Shown: positions 1 through 64,000 of the stretch, piece by piece | Layout: the number at the start of each line of letters is the position of its first letter | Numbering within the stretch: position 1 is the first letter of the stretch | Source: Monosiga brevicollis MX1 | Lineage: Eukaryota; Opisthokonta; Choanoflagellata; Craspedida; Salpingoecidae | Assembly: GCF_000002865.3 (NCBI RefSeq) | Contig: NW_001865039.1 | Span: 3,412,701-3,476,700 of the forward strand | Length of the DNA: 64,000 nucleotides | Reading direction: 5' to 3' | The notes under the pieces: model-generated | Databases searched by the model: none | The model's input: the letters and a program-made list of their open reading frames with translations, nothing else | What the model was told of the DNA's origin: nothing | Program-made: the position numbers and the translations under genes

Positions 1-3000
1 ATGTCTTGAGCTGGAGCCATGCCCACCACAAGATTATCGATAACCTAAATGATGTAGGAGCACGTTGCAACATACGTGAGTCAAAGAAAAGTGCCGGTAG
101 TACGGGCCATTTCGCAATGACCAGCGTTGAGAACAAACAAGCGAATGAACCAACTACATAACATCGAAAAGACTTCAATATGGCACGGGCCTCATACCCA
201 GTTGGATGCGCTGTCGTATCGAAACTGGATCAACGTTGCAGCTGACCGATAAGTGGATGGTAGGGTCACATATACGCGGTCGACGGACGAGATGCTCACA
301 ATGGAGATGTCATCAAAGGTCGTCCCACCGTCGCTAGAAGCAGCAACGGAGAGTCGCGTAAAGCTACCGGCATTGCTCGCCCCTTGACACCCATTTTTAA
401 CATCAAAACTCAAATACTTGGTCTCGCGCGTGTCCAAGAAGGGCGTCGTCAAAAGCTGAAGTTGGCCGGTAAGAGTGACAGCGGCGCCGTTGCCTAGTGC
501 CTCGCACGGAGTGCTGTCGTTGATCAGTTGCAGGCCCAGCGTCTGCATCCATCCTGCACCGGTGAAGCCATCAAAGTTTTCGTAAAGGTGTGCTGGCAGC
601 GGCGCAGCAGGAACACATTTCCCATTTACTAGGGTAAAGCCCGTATCGCAAACACAGCCACCCGTGGTGCAGTAACCAGCCAAGCCACAGCCTTGGTTGC
701 AAGTGGAGCCCAGGAACACGCGGCTGATGGCGAAGGAAACAGGGGGCGCAAAAGAGCTACTGGGTCCCACTGTGTTGCCAAAGAGGAGGCGGCCGAGAGA
801 TCGGGTTGCGATCGTGACGTGCGTCCAACCATCGGCAAAGTTTTCACGGTGAAGCTCGTCATTCCACAATGAAACACACGCGTCGGTAACGCCGCAGGCT
901 GTGGTCAGTTGGCCGAATGACCCCAGAGATGAAGTGCCCGATGCTTTCGAGACCTGAAGCACATCGCCGGCCTGGTCCGTGGGTCCGATAAAAATACCGT
1001 CACAACCCATGCTGATGTCCACCTCGACGCGAGCATCACTGGCTGACGAAAAGGCGTCCAATAACAAGCGGGTGCCCACCTCGGATCCATTGAAAACGAG
1101 CGCAGGGCGGCCACAGAATTCAGCCACGTGTGCACCCACGATGGCCGAGGCCTTGGACTTGAGGGAGGCAAGTGTAGATGCAGGTAAAACCTCAAAACTC
1201 AAGGGGTTTGGCGGAGGAAGCACGTCGGAGAAGATGACAAATTCATCAAGCATCTTAATAACCAAAAATCGAATAGAATGCGAGTGAGGAGGAAAAAAAA
1301 CAAAAAAAAAAAAAACACAAAGAAAAACAAGAAAATACAAAACGAACAAAAGAGGTTGATATGTGGGTCGGGTGAACATGAGCAAGAGTCTCAAGAGAGG
1401 AGCGAAAGGACCATCGAAAGCAGCAGCGCGCAACGTCAAAGAAACACTGCTTACCCAAACATCGGTGTTGCTGGCAAAGTCACCGCGCTGCAAAAACGCC
1501 AGGCGAGCCGTGGCGGAGCGCTGGGTGGCTGATAGCACATAGATGGTTTCTGCGCGAGGTTGGTAACCGTTGAAGGCGAACTCGTTCACCTTGTTCCATT
1601 CCACCCCATCATCGGTGGAGATCATCAAGGCCAGATTGCTTTTTCTGCTACTGACGCTGCCGCAATCAAGGCCGCCGCTGCACAGAATGGCCTGAACGTG
1701 GGTGGCGTGGGTCAGGTTCAGCATGCGGCTAATGACGAGTCGGTTTGTTCCAGCGCCATCAAAAACCAAAGCTCGCCCATCAGCCAGGTCACCACAACTC
1801 GCCGTCAAACGAGTGTTCATGTATGTTTCCCAAATATGACTGCCGGCGCTGCTGGGCGACAAGAGATCTGCGCGATTGAAATCGTCAGCCAAGCGGAAAA
1901 AGGGGGTTTGTGGGACGCAGAGGCCGGCAACACTGAGTGTGGCACCCACGGGACACGCGCAGCCCTGTGCCGTGCAGGTGCCGCCACCTCCACAAACACC
2001 GCAGGCTGTGCTGAGGGTGAGGTTGGCAAGGGCCCAGGGAAACCCGGCATGCTGGTTGTAGATCCGAGTACTCAAGGTCAAGGCATTGGAGGCACGGGGC
2101 ATGACTATGCGCACATGGTGCCATTTGCCGTCGTAATCGGCCGCGTTGAGGACCGGGGGCGTAAGGAGGGGAATATCAGTGCATCCATTGTCGGTCAACG
2201 GATTGCAGGATTTGGGTTGCAAAGTACCACTGGCCTGCGCATTCCACTTGAGCTCGATGGTTACGGCATCTGTGGTTGGAGCACTGGCCTCACTCACGTT
2301 GAGCAGGATGTCAAACTCCAGCAGAAAAACGGTGTCCTCAGAGTCAAAGCGGATGGGGTGAGTGATGACTTGTTGCATGCCGGCGGCACCGTCAAACACC
2401 AAAGCAGCGCGGTCGGCCAGAACACCAGGCGAGGCAGAATCTATTTGAAAGAACACGGTGGCCAGGGTTTCGGCCTCCAAATTTACCAATGCCCTGTGCT
2501 TGGGCCATGTCACAAGCTCCGAGGTCATGCGGAAAGCACGCAGCGCCTACGCATTTGATCAACGGCAATGAGGGGTCGGCGTCACTTTTTGGACACATCG
2601 TACAGCTTTTACTAAGCTGCACAGATTGACAGATGGCAATGTCCAGCGACGGAGGAGAGGCAGAACAAAAGGACCAACCACTTCGTGGTCGTGAAACGTC
2701 AAACCCGAGCCACTGTCTGCTACCAGCAAGGAGATTCGCGCTTGACGGGCAGGGTTGGGCAGGGTGGCCACCAGGGTGCTGATGCTGCTCGCTGCTTCTG
2801 TGAGGGAGGATATCAGGTAGTACTTGATGCCATCGGCCGAGTAATAAAGACCGAGCCTATCAGAGCTTTGACGGGCACAGCAATTGTTGGGCTCGGCAGG
2901 GCACGCGGCATCGGTGTCTTGGCCGGTGGTAAAGTCAATCTCAACCGTCTCGATGTTGAAGGTGTTCATCCAGGGGAGGTAGAGGTAACGGTCACCGATG

Positions 3001-4994
3001 CCGGCAAAGACGGCAACTGCGTTTGTGGTGGAACCGTCGCATCGATCCTCAGCTGAATCGGCAAAGTACACGCCCACGCTGCGCAGGGCCGCAAATTTGT
3101 GCGCGGTGAGGGGGCCATTGAGATCGATTGTGGAGACGTTGGTCACGCGGCACCCTAGCAGCGCATCGTTGACATAAGGCGCATCACATTCGCAACCAGT
3201 CGGGGTACAGCGACCCAGATTACTGCAGCCCATGGGGCAGGTGGCTTCTGTGAAAACGCTGAGATGGGCGATCCGCCAGGGCGCAGCGCCGTCTCGACGC
3301 AAGTACAAGCGGCCTTGAGTCCTGCAGCAAAAAGTGGGCAAAGGCAGAGCAACGAGACACAATAATGCTGTGAGTCACTGGCGCCACGGCAGCGGGCGGG
3401 GGCGGGGCGGTCGCTTGTGCCAGAGGTTGAAAAGCGCAACACACATGGCTGTGTTCTTCTCGCCGTAGGGGTAGCTGACACGGTGCCAGCGGCCAGCACC
3501 AAATACGGCAGGGGCAGGCACAAAATTACCGTTATTGTCGAGTCCATTCAACTACAGCACCGTTGAGAACAAGGAAGGTCAGACAGCAGCCAAGCAAGGA
3601 GCAAAAGGATTTGCAAGCGCGGACGGGGAGTGAAGACGCGTTGTGGCCAGCAAAGTTACCTCAACAATGGGCAGCGCTGCCGAAGAGGCGCGTTCAAGCA
3701 CGACGCGATGACTTTGGGTGGCATTGAAGGAGGCGGGGCTGGGAGCCGCGGCGCAGACATTGGTCAAGTCCGAGGCAGGTTCCATGTAGACTTCGTATTG
3801 GATCCAGAAGAGGCTGTTTGAAGCAGTGTCTTTGGGTCGAAGCGGCACTTCGGGGAGAATTTCGATGCGAGAAGCCGTTGCAGGTACGCGCACGCTGTTT
3901 GGGCGGCCGCAGTCTGGGGTGGGAGCAGGCGTGAGTGTACCTGTCCCAGTATAGATGCGCAGGTCAGTGATGTTGAAGGTGGCGGGAGTTTGAGGCTGGC
4001 AGTAGACGCGAACGTGCTCGCTGTTTCGGCAATTCTCGTTGCCAAAGGCAAGAAAGGCACACGCATCGAGGGTGCTTTCGGTGCCCGAACAGGCAGTCTC
4101 CACAAGGTCAAGATTGAAGATGTCCGAGTCGGTGGTGATGCTTGTGGTAAAGGTGGAGGTGGCGGTTGTGGCGTTGGTATATCCGAGGTTGCGGCAGGCC
4201 ACCACGGCAACATTGTTATTGAAATTGTCGTCACAAACGCCATGCCAAGCCCCAAAGGCATACAGCTCGAGCGTCAGGTCCACTGGAGACTGCCGAACCT
4301 GGCCAGCGGCGCAATCGACACGAACGTGGTCGTTGAGGCCGCAGTCTTCATCACCGAGCGCGTTTTGAGAGCAGATGGCCAGGGTGTCCTCGTTGCCGGA
4401 GCAGGCGAGGTTGTCAGCGCCAAAGACGCTCGAGTTGCCGGTGATGCCAGTTGTATAGCCGGGGGCGCGGGCGTCAAGGCCAAGAGTGCGGCAAGCCACG
4501 GTGGCATCGGCGCGGTCAAAGCTGTCATCACAGACGCCGAGCCAGCGGCCATCATAATTGATTTGGAGGTATTGCCCAGGCAATTGACGATAATCGATGC
4601 AGACGGCACGCACGTGCTCGCCCGAGCTGCAGTCATGGTCGGAACGATAAAAGCAATCGGTCAGATCGGTCTCAGTGCCAATGCAGTTGACGTTGTCCAT
4701 AAAATAGGTCGTGCCACCGACAATGGTGGGGACGTAGCGAACACCGGTGGTGGGGAGGCCGAGCATGCGACAGGCCACGCGAGCCTCTTCGTAATTGAAG
4801 TTATCATCGCACACGCCACCCCAAGTCGTGCCGTTGTCCAAGGAAATTTCGAGGTAGCCCCGGGTCTGGCGAACTTGGCTTGCCGCGGTCGACAGATCTA
4901 GCAGGGCCAAGGCTATGATCAGTAGACCCCACTGTAAAGTAGAGAAATGGCGCAGGCTTGGCGCCATGGCGAGGGTGAAATGGTCGGACGTCAA
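1..4994 (-). CDS. SRCR and reelin-repeat extracellular protein (3' end beyond window)
   Basis: Partial gene, read right to left. Frame-consistent exons are 4994-3660, 3551-3379, 3321-2679, 2546-1455, 1253-198 and 44-1, continuing past base 1; at least 1,447 residues are visible. A hydrophobic signal peptide follows Met1 or Met10 (start 4994 or 4967). Three scavenger receptor cysteine-rich domains then fill roughly residues 40-340, with repeated GVCDD, VACR-LG and C-G-E motifs. After a linker come reelin-type repeats: modules with a CG...G-ALVFDGAG motif, a DDGVEW or DGGTTF Asp-box-like turn, and interleaved six-Cys EGF-like units (CGVCGGGGTCTAQGCACP; CNQGCGLAGYCTTGGCVC). The last visible junction restores W-VIDNLVVG, the end signature of a reelin sub-repeat. 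The likely role is adhesion or ligand binding at the cell surface or in matrix. Any transmembrane segment would lie off the window. Family assignment is strong for SRCR and good for reelin-type repeats; function is inferred. Confidence 0.85.
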
Positions 4995-5553
4995 AAATCG
5001 CCTCTTCGGGGGAGAAGTTCAGAAAGTGGATTTGAGACGCAGCTACAAGCAAGCAAGCTGTGCTGTGGTGTGCTGTGGTGTGCTGTGCTGCACTGGCTGG
5101 CTGGCAGGGGTTTATGCACTGTGCAGCATGCCGTCAGCTGCCTGCAAACGTGTCTTGATTGGGCAGAAGAAGCAAGGTTGGAAATCAATGCAGCGTGGGC
5201 GGGAAAGCAGGAAAATGCCGACGGCTTGTTTGTGCAGGCACAGTAAGCGCCTGGCGCCAGCGATGTTCGACCAACAAGGCAGCCCGCCTTGACCAAGAAG
5301 GACGATCAGCTCCGTTTGTGACACGTCCAGGCCCAGCGGAGCGCGCTACAATACGGCAGCGCCCAGATGATGAGAGTTGCGCGCAAGAACGTCAGCAAAC
5401 TCGATCCTGCCAAAAAAAAGAAAAGTCCAGCCCACGACAACCCCACGACCACGACCACGACGCCCAGCCAGCAGACGAGCAAGTCAACCCCGTGCCGCGT
5501 CCCAAACACGGCCCGCCCCTTTGATCCGTTCGCCCCCCCCGTGCCGTTCATCA

Positions 5554-5556
<3 letters not shown>

Positions 5557-5606
<50 letters not shown>

Positions 5607-5641
5607 TTTCTCTCTCTTCTCTCTCTCTCTCTCTCTCTCTC
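5557..5641 (+). repeat. (CT)n microsatellite with internal (CA)n
   Basis: Two near-perfect CT runs flank a short CA run and one TTTC break. The tract is pyrimidine-rich on the strand of the downstream SH3-SH2 gene. Confidence 0.9.
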
Positions 5642-5816
5642 ACCTCTTTGTGGAAGAATATGCCGTCGTCCTCCTGGTTCTCTCTCTGTGACGTTGTGTG
5701 GCTAAACAGCTATTCTCTGGATTTGGCTTTCTTTCTTCGTTCTGGCGGGGCCTTTCTCTACTTTATGCCAACTCTTTGACGTTTTCTCTTTCTTTTGTTT
5801 TGTTTGTCGATGTGTC

Positions 5817-5850
<34 letters not shown>

Positions 5851-6538
5851 ACCTGTTGCGCTTGCCCGCCTCGTTTGGGCGGCGGCCTCGCCCTCTCCTC
5901 TCTCTCTCTCTATCTCGTCTCGTCTGCCCTCGTTCCTCGGCCGTCATTGGATTCGCGTGCCATGATCCACACCGCTGGATCAAGAGCCATCATCTTTGGC
6001 TTTGGCATTATTGACTATGGGAGAGAGTCAGAGGTGGGGAGGCTGGCGGCGGCGTTCGCTCTGGAGCCCGCGTACCCGGTTTGCCTGATTGACGGCAATA
6101 CGACCAGCGTGGAGAGCGGGGTTGTATCATCCAAAGCATCCGTTGTCGGGACCAGGGACGGCGGATGGGTGAGATTCATCAACGCCCCAAGCGGCTGTGG
6201 GGGATTTTTGTTTGGCAAACCAGTGACCATTATTCTTATGTCCGTTGAAGCGTCGGTCGCCCTTGGTTGCCTTTCTCATCGGGATGAGGTTGAAACTTGG
6301 TGCTCACACGTTTGCCGTTAAACCCGCAGGCGACTGGTCGCCTGGCTGGCACTTGATGGATCGCTCGACCCCCGCAGCCCCACAGCCTGGCAGATGCGCA
6401 GGGGCGCATATAGGGGGCGGGGGCGGATTTTCCTTCAAAACCTTTGAGCGCGGAGCTATGAGCGCGTGTAATTATAATATAAGTCATGTCCCGCATTTGA
6501 CGGAAACCACTATCACTCTTCTCTCCGTTTTTTTCTTG

Positions 6539-6539
<1 letters not shown>

Positions 6540-6581
<42 letters not shown>
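6540..6581 (+). repeat. (CA)n microsatellite
   Basis: About 20 uninterrupted CA units in the intergenic region before the SH3-SH2-BTB-TLDc gene. Confidence 0.95.
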
Positions 6582-6583
<2 letters not shown>

Positions 6584-7060
6584 GCGACAAAGCAAAGGAT
6601 AGGCAATGTACTCCTTCCTATCCCACCCAGCAGCGTCATCAGCGCTGCTTGCTTCGACCGCAAATCAAATGGCATCCGAATCTCATGCATCATCGTCTGT
6701 GATCCAGGGGCCCACTCTTCACCATCAACAAGAGCAATGTTGACCAAAAGTCTGCCAAGTCACCGCCGTCGTGACCGCCGCTGCCGCTGCCATTGCGCTG
6801 CATTCACTGCCGCTGCGCGCACCCTCAATTCCCACGAAACCCATACCAAACCCATACAATGCACCACAACCTCCCACAAACGTAACACACACGAACTCAC
6901 GCTCTTCTCATCCTAGTTAATTTTCGAACAGCGCGGTTTACTTCCGAGAAGACGGCTCTCACTACCAAATGTAGTGCTTGGAACAAATCACAGCAGGCGA
7001 AACAAGTGAATAGATTTCATCTTGGGGGCAGGGCGGATCGGACTTTTGAGCTCTGCAGCG

Positions 7061-10000
7061 ATGGCGGCGGCGGCGGCGGTGGAGGTGGGCGTGGTGTATC
7101 GGGTGGAGCGCGCCTTTACGTCCGGAGCGGACGATGAGATCGATCTCAAGCCGAGCGCCAAGGTTATGTTTGTGGCGGTACGTTCAGTGTGATGGCTCGA
7201 ACTTCAGCTCCACAGCACCCCCTCCCTCTTGGGGCTCCGCCCATTGACACCTCCTGAACCCGAAGTCGGCGCCTCTGACCATGGCCCTCGTTCCACATGA
7301 AAATAGGAAAACACCCTGTCACCATCTTGGTGGCAAGTGTGCACGCCTCGAGGCACGACCGGCTTTGTCCCCCGCTCGCACCTCTCCAATGGTCCCATTG
7401 GCAAGGGCAAGGTGCCCGCTCAAGTGACCCGCCTGAACATGCACGGTGAGACCTCATGCGCGCCAGGCCCTTCACACAGACACATCTTGTTGCCTGGGAA
7501 CTCCGTGCCCCAACGACTTGGCTGGTGATGACACCCACCTCTGACCAACTCAATCCTGCCCGTTTGAATACCATTCGACTCGCAGCTAAACCAGTCGTGG
7601 GTGCTGAATCCTGGGAACGCCCCCAGACGCCCCGCCTCAGTCTTGAACCACAGATTAGTCAGGCTTCATGGTATCTCGGTGCTGCCGACAAGCTTCGCGT
7701 ATGTTTTTCAAGGACTGGTCTTCAAACCCGTTGCTCCTTCATCCCTCGGCCCGCTCACCAACACGCTCATGCCGTCATGCCCTTCCACAGGTAAAAGCGT
7801 GCGCCCGCATCATCAAGGACCAAGCCCCCGAAGGCGCCTTTCTCATGCGCATCCCCGACAAGCGCTCAGAAGGTTACGCCATTTCTGTCAAAGTACGGGC
7901 AGTATTCAAGTATCCAGAAGCGATGCTCACTCGTATCAGTGTTGCGTCCGCCCCATCTTTCCATCCACCTGCTCACGGGTGCCCCATTCGCTCAGACGAG
8001 CCCGCAAAAATTGCAAAACTTTCTCATTACTTGCCGTGACGATGCGTTTGTCCTCGGTGAGCTCTCTGCTCTTTGCTCGGGTATAAAGTGCACAACGCTA
8101 CTCATGGTCTCATCACTTCACCCGCGCCTCTCCCCCATCAGGTCGCCACGAAGCCAGCACCATGCTTGAGCTCCTTCACATTCTTGCCACCGATGGGACA
8201 TCCCTTCCCGTGCCCCTCCAACTGGTAAATCTTCTTCCCTACTCCAGGAAAAAAGCCTACCCACACACCTCCTTCTTTCTCTGGTTTTTAGGCGCTGGTC
8301 ACAATCGCTCATTGTCATCGCAGGAGTACACACTGGATCTCCAGGCCGTTGAAACGATGATGACCAAGCTCCGGGACAGGTACATGCTTGATGGAAGGCA
8401 GTCGACATATCCAAAGGTTGCTCAGGTCCACATGTATTCTGACACCCTGCGTTATTCATGTGGCCTCGATGCACCAGGCGTAATTCCATTACTAGTGTGG
8501 CTACGGAGGGCAGCGAGGTATGCATGCTGTCATGTACCAGAGGGCCCAGTCTTAGAAAAAGGCCACCCCCGTCTCAAAGAATAACCATGATTCGATGCTC
8601 TTGTGTCGTGGGACAGATGGGCTCACGGCGAGGCAGTATGGCGCGTCGTCACAACCGCCAGCGAGCTGGCTTGGACCAGCTCTTCAAAAACACAGAAAGG
8701 CGCGATAGTGGCGCCAGCTCGACGCAACCCCTGGAGGTGAGCCTTTTCCACCTGCTTCCAAGAGCAGTTTGGTATCACTGCATGTCATTCCCCCCGGCCT
8801 TTTTTATTCGCAAATCTACTTGGTCAGGCTTGGTATTCTCACCGATTATCATTCTGGGACTGAACATGGTGGTTTCGCTGCAGCGCGAGGGTAGCCGGCG
8901 GCCTGACGGTGTTCGCTCAAGTCCTTTTGTAACCACTGCCGAAGCCGATGCCCTGGTGAGTCCTACAAGGCAATTTGCGCGGTCGGTAGCTCGCGAAACT
9001 CACTGGTTGCACTGTGCTTGGCAGGATCATGCAAAGGCCACCGGCAACATGAGTTTGGCCGCGATTGCAGCGCTCGCCCACAAGGACGGCAGCTATGTGA
9101 CCCTAGCTGAGCTGCAAGCCATTACGGCCGATACCATGACCGATCACCAGTTGCATTGTCTTTGCGCTGGCCAAAGCGTCTTCTTCGAACGTAAAACCAT
9201 GCGCGAAATATCCAAAGTCGTCAAAGCCAAGGCTCGCGTACGTCTCTTGCTTGCCAGCCAAACCCGATCCCTCCTCGTCAGTTTTGATGGCTGAACTCGA
9301 ATTCACTGGCACTGTCGTCTGTCACAGGCTGAGTTGCAGGCACGCCTCGACAAGCGACCCAACATTTCGATCTACGAAGAAGCACGCGCTTGGGCTATGG
9401 CTCAGGTGCGACTGCCAGCGACAAATTAGCTCGACTTGAATGTTGTTTTTTTATTCGTGGTTTTTGTTCTATGGCTCAGCTGTGCCACACATCTGACCCT
9501 TTGCGATTCAAACTCGTAGGGAGACGTGACGCCACAAGCAGTATCGGCGGGTGAGCAGGATGAGTTTGAACCAGCCAGCGAGCCGCCCACGCGCCCCGGC
9601 TCTGCCATGTCATCCGGGCCTGCCGTGGTACATGGAGCTGGTCCGACCGTGGCACCAAGCTTTCTCTCTTCACCTGAGGGATCGCCACCTGCCACTACCA
9701 TGGCCACTTTTCATATCCCGCCTCCGCCAAGCACGCCGCCCCCACCCAACGACAATGACGTTGCACTCAGCTACGGCACACCATTGGTGGAGGTGGCGCC
9801 GGGTCTGGATGCTCCACGGCGCACCAGTTTTTCATGGTCCATGCTCGCGAATAATGCGCCAACTGTCCGCAACACCGACTCGACTAGCCAGGATCACGTC
9901 AACCCTTCGGCCATCGAGAGGGAGGAGGACGTTGCGATTCCGCCACCCCCAGCCTTTGACGACCCGTCACAGGACGTTGACATGTACACGGACACCGTAG

Positions 10001-12398
10001 TTCCTCCTCGATCAGAGCCCCTCTTTTTGGATGCACGGGGCGATTTTGGTGCGTCCTTGCCCTCTGCTCAGCACCTTTGCATTGATTCTTTATACATGCA
10101 TGAACCAGTGCTCATTGGCGGCCCCGGAACACCACCGTGGGCTGCCCAGCTCTTCCTGACCACCTGCTCATGTCTTGGCCGCTCCCCGAATCGACTCGTG
10201 CCGTTCACTCTTAGACGTGTTTGCCATGGCTTATGCGCTGGACAGTTCCCTGCCCACAATGGCTCCAACCCCAAACGACATTGCGGAGCTCTCCACTGTG
10301 CGCCGCTCATCGTCGTATCGCCCTACCTCGGCCTCAACCCCGCGCAAGCCCAGCGGGCAGCGGTTCGGCCGTCGACCTTCGTCCATTGCAGACCCAACGG
10401 AGCCGGCCGATCACGGACCATCATCCATGCCCGACGTACATGACAATGACTTGGTCCTGGCACCCATGCCTTCTCGAGCATCACTATTAGAGGCAGACTT
10501 GGATGCGCGCCGTCGCTCGCAAGCGGGCCTCCGGCAGCGGCTCAAGTCCTCAGACGACTTTGTTGGCCGGGCCCGATGGAACACCTTGTCCGAGCGGGAA
10601 GAAGAGGAAACCCGCTCTCATGATGCCAAGGCAGAGGCGTCGCGTACTTTTGAATATGTGCACCTGCTCTGTGCAGATAGTGTCAAGGTCCGGGCGCGCC
10701 GTGACCTGCTCCAACACACCAAAGCGACTTCGCCACTGCACACCGCGTCCGTGGACGAGGTCCTGCATGTCGAAAGCGCTGATAGCGCAGCGGTCAAGGC
10801 GGTCCTGGACGTCATGGAGCGTCTGGATGCCAACGATCTGCTGCCGACGCCACCGGATGATCAACCGCTGCTTGTGCGTGTGGCCCATGCTTGGCCCTTG
10901 CGCCTGTGGCCTTTTTGCTCTGAGCACGGCTTGGCCCTGGTCCAGGATGCCATCATCGACACGGTGGTGGCCGATCTGCATGTTGGTAACGCACTGTACT
11001 ATTTTGAGCTGGCCTCGCGGCTAGGTCTGACAGAAATTCAAGATGCAGCCCAACGTCTGGTGGAGACTTTTCCGAGCGTGATCTTTACGCAACCCGGCGC
11101 CTTTAATGTGTCAGAGCAATGCTTGGCGCGCCTGGTGCAATCTGACTTGCTGGCTCTCAGTGAAGTGGCCGTGTGGCACCTTGTCACGCAGTGGGGTCTT
11201 TTTCACGCAGGCATCTCGAGGACAGATTGTCTCAGCCCACAGGTCAACTGGACGACACAGAGCTCGTCAGCCGAGGCACTGGGCCAGGATCAACACATGC
11301 GTGCCGTTGCCGTGGAGGGGGCACGTGATTTGCTGGGCCTCTCGGACTCTGCACAAGACCTGCTGCGTCAGTCGTTGGCCGGCATCTTGGGCAAGCTGCG
11401 CTTGCTCGTGTTGGAAGAGGCTTTTTGTCACGAGGTAGTCTTTGCATCTAATCTGTTGGGGCCGGAGCTAACCCAAGAGGTGCAGGATCACCACACGGGC
11501 CGTGTTGGGCTCCCAGTGGATCACATCTACTTGCGCCCGCGCTTGGGCATGCACCCCTTTGCGCAAAGCGCCATTCTGTCTGAGGAACAAGGACGCATGT
11601 TGCACTCCTGGGCGGGGCAGCCGCATTTGAAATGGCGACGTCTGTTTAGCGCGCATGCTGCCAGCGTCAATCCCGAGGACGCTGGTTTTGCTGCAGATGA
11701 CTTCAACTCGCTGTGTGGGGGTCGTCGCCCCACCTATGTGGTCATTGAGGCTACCAATGGTCTTGTGTTTGGGGGCTATACGCCATGCGCGTGGCATGTA
11801 CGGGACGAACGCCACTTGCCCTTGGCCTATGCGCCATTGTCGGTACGCAGCCAAGGACATCGCGATGCTGCCTACCATGTGCGGTTACTGAACCAAGCCG
11901 GCCTCAATTCCTTCTTGTTTTCATTGGTCAACACTCGGCAAACAGCACCACAACGCGCTTTTGCCATCGACCCCGGTGCCGCTGTGCGGCCTGCCGTCCA
12001 TACGGGTCCTCACTTTGGCGGGGCTTCTCACCTTCTTCCCGATCTTTGCGTTGGCAATGGCTGCACCGAAACCACTGGGTAGGTGTGACCCCATCCCACT
12101 TTTCGCCCTCACAACCTTGGTGTCGATGCTAATGGCGCACGTGTGCCAAGTAGGTCTGTCTGTCACTATCCACAGGCCTATCGTGGCATGGATCTTACGC
12201 CGAACGAACTCACAGGTGAGTGAGGAGACCACTTGCGATGTGCTTTTTTTTTTTTTTTTTTTTTTTTTCGTTTCGCATCTATCCTCGCAGGCACTCATCG
12301 ACACCTTTTTGAATAACGCAGGAGGGACGACTTTCCAGGTCCAGCGACTTGAGGTCTTTGGCCTGGATTCATGTGGCGCTGGAATTAGTGATGTGTAG
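7061..12398 (+). CDS. SH3-SH2-BTB/BACK-TLDc multidomain protein
   Basis: Sixteen exons: 7061-7177, 7307-7445, 7586-7698, 7791-7892, 7996-8056, 8142-8224, 8324-8379, 8496-8517, 8617-8736, 8884-8955, 9025-9237, 9328-9405, 9520-10048, 10215-12078, 12176-12215, 12291-12398; about 1,238 residues. An SH3 domain lies near residues 10-70 (VVYRVERAFTSGADDEIDL, then SWWQV and GFVPRSHL). An SH2 domain lies near 111-200 (SWYLGAADKLR; GAFLMRIPDKRSEGYAISVK with the FLVR-type Arg present). A low-complexity Pro/Ser linker follows. A divergent BTB plus BACK region sits near 713-973, and a C-terminal TLDc domain contains GPHFGG and FQVQRLEVFG. SH2 and SH3 suggest phosphotyrosine-dependent recruitment; BTB/BACK suggests dimerisation or cullin-3 contact; TLDc proteins act in oxidation resistance or V-ATPase control. 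The last two introns are less certain: the alternative frame of exon 15 (AYRGMDLTPNELT) fits TLDc better but does not keep phase. Confidence 0.8.
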
Positions 12399-13145
12399 CA
12401 TGTTCCCCCCAATTCTAACCTGGTGGACGGACACTTGCTGCGTCGGGCTGCATCTCTCCGCCTCACAACTGGGGTGCTCAAGACTCCCTTTTTTTTATAT
12501 GACAACTGAGCCTTCCTAAGTGATTTACAACATCATTGAAAGACATCTTACTCTGGCTCTAGCTATATGACCACCTTACCAAGCAGCCTTGTCGGCCACA
12601 GAACAACGATATTGGGTGGTGCAGGCACGAATATTGAGTACATTTGTAAAGGTGTTTTTGAGGATCGATTTTGACCTGCCTCTACATCGCAAAGGCATGC
12701 CTCTGCAAACGTGGGCCTCCACTAATGACCGGGGGCTGCCACATGCGCAACAAGTGGTAGTGGCCGGGCCTCAAGAATCCTTGTCACGGCCAGTTTGGGG
12801 CGATGGGCCGAGAGAGAGAAAAAAAAGACCATGGTTTGGAGGGCAGCATCAACGAGTCCGCAAAAAGGCTGGTCCTGCAAATCTGAACAAACGAGGCTGG
12901 CTACCTCCGTGTGTCAACAGCTTCAGGCTGACACACCTCTCGGCCAAAAGCCAGACTCGAGAAGATAATCGTCACAGACAAAACTCAGGGGCGAGGAAGG
13001 CGCAGCCACGGCGGGAAAAAAAAGACGGTCGGAATCCTCTCAAAAAAAAAGAAAGAAAGAAGAAAGAACACGAGGGGAGGTGACGACATGGCGGAGCAGC
13101 CATGTCCGCAAAAGGAAAAAACTGGAAATGGGATTGACAGGGCGT
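12399..13145. other. Convergent intergenic region
   Basis: This stretch lies between the stop of the TLDc gene and the stop of eIF1, so it should hold the two 3' UTRs and polyadenylation sites. It has A-rich runs near 13015-13075. No gene or structured element is apparent. Confidence 0.6.
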
Positions 13146-14153
13146 TTAGAAACCGTGCACCTTGATCTAAAGCAGCAGAGAATCGACACCCAAAGCCGGG
13201 CAGCCAACAAGGTCCTGTGAGCTCTATCAAAGGCTGAGCGACTCCCGCAAAAGTAACAAGCCCAGCTTGTCTCATATGATCAAGAGTCACGCTGACAAAA
13301 GATCAGGCATGGGCATGTATCGTCCCCCGCCCCCATCTTCTTGCGGGACCTTTGTCGACGACACCACAACGCAGAGGGAGGAGCTCAAGGGGGCACGCAC
13401 CTGCTCCTTGCGGGCAATGCCGACACCCGAAAGGAACTCAAAGACAGATTTGCGCTGATCACCCTGCAGCTGAATCACCTCTCCATATTCGGGGTGCGTG
13501 GACACGTTGCCGTTGCAGGCAAACTCCTTCTTAAAGGCCTTGACCAGACGCTTTTGATCGTACTCGGGCGAAATGCCTTGCACGGTCGTCAGGGTCTTAC
13601 GACCGCTGCGCTGCTGGATACTGTGGGCAGAGATCACGGTCATGAGCGATTCCACAACTGCACGCCAGGTCTGTATTTGAGCGGTTGCAACAGCAGGCCC
13701 GTGCACGAGGGAGAGGCCAAAAAAAAAAAAAAAAGGATCAGGTTAGGTGAGCAACCGACCGGATGTGGATGAAGCCCTGCTGCACACCAGAGGTCTCATC
13801 CTCTATCGCGTCTGCCGCAAAGGGGTCTGCAACAAGGGGGCAAGGAGGAGGAAAGATCGAGGTCAGCCTCCAAGGCGTCGTAGGCGCAGCAGCAGAGCAC
13901 CGGCCACAGAAAGCATTCATCATCTGCTGGCCTCGTCAAACGAAGAAGCAAGTCACACAAAGAGGCAGCGCGGCCCTTCCAAAGCAACCCCGAGATCACC
14001 GAGAGTGTCTACCCGTGCTCCCTAATGATGGTCAATCGCCAAAGGTCCCCCACCATCTCCCCGTCCCATCAGCCAACGGCAAAGGCGCTGCCATTCCTAG
14101 CCCATCTCTCTCTCTCTCGCACACACACACACACAGACCACGAGGCCTCATCG

Positions 14154-14205
<52 letters not shown>

Positions 14206-14265
14206 GCAAGATGTTCTTTTGTCTTGGGGGATCGCACCATTGCTCTGCAGGTTCTGGATCGACAT
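13146..14265 (-). CDS. EIF1: Translation initiation factor eIF1 (SUI1)
   Basis: Four exons on the minus strand: 14265-14238, 13826-13760, 13620-13401 and 13166-13146, giving 111 residues, close to the usual 108-113. The N-terminus MSIQNLQSND and the conserved DPFA motif are rebuilt across intron 1. Exons 2 and 3 join IHIR to IQQRSGRKTLTTVQGI, and the tiny last exon supplies the conserved C-terminus IKVHGF. The core retains KAFKKEFACNG and HPEYGEVIQLQGDQRK, which are near-invariant in the family. eIF1 binds the 40S subunit near the P site, promotes scanning and enforces start-codon fidelity. Intron 1 carries long CA repeats. Identification is essentially certain; all junctions preserve frame. 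Confidence 0.97.
14150..14203 (+). repeat. (CA)n microsatellite in eIF1 intron 1
   Basis: About 23 CA units, preceded by a shorter CA run near 14120-14134 and a CT run near 14107-14119. All lie within the first intron of eIF1, so they read as TG/GA on the transcript. Confidence 0.9.
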
Positions 14266-14591
14266 CTCTGCGTTGAGGCTGTAGTAGGAAATGACAAGTA
14301 TTTTCGAGTGATTTTTTGGTAGTTTAACTATTCAAATTCCTACACTCTAACTTCCCGCCTCACACTCAAACCCTCACTTTATCTGACAATGATAAGCACA
14401 GACTTTCTTTCGCAAAGATCAAGGTAATCGAACGATCCAAACACATGATTCAGCCAGACAGCTAGCCAGCTAGCCAGCCAGCCAGCCAGCCAGGGCGGCC
14501 TGGCTCGGCATAAAAGAGAACAAGGCCCTCAGACCTTTGCGGCGTAACACTGATCATCCATCTGTAACGCACGACCCGTTGGCCAGCCAGG
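14266..14591. other. Short intergenic region with tetranucleotide repeat
   Basis: The eIF1 promoter side and the 3' flank of the MFS gene lie here. A (GCCA/GCTA)n tract occupies about 14452-14492. No gene is seen. Confidence 0.6.
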
Positions 14592-16343
14592 TCAAGCCCG
14601 GCTCTGACTGGTAAAGGTCTGCAAGTTGCGGCGTGCCATGTAACGCATGGGAATCGGAATCAGCACGGCCCCCGTAATGCCGACAGACACGAACATAATG
14701 GTCATGATCCACCCCAAAAGAATGTGGGATGGCACCGAAAGAGATGCCACAATCAGGACGTGACAGAAAAAGGTCAACACCGAGCCTGCCACGTTGGGCG
14801 AAGCCGGGTGGATCAGGTCACTGGCCATTTCGAACCAGAGCGGATCGGTGGCCCCACGCGACGCCCCGGCTCCCGCACACAAAATCATCAGTGCAGGCAT
14901 GGACCAAGAAGCAAACGGCTTCCAGCTGTACGGATCAAAGGCTACGGCAAACATGAAGAAGCAGGCTGCAGCGACAATGGACAAGACGCTCGTGATGCTC
15001 TTGAGCTTGTTGAACAGCAGCCGCGTGTCCGTGGCCAGCCCCGCCACCAAGCCACCAACAATTCCTGAAAATGTATTGATGGCCCCAAACACGCCCGCCT
15101 AATCACATGCCCGCATGGAGAAAACCAGAGCACCCCAGAATGAGCCCCGTATCATGCCCCGAGAGTTTAGCCGTGATTCAAAGAGCGATTGTCTGCACGC
15201 AGTCATACCTCAAAGTTGTTGAAGCGAGATGAGAGTACGCTTGGCAAGACACCAGCCCAAGCCCCATTAACGCCCATTTGCAGGCCTCCAATGATGCATA
15301 GTGTCAGCATGGGGGCATTGGTACAGGCCAGCCGAAGCTCGCCGAGTAGTTGCTTGGCGCAGTCCGAAAGCGATTGATGCCCCTCACGTGTGCGATGTTG
15401 GCGCTGTGCAAGCAGTGCGGCTCGCGATGGCGGCTCGGCGGGCTCGTTCGGATAGTAGATTGCGGTAGCCAGCAGCGGCAGAAATGCCAACAAGAGCTCC
15501 ACAGCCAGGAGCAGGGTGACATCATCCGTGTTGCTGACCAGCGCAGGCCCGATCAGAAACCCAATGCCACGGCCGAGAGCACTGCTAATGTTGGCCACGG
15601 CTGTGGCCGTGTTGCGCTCCCGATCAGGAAACCACATCAGAGAAAATTGACTGACACTGGCTACCACAAACGGCGCAGCGGCCGCATTGCACGTCTACAA
15701 CGCTCCCCGCGGCGCAATCAGGTTGAGCCACGGTCAACTTGGTCAGCCTCAAACTTCAACCAAAAGCCAGGCATGCTTCATGGCAACCACCAACCTGGGC
15801 AACATGAATCACCGCAAGAACAAGCTGGTGATGCTGGACAAACTGGTGCCGGGTCAAAATGCAGGGCAAGCATCGCAGTAGGCCTCCGGCAAAGCAGAGG
15901 CCTGCTGCCAGGAGGACGCTGCGCTGCAGCCCCTTGCGCGTGGTCAGGAGCCAGGAAGCAAAAAACACGACACATACGTACGCAATGGGGCCCTCGTTCA
16001 GGAAGAGGGTCAGGACATCATCCGTGACCTGCAGGTACTCCTTGGCGGCCTCCGGTACACTGGAGAAGGTCATCCAGAGCAAGGATTGCAGCGCTGCAAT
16101 GTAGGCAAACCAAAACAGGGCCCACCACCGCCATGGATCACGCTTGGGCTGTATCAGCGGCTCTTCCAACCCTCCCAAAGGCTCTACCAACATCAGTGGT
16201 ATGGCAAGCGCGGTCAGCGCTGCACTCGGCAGGCACGAGGGGGAGTAGTGGTCGAACGCACCGTTGATTTGCCGCCGACGCGTCGAGCTGTGTTGCTGTT
16301 GCACGCTGGCTTCCCTCAATAGGGGGGTGGCTTGCGGATCCAT
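14592..16343 (-). CDS. MFS transporter, SLC49/FLVCR-DIRC2-like
   Basis: Three exons, 16343-15795, 15694-15209 and 15098-14592, keep frame and give about 513 residues, normal for a 12-helix major facilitator. The chosen start is the Met at 16343 (MDPQATPLLREASVQ); an upstream open frame to 16616 reads through likely 5' UTR. A cytosolic N-terminus is followed by RDPWRWWALFWFAYIAALQS, the first helix, which resembles SLC49 members. Later segments SQFSLMWFPDRERNTATAVA and GRGIGFLIGPALV match the helix 4-5 region of that family, where DRER is typical. Known relatives move haem, choline or pyridoxine-type substrates across the plasma or lysosomal membrane; the substrate here cannot be told from sequence alone. 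Confidence 0.8.
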
Positions 16344-16996
16344 GTCCCCATGTGAATCTGCCGCCACCACCACCGCCTGCCGACCGACCGACCGACCGAC
16401 CACCGCCTTTCCTAATCGGCGAGCACGCGTGCCATTGCCGATTCCCTGGCTGGAGGAAGAACGTCGGAAACCGTCAACTTCCGAGCGCACAAATGATGTC
16501 CTCGGAAATTTATCGCAAAGTTGAAATACCATGTCCAAAATTGAATTTTGTGCCTGCAGTTGATTATGGTCATCAACACCTGGCTGGCTATGACAAACTG
16601 GCAGCGTTTCTATCAATCCTAAAAGATCCTTTCAAGGGTGACAAAGACACGTTCAAGACCACACTTCCAAGCCAGAAGAACATGAGAAGCATCCTGTGGC
16701 CATGTCTGCCGTTTGTCTTTCTCGATCTTGTCGCATCAAGCATGATGTTTGTAATATGATGATGATCTAATCTGTCAATTTCAAATCAGCCCGCGTTCGA
16801 CGCGCTGGCCAACATTCAGTGTCATACAAACACGCAAAACGCTTTCGTGCTGCAACTAAACATGTGACGACTCGTACATAACATGACACCCTGCACACTA
16901 TATTTTTCCCAAGAATACAATCAATCAGACAGCAAGCAAAGACAATCTTCGTACTCTTGTCGCGCGTGCTCACGGGCGTGAGGTCACGCATCGCGC
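16344..16996. other. Intergenic region between MFS and dynein-like genes
   Basis: This region contains a short (GACC)n run near 16380-16401 and otherwise unremarkable sequence. It is too short and lacks the motifs for the missing C-terminal domain of the upstream dynein-like protein. Confidence 0.55.
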
Positions 16997-19900
16997 TCAC
17001 TGCTCCAGCAGCTGCAAAAGTGAAACAAAGGTCTGGAGGGCTGCGAGCCCTGGCGGCACGGCCTTGTAATGCGGTGCGCTCACATGGATCGAATCAGGCA
17101 GGCCCAGTAAGGTTTGGCACACCGCATTGTCGGAGAATATCAACATCTTGGGCAGCGTTCCCCACCATGGCGTCACCTGTAGCACGTTACGACAAGCTTC
17201 GAGGTCGTAGCACGGGCACACGAGGATGTCGTCAGGATCGGCATCCTCCCATTCACCCTCTGCCACAGCCACGGCTTGGATGAAGCGCCAGGCCAATGGC
17301 ACGTTACGCAAGATTTCGTGCAACGTTTCAAACATTTGGGCCTCTGGGATTCCCGTTACTACCATCAGCTGCCGTTCTTGCGCCAAGAGATGCCGGCGCA
17401 CGTGGAGGTGAAGTGGGTCCGGGAGAAGGGATGCGGGCGCCATGGGCAGATCGTCGGTCAAGAGTGACCATGGATTGCGAAGCAAGTCTGTGTCCAAAGC
17501 CAGACGCAGGGCGAGTCGCAGGGAGGGCTCCAGTGCCTCGTGACACATCACCTCGTAGGGCGAAGGCAGGAGGGGCGCACGACGAGCCGATTTGACCCAG
17601 TCCAACCAATCGCTGGGGTTGTCTTGCAGACTTTCGCTCAAGCGAGAGAGCTCGTCCAGAGTGATCAGATACTCAATCGCTTCCTCCGAAACACTGGGCA
17701 CCGTCAGCAGCTCGTCCGGCAAGGCCGCGGAGTGGGTCAACTGCGTTTGAGTGGCGTTGCGCCGTGCTTCAGGCGGTGCCAGCACCGCATTAGCCGTCAT
17801 CACTAGGACCTGCAAAGAAGGGGACGATGGCAGGCGCACTGCTGCCGGGCTCACATCGTACACGGGTCGGAACGCCAGCAGCTTGAGGTAAATGGCCAGC
17901 GCCACCAAACCCATGGTGTGATAGGGAAAGCGATGCCGCAGGTGAGCCAGTGCCTCCCGGCACACCATGAGGTACAAGCGATGATCGCCCGCGCTCAGGT
18001 TGCCAAACAAACCCCACGCCGTGGTGGGCTGTGCATCATCATTGCGGATGCGTGCCAGACCTGCAAATTCCATGGCACTTTCGTGTACGCGCTCCAGAAA
18101 AGCTGTGAACAAGGGCGGCTCCAGTTGAAAGTGGCGCATGGCGCGGCAGACCATCTCGTAGCAGATGGTTGCCATGCGTGCCAGAGGTCGATATCGGTCC
18201 CGGCGCGCATAAATGAGGACTCGGTCCCAGCGCTGCTGCACCAAACTTGTGCGATAGTAGCGCGCCTCGGCGTACAGCGTGTTCACGTGCAGGTGCAGGG
18301 CATCATCCGCCACTTGCCGTTCATCCAGGTCCGAAACAAGGCGTAAAAGCTCGGCCACGCGCCGCTGTTGGGCCGCAGCCAGCTGTGCATGCTCTTTGCA
18401 GTCGGCTGCAAAAGCAATGCCGATATCAGGCTGCAAAACACTAACCAACTTTTCGAGCAACATTTCTTCCCATAAACGTCCATCACCAAGCGGCACGTAG
18501 CGCTCAACGTCCACGTTCATCAGAGCTCGGCGCCCAGCACGGGCTGCCACCGGTAGCGCGAGACGTTGGGCACGCCGAATCTGACAAGGCACGTGAAGGC
18601 GATCTTGACTGGGAATGCCCAGCCCATCCACGACCACCAAATTGGCAGGCAGGCAGCCACACACCAGCTGCAGCTTCTGAACAGATGGGATGGGAACGGT
18701 TGTCAGAGCATCCAAGGCTTCCCACCGCACACGAAGAGGCAGGGACTGCCCCGGGCTAAGGTATTTGGACACGGGCAGTTCACACAGGTGACATTGCTCT
18801 TTCATAGCCTCGAGCCACACGCGGGCCTCGTCGCTGTTGAGATCATCTGTATAACAAAGGTACCCACAAGCAATGACGGCGTCCGCCACCACGGCCTGCG
18901 CCTCCAGCTCCTTCTCTCGCAGCATGCCCATCAGCTCGTCGTGGAAAACGCGTGTGGCACGGCGGATTGCATCCAAACGAGCCAGTTTGGCTTTGACAGC
19001 CTCCAGTTGCAATTGGGCTGCGCTCATGCGCTCGCGGTTGACCTCCAGCTCAGCCAAGGTGACAGCCATCTGACCCTCCAATTCTTGAACCGTGGCCGTC
19101 AAGCGCGCTAGCTCCTCGGCCACCAGTTGCAGCTGATGTGCAGCCCGCCCCCGCTCTTGCAAGGTCGGACGGCACTTGCGGCGCGTGGCCGCATACTCAA
19201 TCACTGCTGCCACCCATCGACCGATGCATGCAGCAGCACGCGAAGCCTGCCCCAGTCGACTGAAATCAAATTCCCGTGAGCCAGCCAGTGACATCATGGC
19301 GTCGAGTGTCACATCAGGTATCTGGTCCAAGTCCATCTCTGCCATGTGCGAGAATAGCTGATCCTGGACCAGCAAGTACTTGGCCTCCTGCCAAGTGGGT
19401 GTCGCGAGCCCCTGTGGCAACGCACCGTTCTTGTAGGCAAATCGGCCACGAAACAACAGGCAAACGGGCAACATGGCCACCTCCACCGCGCGAGGTGGTT
19501 GCACGTAAGAGCGCAATTCGTCAACATCGTGCTTGTCGAGTTGGTTTATTTCTGCCGCTGCGTTGGAGATGCCAGGCCGTAAACGGCCCAAGAGAGCTTC
19601 AACCTGGTCCGACGTGTGTCGCAGCAGCTCCTGCCGACGTCCGTGCTCCGCTTCCTGCAACCGATGACGCTTGTGCACGATGCGTAGCTCGGTTTCCAGC
19701 TCGCGCTGGCGCGCAACCAGTTGCCCCACACGCTGGGCTGCCGCACGAACTAGCCCCTCTATACGCATCTGCTCACGCTCAAAGTTACCCCGCAGTGCCT
19801 TCTCACCGCCCAGCACCGCCAAACCTTCACTCAGACGTTGGAGCTCACACAGATGCGCGGCCACGGCCTCGGGAAGTAGCAAAAGCAGAGAATCAATGAA

Positions 19901-22900
19901 TATTTGCGCGCGCTGTCCACCTGTGCATCGTCGGCTCGTTGTGATCCGCGTCAAAAGCTGTTGCATCTGCTCACTCTGCAACGCCACTAGGTGTGGTTCA
20001 CGCCACAATTGTGAGCTGCGGAGTGCCAGCAAGATGCCCTCAAGGTAATCGTTGGAGCTCCACGCAGGGCAGGGCACTGGCTGCGGCGTAGTATCGGTCC
20101 AGGTAAATTCAGACCGCACAGCTGCCCGTTCATTCTCACCGCGCTCGAGCAGGAAGACGATGCGCAAGTTGGCGGGCATCAGCATGAGCTGGGTTTGTAG
20201 CGCCAGGCTGTCGTCGTGCTCTGGAAAGCGTAGGGCGGTTTCACAACCAGCGACCGCCGGGGTATATCGGGGCGCACGCACCGCCACCCGCGGCTGCGTG
20301 CGAGCTCGGTGCTGGGCACGCCAGCGAGCCCGATTACCGGCCACCGTGCTAAAGCGCACCATGCTCAGTAGATGGGAAAAAATGGGCTGTGCCCATCCGG
20401 GCACCGCACAACCGCAGCGCAACACGAGGATTGACGTGCCTCCGCCCTTGGTCGTTGTGGAGCGTCGGGCCTCGCTGGGCAGCTCAGACCATGCGCCTTC
20501 ACCCGACGCCTCCGCTCCGGCCTCGGGCTGCTCGGTTGCCCCGATCACAGGCACATTTGCAGCAGCTTGGAGCTGCCGCAGAGCAGCGGTCATCTCTCGC
20601 AAGAGGCCGGATGAATCATGAGTGGCCTCCACGTCCAGCGTCACCTTGTGTGCCCCAATCAAAGTGGCGCCAATCTCAGTGAGCGTAGCCCGGCCTGTTT
20701 GAGCAGGCCCCCACAACATGACGGGATGCGCGGGAATCTTGAGTAACATCTCCATGGCGAGGGCTAGTCGAACGACTCGCATGGGAAGCACGAGAGAGCG
20801 CATCAGCTTGTTCGCAACACTGGGCATGACTGGCACAAGCAATGCAAGGCGCTGTTGAACTCGCGCAAGTGGTTGCGGAGTGGTCATTTCATCTAGCGAG
20901 TTGTCCGAGGCAAAGGCGCAGACTACGGCATGGTCGGGTCGAAGAATCAAATCTGTCGCATCAGGCACGTGTGCCGTCAGCTGGGCGCTCAACCATTCAT
21001 GAAGTACCACAGACAGCTCCCACGAACCGTCTGGCTCGGCATCAATCAGCAAATACTGCACAAGGGTGTATGCCACGACATGACAAGCCGCGCGAATCGG
21101 ACTCCCGTGCGACACTACGGAGCGCTCGGCCACAAAGCGGAGCGCAGCGCTAACGGCGGCCAGAACGTGACTCAATACGGGCGCGCGGTTCCATGCGGTA
21201 AATTGTTCGAGTGACTCTTGAACCAGATCCAGAAAAACCACGGCCAGAGACGGCAGACGCTCGGGATTCACCTCTAGCAAAGCCAGGGCGCGTGCAAGAC
21301 CATAGTACGCTGTACGCCGGTCATCCTGTGCATCGGGTGCAGGCAGGCGGAGCAGACCGCCAGGAAGAAACCGCACTGGTGCTCCATGATCCACGCCCAC
21401 AATGACGTGGTGTAGTGCTGGGTGGAGACCAAGCGCGTGGGATAGGACGGCAGCGCCATGCTGAAGCTCGATCACACGTGGAGTCGCCACAAACTCGGAC
21501 AATCGTCGCCAACTGGTCCGCGGACTGTGAATCAATAGAACGTCTGAGCCTGTGGTCAAAGTGGGCAATACCGAGCCAGCCACGCTAAGCGCGCCACCTT
21601 GGGTTCCCGCCACAAGGGATGTTGCCGAGGTAGTCAGCGCCGTGTCATTCATTGTGCAGAGGAGACCCTGCTCTCGGGCCGTATTTTGCACAAATTCTAC
21701 GAGGTCCGCGTGCTGCTGTCCCAGTACCGTGCACGTGATACCGTGAGCAAGTAAGCGAGCGAGAAATAGATGAGACACCTGGCGTCGCGCCCCACAGCGA
21801 TCGGAATTTTCGTCCAAGTCAAGACCGGGTGATGCAGAGGTAACGACCACGTCGGGCATGGACAAGCCATCAAAAACGGTGGGTGCCTCCGTCTCGGCGT
21901 GTGCCGGTGAGTTTGCTTGCGGCGTTGCAGTGGCGCTTGCGGCCTCGCTCTCGCCTGCGCCACCCCCCTGGCTATCACGCCGGGCGTCGGTGCTATCCAC
22001 CATATCTGGCATGGAAATTGGTACAAGTTGGCCAGAGGCCTCGTCCAACCAGCTTTCCAGTAAGGCCCGGGGATCAGCAAGAGTAAAGGGGGCCAGTTGT
22101 GGCCCCACACGATGGAGGAACTCCACGGCATCCTCATGCAGAGGCAAGAGAGCATGAACCAATTGACCCAAGGCTAGACGGAAAGCATTTCTAGCAAATG
22201 CGCTGGTCGAGTCAAGTGTCGACCGCTTGTCGCCTGCTAAGCCCAGCGTCGGGGCCACGATGGCGGTAAACCCTTCGAGAAGATAGGCGGCGGTACCCGC
22301 CAGCGTAGGCAGTGGCCGCGCATCGCCGTCCTCGTCAACATGTGGGGTGGGTGCACGGCTGGCAAAGCTGCTGACGACGGCCGTCGCGCGGGCGAGGGCT
22401 TGCAGCTCGACCCGCAGTCCGTCGTGCACGGCTGGCAGCTGCTCCAAAACAAAGGTGGTCACCTCCTCACGCGTGCTCAGGGGTAAGCGTGGGAGCTGCG
22501 TCATGGACGCGGTGCGCCAAGCTTGCACGACCTCCTTGAGTTCAGTGGGGGACAGGCACGGGCGCAACGTACCCGCACCCTGGTCCAAGGTGAGCTCATC
22601 CCCTGAACCACAATTGGGGTCCAGCAGCATGCCATACACGCGAAGCTGCACTTGGTGTAGCGTCGAGGTACAGACGCGCAGCAGGTCACGTGCTTGGTGC
22701 TCATGAACGGCGTCGAGGATGAGGCCCAACGCGACCGACACTGTCTTGCACCCATGAGTCTGCAAGAAAAGTTCGGCCTCTTGCAATCGACGAAGTTTGC
22801 TTAACAGCGCAGTCCTGGCACGGGCCCAGCCCTCACCGGTCAGGTCAAGGGTCACCAGAGCCAAGCCTGTGCCATCTGCCCAATATTGAGACAAAGCCGT

Positions 22901-25900
22901 TTTCTTGTCCTGGCAAGTGACCCAGACATCGCATAGCCGACCTCGAATGCCTCCCGTCTGATTTTCATCGCAGGTATGGCCCATCCCGGAGGCAGTCAAC
23001 GCCTCCTCCAACGCATCGGCCACTGAGCGTGGCAGCTGCGACTGCAAGCAGCGTGCGACAACCGCGGCAGCCTCTTGAGGATCGAGTTCAGACAGAACAG
23101 AAGCATTACTGGCTTGGCGGGCTGCAAAGACCTGCACAGCCCCCTTGACAGCGGTGCTCACCAAGACACCTACGGTATCCGAGGCTACGCCTCGCGCCGC
23201 CAGCTCATCAATAGCCAAGTCAAGCACATGTGCCAGCTTCACACCAATTGCATTCAATGTCACGCCACGCGGGCCCTCACTGGTGGAGATCACTTGGTCA
23301 AGGAGGCCATATGCAGCAAACTGATCAAAGATCACTGTTGCTGGATCGAGGGCAAGTCCTCGATCCTCAGACATGGCGGAAAGCGCTGGCCAACATGGCG
23401 CCGCCGTCGCTAGGGACACGAGGCATACGCTGGCCAAGGCATCGTCCACGTCGCTGTCCGTATCCCGGGCGTGAGCCTCAGCGCTTGCATCGGCCGTGGC
23501 ATCCATATCCACACGGCGCTTTTTGCTCGAGCTTGCCCCTTCGCCACGGCTCTTGGGTGGTGCTGAGGTAAATATCCAGCTAGAAAGCTGCCGTTGCAAC
23601 TGCGCGGGAAGGACCGATACGGCGTTCCGAATGGCAGCTTGCTGCCGCCGCCGTGCCGTTTGCATACGAAAGTCAAGGTGGGGCACGCCTTGATCCGGTT
23701 CATATAGCAAGAGATCCTGCCACTGCCCGGCCACGTGCAGCTGATTTTGCGAAATGCTTGGTGCTATGCGAAGGGCACGACCGGACGCCCACGCCATCGC
23801 TTCAACTGAGGTGAGGGTCCCATTTATGCTGCCTTTGAGAACAGCGCGCCGAAGGAGAGTAATCCAAGCTGCTTGGCTGTGAGGCTCAAACATCATCGTG
23901 GGGGCACGGCCTTGCAGCGACCATCCGTATGGTGTGGCGAGCGGCGGGGTTCCAGCCTCCTTGCACGTGAGCAGGGCCCCGACCGTCAAGCCACCGAGGG
24001 CTGGCCCCACAGCGATGGGAGGATGCTCAATTCCCGAGCCGGGCTCCATCTCCAAAGTCGTGACGGGATACAAGAGGTGCCAAGTTAAGGTTTCGTCGGC
24101 CTCGGCCGCTTGGGCCGCCTCTTCTCTCTCCTCTTCATCCTCGTCCATGGCCACCTCGTTTCGCCGATCCTCGGAGGCCTGCTCTATGATTGCGCCCACG
24201 TAGTGCTCGTAGGCAGCAACGCGGTAGTGTAGAGCCCGTCGCTCCTCCTCCGCCGAAAGGCGTAGCCACACGGGCTTGCTCGGCTGCAGAGGATCACGAC
24301 TTTTTTTAACGTCTGAAGGTGCTGAGGTTGCGGATGCGTCTTGAGCAAGAACAAGCTGCAACACGTGGGGCAAGCTAGACTGCAAAGCAGCGTGCAGTTG
24401 TGCGAGGCAGCCCAAGCGCGCACAGCTGTGGCGCAGTAGCTCCATGGCCAACCAAACGACTTGAAAGGGCATCTGAGCCACGAGTCGTGGCAAAATTTCA
24501 GGCCAGTTGACGAAGCTCGCTGCGTATGCATCAGGAGTCGCCAACTCAACAACCACGGCCAATGGAGCACGGGCGTTGGCAAAGGCCACGAGCCGTTGCA
24601 TGCTCGTGTGCACAGGGGCATAGGGATTCAAAATGTCCTGCCAGCTTTTATCTAATCAATGCAAATGCAGAATGAGATTGCGTCGCAGATTCTGATCCTG
24701 GCTCTACTTCGCTATCACCCCAAAGTTTGTTTCCTTCAGCGGCAACTGATTCTTTGTCTCTTGTGTGATTGGTCACCCGCCACCCCGCCCCTCGCTTCTC
24801 CTGATCTGGCGTGCTACCCTGGGCGTGTGACGATTCTCATACCCGGTTGAGGTAGCGGTAGACCCAAGCTGGAGAGAAACTCAGCAAAAGCATGCTGCAA
24901 ACCGGCTTGCTCCGCCGTCCAAAGCTATAGCACGCAGCCGACAAGCGGTGCCACAGCATCAAGGTTCAGAAAACAGGTACAGGACAACATGCCCGTTTCA
25001 AGCAAGTGAATACAAACCTGATGCATCCATTCGCCAGGCGGATCGGAGCGCCGAATGAAGATGTGCTCTGCTAAGGTCAAGCATTCCCCGGTGACTGAAA
25101 CGATGGCGCTCACAGCACCGACGACTGAGCTGAGATCTTGCACGCGAGTGACATTTGGATCCGCCAACAACAGCCGAGCCAAAGCAGGGCGTTGACGCAA
25201 TGCCAGGGCCAGCGGTCCGTAGGAGGTGCAATCCATGAGATCACCGCCCAGCAATGGCAAGATGCCAGGCTCAAGGGTGGCAGATTCCAGGATGGGAAAC
25301 CCATCCCGTCGACACAAGAGAAGAAGCTCATGGGCAATACGTGCGACTTCGTCGTGCAACCGCAAGATAACGCGAGGCAAGTGCAGCGAGGCAGCGGCAT
25401 CAGGGTCGACGCTCACTATGGTCACACAGTTGCTGACGCGTTCCAACCGCTGCAACAGCTGATCGAACTGCTGGGCTAACTGATTATGCTCGAGCAAAAC
25501 GTCCGCCTCACCGGCCTCAAGGTCGACTTGGCCCTGTGCTGACCACCAAGCTCCGAGCAAAGCTGCACATAAATGCGCACGCTGCAAGCGCCGCAGAGTA
25601 TCAAGGCAAAATATAGTGGCCTCTAGACGCTGAATGACTTCGCGCAGCTCATCCACGAGAGCTTGGTCTGTTATAAGGAGCGGTTCGCGTTCACACCGTT
25701 GGGCATCTGTGAGCGTGAACAGCAGCCGCAGGCGCAGTTCTGTCAAACGAGCCTCATCCAGCAGCATAACGGGCTCTTGCCCATCCGTTGCTACACGCGC
25801 AAGGTTGCAGGTTCAGGCATAAGTTCCAGGTGCTCTCCGTTCAACAATGGGGCGAACTCGAACGCAGTTATCAGGGCACGCACCAAAACTCGAGGAAGGT

Positions 25901-28900
25901 CGTTGGAGCAGAGCATTGTCCGGGGTCCCACTGCGCTGCATGCCAGGTCGCAGGGTACGCCCACGGCCGTCGGCCGACCATCCAGTAGACTGTGAAGCAT
26001 TTGCTGTTGCTGAGCCTTCAGCTGTTGTTTGAGGGGTGGGCACACGGTTTCGGGTCCCGCTGCGAAACAACAGCATCCCTGTCGCCTTGTGCACAAGCCA
26101 AGTCTGCTCAAACTGCTTGAGCCAGCGCCTGCAGTTGCACAGTAAGTCGAATTCAGCAAAAGGCGTTGTATCTCACAAGCGAGCACGAAACATCTGCCGA
26201 GCCTGGCCAAAATGGCCAACCTTGTTCTTTGCTGTGCAGCCGCCTCTGCGCGCAAGTGGTGCACCAACTCGGCATACTTGTGGACGCCGCCGACCTGAAC
26301 ACAAATAATAGGTCAGGCTTGTGAGTATTCAGCCAGCAACGACTTCAACAAGCTCGATGCTGACACCCGTGTCCATGCGGTGACTGACCTGAAGCTGACG
26401 CAAGGTGGGCACTTCGCCTGGCTGGCGTCCCAGGGCTATGATGAGACAGCGCCACTGGGAGTCGCCAACTTCAGCCGCATACATTGGAGCAAGCGCTTGG
26501 GCCAGCTCCTCAAAACGGGCAAGTCGATGCAGGGCGTGGGCAATGACGGCTTGAGTGGATTTGGGGCCTTCACTGTCGTCGTCATCTTGCTGTCCTGGCT
26601 CCATGTGTGCCTCGTAGTCGCTGGTCTCTGCAAGCGTGGATCGCCACTCTAGCAGAGTTGAGCTGATTTGCTGCCAGAAAAGCCCCCGGCACGGCAGGTT
26701 CATCCAGTCTCGCAAGGATTCGTCGATGTCTTTGAATGTGGTCCAGATGCGCTCACGAAGGGCCAAGCGATCACACACTTCATCCACGTCTCCCAGCTCG
26801 GCCTTCTCGGCTGATACCTGTTGCAAGGCTTGGCTGTGCGCACGCATGCGGTGGCGCAACATTTTGACCGAGCGATCGGCCTGAAGCAGGCGAGTCAGCA
26901 CGCGCATGGGCTGAGAATGTGGATGGGCGAACATGCCGGTCGAGGTGACCCGATCAATGGCCTCAACTGCCTCACGATCATTTGCCACCATCTCGTGCAG
27001 GCGATCGATCATAGCTGGCCGTAGCACCTTTGTTAAGATGGCAAAGGCAAGAGCCCCGGGACACAGCGAGATGGGCGGGGAAGAAGAAAGAAAGTGAGAA
27101 ACCAACAAATTTTTCTGCAAGCTGTGAGCATGTTGCGTTTGCCATGCCACACCTTGGTTAGCTGTACGGCCGCGCTTAGCAGGCTATCAAACTCGGTTTG
27201 ACGGTCCAGCAGCTGTTGCCGAGATTTGTTCCACGCCGCCACGGGTCCGCCGATGCTGAGTTGGGTGCTTATGCTGAGCAGCGCGTGTGATGGTGGCACG
27301 TTGTAACACGGGGAGTGAAACCGATGAGAGCGTGAAACCGGGGGTGAGGGGGCGGGGTGAGGGGGCGGGGCGTCGAATATCAGCACGAGAGCCACAATCA
27401 CTTTCAGCGTACCGGATCATGACCGCCAAATCCTGAATCAACAGGCCAAGGTCGGCTGCAAGTTGGTCGCGTGCGGCTTCAGCCATCTCCACACCCTTGA
27501 GTGCCTGCCAACACAGTGCCAGCCGGCGCAACCGGTTCATCGGGGGGCGATGGGCATGTAGACAGAACCAAGCGACTAAAGGCGTCGGCAAAAGCCCGAA
27601 GCTCACCTTGATGTATTCCTCGACACTTGGATTTTGAATGTTAGACGCCGAAAGCAAGGCCTCATTGTGTTGATCGAAGGTGTTGGTCAAGGCTTGAATG
27701 TCACTTCTGAGCTCCGACATGAGGCCATTGAGCAAATCATCGCGAATGGCTTTGAGACGCGGCAGAACATCCCGTTGCAGGGCGCTGCCACGGAGTCGAA
27801 GAAGCTGGTTGTTGCTGATGAGCAAAGCGGGAACACGCTGTGCATCGCGAATCCAAAGTTCTAGGTCCTGGAACACGGGGAAGAGGCGATCGCGGCGTTG
27901 AAGCAGAGCCCGCAGCTTTGGCTCGTCCCAGTCATGGACGAAAACGGCCAGGTCGTTCAGCCAGGTGACTTCAGCCAGCTGCCCCAAAAGGTTGCTGTAA
28001 CCCGTGAGAACGGTATCCGCTAGCAGCGCGTCCATGCGCTCAAGGGTTGTAGAATGAAGGAACAGGTGCTGTAAAGTTTCGTCGTTGACGGGGCGAGCAT
28101 TGGTAGGCTGCTCGAGGCGATCGAGAACAAAGCCCAAGAGCCGGTCCGTATCGCCAGGCAGACGGACCCATTCGGGTTCCAGGAGCAACTTCACAAAGTG
28201 ACAGGCCGCACGAGGCAAATCTTTCAAGAAATGCAAGAGTTCGTCGTAGGAAGGCACGGTCTGCAGTCCCTCCGTCTCGGAGATGGCCAGCCCCAAACAA
28301 AAGACGCCCACGGTACGACAGCTACGGCGCGATTTCGTGCATGCTTCTGCGACGGCCTCTGGAGGTGGATGATGGAGCGTTCGCTGTTGTGAGGGTGTGT
28401 GGTTCACAACAGCGTTTTGGGGAGAGGCGACATCGCGAAATGGCGCTGCGTCTACGGTAGTAAGTTCGGCATCTGGGGCAGGAGTGAGCTGAGACATGGC
28501 ATCAATGCTTGTGTTAGCAGGGATGGTTGAGGGCCGGGCCTTTTGTCCAGTTGCCTCAGTAATGAGGTTGATGAGCTCTGCTGTGATGGCGTGCGTCAGC
28601 ATGGCTAGCAAGCGCTGTTTGAGGCGTTGCAGGATGAGGTGTTCAAGAAAAGGAGCGCGCTCAAGCTGTACTGCAGCTGCGCTGACGTGTTGTTGCTGCA
28701 CTGAGCGATATTCACTCAGGCCCGAGAGGGCGAGATGTGCGGGGGGGTTGTTGAGACGGTCGAGAGCCTCGGTGTGTGAATCCTTGAGCTTTTGGCGGGT
28801 GTGGCTCAACATGCGGTTAATGGTGCGGCGGACCTCAAGGACGGCTTGCATCCAGCCTGTAAACGCCCGAGAGACGGTTGTTTTGAGCTCGAGGACAGTA

Positions 28901-30500
28901 TAACTGCATTCGGGTTCGATGCCAAACACGCTGGTGTCCCGGAGCGTATCGATGGCTTGAACTGCAATTTGTAGACCCGCCGCAGTAGCGGGATGACAGA
29001 TGAAGGCATGCTGATGTATGGCCTGCCTAGCTCGACTGAGTTTCTTAAGATGGTGATGGCGCTTCCACCCTAAGTAACGCCAGGCAGAGAAGCGGATGGT
29101 GTTGCAAAACCGGTGTTGAGGTCGAGGGGCCCACGACCAGCGATCAGCCAACTTGATGGAGCAGGGCGAGCGAGGGTACGTCAAAGGGACGGCGACCGTA
29201 AGCACCTTGCATGGCCTTCCAAAGCTGAAAAGTACGAAAGAGGGGCAGCTGACGAAGCTGACGGAAGACGGTACGGTGCTTGAGCCAAATGTGTAAAGGT
29301 TGCATCTCGGACGTGCCGTTCCATTCATAGAGTGTTACGCCTGTCACAGACCGGGGACGGACGGCGGATGAGAAAGGGGCCATGAAGTTGACAGCTACCC
29401 AGTGGGAGCGGCGCGTCAAGAAAAAGAAATGCATAAACATCAACATGGGGATCATGCAAGGGCTACAACAACGTGATGAAGAAAGCAGCGGCAAGTTGGG
29501 GTGGCGAGAGCATACTGGTGGTTGACAAGACGGCATGGCGTTGGGACTGCAGGTCGCGCTTGGCCACGGGTTGGAGGGCAAAGGGACCGTCGATGGCTGA
29601 TTCGGGCCCTGGGTTGCAGTAGATGAAAAGCATTTCGTTGTTTGCGCGCGCTTGAGCCAGCAGAGCGAGAGCTGCATCAAGAGAAGCCGGGACGACTTCA
29701 CTCGAGGCCATGTCTGAGGGGCGGCGATCGGAAGAGTTGGGCATCTGAGTGTGGGGTCGTGAGGGTCGTCGCGTGGGAGCTGAGCGAGCTCCTTGAGTGC
29801 GCAAGGTCGCAGAGAGGGGCGCAGTGGTGGTTGGCGTGTCGAAGAGCTGGCGAAGACGCCCAGCAGCAGTTGCCGTTGGTGCACGGCGCACGGAGGCGAG
29901 GCGCGTGGAGAGGGAAGAGGCGGCTGGAGCTGCGGTACTGACGCGGCGGCGGGTGCCCTGGGGATCGGCACCACGCGCGGTGGCGCTATGACGCTGGGTG
30001 GCAGCGGACGTGACGGTTCGGGGACCACGGCTCATGAGAGTGCCGGCCCCCAAAGATGACTTGGCAGGGCGCGTGAGCTTGGAGAGCTTGGCACCAGGAG
30101 TGGCTTCGGGGCGCTCGGTGGGAAATAGATGCCAGAAGGCGGCTGTCGTTTGTTGGCTGAGGGCAACGGCCTCGCGTGGTTGTTGCAGAAGCGTTTGGAG
30201 ACGCACGACGTAGTGGCGAAGCATGGGCTGCCCCTGCATTAGTGATTGGGCCCGTTCTAGTGTGATCAGGGCCAGCTGTTGGGCCAGGGCTGCCGCTTGT
30301 GCTTCGGCAGGTTGCTGGAGGTAGCTGGCAAGGGCCTGACAAAGGGCTTGTCCCTCTTCCTGTTGCTCAACATCAACGGCTGCACCACCAAGGCTCATCC
30401 ATTGGAGGCGCGGGACTGCCTTTGCAGCCGGGGCCGATGCCGCGCCATCTTTGTTCGAACGGGGCCCCATCGAAGCCGTCGGCCCTGAGGCCTGCGCCAT
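16997..30500 (-). CDS. Divergent dynein heavy chain with degenerate ATP sites (DNHD1-like)
   Basis: Multi-exon minus-strand gene of roughly 4,000 residues starting at 30500 (MAQASGPTASMGPRSNK). Coding blocks lie at about 30500-29510, 29450-29155, 29060-27415, 27270-27150, 27030-26350, 26290-25020, 24930-24845 and one uninterrupted exon from about 24640 to 16997. The N-terminal segment LHIWLKHRTVFRQLRQLP matches the ciliary heavy chain tail. Linker motifs precede a motor with stalk coiled coils around a microtubule-binding-domain-like insert, including ELRSYVQPPRAVEVAM before it. In AAA1 the usual GPAGTGKT is replaced by a sequence around KGSINGTLTSV, and AAA4 reads GPAQTGRATL; both lack the Walker A Lys. 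The protein stops near AAA6 without the usual C-terminal domain. This suggests a non-motor structural or regulatory role in the flagellum. An apparent in-frame TAG near 24929 is removed by an intron of about 108 bp. Confidence 0.8.
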
Positions 30501-30842
30501 GCTGTGCGAGCTGCGGGCAAGCCGTAAGAACGGCCGCTTAAATACACCTGCTGCCTACAAGGAGCTGAACATCGAAGTAACGTCAAAACCCAACCCCGAG
30601 TGTCGGGAGCCCACGCCACAACCCGGCAAGGCTACTGCACGATGCCTACAGAAGGGACTTGCTTCTTCTCGAGCTCTGCAGCAGCAGCAGCAGCAGCAGG
30701 GGCGGAAGGAAGCGCAGGGGGGTCCGACCGTTCAAAAGTCAAGAAAAAAAAAGTCCGTAGTTTTCGTTTCTCTCCTTTTTGAGGGACGTTGCGAAGCCCA
30801 ATTGAACACAACACCTGTTTTTCTTCCTTTTTTTCGGGTTTG

Positions 30843-30883
30843 TGTGTGTGTGTGTGTGTGTGTGTAAGTGTGTGTGTGTGTGT

Positions 30884-30942
<59 letters not shown>
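30843..30942 (+). repeat. (GT)n microsatellite
   Basis: About 48 GT units broken by AAGT and GAGT interruptions, about 340 bp upstream of the dynein-like start codon. Confidence 0.95.
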
Positions 30943-30944
<2 letters not shown>

Positions 30945-31544
30945 GGCACGTCAATACGGCAGCTGGGCTGCAGCACCCTTCAAACGTACAAGCTCTTCCC
31001 GATTTTCCCATTGCTGCCTCGTACTGCTTCCTCCTTACACCATCATCTTCTTCCTCTCCCTCCCTCCCTCTTCTCTCTCTCTCCCTCTGTCTCTCTCTCT
31101 CCCCGCTTTTCTGCTCTTCTGCAGTTCGTACGACTCACCACACCATACAGTCCTTACTGTATGGCTCAACAATCTACAATAAGTACCGAATTTTCTACTA
31201 AAACTTACTATGCAAACATTAACAAATCGAACATAACTCATGATGATACAACAATGACCTTTGTTGCTCGTGCTGCCCAAGTGCTGATGGCCATGACAAA
31301 CAAAAGGAAGACCACCACCGGCTGCTTGCTTCACCCCCCGAGACCTCTCCGCCTCCCGCCGCTGCCTCCTTCTGCCTCCTCCCCGCCTTGGTTCTCACAC
31401 GGCTTTGAAACACGCCCTGTTCTGGGGTTGCCCGGGCTGGCTAAAGGTGAGAACCTCTCGACTTGAATGAATGGGATGCGCGATCAGCTGCTGGCTGACC
31501 ATCCCCCTCTTCCTGCCACTCCCTTTGTCCGCCACCGCCCACCA

Positions 31545-31668
31545 GTCTCTCTCTCTCTCTCTTGAACTCTCTCTCTCTCTTGAACTCTCTCTCTCTCTTG
31601 AACTCTTCTCTCCCTCTCTTGAACTCTTTTGATCTTGACTCTCTCTCTTAAACTCTCGTTTCTCTCTC

Positions 31669-31720
<52 letters not shown>

Positions 31721-31830
31721 ACGCACACTCCATTCCCCTCCCTTCTTTTTTTTCTCTTCTTTTTTTTTAATTTCTCTCGTGTCGACGCCCCTCCTCTCTC
31801 TCTCTCTCTCTCCCTCTCTTTTCTCTGAGC
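31545..31830 (+). repeat. CT-rich tract with TTGAA-spaced (CT)n units
   Basis: Several (CT)4-6 blocks are separated by TTGAACTC spacers (about 31546-31670), followed by a longer pure CT run (31677-31719) and more pyrimidine sequence. The regular spacing looks like a small minisatellite grown from a CT microsatellite. It is pyrimidine-rich on the Vav sense strand. Confidence 0.85.
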
Positions 31831-32363
31831 TCCCCTCCTTGTGGCAGCGCATCTCCTCAAAGACGCCTGTACCTGCCCTGATACACCTCTTTTTCTCGCT
31901 TGGACTCGACTTCCGCCTCAAGGACCACCACTTGCAGCGTGTGGGAGGTGAGGTTGGTGACCGGAGACGGTGCAAGCCGGGCTTTCAGCAAAGCTCCGTC
32001 GTGAGAGACCTGCCTCGACCGAGTCGTGGGGTACCGCAGGGCCGTGCCCGTTTCTCCTTTATGCTGTGCTCCACTTGATACGCTCCCATACAAAAAAAAA
32101 AAGCTGCGCACACGCCTGGCTGCTCCTTCTTCCGCCCGGAATCCCTCGAGCAAGGTATGAATGCGCACATGCGCGATGCGGCGCAAAACTCAGACCCCCG
32201 GCAGACATTTCCGCTCCTTCTGACCCTTGGAACACTCGCCGAGTGCACTGCCAAGCCCATGCTTTGGCAACATCTTGTCGCTCTGACACCTATTCACGCC
32301 TATTCATGCTCTTGCTTTCTTGTTGACTTGGGCACCCAGGCCCCTCCACGACCAGCTGGCACC

Positions 32364-35300
32364 ATGCCTGAGCTCTGGCAACACACGGCCGATTGGTTGT
32401 GCAAACTGGGCGCCTTGTCAGGCGAGGACCCCACTTTTCAAAAGGATGCCACCGTATATGATCTCACCGTAGCTCTTCAAGTACGGCGTACCACACCCCC
32501 TTGGTTTTTTTTTGTTTTGTTTTTTATTGGGGTTTTTTGTGGTTTTTTTCCTGTGCCTCGCCCACCTGGCTCGTGCAGACTTGCGCACTCGGCCTTGCCC
32601 CTCTCTCCTCACCCCCTCCCCTTGAATGCCCGGTCCCGCCTTGCCTTGCATCTCGACCCATTACATAGGATGGCACGGTCTTGTGCGACGCCGCCAATGC
32701 CCTAGTACCTGGTTGCATTCCCATTGTCAACCGACATCCTCAACAGCAGTTTCTTCGCATTCAAAACATCCATGCCTTTCTCGGCGCCCTGCGAAACACG
32801 TTCAAGATGAAGGAAGCCCACCTCTTCACCGCCGACGGCCTCCATAATGGTGGTGAAATGCCCCAAGTCGTTCAATGTCTGGCCACGTGGGCCAACACCC
32901 CTCAAGCCGTCAAACATGGAGTCAAGTTAGTGTTTTGTAACCCTCTTGCCAACGCCACGCCCCTCCCAGCGCTCTGCTGCCATGTGTGCTCACCTTTCGC
33001 GGAACCCACTCGCCCTCAGGCTTGGTGAAGCCACAAATACTCCCAACACCGCCCTCGATGCTGATGGCCGCTATGACATGTACAAATCTCTCAAGCAGCT
33101 CGTGGAACAAAATCTTTCGCTTCGCGATGCAGGAACCTACACAATGTCCCACAGTCGCCCGAATTCGATGGTCTCCGATCATCAATACTACAGTGAGAAA
33201 GTCGGCACCATGGTACGAACAGCTCCCCCCAGCGTGCCCTTGCCCGTCTCTGGCCTCCCCGGCTGCTCGACGCTGCTGGTCCAAGGTCTTTTTCTTTCTC
33301 ACACTTTTTCCTCTTCTTGTCCCTCTTCTTTTTCCTCTTCTTTTTCCTCTTCTTGTCCCTCTTCTTTTTCCTCTTCTTCTTCTTCTTCTTGTCCCTCTTT
33401 GACCATCTGACCATGCTCAAATGCAGAAACAAGTAGACGAGCTCTATTACATGATCATCTACGCAGGCAACACACCCGCTCTCAAATTGGACGAGGCCAC
33501 CGACGAGAACATTTATGGTGCAGGCGTCACCCGCGACCAGAAGCGCTCCATGGTGCTAGACGAACTGTTCTCCACAGAAAACTCATACATCAAGGTCCTC
33601 CAGATGCTGACCGGCACATACTTGCCCAATCTGCGCGAAGCTTTTAGCATCATCGACATCCACCTCATCTTCATGAACATTACCGAGATCATGGATGCCC
33701 ACAATCGCTTTCTGGCTGACCTTTCGGAACTCATGGCCCGCACCACCGGTCGTATGGCGGGAACCTGCTTACTCAATCACGTCACCAGCTTTCGCATCTA
33801 TGGCGAGTACATCAGCATGCTTCCAGACGCCATTGACCGCCTCAAGGTCATGCGGAAAAAGGCGCCGTTTCAAGCCGTAGGTCGCTTCGCGAGCCGGTGC
33901 CGTGCCGTTGAAACGCTCTGCCATTATCTCTCGCGCCTCATTGCCAGCCATCGATGTACCTCAAACCACGCCATGCCGTATGCTTTGATCATCCTCCTCA
34001 GGCATTGCAAGCGGCGCAAAAGGCCAGTGGCCAAATATTTCCGCTCGAAGATCTTCTCCGTGTGCCCATGCAACGCATTCTCAAGTACCCTCTCATGATC
34101 AAGGAGCTTCTCAAATCGACTCCATCTGATCACCCTGACCTTGACAAGCTCCGCGTCGCCAACACTGCATTCCAGGACTTGGCTACCTACATCAACGAGT
34201 CCAAGCGCGACCGTGACAATCTTCTCAACATTATCCAAGTCTGTGCTGCACCCGGGCTTTCATTGCTTGATCTCGCCTTGCATTGATTTGTGTGCTTGGT
34301 TGTGGTGTCCCTTGCTTTCATGGCTCTTGGTTGTCGGCCCGTACAATTTCCCCCCAACCCTTACACATGTGCTCGCTTGTCTCGGCCCACGAACAATTAG
34401 AACGTGAAAAAGTACAAAGGCAAGCCCATCAAGGACTTTGGCAAGCTCTCGCGTGATGGCGATCTCTGGGTGATTGACCACGTCATTGGCGACAAGGGCA
34501 AGCTTCGGTACGATGCCCCATCATGTGTACATCTCTGTGCTGACATTGTGTCTGCGTGGTGGGTGGACTCCGTGTCCAGCTGATTTTTTCTGTGTGGGGG
34601 GTTTCTCGCAGCTACGTCTTTCTCTTTGACTTTGGCATCATAGTATGCAAACACAACAAAGGTTCCTTCAAATTCAAAGCATCGGTGGAATTTCAGCACC
34701 GGCAGAGTGTTGAAAGCGTGTCCGACCCTGCCGGCGAAGATGGCTATCCCCATCGCTGGCGTCTGATGGATACCAGCGGCAAGAAGCCTGTCCCCCTGCT
34801 AACCTTTGGAAGTTACCACGAAGCCACCAAAATGCGCTGGATGGACATGATTCGGGGCAAGATGCTGGCCGTGGCTACCCCGGCTTCCCCACCACCGCTC
34901 CGGGCGCGAATGTCACTGCGCGCGCCCAACGGGGCATCTAGCTCTCCAAAGCCTCGTCGCTCGCTGAGCGAATCGGCAGCCGTGGGCAGTGGCCTGGCGC
35001 GCCCCCCCTCCAGCCCGCGCCCTGTTTTGAGCCCACCCATTGTTGGGCCGCGCGTACCTCGCAACTCTGTTGCCGACGATGAAGCCTGGTTCTTACCTGG
35101 CGCTGCCAGCCTTTCCGAGTCGGTACGTGTCCAAGACTGGACAGATGGTGCATGCTAAGCAGGCTCGTGCTGATGCTCGTTCTCGCATGACCCTCATGAT
35201 GGCTTAATGTTTGTTTCTGCTTCATTGGGTGGATGCAGGAGCTCAAGGATCTACCGGACGGTACATTTTTGGTGCGCGAGAGCACCTCCCGACAGGGCTC

Positions 35301-35961
35301 GTATTCGCTCACTGTTGTTTTTCAAAACGAGGTCAAGCACATCAAGATTTTGCGCGACGGCACACAATATCGTCTGACCGAGCATGCTGAGGGCTTTGAC
35401 ACGGTGCAACAGCTCGTGGCTTTTTTCCAGCGACAGAACCTGGGCACTTATTTCCCAACACTGGACACGCCCTTGGTGATGCCTTATCGAAGCGTCATGA
35501 TGCAGCGTGCGCTAGACACGGACAGCAGCGACATGTGCGTATTTGCGCCCTGTAGGCATGGGCTGCCTCGCATTGTTCTCTTCTTGGGCCCCGCGTGTTT
35601 TCATGAGTTTCCCGTCGAGGTTACCACCAAGCTGGCAGACCTGAACATGCTGACATGGGCTTGGTCTCCTTGTGACAGGTTGTCTGGCATTGGCCGTGCT
35701 CGCGCACTATTTTCATACAAGGCGACAGCGGACGATGAGATTAGTTTTGACAAGGGGACCGAACTGGTGCTGCTCAACGTGGTTGAAGAAGATGACGGCT
35801 GGTGGCGTGGTCGCCTCCCGGATGGTCAAGTCAGTGCCACAGCTAGATGCTGCTATATGCTGCTATATGCTGCCATGTATGCGAATCGCTCCTGCTGACT
35901 CATCACCGATGCGCTTGTATAGACCGGGGTCTTCCCAGCTGCCTATGTGCAGCGCTTATAG
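32364..35961 (+). CDS. VAV: Vav-type Rho guanine nucleotide exchange factor
   Basis: Ten exons: 32364-32480, 32669-32925, 33020-33212, 33427-33876, 34002-34238, 34401-34507, 34612-35122, 35239-35534, 35679-35829, 35923-35961; 785 residues (animal Vav about 845). Domain order is a calponin-homology domain (1-124, MPELWQHTADWLCKLGAL and DGTVLCDAANALVPG), a Tyr-bearing acidic-region equivalent (about 125-225), DH (about 228-415, LLRVPMQRILKYPLMIKELL), PH (about 419-510), a Pro/Ser-rich linker, SH2 (about 612-705, DGTFLVREST with the phosphotyrosine-binding Arg) and SH3 (about 728-780, ALFSYKATADDEISF and GWWRGRLPDGQ). The C1 zinc finger and the first SH3 of animal Vav are not seen. Predicted role: activation of Rac/Rho downstream of tyrosine kinases. 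The start at 32364 is chosen because it matches the Vav N-terminus; an upstream in-frame codon at 32157 is unlikely. Confidence 0.93.
33300..33400 (+). repeat. Polypyrimidine repeat in Vav intron 3
   Basis: Tandem variations of CTTCTTTTTCCT and CTTCTTGTCCCT, with a terminal (TTC)n run, lie just before the acceptor of exon 4. The tract probably strengthens that acceptor. Confidence 0.85.
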
Positions 35962-36996
35962 GATTTTCATAAAGACTACTCAATAAGCAAGAATTTGCCT
36001 CCCGTCTCCAGCCGTTCCTTGACGTTCCACGGGCTCCTTATTAGTTGAGATGTGTGCAGCCCCAAGCTGTTCCTGTCCCTGATCCAGATATGAGGCCTCT
36101 GTTGAATATGTCCCTGGTCTCTTTCTTGTTTTCACCGTCTTGTTTCGTTCATGGTTGTCGACCCTCAAACAGTTGACACCTTGTTGCTCTTTTTTTTTGT
36201 GTGTGTGTCTTCTTGTGCACCAGAAGAGCCGCTCAGTCTGTTTACTGTGTTGTCCTTTTCCCTTCTCTGGCTTTGCTTTCCTGTAGTCTTCTATTTTTCT
36301 TTGCTTTTGTTGTCCTTTTCCTTTTCCAGCAAGAGACTTGATGTACAAGCTGTGTTGTAATTTCACCAGTGGCTCCATGCTGTTGCCTGCGACTATGGAA
36401 CCACACCCTTCGGCGTGTGACAGAAAGCATAATAATCGGCTCCTTTTTTTATCTTTCTTTCTTTTCTCTTTTACCTGTTGACCGTGTTTTGTTCTCTCGC
36501 GCCTTGCTCCCTGTACTCAGAGGTACCATCAATTGACAGCGCCCCCTGTTCTATCGATCCTGACTGGACTGCGAATGTGTCGGCTCGGCTGGCTTGGACA
36601 CGTTTTCCACAGCCCCATCATCATCCATAGCAAACGCTCTCAAACAAAAGTGTCTGACATTCGTTCACCATTCAACATGTGAGTCTCCTCTGAGACTGAA
36701 AGATTCGGGACCGTGCGCTGCTGCTGTGTCTTTTTCGTCTTGCGACGGCAAGCTTGCAACACCGGGGGCGCAGGTCGGTAGCTGGCTCGTTGGCCCTTCG
36801 TTCCTTGTGCAGGCAGGCAGGCAGGCAAGGCTGCCCTGGTCCACGGCTGGGAAAGATGGGGTAGCTGATGGTGCAAGGCGTTGGACTCAAAGTCGTCAAC
36901 ACGGGGACGTGGGTGGTCGTGTGCATGTGGTGGAAGCTCGTACCTGTTCATCCCTCTTCATTCCGGGACCTCGCCCTCGTTTGCAAACCACGCAGG
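35962..36996. other. Intergenic region
   Basis: Vav 3' flank and MRPS33 promoter. T-rich stretches dominate 36100-36480. An open frame at 36594-37394 overlaps MRPS33 but reads in another frame and has no family signature. A short GGCA repeat lies near 36811-36828. Confidence 0.55.
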
Positions 36997-37630
36997 ATGG
37001 CGTCGCAAGTCAAGCGACTGTTGTCGCCAGCCCAGCTGGCAGCGGCGCGCTCATCCGTCTTTGGGCACATTGCGCGTCCTGCAAACGTCCGGTACGGTGT
37101 CACCTCAGTTACGTGGTGCTCAGCGGGTGTGGCACACTTTCTCACCCTCGGGGCTGGGCCTCGACTTTGATTGGGCTGGTGCTGGCACTGTTGGTCGCTA
37201 GATCCCCTGTCAAGTATTTGCAGGCCAAGCCCAAAGCCGAGGCGGTCATGAACTACTACCCTGACCTGCTTGTCAAGCATGAGAGTTTGTGGCGCCGGTG
37301 GTACAACATGGGCATTTACTACGATGAGGCCATGGTTGGTTTTTGCCAGAGCATCATACACTGTGCTTTTGACGGTCGGCTCGCCAATCCCTGATGCCTG
37401 GTCACCTGGCCGTCATGCCCATGGCTTGGAAATGCCCGCGTTTATAGGTCTGGCGCACGGACAAGATGGCTTGGAACAAATCTCGTGGACGCTTCCCCGT
37501 GAAGAAGGGTTGGTAACCTTGCTACTTGCATAGCATTTGATAAGGCTTTTTGCGCCACGCTCACGCTTTTCTTCCTCTCACTTTTCCCCTTTCTCCTCTA
37601 GGTGAGGGCAAGAAGAAGAAGAAGAAATAA
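36997..37630 (+). CDS. MRPS33: Mitochondrial small ribosomal subunit protein mS33
   Basis: Four exons, 36997-37091, 37202-37334, 37448-37508 and 37602-37630, give 105 residues; the human protein has 106. The N-terminus MASQVKRLLSPAQLAAARSS leads to VFGHIARPAN, matching the conserved VFGE-RPT region. The centre NYYPDLLVKHESLWRRWYN, then MGIYYDE, matches the family YP-H-Y--L---LR--GLYRDEH signature, and the tail ends in a run of Lys, as in other mS33 proteins. The product belongs to the mitochondrial 28S subunit head and has no bacterial counterpart. It is too short to be obvious from single open frames; I assembled it from splice signals, and every junction keeps frame. Confidence 0.9.
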
Positions 37631-38659
37631 TAATCTTGAAAAGTGAACTGTAAAGACACATGTGCTGGTCGGTCACTGTCGCCGCGTCTTGCGCGCTCCC
37701 ACTCGATACGTGTCATTGTCTAAGATTTATAACTGCACCACTCACAGATATGCGTATGCATGTGCCTCCCGGCTCTGCCAGCGCTCTGCGTTATCCGCGG
37801 ACCCGTCGTAGACTTCCCAACCCGTGGCTAGATTCCGGGCCAATCGAATTTTGATTTTCCAGGCATCATTGATATTTCCCTGGTGCTTGCCTTGTGCCAT
37901 AACATACGACGACAGGCCCGATCACTCATACCCCATCTGACGGATAACCGGAGAAAAGAAAAGGGGCCCACCAAGTGTCGACCCAACAAGCAGTTGGCGG
38001 CATGCCTGCGCTTCCAACGATTGCATGATTCTTCTTCTTAAATTTTTGAAACGAAAGGGAGGGGATGTTAATGCGATCACGCCCAAACAGCCGCGGGCTG
38101 AGGGGAGCCGCCGAGTGGAAAAAAAAAGGAAGCAACACCAGAGTTTGGGGAAAGAACATCAGAGGCAGGAAAACAACAACAAGACCTGCGTGGGCAACAT
38201 GAGGCCCAACGTAGAATTGTGCACGAAATCAGGGACATGGGCAGGCCGATGTACCAGCTACAATACGGACATGCATCGCAACAAGACCGACAAGACTGAC
38301 TACAAACCACGAGCAACAAAACCCTGCACACCAAAAGGGCGTGGCAAGGCAAGACCTGACTGAGATGTCAGGCCTAGACATGAGGCAGGCACCACCCCGA
38401 ACGAGGTAGAGTCAAGCACGATGTATTGCGTGGCTGCAGCGCGTCATGGGCCTCTCCTTGCCAATGCTTGCCATCACACAAGACTGACATGCCTTCAGAC
38501 CACCGCATCAAACACAAACAGGACAAGGGTGCAGGAGCTCGAGGCACCTTATGACACTGTGGAGCGGGGACGACAAATCAAGGTAAGGTGAGTGAACAGT
38601 GGACCATTCATTGTTCGGGTTAGCCAGCAACAACCCATGCGGGGGAAAACCACTTTGCT
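37631..38659. other. Convergent intergenic region
   Basis: 3' flanks of MRPS33 and SEC61 gamma. A 112-codon open frame at 38025-38363 on the plus strand is basic and low in complexity, and I reject it as a gene. Nothing else stands out. Confidence 0.55.
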
Positions 38660-39001
38660 TCAACGCAGGGTGATCAACGAACCCAGAATGTTGTTGATGG
38701 GAATGTGGATGAGCTTCACGGCGTAGCCGATGATGCCCATGATGGCAAAGCCAACGAGGGTCGCGGAAGCAATCTTCATGAACTCTGCAAAGTCAAACCA
38801 CAACCACAGATGAGCCGTGCGTGAGATACAAATGAACACATGAAGGGCTTTGATTTGATCGACTGTGACCATCGCAACCCGAGAAGGCGCATGCAAACTT
38901 CACTCACCCTTGGTGTTGGGCTTGTCGCACTTGTTCAAGAACATGCGCGAGTTGCGGTAAAAGTCGTTCAAAGGAGCGACCGAGTCCTTGATGTCATCCA
39001 T
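38660..39001 (-). CDS. SEC61G: Protein translocon subunit Sec61 gamma
   Basis: Two exons, 39001-38908 and 38784-38660, give 72 residues (human 68). The N-terminal cytosolic helix begins [20 protein letters not shown] and includes [10 protein letters not shown]. The single membrane segment is [20 protein letters not shown], nearly identical to the family's [19 protein letters not shown]. Sec61 gamma is the SecE homologue, a tail-anchored clamp around the Sec61 alpha channel in the ER membrane. The intron splits the KEF-KIA motif exactly where the reading frame resumes. Identification is certain. Confidence 0.97.
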
Positions 39002-39542
39002 GCTGCAAGTTAAGATCGAGTTTGAGGAGAAGAAAAGTGTAGTGAGCGATCAATGAGCTCAAAATCTCATGGTCAAGGCGTGATCCTGCAGTGCCACGGC
39101 TGTGAGCCGATCGCTCTGCGCTGGCTTCCTTTTTCATCATGACTTGTTCTTGTTCTCCCACCCCTGACCCCTTGGTAAGCTGGACGGACAGAAAGGCCCG
39201 AGGCACGGGGAAGGAAAAGAAGGCGCAGGTGGCAGTGCACCCAGCACATTCGCCCTCCACGTCCCCGCTCCCTCCTCCCACTGCCCTTTGCGATTGTCCT
39301 CTGCACCACCCTCGGCACAAGAAGCAGCACGCAAAACAGCTCCTCGACTCTCCTTCCCACCTCGATCCCCACTGCCATCACAGCATCCATACACACACAC
39401 TCCCCCACCCCACCCTCCCTCTAGCCTTCAGTCCAACAAGATCACCACCCCGATACACCACCGCCATCATCGATCAGAAACATCATCGTACCTGTCGGTG
39501 TGGGAGTGAGAGAGAGAGGGCGGCGACCAGAGAAGAAGAAAG

Positions 39543-39602
<60 letters not shown>

Positions 39603-39912
39603 TTTTACTTCTTTGTTCAGTGACATTCCTTCCACCTCCCACACAAAAGGCCAAAGGTTGTCGTCGTGGCAGACTTGAATAGACAAACCGGGAAATATGT
39701 TGTTCAAACCAATACGAATTTACTCGAGATCAAACCAGCACCGACCACAGCCTGTTTAGATTGGAGAATGGATGTCAGAAAATGTGATATACGAGGGGTG
39801 GCTCGATTCAACTGTTTTCAGCACTTTTTTTGACGGCGCGCGGTCGCCGGTACCTCAAGGCGGGGAGGGACAGAGTCCGTGTGCCTGCGGTGGCGCGCGT
39901 ATACCAATAGAA
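39002..39912. other. Divergent promoter region SEC61G / mannosidase
   Basis: Contains a (GA)n run at about 39545-39598 and a C-rich segment at 39230-39460. Open frames through it are repeat artefacts. The promoters of both flanking genes presumably lie here. Confidence 0.55.
39545..39598 (-). repeat. (GA)n microsatellite
   Basis: About 27 uninterrupted GA units. It reads as (CT)n on the strand of SEC61G, the same orientation relative to transcription as most other CT tracts in the window. Confidence 0.95.
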
Positions 39913-42900
39913 ATGGCAGGCAACGAGTATGTCAGCATTGGCATAAGTGGTGGCCATGGCAATGGTATTGGTCTTGGAGGGCGCCGATCCCAGTCCTGCA
40001 CCCGGGTATGTTCTCACCCTCCCTTATCCTGGCTCTCCCCTCTCTCACCTGGGTCTGGGACCAATAACGCTCCCTTCAAATGGACAACAATTCCTGTCTC
40101 CTTCCCGATCCATCACGCAGGTGTGGTCTGGATTGACCAGTCTTCAGCGCTTTCTCCTGTTGGCCTGTGCCGCCCTGGCCATTTTGGCCTACATCAGCCA
40201 TGCCAACGGGACACACCCGAGTGTGCATCAGGTGCGACATTGGGCGCCAACGTCATCCACATGACAAAGCATTTGGCGAGCCCCGCCACCCACTGGCTTC
40301 CACAATTTGTAAATTCATCCAATTGGGACCATGTCTCCCACCCATTTTGTCCGTTAGACCCGCCATGTGGCAGACGCTGTCCAAAACCAAGACGAGCTCA
40401 ACCAGCGGCTCGACAGCCTTGATCAGGTGCGAACCGTGTGGTTGCAAAGACTGGCCTGTTCAGCCATCAAACGCAGATCTACCACGATGTGCTAGACTCA
40501 CGCATTCGGGACCTCGGCATCTCTGTAGGATCGAGCAGAAGTCGAACAACTGCTGGCGCGTGAGCAACAGGTCTGACTTGGGAACTGCTCCTGACACGCT
40601 TTTCTGCAAAGACATGACATGGCTGACGCAGACGAACATGTGTGCAGGCCATCAAAGGTGATGAGGCTTTAAGACAGCAAGTCAAGGCCAATGCCCAGAA
40701 CGCTGCCGTAATTCATCAAGCACCACCACCAGAGCAGCGAGCCCCAGCCCCAGCCCCAGCCCCAGCCCCAGCTCCAGCCCCAGCTCCAGCTCCAGCTCCA
40801 GCTCCAGCTCCAGCTCCAGCTCCAGCTCCAGCTCCAGCCCCAGCCCCAGCCCCAGCTCCAGCCCCAGCCCCAGCCCCAGCCCCAGCTCCAGCTCCAGCTC
40901 CAGCTCCAGCTCCAGCTGATGGGAGCAAGCCAACGCCTGTCCTGCCCCGTGGTCCGCAAAACGCTCAACAAGAGGCCATTGTCAATACAATGAAATGGGC
41001 TTGGAAAGGCAGGTGGAACATGCAAGAGACGAACCGCAGCCAGCGCAGTTTTGTGTTGTCTTTTTCCACCACCACCACCACCGACACCGACACCGACACG
41101 ACTACTGACTTCCCTTCCCGACCTTTTTTTAGGTTACCGCGAGCACGCGTGGGGTCACGACGAACTGCTTCCCGTCAGCCAACGCCATTCGGAATGGTTC
41201 AAGCTTGGCCTCACCCTCGTGGATGCCCTTGACACCCTTTACATTATGAACCTGCAAAGCGAATTTAAGGTTGGTCGCTTGTCCCTGTTGGACACAAAAC
41301 GCTCCTCAAATACATTTCCCATCTCCCACCAAATCGCTGCCCCCACCAGTCTCACATGGCTGTCTTTGTCTCGCTCGGCTCTGGCAACCGGCTTTCTATG
41401 CGATTGCTTGCTAAACGCAGGAAGCGCGCGATTGGGTTGCCAACAGCCTCAACCTGGATCAAAACATTGATGTAAACCTGTTTGAATGCACAATTCGCGT
41501 CCTCGGTGGCCTCATTTCCACACACGCGCTGACGGGAGATCAGATGTTCCTCGACCGGGCCGTACGTGCTTCGTTTACTCCCGCAGTGCAGTGCGGCCCC
41601 CCCTTCTTTTTTTTTCGACCGCGGCAAGGCAAACTTGAATCTCCATTCACGCCCAAACCCTTATACGTTGATAGCATGATCTTGGTGACCGATTGTCATA
41701 CGCCTTCAACGAGCACTCGGGAGTTCCCTTTAGCGACGTCAACTTGGGTACTCACCATGCCCACAAGCCCGCTTGGGGACCAGACAGGTTGGTTGGGCGC
41801 CACAGCTGTTGGCCCTCGCCTCGAAAGGTTTACCGCGCGCGCCACTTTTGCAGACGAACAACCCCGCTCCCTCGATACTCATCCTTTGACGCTTTGGCGC
41901 CTACAGCTCCACCTCTGAGGTGACCACAATTCAGCTCGAATTCAAGGCCTTATCTCACTTTACCAAGGACCGCAAATACTTTGATCGGGTGCGACATTCT
42001 TTGCTTCTTTGTGTTGAGCACATGCCGCCCGTTACTGGCACTCAGAGCTATTGGACCGCATGCGCCGTTGACACTGTCATCTTGCGGCGCAAACAACAAA
42101 TCATACACCAATTCTTTGCACGGTGGCCTTTGTCGCGCCCTGTCCCGCTGACCACCCTTATTTCCCCATCCTTGATGATAACAGGTGACCAAGGTCATGG
42201 ATCACGTGCGACAAATCAAGCCTGCCGACGGCCTAGTCCCCATCTTCATTAACGCCAATTCGGGCCGGTACGCAATCCTAGCCAAATATTACGCCACCAC
42301 GCCGCCCGTGCCTTCCTTATGGTCGCTGTAAAAGTCATGCGCTAACATGAGTGCTTTGAAATCTCAGATTCTCGGGAAATACGGTGACGCTCGGCGCGCG
42401 GGGCGATTCGTATTACGAATACCTTCTCAAGCAGTGGCTCCTAACCAATAAGAAGGAAGACGTCTACAAGGTGCGATTATGCTAGGCCAGCGCCAGCCTG
42501 CAAGCTTTAACGCGCTTGATCCATCCTGTCTAACCCATGTGGCATCTCATCTATTTGACACCAATGATGACCCATTCTGGTGTGCAGCAAATGTACGAAG
42601 AGGTGGTCAAGTCCATCACAGATCAGCTCTTGACACGAACCAAGGATGGTCGTGTCTATGTGGCTGAGCGCCTCAACGGTCGCAAAAGCCCGAAAATGGT
42701 ATGCTTTGTGCGCTTATCATACACACACATACACCTATTGCTGACACGGAATGCCCTGGCTGCATCCAATATTCGCAGGACCACCTTGTGTGTTTCTACC
42801 CGGGCATGTTGGCATTGGGCTACTTGCACGGCATGCCTCGTGAGCATCTCGAGCAAGCCAAGGTATGCTTTTCAAGCCTACATGGGTGTACAGACGTGAG

Positions 42901-43820
42901 CAGATGGAAGCATCTCTGTGCGTATGCCAAATCTCACATCCGCTCATCCGTCGCATCTTGTAGGAAGTGGCCAAGACATGCTACGACATGTACTCGACAC
43001 AACCGGCCAAACTGGCGCCTGAGATCGTTCATTTTCATGACGGTAGGCGCCGTGTCTGTCGTCATTGGTAGTGGCTCGTCTCGGGTTGCGAGGCTGGACC
43101 ACACCATCACGGTATACTCATCTGCCATGCATAGATCAATCCCCGTCCATGTATGTCAAGCCTGCGGATGCGCACAACCTTCTTCGCCCGGAAACGGTCG
43201 AGTCACTTTTCATTCTCTGGCGTGTCACCAAGGTTGGCCGCTCAGTCCCCATGCACAGCACATGCCCAGTCGTGGCTCTTTCTGACGTGACTGCGCGATT
43301 GAAATAGGACCCAATTTATCGCGAGTGGGGCTGGGAAATCTACAAAGCCTTTGAGGAGCACTGTCGCGTCGAGACCGGTGGCTACTCATCATTGACCAGT
43401 GTTCTGACCAGCAAGCCCGCCTTTCGGTAAATAACTCCGTTTCTATTTGAGGGCTTTGGCGCTGGGCACGTGGGTTGCTTCAACTGTACCACCATTCTCT
43501 GGCCGGGCTTGACCCATGCTGCATCGGCTGTGGGCTCGCACTTGCCTAGGGATAAAATGGAAAGCTTCTTCTTGGGTGAAACCCTCAAGTATCTGTATCT
43601 TCTCTTTGAAGACGATGACAACTTTCTACCTCTAGATCAGGTACAGATGCTTGAATTGGCTTGCGTTGAACACCAACGCCTTTCTCCATTGTTTCCAGTC
43701 TCGGCGTGTTTGGCATGCCCATGGTGTCTTTCAGCGCTCACAACTTGCGCTGTCCGACTGCCGCAGTGGGTCATCAACACCGAAGCACACCCGCTACCCA
43801 TATTCGACCCCCCCTCGTGA
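39913..43820 (+). CDS. Golgi/ER alpha-1,2-mannosidase, GH47 family
   Basis: Eighteen exons give 656 residues: 39913-40005, 40121-40231, 40358-40426, 40529-40570, 40648-41008, 41133-41269, 41421-41561, 41675-41787, 41907-41988, 42185-42267, 42368-42470, 42588-42698, 42779-42862, 42964-43042, 43135-43232, 43308-43426, 43550-43640, 43767-43820. Type II membrane topology: a short N-tail, one hydrophobic anchor near residues 40-58 ([13 protein letters not shown]), a coiled-coil stem, then a 59-residue Pro-Ala stalk (137-195). The catalytic domain carries the GH47 hallmarks [60 protein letters not shown] and NTEAHPLP, the last Thr being the usual calcium ligand. It trims alpha-1,2-mannose from N-glycans. 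Intron 5 appears to use a GC donor. The coiled coil and stalk suggest a Golgi-type enzyme rather than the ER form; this is inference. Confidence 0.93.
40741..40917 (+). repeat. Coding hexanucleotide repeat, Ala-(Pro-Ala)29
   Basis: Alternating CCAGCC and CCAGCT units stay in frame for 59 codons in exon 5 of the mannosidase. Blocks of C-ending and T-ending Ala codons suggest unequal exchange of higher-order units. On the minus strand it makes spurious Ala-Gly and Leu-Glu frames. Confidence 0.95.
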
Positions 43821-44682
43821 CTCGAGGGGCCGACAGCAGGGGGCGACGCGCAATCTGCTTGGCTCAAGGAAGGACAGTCTCATGCGTGTTCATCTGACAC
43901 CTCGTGTGAGGTCGACCAAGCGCCTGACCAGCCACAATCAGACCTGGCCTCCGCTTTGCCGGAGCCAAATGAACAGTCCGTGGTCGGTGCCAGTGCGTCT
44001 ATTAACACCAATGCGCCTGAGAAGAACACGTAAGAGTTGAGCACCCGCTCCAGTATTTCACCTCTGCTATGCTGGCGGTAGTCTGTCTCCCGAATCGTCT
44101 CGTGGTGTTTGTTGCATTTTTAATCTTGTTATTGAGCTGTTGTCGTGGCGGTATTTTGTTTGCTTCTTGTGCTTGTTTGTTTGTTTTCCCTTTTTTGCTT
44201 TTCATCATCTCTCGCTCCCCGCTCTCTTCCCCGCCCCGAACACCTTGATCCCCTGTTGTCGGCGAGTGCCCTACCCCTTTTTCTGGATTTAAAGTCTCTC
44301 TTTCCAACTTCAATAGACATTCGATCTTACCTTATCCATTCTTGACCTCGCTGGATGGCACCCTGCGTGGACCCCCACACGTTGCCCGCCCCTGCCATTC
44401 CATGTGCAACCCTCTCGCTCACCGCACACATCGTCATTCACAACTTAACAAAAAAAAAAAAAAAAAATCGAGCATCGTAGGATTGTTGTCAAGAACACTT
44501 GTTGTCAACCTTGCCATGACTTCCTTTTTTTTTTCTTTTTTTTTTCTCTCTCTCTCTCACTCTCTCTCTCTGTGGAACAAAAACGGCAGCGCCGACCAAA
44601 GCCATCGGCCGCATCCTGAAGCGACAGTGCAATCAGTTATCAAGATACAGCTGATTCGCGAGATAGCAGTTGCAAGAGAGCC
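43821..44682. other. Intergenic region
   Basis: Mannosidase 3' flank and promoter of the KH gene. A pyrimidine tract (T runs then CT) spans about 44521-44571, roughly 110 bp before the KH start codon; a poly-A run lies at about 44451-44467. No gene seen. Confidence 0.55.
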
Positions 44683-46162
44683 ATGGCAACGTCACCGACA
44701 GGCGTGGCTGCGCCGGCGGCAAACAGTGGTGAGTGTTGGCACGATGGCAATGAAAGTGACACCTGGGGGAAGCGAAAGCAGCAGCCCATGTTCCGACGGC
44801 AGGCCGCGAGATATCCCCGCGCGCCATGGTTGCCTCTGCCAATCCGGGCACCATCACCACCCACGAGCCTCACGTATCAGGTCTTTTATGACCCTGGGCT
44901 GACTCTACCCCGGTGCCGAGGGGTGTGCGCAATCAGCTGGGCGCGTGTGAGAATGATGTTCATGGGGTGGTGAAGTGGAGGCAGAAGAAGACCATATCTC
45001 TGTGTCTTTGGCATGCTAGCATGTGACTCCGATTCAAGACAGGCCAGGATATCTGACCTGTCAAGTTTGATCTGTTTTCATCTCACTCTCGCCATGGCCC
45101 ATGCCCTATGTCGAATGCGCGTGGATCGTAGGCTCTGCCATCAAACTTCTGATTCCCGCCAAGTGTGCGGGAGGTGTCATTGGCCGAGGTGGTGAAAACA
45201 TTTCCAAGCTGCAAGAGGAAACGGGACTGCATGTCAAGCTGTCACAGACTCGCGAGTTTTACCCCGGCACGGCAGAGCGCACTTGTCTCATCCAAGGCGA
45301 ACCGACGCGCCTGATCGTGGGTGTCAACCGTGTGCTTGACATTATTGTGGCCAACGATGATCATCAAGATGGGACCTCGCTGGCCAACCCCGTGACCGTG
45401 GCGGTTCCTTACAATGCCGCCGGCAGTGTTTTGGGCAAGGGTGGAAGCATCCTCAAGGGTATCAAGGACGCCACAGGCTGCAAAATTATCATTTCACAAA
45501 AGGTCGGCAACTCATCGCGCGCGAATCCCCAGATGTCTCAAACTTGATCTGCAGCTTGCACTGTGAGTGTCATGGCGGGGCTTGAATCCTGGATGCTCGG
45601 TCGGCAGGATGGTCCCGCTGCTCGGTATGGCGAGCGGTTAATCAAAATCGTGTCACCTACACCCCTGGAAGTCCCTCGCGAAGGCGTCAAGCGAGTCATG
45701 GACGCGCTTCTGGCTCAAGAAGAAAATCTGCAGTTTCACAATCTTTCCATCAGCTACTCCACCATGGAGCCGCGTTTCGGTGGGCCCCCTCCTGTCCAAA
45801 ACTATGGGGTGCCTGCCGCCACTTATGAACCCGGACGCGGTCTGCCGCGAACGGCTTACGGCGGCGCAGGGCGCTATGAGCCCCACGCACCCCACGCTGC
45901 GCTTCCCGAGACCAACGCCTACTATGGCGGTGCACCGGCGCCCGCCACGTACGGCAGTGGGGGTTATCAGCCTGGCGTAGGTCGAGGCGGGGGCCGCGAC
46001 AACTTTAGCAACGACAACTTTGCGCCGTCTGGCCGCCGTGCCCATGCCGATCCCAATTTTGGTGGCCCGCCCGCTACCAATGATCCCTACGGTGGTTATC
46101 GGGATATGGATCGCCGTTACGATGGCTATGCACCCCCCTCTTCGTATTCATCTTATGACCCG
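44683..46162 (+). CDS. NOVA/PCBP-like KH-domain RNA-binding protein (3' end not resolved)
   Basis: Exons 44683-44728, 45132-45502 and 45608-46162 keep frame and give 324 residues before a good donor at 46163. The N-terminus is short (MATSPTGVAAPAANSG). KH1 includes AIKLLIPAKCAGGVIGRGGE and the FYPGTAERTCLIQG segment typical of NOVA proteins. KH2 includes AVPYNAAGSVLGKGG and continues across intron 2. Both GXXG loops (GRGG, GKGG) are intact. The tail is Gly/Tyr/Pro-rich with RGGGRD-type elements, suggesting condensate-prone RNA binding. The next exon is not found: the donor is followed by a CT microsatellite and an N gap, so the end is either within the gap or in a short read-through frame ending at 46243. 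Likely role: splicing or mRNA regulation in the nucleus. Confidence 0.85.
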
Positions 46163-46256
46163 GTAAGATTGGCTATTGGAAGAGCAAGAAAGAGCCGTCA
46201 AAGACATCGGTGGCTCGACTGGATGGCATGCTTTTGTTTTTGAGTGATTCTTGTTC

Positions 46257-46257
<1 letters not shown>

Positions 46258-46340
<83 letters not shown>
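46258..46340 (+). repeat. (CT)n microsatellite bordering assembly gap
   Basis: About 40 CT units run directly into the N block. The repeat probably caused the assembly break, so its true length is unknown. Confidence 0.95.
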
Positions 46341-46390
46341 NNNNNNNNNNNNNNNNNNNNNNNNNNNNNNNNNNNNNNNNNNNNNNNNNN
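46341..46390. other. Assembly gap (50 N)
   Basis: Fifty unknown bases. It may hide the last exon of the KH gene and the promoter of the DUS1-like gene; 50 is probably a placeholder size. Confidence 0.99.
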
Positions 46391-46418
46391 GTTGGGACTT
46401 TGATTGATTGGGCACGAC

Positions 46419-46439
46419 ATGGCGGAGACGGACGCGTGA
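46419..46439 (+). promoter_or_regulatory. Six-codon upstream ORF before DUS1
   Basis: ATG GCG GAG ACG GAC GCG TGA ends one base before the presumed DUS1 start at 46441 and is in a different frame. If transcribed, it could modulate initiation by termination-reinitiation. The transcription start is unknown. Confidence 0.4.
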
Positions 46440-46440
46440 G

Positions 46441-48829
46441 ATGGCTACGGGAGGAGCAGCAACGGCGCTGGCCGGCAAAGCCGGTCGTATGAATTTCTTT
46501 TGGCGTTTGCCCACACCGCGCCTTGTGGTGGCTCCCATGGTTGATCAAAGCGAGCTTGCTTGGCGCATGCTGTGCCGACGCAAGGGTGCTGTGCTCTGCT
46601 ACACGCCCATGTTCAATTCCAAAGTTTTTGTGCGCGACGCCAGCTACCGCAAGCGCATGTTCAAGGCTATCGAGGGTGATCGACCCCTGGTCGTGCAGTT
46701 TTGTGGCGACGATGCGGCCACGTTGCTCGAGGCAGCCAAGCATGTGGAACCCTATTGTGATGCTATTTCTCTCAACTGTGGCTGTCCTCAAGGTCAGAGG
46801 CTTTGAATTGTTGGCCGTCGCCTGCAGGTCACGCTCGCGCGCGCGCACACACCACATCTCAAACCCGTGGCAACCAAATCGGCTGACATTGCTCGCTGTG
46901 CCATGTCCCGTCTACGCCAGGCATTGCTCGCCGCGGCCACTATGGCGCCTTTCTTCAGGTACATAAGGCGCATGACCATTCATCCTGAATCCGTGAGCGA
47001 TCGATGGCCCGGGGGTCTTGTGCGCTCATTGCGCTGCCTTTTCTTGACTTGGTGCACCTGCAGGACGAGTGGGAGCTGCTGGCTGAGATTGTGTCAACGC
47101 TGAGCAAAAACCTCTCAATCGCGGTCGAATGCAAGATTCGCATTCACGATGACGCGGAGCGAACGCTGGCCTACGCCAAAATGTTTGAGGCGGCAGGCTG
47201 CGATCTTCTCACAGTACATGGTCGCACACGAGAGCAAAAGGGCACCCGAACTGGCTTGGCCGACTGGTCGCTTGTCAAGCGCATCAAGTATGCCCAGTGC
47301 ATGTGCCTTGACCAAAGCCTCGTTAAATGCATAGCCGCGTGCCGCATGAGCCAATGCTGACTCTGGGGCTTGCTGTTGTAGGGAGGAACTGAAGATCCCC
47401 GTCGTGTCCAACGGCAATATCCTCTATCGCGCCGACTGTCTGGCCTGCCTGGAGGAGACGGGTGTGGACGGCATCATGTCATCCGAATCCAACCTCTCAA
47501 ACCCAGCCATGTTCGTGGGCCAGTTTCCTTTGATCAGCGATTTGACACAAGAATACCTAGAGCTCGCCAAGGAGCACAAGGCGACCACCTCTCAAGTTCG
47601 CGCCCACCTCTTTCGCCTGTGGTACCCATGGTACGTGTCGAATCTCCCCACGCCCCCCCCCCATCCTATCTCAATGGCACCGTCAGGCTGATGGCCACCA
47701 CGCACACATCAGAGGCATCGAACTCATTTGTACTTTACCCTCCCTGTGGTGGCCTTGCCTCAACCCCCAACAACAGCCTGACCATCATGCCGCAGGTGCG
47801 AGAGCGCTTAATTGCTGATAAGAACATTGATCAATTCCTAGCCACCAACGCCGTTCTAGCGCAAGAGCTGGCTGCAGCGCGTGCCACGGCCACAGATATC
47901 GAAGACATTGCTGACGAAGGTAGGACTGCCAACTGCGGGTCGCAGCCTCGAACGCTCAAGTCGAAACAACATACTGTCCTAATCCCACCACCTTCCTGTC
48001 CCCTCAGCTGCTGCTAAGATCCTTGGAGCCAGCTGTGGCAAGGATTATGTCTTCCCACAAGTTCCTTTTTGGCGCTGCCAGCCTCGTCTACGAGACCATG
48101 AAAAGGACTCGTGTGTGGACGCCCAAGACTGCTTTTTGTTCGCGCTTGGCCTCGACCGCCTTTCGCCCGTGCACACAGGTCGCTGTCGTTGTGATAGGGA
48201 AACCATTGCGGCAGAAAAGAAGCGGCGCGCCGAAGAGCGGGCTGCGCTAGAGGCCGAAGCTGAGGCTCTCGAGGCCGCCCATGCCGATGATAAGGAACGT
48301 CCCACCAAAAAACGGGTCAAGAAAGATGCCAAGGAAAAGAAAGCACGTACGTCACCAGGAATGCCCCTTCGTTGACTTCCTCAAATATGAATACGGCTTG
48401 TTTCGCGTCGATGTGCTCTTTTGCCTGCGCTTCTTGTACCCGACCCACGCTGTCGCCCTGACTGCATGTTGATACGATGCTGAGTTCTTTTTCCCTATCC
48501 TCATTCAACGCACTCATGTTATAGCGCCACCACCCAAGTACATGATGTGCCACATGTGCGGCCAATGCCCCGGCTCCGAAGCGTAAGTTGCGTGGCTTGG
48601 TATAACAGTGTTATGATTGATGAGCAGACTCATGAAACCCCGGGATGCGCTCGTCCACAGGTGCGAACACAAGGCGTGCAAGAACTGTTGCAAGGCCATG
48701 TGTCGTGAACAGATTCTCGACTGTGAAAAGCACAGGAACTTTCATCGCTCGCAGCCTGAGCGGTATCAGCCGGACGGGGAGAAAGACAAGGCCGGGGCAG
48801 CCGGCCAAACTCCAGTTGCTGCCACATAG
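46441..48829 (+). CDS. DUS1L: tRNA-dihydrouridine synthase, DUS1-like
   Basis: Eight exons: 46441-46792, 46921-46958, 47064-47287, 47382-47630, 47777-47919, 48008-48346, 48525-48582, 48661-48829; 523 residues. The FMN-binding TIM-barrel begins with [19 protein letters not shown]. It has the catalytic-Cys region [20 protein letters not shown] rebuilt across intron 1, [19 protein letters not shown] and NGNIL. The C-terminal half holds a charged coiled coil ([20 protein letters not shown]), a nuclear-localisation-like [12 protein letters not shown] and a Cys-rich segment ([12 protein letters not shown], then [14 protein letters not shown]) matching the Cys-rich tail of animal DUS1L. The enzyme reduces uridines at D-loop positions 16/17 of tRNA using NADPH. 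Exon 5 was set at 47777 because that acceptor alone keeps the frame. Confidence 0.93.
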
Positions 48830-49210
48830 CCTGTCTGCTATCGGCCCAGGGCTGCCAAAACAAAAATCGTCAAGATCAAGGAAGATGAAGGCCTGAACAA
48901 GGAAGGGACCATAGCCTAGCCTCGCCTGGGAAGACATGCTGGCCTCAACATAAAGAGTTGTGAATGCTGGCCCATGCCTGCGTGTGCAGAGTAATGATGG
49001 TGGTAAACAATCGAGTCGATGAAAAGGGACTGAATGAACCATCTCGTGGAACGTGCACACATATTCGTGTCATTCATTTGGAGCAGGCTCACTGACCCTA
49101 CGGCCACAATGGCGGACAGGAAAGGAACCAACGGCGCGACAAAACAAAACAGTCAAGACGAAAAAAAACTCGGCAGTGTTTCCTAGAAACAACATGACTG
49201 GTGGGACAAT
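48830..49210. other. Convergent intergenic region
   Basis: 3' flanks of the DUS1-like and ArfGAP genes. Nothing beyond ordinary sequence is seen. Confidence 0.55.
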
Positions 49211-51629
<2,419 letters not shown>

Positions 51630-52819
51630 ATGGATCTCTTTGAGCAACCAGCGGGGCGCGACTTGACGCCCTGCTTCTCGACACGGGTAGCACCGGAGCA
51701 GCTGCAGCTGCAGGCTGCCAATACAACGCGAATGGCTCTTCAGGATCTTATCGCCACCGTGCGCCGTGACCCAAGCCTGTACCTGCGAACGCAAACCCGT
51801 CGCCAACGAGAGCAGCACGGACCGCTCGGCCAGCTTTGGGGCATGGTCAGCGACTACCTCAGCCCTCCCGAACCCACCATGCAGATTGTAAGTCCACGCT
51901 GCTCTCCTTCGTCAGACGTCTTTAAAGCCCACCCCGTGCGCCCAAGCAGCAGTGAAGCCCGGTGCAGAACCGCATCGACCCGTGCTTGTACGTTCTCATG
52001 GCACGCTGGATTTCCATTCGCCCGGCAGCCGGCCACGCAGCGCCAGCAAGCACAGCTCATCAACGGACTTGTTCAGGAGATGAAGGCGTGCTATGAATAT
52101 GCTTACGGTGCGTTGCTGCATCTTGCTCTCCGTGCCTGCTCGCCCAAGCCACCAAGCTTCGCCAAGAGCCTTGTCTGCGCAGAGTGTGCGCCATGTACCT
52201 CATCTCATGGTCAACCTCGACAGATCAGCCATTCGATCGCCACACCAAGTCTGCCTCCGCCGCAGCTGTTGCCATCACTGCCATGCCCCTACCCGTCATC
52301 TCCGCAACAAAGACAACCGATGATGCTACCAAGGCCACCAATGTTATGCCCTCACCCCACACCACCTCCTCAGCCGTCGCAGTGCCAGCGCCACCCACGC
52401 CTCCGCCCGTCCTTTCACTGACCAAGGAGAACGATGGAGCCACACAGGCACCGACCAATCAACTGCTTGAGGAGCTGCGCGCGAAAGCTGAACAACTTCG
52501 CTGCCGCACTACTCAGCAAGGTGGCGTTCAAGTGCGCATCGTGGACACGGACGCAGACGAGGGTGCGAGGCCGGCCAAGCGAGTCAAACACGACACAGAT
52601 CTGCTCGACTCAATTGCTGCTGCTGGCCAGCGCGTTCATGAAAAGCACTCGGCCGAGTGGGGTGGCATCGGCTTTGTCACCCCGCGCACCAAGCGGCGCG
52701 AGTCCCAGCGCAAAAAGCGCCAAACCCCGGACAACCTGATTCACAAGGCCCTCATGTCCAAATTCTTCAACGCCAACCGCTCCACCTTTGACATTTCCAG
52801 TGCTGATTTTACACCTTGA
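51630..52819 (+). CDS. Uncharacterised protein, probably nuclear
   Basis: Three exons, 51630-51887, 52029-52107 and 52185-52819, keep frame and give 323 residues. I do not recognise the family. The N-terminal third looks globular and helical (residues ALQDLIATVRRDPSLYLRTQ, then LGQLWGMVSDYLSPP, then LINGLVQEMKACYEYAYVCA). It is followed by an Ala/Thr/Pro-rich linker, a helical segment (NQLLEELRAKAEQLRCR), a basic RPAKRVKHD element and a second basic cluster PRTKRRESQRKKRQ that looks like a bipartite nuclear localisation signal. The C-terminus (NLIHKALMSKFFNANRSTFD) is probably another helix. The exon 3 acceptor (CAGAG) was chosen for frame. It could be a chromatin, mediator or centromere-type subunit, but nothing in the sequence proves that. 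Confidence 0.65.
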
Positions 52820-53451
52820 GGCGTGCCACGAAGTCAGAAGCGTCAAGTTCAAAAAAAAAAAACCCCCCCCGACGTTCCCGCCAAGCGAGGACCGCATGCC
52901 CCATGCATGCCGTGTTATGGTGCTTTCGCGCCTGGTATTGAAATAATCGTCTATTGTTGTTGGGTGTTCTTTGGTTTACGTGTAAGGAGGACACAGACTG
53001 TCATAGAAAGTTTTGTAAAGCGAGCATAACCATTGCGCTGATTGCCGGCCGCACACAAGCGGGGCTAGAGGGCGAGTTGTTGATCTGTACGATACAATTG
53101 AACTAAAACAAGAATGGAAAACCATGAGGACGCCACAACATACGCAAAGCGTAACAGTGAGAGACAGTCAGGCACGACTCTGGTGGTGGGAATGAAGAGG
53201 GGTGCGCGACGGCCCAACGAAACAACAGACGGCATTTGACCGCGAGGAGCAAAGCTGATGAGTCGGATTGGTAAGAGGAGAAACAGCAGGAGAAGAGGAG
53301 CAGAACAAAACTTGGTTTCACGGAATTACGATACAAGCAAGCGACACGACCACAGACAGATGGCAGAGACGCCCTCGCCGACTCCTCCATATAAGAGGTG
53401 CCGGACAGCTGAGCAGCCGTGGAGAGGATGGATGACGCAACAGGGACCAGC
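52820..53451. other. Convergent intergenic region
   Basis: 3' flanks of the unknown gene and the HDAC, with a poly-A/poly-C run at 52849-52870. No gene seen. Confidence 0.55.
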
Positions 53452-56400
53452 CTAGTCCGAGCCCGTGGCCATGGGAGCCTCTTTGCTCGAAGCTGTGGCT
53501 GCGGCCTTTTTACCTGCGGCAGCGGTGGAGTCGGTTGGGCCAGTGCGCGCTGTTGCGGCTCCTTCGGTGGTTGAAGTAGTCTTGGGGGTCGACGAGGCAT
53601 ACTCCTTGGGAGGGGACGGCGTCGTATCCATGGATTGGGTGGGCTCGCTCTTGATCGTGGGCGTCGTAGCCTTGTCACCTGCGCCGCTGGCCTCTGGCTT
53701 TTTGCGAAACTCTTTCTTCTGTGCACCCAATCGCCATCGAATGAGGTGGCCAGCGGTTGGGCATGACACCACAGCACGACCAAGACAACTGCAAGTCAGT
53801 AGCAGAGGTCGTGCGCATGCAACATGTATTCATGCATACCTTGAAGCTTTGCTGATCACGGCGACCGCCCTCGTCCTCCGAATCGGACAGGTCCGCATCA
53901 TGGGAGATCTTGCGATCGACGAGCTGTTGTGCGCGGCGATCGTCCGGGTCCACCTGATCTTCGTCCTCTTCGTATGCGCTGAGCGTGTCAACCATCGCTG
54001 TAGGATCATAGAAACATGTGGGGTGTGAGAGAATGTGCGACAAGGTTGATGCAGTGGACCGGTGGCATGCGTTGGCAGCAGAAAGCTGGGCGCCTTACAA
54101 TGCATTTGCACGCTGGGACGACTGGCAGTATGGCGCAGGTTCTCGATAATCTGCTTCACACTGTTCTCAAGATACTCTTCAGAGTTCTGGTTGTCATGGT
54201 TGCTTGGGCTACACAGGGGTTGGAAAGCGTGGCCAAAGAGCGTGAATAACAGAGACCGGCGTGGGTGGAGAAGGTGGAAGTGAATCTTGTTGTATTTGAT
54301 TGTTTATTTGTTTATCTTGGTTTTGCCTGAGATGTGGAGAAGGCAAGCGAAAGTCAGCCTGTGTACCTGATGTGGAGGCGGAAGTCGGGACCAAAGTACT
54401 CAAAGTAATCGTTGAATGGCAGCTCATCCTCAATCGGTGTGTCGAGAGCCACGGATGTCTCGTACGTCTGTGTCACAAAGATGATGCAAGGTGAGGGAAA
54501 GACGAACGTCGAAGAACGCGACCATGACCCATGGTGAAGACGAGCAACTGATGAACTTCGGGTAGGTTCAACACCGGGCCAACGAAAGCGAATTTTGTAC
54601 GAAAATTTTACTCGCAACGACAACCGGGGCAAGTGACTCACCCAGCACCGGGCGACGTTGCGGATCGTGTAGCCACCGCCACCCAGGAGCAGCAGGGGCT
54701 TGTTGAACGACTTGACATACTCCACGCAAGCGGCATGTCCTTTGAGCGATAGGTTGAAGCAACCGAGACGGTCACCAGTCAACGAGTCGGCGCCGCACTA
54801 CCACGGATGAAAGCAAAGCGTGGTCGTAGGCCCGTGAGACAAATCACGGGCACGGACCAAAGGGGAAACAAGCAAAGAGTGCAACCGGCGGTGCAGGTCT
54901 GCGAATTGTATGAGCTGATGGGGCGCCGGGGCGCAGGGGGGCGGGTCGAATGCACACACCTGCAGCACGACGGCACCGGGGTCATACCAGTCCATGACCT
55001 TTTCAATGACTTGACGGAAGATGCGTTGATACGAATCATCGTCAATGTGGTCCTTGAGAGGAAAGTTGACGGCGTAGTGACGGCCGTCCTGGGTGCCAAT
55101 GTCCTTGATATCACCAGTGCCTGGGAAATACTCGCCATACTTGTGGAAGGACACGGTCATGACGCGGTCTGTGCAGTAGAAAGCCTCCTCCACGCCATCA
55201 CCGTGATGGATGTCAATGTCAATGTACAGCACGCGCTCGTGACGCCTATGGAGTGATTGAAATGGCAGGCAAGGGAAATTCTATGAAGCTAGGGCCAGCG
55301 GAGGCGTGTAGCAAAGATGCGTTTGGGGGGAAAGATGACACGCACTTGAGCAGCTCGAGGATGCCCAAGACGATGTCGTTGACGTAGCAAAAGCCAGAGG
55401 CTTCGGATCGCTTGGCATGATGAAGACCGCCAGCCCAGTTGATGCAAATGTCAGATTGCTGACTGTTCAGCTTGGCTGCCCCAGCTGTTGCGAGAGCATT
55501 CATGGCAGCATGGGCCACGCTCAACGTGAATGAGAGGGCGCGCCTGGCTCTGGGCGGGGTATGAGAGGACGACGCAACCGTGGGAGCAGGGGAGCATACC
55601 GAGCGAACCACCAGCGCTAATCTGGCAAAATTCAAAGAGGCCATCAAACACGGGGCAGTCCTCGCCCACGTTGACTGCATTTTCATTCGATAATACCAGA
55701 GAGCAGCCAGTCAAAGTCAAGGGTGAGTTCATCAACATGGACCAGACCAAACTGAAGACGAGGGCGTGAATCGGAGCGGCGTACAGCGAGACATGTTCTT
55801 GGTCTCTTCGTTGGTTGCATCAGGACTGATGGTGCGGAGAAAGTTGATGTAGTCGTCCGAGTGGAAGCGCGTCATGTCTTCCATCGAGGCCTTGTGTGGG
55901 CGCTGCGCCACAGAATCATCAGGAAAGTCATCAGATTCAAAGATTCAAAAAAAAAAAAAAAAAAAACTTGGAATGGAGTTAGGGGGGGGGGGGAAAGGAA
56001 TGTGGCTTGTAAAGGCATACTCGAGACGCCCACGTACGTAAATTTCCATCTTCTTGTAGAGGCCATAGTTGAGAAGCAGATTGTGGGTCATGCGAATGCG
56101 GTGGGGCTTCATGGGATGGCTGGCCATGGTCCAGACGAACGGAGGTGTGAGAATGTAATAGAACGGGTGGGGCGACCAGGGAACCAGTGGCGCGAATCAA
56201 GAGAAACAGGAGAGGGGTGTGATGGTCCAGAGGGGTGCAAGGACATGACAGCATACCCAGGCCCGTAGTAGTAATTGCCGACGTCGCCTGTTGACCAAGG
56301 GCGCGAGGGGTAGCAGGCAGGCTCAGTGTGAGGCAGGCATCATGGACAACGGCGACAGGGTTTGCTTGAGCGGCGAGGGCCTTGCAAACAAACAAACAAA

Positions 56401-56457
56401 GACACAGCCCTGCGACGTACCATCGTAGTAGTACGAGACGTGCTTCTTGCTCGCCAT
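53452..56457 (-). CDS. HDAC1: Class I histone deacetylase (HDAC1/2-like)
   Basis: Twelve exons: 56457-56421, 56287-56257, 56119-56038, 55902-55785, 55674-55600, 55547-55346, 55245-54960, 54797-54642, 54467-54367, 54208-54099, 53997-53840, 53718-53452; 540 residues (human HDAC1 482). The start [20 protein letters not shown] matches class I enzymes. Catalytic motifs are complete: [20 protein letters not shown] with the active-site His pair, [15 protein letters not shown] with zinc ligands, [16 protein letters not shown], and [17 protein letters not shown] with the transition-state Tyr. The tail has an acidic [15 protein letters not shown] segment like the CK2-phosphorylated tail of HDAC1/2, then a long Ala/Thr/Ser/Lys-rich extension ending at 53452. 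It deacetylates histone lysines in corepressor complexes. Assignment to HDAC1/2 rather than HDAC3 rests on the acidic tail. Confidence 0.95.
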
Positions 56458-57126
56458 GGTGCTGGTCAGGAGACGAAACGGGTCTTGGTGGCTGTGTGGG
56501 TGGACAAGGCAAGGTCATGGACAACAACAAGCAAGAGACGAGACCCGATCGTGAGCTATCACGCCGTCAACAGCGACCCAAAAACAAGCCCAGCCAGTCC
56601 ACAGAAAGAGGTGGGGCAAGCGTGGGGCAAATGAGAAGAAACGGGGAGGGAACAAAGAGCAAAGAGACAGAAGCCAAGCGACGAGCTGTGGTGAAGTGTG
56701 TCGATGGACAGAGCGAGCAGAGAGAGTCAAGCGCCTGGTCTGAGGTTATGAGCACCAAACAGCCAAACAGTTGATGGTAATCAAACCCCTTGCGAACGCT
56801 CCCATCCTCGCTCAGTTCATGTGTGTGCACGCGTGTCTGTCTGTCTGTCTGTCTCTGTGTGACCGTGCCATCCTGACAGTGCTTGCGCCGGTGCCGGTAA
56901 TGGTGAAGCTGGCTGTGAATGTGAATGTCCCTGCACCAGAATGTCTGCGTCTATACATCTGTGCCTTGGTGCATCTGCCCCTGTGCCCCCCATGTATGTC
57001 TGTGCTTTGGGCAGCAACGCGCATCTCATCAACCTGCCAGCTCACTGACGAGGCAACGGTCCCGTCGCCAATGCATCACTCAACAGCCCAGTAGAACAAG
57101 TCATGCCCAACCAGCACAGACAGACA

Positions 57127-57220
57127 ACAGCCCCAGCCCAAGCCCCAGCCCAAGACCATGACCAAGCCCAAGACCAAGCCCCAGACCAAGACCAAGAGCA
57201 AGACCAAGCCCAAGAGCATC
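57127..57220 (+). repeat. CCCAAG/CCAGAC hexamer-based minisatellite
   Basis: Imperfect tandem copies of AGCCCCAGCCCA and CAAGACCAAGCC, with gradual change from CCCAAG to ACCAAG units. It lies in non-coding DNA upstream of both neighbouring genes. Confidence 0.8.
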
Positions 57221-57321
57221 GGGTCCGATACATACCCCGCTCGTCACGTCACACACACACACAACTCGATCCAAGAACGCAAATGGCAGTCAAGCTGAAC
57301 GTGTGTGTGTATAACTGCCAG

Positions 57322-57520
<199 letters not shown>

Positions 57521-58615
57521 GCTGTTTTGTCATGCATTCTCACAGCCAATGACTTCTCTGGCTCTGAGCGCCAGATGGCTCACCTTCTCTAGATCATCAA
57601 CGTTGCTCTCAACATTCTCTGAGTTTCAGTTGTGATCACGCAGCAAAGTTGGCTGGCTTGACATACTTCCTCTGACTCCTAAGCCAAACCTTGACGTTGC
57701 TCTGAATGCGCACTAGCTGCTGGCATACTCTCTGCACACCTAACCCGTCTGCTACCAATTGTCAAGCTGCCCGGTCCCGCGCTGGCATGCGAATTGCTAC
57801 CAGCTGTAACTCGTGCTCGAGAGAGAGACTAGTTAGAGGTGTGAGAGAGAGAGAGAGAGGGGTCAAAAGAGACAGAGACATACCTGCTGTGCCGCTTCGA
57901 CGAGCCCCAAGCACACAGCGAAGTTCTCAGTGCTCTTGTTCTGGCTTGACAGGGGACCGCGGTGAAGCATCTGCCGCTGGCTTGAAGCGGTCGAGATCGA
58001 CGGCCATCGCGTTTGGTCCGATGGATGTTGTTGTCAACCACTGTTATGAACAGCGTGTCTGAGTTTTGGACGTCAACCCATAAAACCCCATACCCAACCC
58101 CATCAAATAGGACAGACCCTCTTTGGGAATTCCCTCGACCTCTCTCTGAGTGTGGGTGTCACTTGTCTCTCCCTCTCTCAAACTTTGTGTTATTCACCTT
58201 GACTCTCTCAGCCTCTGCTTTGCTCGCTTTTATTCTCTCAAAAGCGTGCGCCACTCGCTTGCAATCTCTCAATTATGCTGCTCGCTCCCTCAACTCTCTG
58301 CCATTTCTTCCCCGTCCCTCTCTATCTCTACCTCCACCATGAACCTATCTCGTTCCTCTGTACCTTGTATCCAAAGCGTCCCTGCGCTTCCTGCTGTGGC
58401 CGATCCCGCTGCTTGAACCCGTTGGTCCCCAACAGCCACAACAGCCGCAGGCGCCATGAACTCCACACACACACACACTTGACGGCTCAATGCGGTTTGA
58501 TGACCCAGGGCCGGAAGGAAGGAGGGGCGCTCACTGATAGGGGAAGGCTGAAGGGGCATTTTTCTTCTTCTTCTTCTTCTCTCACGCCCTGACACAGCAG
58601 AGCCGCGGCCCTGCT

Positions 58616-58622
58616 CTCTCTC

Positions 58623-58654
<32 letters not shown>

Positions 58655-58661
58655 CCTCCCT
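58616..58661 (+). repeat. (CT)n tract upstream of cupin gene
   Basis: CT run with single GCT and CCT interruptions, ending about 45 bp before the start codon at 58706. Confidence 0.9.
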
Positions 58662-58705
58662 CGCTCAGCTCCTCCTTTTTCTCGCCGTGAGTCGGGCCCG
58701 CCAGC

Positions 58706-60154
58706 ATGGCGCTGTCGTGGATCGGCAGCCGCTTGTCATGCTGCGTGCTGGCGCTTGTGGTACTGGTACTGGCTAGCTGGGCACCAGCGACGGCCAGTGG
58801 GGATATGCCACCATTGCCGGGCGCGTCTTTTCGAGAACATTATCCCCGACCGGACTGCCAATCTCGAAAACTCTGCCTGCTCGCCGCCGAGCCTGTTAGC
58901 AACATTGCCCTCACGCTTCGCGGTCAAGGCCTTGTCGTGGCCACCATCGCAGCAGATGCCCTGGCCCGCGCGTCTGGCTACACCTTCTTCCTGCGCACGG
59001 ATAACTCGGAGACCGTCTACACGATTGACATTGCTGCCGCTGAAACGGGGACCATCACCATCCGCGATGCCAGCGACGCCGTTCTCAACACGACCAGTTT
59101 GATCGAGCTCCACGAGCGTCACCCTTGGATTCCCACAGATCTCGTCAACTTTCCCATGACCCAGCTTCAGCTCTGGATCTCCATCGACAAGAAGAACGGC
59201 TACGTTCGCGTCGGGTTTGGCTACCCACTCCTCGTCAACGAAATGATTACCATCGGCCCCATCCCCAAGTGCTTGGAGAGCAGCGATGCCAATGCCTGCG
59301 CCATTGGCACCGTCACCGAAGTCGACTGCTCTCTCGCCGCCGTGGCCTACTCAGTCACCCGCTTCCCCGTCGTGGCCCCAATCCCCCCGCTGCTCGTCGA
59401 TCGCCACCGTGTGACCCTCGAGGTGCTCGAGGACCGCTCCGCACTGGTGCCCGCCGTCTTGCCCTTGGAACTGCAGTCCCTCTATGATCAGGTGGCCGGG
59501 GAACAAATTCTTCTCAGCGAGTCGGACGCCGCCGCCATCGACCTTTGCATCAAGACCGAAGGCTGCGTCCTCTACGAGAAGCTGCAGGAGAAAATCAATG
59601 CCGGAGAGATGAGCGACGATCCCCACATGGCCTACATCCGTGTCACCATTGGCCCAGACCTCGGCAACTCACCGGGCAGCCCCTTTGTCATGGAGATTTG
59701 GCCACCCAAGATGTACAGTCCGATCCACGACCACGCCAACGCCGTGGCCGTCATCAAGTGCCTCTCCGGCACCATCACCTCGCGCTGGTACAACCCCCTG
59801 GCCGAACAACACAACGGCGAGCCCGTGCCCTTTGCCGAGGGCCGCGTCGCAAAAGGTCAGATCACCTACCTCACCCCGGCCTTCTTCCAAACCCACAAGC
59901 TCGCCAACGAGGAAGACGTCACTTGCGTCACCATCCAATCCTACTACTACCTGCACGACGACTACGTGCACAATGAGACCTTCCACTTTACGCTGCCCAC
60001 CCCAGACGACAACCTGCACGTCTTCAAGCCAGGCTCAGACTTTGAATACTCGGAACTTATTCAGGCGGTCCGCCAGTTTGCCAGCACTGCTGGTGCCAAT
60101 CAAGTCCCGCCCGTGGACACCCTTGTCGGGGGTAAGAAGAAGGAAGAGCTCTAA
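58706..60154 (+). CDS. Secretory cupin protein, cysteine-dioxygenase-like, with possible ER retrieval tail
   Basis: A single uninterrupted 482-codon exon, unusual among its intron-rich neighbours. A clear signal peptide (LSCCVLALVVLVLASWAPAT) directs it to the ER. The N-terminal half contains a beta-rich segment (TIAADALARASGYTFFLRTD, later LQLWISIDKKNGYVRVGFG) resembling the farnesoic-acid O-methyltransferase-type (Methyltransf_FA) domain. The C-terminal half has a cupin motif with H-x-H at about residues 340-342 (YSPIHDHANAVAVIKCLSG) and a third His near 397 (FFQTHKLAN), the metal-ligand pattern of cysteine or thiol dioxygenases. The last residues KKKEEL resemble a KDEL-type retrieval signal (KEEL). 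Together this suggests an ER-luminal iron dioxygenase with unknown substrate. The domain calls are pattern-based; the retrieval signal is inference. Confidence 0.8.
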   Translation: MALSWIGSRLSCCVLALVVLVLASWAPATASGDMPPLPGASFREHYPRPDCQSRKLCLLAAEPVSNIALTLRGQGLVVATIAADALARASGYTFFLRTDNSETVYTIDIAAAETGTITIRDASDAVLNTTSLIELHERHPWIPTDLVNFPMTQLQLWISIDKKNGYVRVGFGYPLLVNEMITIGPIPKCLESSDANACAIGTVTEVDCSLAAVAYSVTRFPVVAPIPPLLVDRHRVTLEVLEDRSALVPAVLPLELQSLYDQVAGEQILLSESDAAAIDLCIKTEGCVLYEKLQEKINAGEMSDDPHMAYIRVTIGPDLGNSPGSPFVMEIWPPKMYSPIHDHANAVAVIKCLSGTITSRWYNPLAEQHNGEPVPFAEGRVAKGQITYLTPAFFQTHKLANEEDVTCVTIQSYYYLHDDYVHNETFHFTLPTPDDNLHVFKPGSDFEYSELIQAVRQFASTAGANQVPPVDTLVGGKKKEEL

Positions 60155-60621
<467 letters not shown>

Positions 60622-63145
60622 ATGGCCAACGTGGAGGATGGCAGTGGCTCGGCGGCGCCCGGGGGGCATGAGGATCTGTTTCCGCTGCCAGAGGGCAAGT
60701 CCCGTGAATATGTAGATACGGATGGCGTTACCATGGAGTGGGACGGCGACAAGGGTGCCTATTTTCCAAAGGTTGGTGGCGGCCCAGAAACGTGCTGGAC
60801 ACTGGCCACTGCCCCCCGCGCCTTGTCCCGACAAACCTTTCACGGGAGCTCCCGCAGGTCGACGCAGCCGTCGTCTCCAACTACCAGGCCCAGTATCCCA
60901 CAACCAATGCAGGTACGGTTGCATGTACTGGTCCTGTACCCCGAGCTTGCGTCCGCAACTCTGCACATGGGCAGCCCGGCCCGGCCATGCTGACATTGCC
61001 GCGTCTCTTCTTGGCTGATCGTCCAGCATCGAAATGGCAAGTGCATGCCATGCCCGACGGCCGCCCGTACTATTTTAACACGGAAACCCAGACCTCTGTC
61101 TGGGTCATGCCCCCAGAACTGGTCGAGGCCGCTCAGGTACAGTGGTATTGGTGGTCTGCCACAACCCCTGCCGACGAGGACGGCTCACGTCGACTCGATC
61201 CCGGTGCTCAGAAACCAGAGGCCTTTACCGCCATGAAAGACGAGCGTGGCAACGCATACTATTTCAATAAAATTACTCGGCAAAGTCAGTGGGAGCGCCC
61301 AGCTGGTTTTCAGGAGGCCACTGCCGCTGCTGTGGCTCAGCAAGAGGAGAAGCGCACGGCCGTTGTCGAGCGACGCAAGCAACGCAAGCAAAGCAAGGAA
61401 GAAGCGGCTCGAGCCAAAGTCCAGGTTGATGGGAATCAAGTTAAACTCAAGGACACCGTCAACTGTCATGTTTACGTCACGGGGCTCCCCTTGGTAGGTG
61501 CTCCCAGCACCGTGCCGCTGGGTGTCCGCGCTTGTTCTCACGTATGCTGCCATGCCCGTGTGAAGGACATTACGCTTGAAGAGTTTACAGCCTTCATGCG
61601 CAAGGCCGGAATCATTAACGAGGACGCCCACGGTGCGTGCACGCTTCCCACATACCACCACGGACTGCGACGTGTTGCCAGGCGGCCCACCGCCCTGCAA
61701 GTGCCGTGTGTTCCTTTTTTGTTGCTTGTTTTTTTTTTCCCTTCTTTCTGGTTCAACGTTCTCCTTCTTCTGTTTGCTGAACTTTTATCCCGGACAGGCG
61801 AGCCCAAGATTAAGCTGTATACCGATGAGCACGGTGAGCCCAAAGGTGATGGCAAGTGCACCTATCTTCGAGTCGAGAGTGTGGAGCTAGCCTTGCAGTT
61901 GCTCGACGAGACGGAGATTCGTCCGGGCTTCAAGGTCAAAATTCAACGGGTGTGTATATTGCCACCACCTCATTGTCGTGACGGAAGCTGACTGTCTACT
62001 CCTGCGGCACTATCGTGTCTGTCTGTCTCTCTTTCTCTCTCTGTGTCGCGCTTCCTGTACTTATTGTTGTTCAACCCTGTCACATCTCGTGCTTGTGTTC
62101 GTCTTGCCCTTTGCGCAGGCGGTGTTTCAACTCCGTGAGGGCATGACACTCGGCAAGAAGAATGACGAGGACGAGGTTGAGGAAGGGTCGTTGGAGCCCG
62201 CCAAGAAGAAAGCCAAGAAGAAATCGTTGGGCCAAAAGTACGCACGTGTCGCAGCTGTTCACGTCTCGTCTCTGCTTGGCGACACCGACTCCACTGACTT
62301 GGGAGAGCAGGACATCTGTGCCTCCTTTCTCACGCTGTACGCTGTCACGGCTCCCGTGCTCAGGAAACTGCACTGGCATGAAACAGACACCAAACGGAAA
62401 CGTGCTGTCGGTGTGCTCGTGCTCAAGCACATGTTCACGCTTGAAGAAATGAAGGAGGATGCGTCATACATTTTTGAACTCAAAGAGTATGTCGTGGGCT
62501 CGCCGCTCCCCACGGTCCGCACGCTGGCTCCCTCCAATAGCACCCACTCACTGGCGCTTGTTGACTGCGGGCGTGTAGGCAGATCAAGACCGAGTGCAGC
62601 AAGTTTGGGCCTGTCAAAAAAGTGGATGTCTTTGATGTTCGTGCTCAAAACCTGTGAATTGTTTTGGGGGGGTTGCATTCTCGTAGCACCGTCGTGCTCA
62701 TGCGCCGGTGTGGTATGCAGAACAATCCGGACGGCGTGGTCATGGTGCGCTATTTCACGGACGAGCCCCTGGGCCCAGCGATTGCCACCTTGAACGGGCG
62801 CTTTTTTGCGGGCCAGAAAGTGGTAGCTGAGGAATGGGATGGCAAAACCAAGTACAAGGTCGAAGAATCCGAGGAGGTATGCCCTGTTCCTGTGTGCTTG
62901 ACTGGCTGTTGGTTTTATTCGATTGTGGGCGTTTATACGCACGCTTGTTGGTGCTTGTGCATGGTTGTTTCTGGCTTTTTTCGACGTCGCCTCGGATCCG
63001 TGTGTGTGTGGATGGTGTTCTAATCCTTTTGGCTCTGCAGGAAAAAGAGGCGCGCATCAAGCAGTGGGACGAATACCTCCGCTCACAAGAGCTCGAAGAA
63101 GCCGCAGAAAGAAAAGCCCGAGCTGCGGCAGATGCCTCGACTTAG
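60622..63145 (+). CDS. HTATSF1: TAT-SF1/Cus2-like U2 snRNP splicing factor with two WW domains
   Basis: Eleven exons: 60622-60771, 60858-60912, 61027-61136, 61212-61493, 61566-61632, 61798-61949, 62119-62237, 62364-62486, 62579-62636, 62721-62876, 63041-63145; 458 residues. The N-terminus keeps the TAT-SF1 element MEWDGDKGAYFPK followed by YQAQYPTTNA. Two WW domains follow, WQVHAMPDGRPYYFN...VWVMPP and FTAMKDERGNAYYFN...QWERP, each with both signature Trp. RRM1 (about 188-275) has NCHVYVTGLPL, KGDGKCTYLRVESVELALQL and LLDETEI. A Lys-rich linker leads to a U2AF-homology motif domain ending NGRFFAGQKVVAEEWDGKTK, matching the RWFGG-type motif that binds SF3B1 ULM peptides. The role is loading or proofreading of the U2 snRNP branch-site complex. 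The WW pair is absent from the human protein as I know it. Confidence 0.9.
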
Positions 63146-63436
63146 GAGGTGTTCCTACAATAGTCCTCTGCTACCAGAGAGTGGATGGTATAGATCACGC
63201 TGTGCGTTGGAACTCGGTCCTGTCTGCGGCTTGCATGCGCCTACTTTTGTCCAGGCGTTTGGGTCGTGCTGGTGGCAGTTTGGGAACCCCCTCTGTCAGG
63301 CTCCAGCACGTCTGGAGGCCGTCTTTGGGTTGCGAGGAAGCGCGTAGGTTTGAGGAAGCGTTTTGAGAGAGGTTTGAGAGACGTCCGTCGGAGCGGAGCG
63401 AAAGCTTTGGTGGTGTCTTGAGGTCAATTGAACCAG

Positions 63437-63523
63437 CTGCGGTCGGCAAGCATTCACAGTGACCAGACCAGGTGCACCGTTAGAATAGCTGTAGAGTCGC
63501 TCAATCCCGAGGATAGGGAAAGT
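63437..63523 (+). repeat. 87-bp direct repeat, copy 1
   Basis: Begins CTGCGGTCGGCAAGC and ends GGATAGGGAAAGT. It appears identical to copy 2, which starts 150 bp later, with 63 bp of different sequence between. Confidence 0.95.
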
Positions 63524-63586
63524 CACAAGAGAGCAGAGCACACAGGAGAGCAAGGGGAAGACAGAATGGCAGAGGGCTTGACGTAC

Positions 63587-63673
63587 CTGCGGTCGGCAAG
63601 CATTCACAGTGACCAGACCAGGTGCACCGTTAGAATAGCTGTAGAGTCGCTCAATCCCGAGGATAGGGAAAGT
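63587..63673 (+). repeat. 87-bp direct repeat, copy 2
   Basis: Same 87 bases as copy 1. Flanks on both sides differ, apart from a few bases, so the duplication boundary is sharp. Confidence 0.95.
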
Positions 63674-64000
63674 GCAACTCGTGCCCGACCGCAGGTGTCA
63701 CAACAAAGGGAAACAACAGTAGCCACAAGCTTATTGCCCCAGGGCAGCTGCCCAGGCATCGTGGGGACCGCGTCACACGCGGTGTTTACTCATGTGACTG
63801 CCACGAGGAGGATCAAGCCCAGGGGGTCCAAAAGTAGGTGTCAATGTGTGAGGTCGTCGTAGCTATGGAATACCAATAGGAAGACCCATAGCGACCGATG
63901 CTGAGTGTGTGCGAAAGCCAGTGGGAGTGTTCAAATGCGTGGAAGCACGGATTGACGCTAACACCCCCCCTCGCCAGCCGGAGCCCCGATCCGGCGAGGA

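Follow-up and report, generated by a model that had tools for sequence, protein, structure and literature searches.

Does a single gene of Monosiga brevicollis join an SH3-SH2 cassette to a BACK-TLDc module, and what might the resulting protein do? The candidate lies on the forward strand of a stretch of 64,000 nucleotides, hereafter the window, to which all positions refer. The genome is identified as that of M. brevicollis by 33 bases that match a published MbAbl2 primer exactly. Its coding region spans 7061..12398 in our revised model, in which introns of the GT-AG type separate 16 exons and leave a single open frame of 1242 aa, from the ATG at 7061 to a stop codon ending at 12398. This agrees with the initial annotation, which had proposed sixteen frame-consistent exons. 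In a codon-bias score calculated on the revised model, the frame used ranks first of six in 15 of the 16 exons and second in exon 9; the score was trained on 11 long frames, which are a non-random sample of genes because they were chosen around genomic SH2 matches. Judged from its sequence, the product looks like an unusual combination of ordinary parts, with a putative function that we discuss below.

The N-terminal part begins with an SH3-like domain (aa ~10-68), encoded by exons 1 and 2 (7061-7177 and 7307-7445). On a slice of the protein, Pfam SH3_1 gives 20.2 bits (E 4.4e-4), below its cut-off of 22.9, and the only SH3 match in the full protein is SH3_2 with 11.9 bits (cut-off 21.8). The SH3 claimed previously is consequently retained as an SH3-like domain, but not as a match above the Pfam threshold. 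Exons 3 to 6 (7586-7698, 7791-7892, 7996-8056, and 8142-8224) encode an SH2 domain (aa 114-190), which Pfam SH2 (PF00017, cut-off 21) recognizes with 27.8 bits (E 2.6e-6) on a slice and 23.1 bits in the whole protein. The FLVR-type Arg is indeed intact, as claimed: it is R143 (bases 7848-7850), within the motif FLMR, which aligns with FLIR of NCK1. Away from this Arg, the pocket appears divergent by eye, with Lys instead of the alpha-A Arg and Asn instead of the beta-D His, at positions that we take to correspond to those of Src.

The best PDB matches of both domains are those of the Nck adaptors, namely the SH3 domains of NCK1 and NCK2 (E 0.017-0.02) and the SH2 domain of NCK1 (E 0.01). Nck adaptors have the domain order SH3-SH3-SH3-SH2, and the candidate likewise places SH3 before SH2. 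Nevertheless, these matches are weak (E 0.01-0.02), and the Nck architecture of three SH3 domains and a C-terminal SH2 is replaced here by one SH3-like domain and a long C-terminal extension, which carries the BACK-TLDc module that Nck adaptors lack.

Between the SH2 domain and this module, exons 7 to 12 (8324..9405) encode a basic Ser-rich segment, followed by a stretch that lacks a family assignment and appears helical by eye (aa 206-398). Among the six frames, that of the model ranks first in 5 of the 6 exons, and Pfam gave no significant match in this region. Exon 13 (9520..10048) encodes a Pro-rich linker, with a codon-bias score of 15.4 in the model frame and at most -35.9 in any other. 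Exon 14 (10215..12078) encodes further linker, BACK, and most of TLDc, and scores 75.4 in the model frame, whereas no other frame exceeds -134.4.

The linker is where two adjacent genes could have been wrongly joined, one encoding an SH3-SH2 adaptor that ends after exon 12 or 13, the other a BACK-TLDc protein whose start would lie in either exon 13 or exon 14, the ATG at 10226 being one candidate. The initial annotation had placed a possible break into two transcripts between 9405 and 10215, which are the modelled end of exon 12 and start of exon 14. Reading through intron 12 leads to a stop codon at 9427-9429, the ATG of exon 14 comes after only three full codons, and exon 13 together with the start of exon 14 is linker, all of which would fit two genes. 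Against this, the 29 codons of exon 13 that precede its first ATG show an in-frame coding bias of 5.4, compared with -8.8 and -21.5 out of frame, a score reached by 23 of 20000 random 87-mers and by 7 of 351 intron windows. The apparent coding character of exon 13 ahead of its first ATG tips the balance towards a single gene. The donors of introns 12 and 13 are good (8.8 each in leave-one-out scoring) and their acceptors are ordinary (4.6 and 3.7), and the differing frames of exons 13 and 14 are reconciled by a single intron of 166 bases with a good donor. A split would also leave only 114 or 166 intergenic bases, compared with gaps of ~2.0 kb on the upstream and 0.9 kb on the downstream side, although these are measured to the closest long frames with a strong coding signal and neighbouring exons may lie closer. 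We therefore consider two genes improbable. At the level of the DNA there is good support for one gene in which SH3-SH2 and BACK-TLDc are joined, probably expressed as one transcript.

The TLDc domain starts at aa 1025; its main part lies at 11564..12078 in exon 14 and it runs on into exons 15 and 16. Pfam TLD (PF07534, cut-off 24.5) matches the revised model with 37.8 bits (E 2.4e-9) on a slice and 31.8 bits in the whole protein. The TLDc claim is thereby confirmed, and of the four Pfam families that the initial annotation had suggested for a profile search (SH3, SH2, BACK, and TLDc), SH2 and TLDc exceed their cut-offs in the full protein. In the first exon model the corresponding TLD scores were 30.7 and 24.8 bits. 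Its exons 15 and 16 (12176-12215 and 12291-12398) were dropped because of the lower slice score and because the old exon 15 was in the second-ranked frame in the earlier codon-bias score, which was calculated on that model. The revised exons 15 (12151..12215, C-terminal part of TLDc) and 16 (12322..12398, last TLDc strand and stop codon) both rank first of six. Nevertheless, the two models are not told apart by a profile built from the TLDc paralogues of M. brevicollis (11.6 vs 11.3 bits), and the acceptor at 12150 is atypical, with a score of -7.1, the lowest in a leave-one-out profile of the 15 introns of this gene (intron 9 scores -5.4). The C-terminal splice of exons 15 and 16 is thus provisional.

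Among the PDB matches of the TLDc domain, the only TLDc proteins are chains of mEAK-7, which is also the best match (E 0.038). In an alignment with the M. brevicollis paralogues, G1065, FGG 1093-1095, and E1228 fall in conserved columns; judged by known motifs, Ncoa7 being absent from this alignment, these are presumably equivalent to G815, G845, and E938 of Ncoa7. According to our own placing on the same alignment, the residue equivalent to S817 is Ala and the glycine-rich bend of G896 is partly kept, while the counterpart of L926 is of uncertain placing. These six Ncoa7 residues (G815, S817, G845, G896, L926, and E938) are described as required for binding the V-ATPase, both G815 and G845 being essential and E938 contributing (PMC8608904). 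TLDc proteins were recognized as V-ATPase partners recently, in 2021, but not all TLDc domains suffice for binding: in pull-downs of the same source, those of Tbc1d24 and Tldc1, when isolated, failed to bind the V-ATPase (PMC8608904). The TLDc of mEAK7 touches subunits A, B, and E, and mEAK7 is reported to leave V-ATPase activity unchanged in vitro (PMC9174246). Like mEAK7, OXR1, NCOA7, and TBC1D24, the candidate has a TLDc domain above the Pfam cut-off and several of its conserved columns, but it differs from them in its partner domains as well as in the Ala at the S817 position. The C-terminal domain of mEAK7, which touches subunit D, has no counterpart in the candidate, because the latter ends shortly after TLDc. 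By analogy with these proteins, an output through TLDc and the V-ATPase is plausible.

Upstream of TLDc, exon 14 encodes a BACK match (aa 835-902, 10994..11197). Pfam BACK (PF07707, cut-off 20.9) gives 23.4 and 21.0 bits on slices, and in a scan of the genome the match (23.4 bits, E 0.0017) is one of four at E <= 0.01; in the full protein, however, it reaches only 18.7 bits. The proposed BACK thus exceeds its cut-off when slices or the genome are searched, but not at full length. BACK is usually preceded by BTB, and BTB-BACK-TLDc proteins occur in protists and fungi. The candidate resembles these in having BACK followed by TLDc, and differs from them in having SH3-SH2 in front and no detectable BTB. 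The divergent BTB that had been proposed would occupy aa 710-822 (10619..10957), a stretch without sequence support: Pfam BTB (PF00651) matches neither the slices nor the full protein, and the gene is absent from the six matches of a genome scan at E <= 0.01. With a small home-made profile built from three M. brevicollis BTB loci and a segment of SPOP, 194 of 2000 shuffles score at least as high as this stretch.

This bears directly on whether the protein might be a cullin-3 substrate adaptor, in which BTB-BACK would recruit Cul3 and the SH2 or TLDc domain would pick clients for ubiquitylation. The BACK match itself and the usual place of BACK after a BTB are consistent with such a role, as is the joint score of the BTB-BACK stretch with the home-made profile, which only 4 of 2000 shuffles reach. 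Nevertheless, the better joint score is due to aa 810-901, which are mostly BACK, and since no BTB was detected by Pfam, genome scan, or profile, the cullin-3/BTB output proposed earlier is unsupported and we regard it as quite unlikely. A better guess, though an uncertain one, is that phosphotyrosine controls an output through TLDc and the V-ATPase.

Scanning the genome exon by exon at E <= 0.001 gave 114 SH2 and 7 TLD matches, none of either at this gene. The SH2 domain escapes such a scan because it is split over four exons, and the TLDc domain presumably because it is too weak for this threshold, so that exon-level family counts miss genes of this sort. A paralogue search of the genome with the C-terminal half returned three matches, all at this gene, and a search with N-terminal aa 1-398 returned 14, of which 12 are at this gene and two are weak matches elsewhere (E 0.035 and 0.14). 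No SH2-TLDc protein is named among the literature matches listed, although the main choanoflagellate SH2 catalogues may already include this one. Other unusual SH2 combinations, such as PDZ + SH2, are known in choanoflagellates (PMC8512817). As in those cases, SH2 is joined here to a domain with which it is not known to be combined in animals. The partner TLDc sets the candidate apart from the combinations in that source, and its joining to SH2 is best called unusual.

We propose that the product of this M. brevicollis gene is an adaptor of ~1242 residues located in the cytoplasm, for which the term unusual phosphotyrosine adaptor seems a fair description. Its N-terminal SH3-SH2 cassette, with an SH2 that would bind phosphotyrosine, would be drawn to receptors or scaffolds phosphorylated on tyrosine, and a long Ser/Pro-rich linker would join this cassette to the C-terminal BACK-TLDc module. 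TLDc would then bind V1 of the V-ATPase and change how the pump is assembled or how active it is. In sum, the protein would link tyrosine-kinase signalling to acidification, that of phagosomes being one example in a cell that feeds on bacteria. We give this reading a probability of roughly 0.4; the more specific proposal that the fusion of SH3-SH2 to a TLDc effector lets kinases directly tune organelle acidification seems unlikely.

Somewhat less likely, in our view, is a TLDc protein of the oxidation-resistance type, in which SH3-SH2 would only localize the protein, independently of tyrosine phosphorylation, or in which a degenerate SH2 would serve as a plain protein contact. The divergence of the SH2 domain (best PDB E 0.01) and its several pocket substitutions are consistent with this, as are the ties of TLDc proteins to oxidative stress (PMC4742741). 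Against this reading stand the intact FLVR-type Arg, the 114 genomic SH2 matches, and the many tyrosine kinases of M. brevicollis (PMC3082566).

Choanoflagellates have many SH2 proteins, some of which are wired to outputs unseen in animals. If the proposed adaptor is real, the direct fusion of SH2 to TLDc would point to the proton pump as one such output. For the closest relatives of animals, it would then represent a link from kinases to acidification that has no animal counterpart among the literature matches listed.

A 33-base primer for cloning MbAbl2 from Monosiga brevicollis cDNA (PMC4474922) has a single, perfect match in this genome, which is accordingly assigned to that choanoflagellate. 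The gene at 7061-12398 (+) comprises 16 exons in one continuous frame (1242 residues in the revised model), and all 15 introns are GT-AG, with lengths of 69-166 bases. When codon bias is scored with the longest frames at 11 other loci of the same genome as training set, the model frame ranks first of six in 15 of the 16 exons and second in exon 9; for exon 14 (10215-12078) the model frame gives 75.4, and none of the five others exceeds -134.4. These features bear out the 16 frame-consistent exons of the initial annotation. Replacing exons 15 and 16 as first modelled (12176-12215 and 12291-12398) by 12151-12215 and 12322-12398 raises the match to TLD, the Pfam profile for TLDc, from 30.7 bits in one stretch to 37.8 bits in two. 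Against the revision, a small profile built from M. brevicollis TLDc paralogues scores the two exon models near-equally (11.6 vs 11.3 bits), and the acceptor of exon 15 at 12150 is the weakest of the 15 (-7.1, next to -5.4 for that of intron 9). The last exons of the model need care. Revised intron 14 carries GTAGGT at both ends (12079 and 12150), with a scant acceptor pyrimidine tract.

Two separate genes would have to be divided in intron 12 or 13, on either side of exon 13 (9520-10048), where the donors are good and the acceptors ordinary. The 29 codons before the first ATG of exon 13 have a codon bias of 5.4 in frame, compared to -8.8 and -21.5. Of random sequences matched to noncoding composition, 23 of 20000 attain this score, and of intron windows 7 of 351. 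A split would also have only 114 or 166 bases available, less than the distance to the nearest strongly coding long frames; these are minus-strand frames, one about 2.0 kb away on the upstream side and the other 0.9 kb away on the downstream side. We consider it probable, at roughly 85%, that exons 1-16 form one gene.

The proposed SH2 domain with an intact FLVR-type Arg is confirmed, with 23.1 bits in the full protein (Pfam cut-off 21) and the Arg retained as R143. For SH3 the scores fall short of the Pfam cut-offs, narrowly for SH3_1 on a slice (20.2 bits, cut-off 22.9), and SH3_2 reaches 11.9 bits in the full protein (cut-off 21.8). Among solved structures, both domains are nearest to those of NCK1/NCK2, as weak matches (E 0.01 for SH2, about 0.02 for SH3).

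The TLDc domain is likewise recovered in the full protein (TLD 31.8 bits, cut-off 24.5), the nearest solved structure being mEAK-7, a weak match (E 0.038). G1065, FGG 1093-1095, and E1228 occupy conserved columns of the alignment with M. brevicollis TLDc paralogues; judged by motif, these residues would correspond to Ncoa7 G815, G845, and E938. Ala is found at the presumed S817 position, and the glycine-rich bend is partly altered. In Ncoa7 the glycines are essential for V-ATPase binding and S817, L926, and E938 contribute, but the TLDc domains of Tbc1d24 and Tldc1 failed to bind V-ATPase on their own (PMC8608904). The mEAK7 TLDc contacts subunits A, B, and E of the V-ATPase, yet mEAK7 left V-ATPase activity unaltered in vitro (PMC9174246); the mEAK7 C-terminal domain, which there contacts subunit D, has no counterpart in the M. 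brevicollis protein because the latter ends soon after TLDc. Four other TLDc loci occur in this genome, of which, by eye, one resembles mEAK7 (L036), one resembles OXR1 (L038), and one lies downstream of a TBC-like frame (L037).

The BTB/BACK region claimed in the initial annotation is only partly upheld. BACK scores 18.7 bits in the full protein, below the cut-off of 20.9, but 23.4 and 21.0 bits on slices, and the locus is among four BACK matches at E <= 0.01 in a six-frame scan of the genome (39.5 Mb, 57 contigs). No BTB is detected by Pfam in the protein, and the gene is absent from the six BTB matches of the genome. Against a small profile, 194 of 2000 shuffles score as high as the presumed BTB stretch, 4 of 2000 as high as BTB and BACK taken together, and 5 of 2000 as high as residues 600-1242; the linker (residues 400-710) gives no match to it. 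BTB was overstated, and the cullin-3 route, whose key domain goes undetected, is unsupported.

Elsewhere in the window, successive frames at 33403-35895 (+) match RhoGEF (61.8 bits), SH2 (57.8 bits), and SH3 (39.5 bits) and, judged from these separate frames, look like a Vav-type gene. Neighbouring frames at 195-5018 (-) match Reelin subrepeat B at 105.7 bits and, over three stretches, SRCR at 167.2 bits, representing one or two extracellular-type proteins. Downstream of the gene lies a SUI1 translation initiation factor frame (13290-13742, -; 78.7 bits), followed by an open frame of 2552 residues with the top codon-bias score among the long frames of the window (17000-24655, -), a KH domain frame (45071-45544, +; 85.3 bits, two stretches), and a strongly coding frame with a weak cysteine dioxygenase match (58691-60151, +; 21.7 bits, cut-off 23).

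No SH2-TLDc protein appears among the literature matches listed, nor among all matches for TLDc with BTB, and the literature matched for any three of the four subjects (choanoflagellate, SH2, BTB, and TLDc) does not include TLDc. The main choanoflagellate SH2 catalogues lie outside this comparison, and the protein therefore cannot be called unreported. Proteins with PDZ and SH2 are apparently unique to Choanozoa (PMC8512817), so that odd SH2 combinations are of a known kind there. In its main parts the original observation holds, and the gene is an unusual but not isolated case of choanoflagellate domain shuffling. We favour an adaptor, whose binding steps we infer, that would place a TLDc capable of binding V-ATPase at sites of tyrosine phosphorylation. 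This gives a specific, testable hypothesis.
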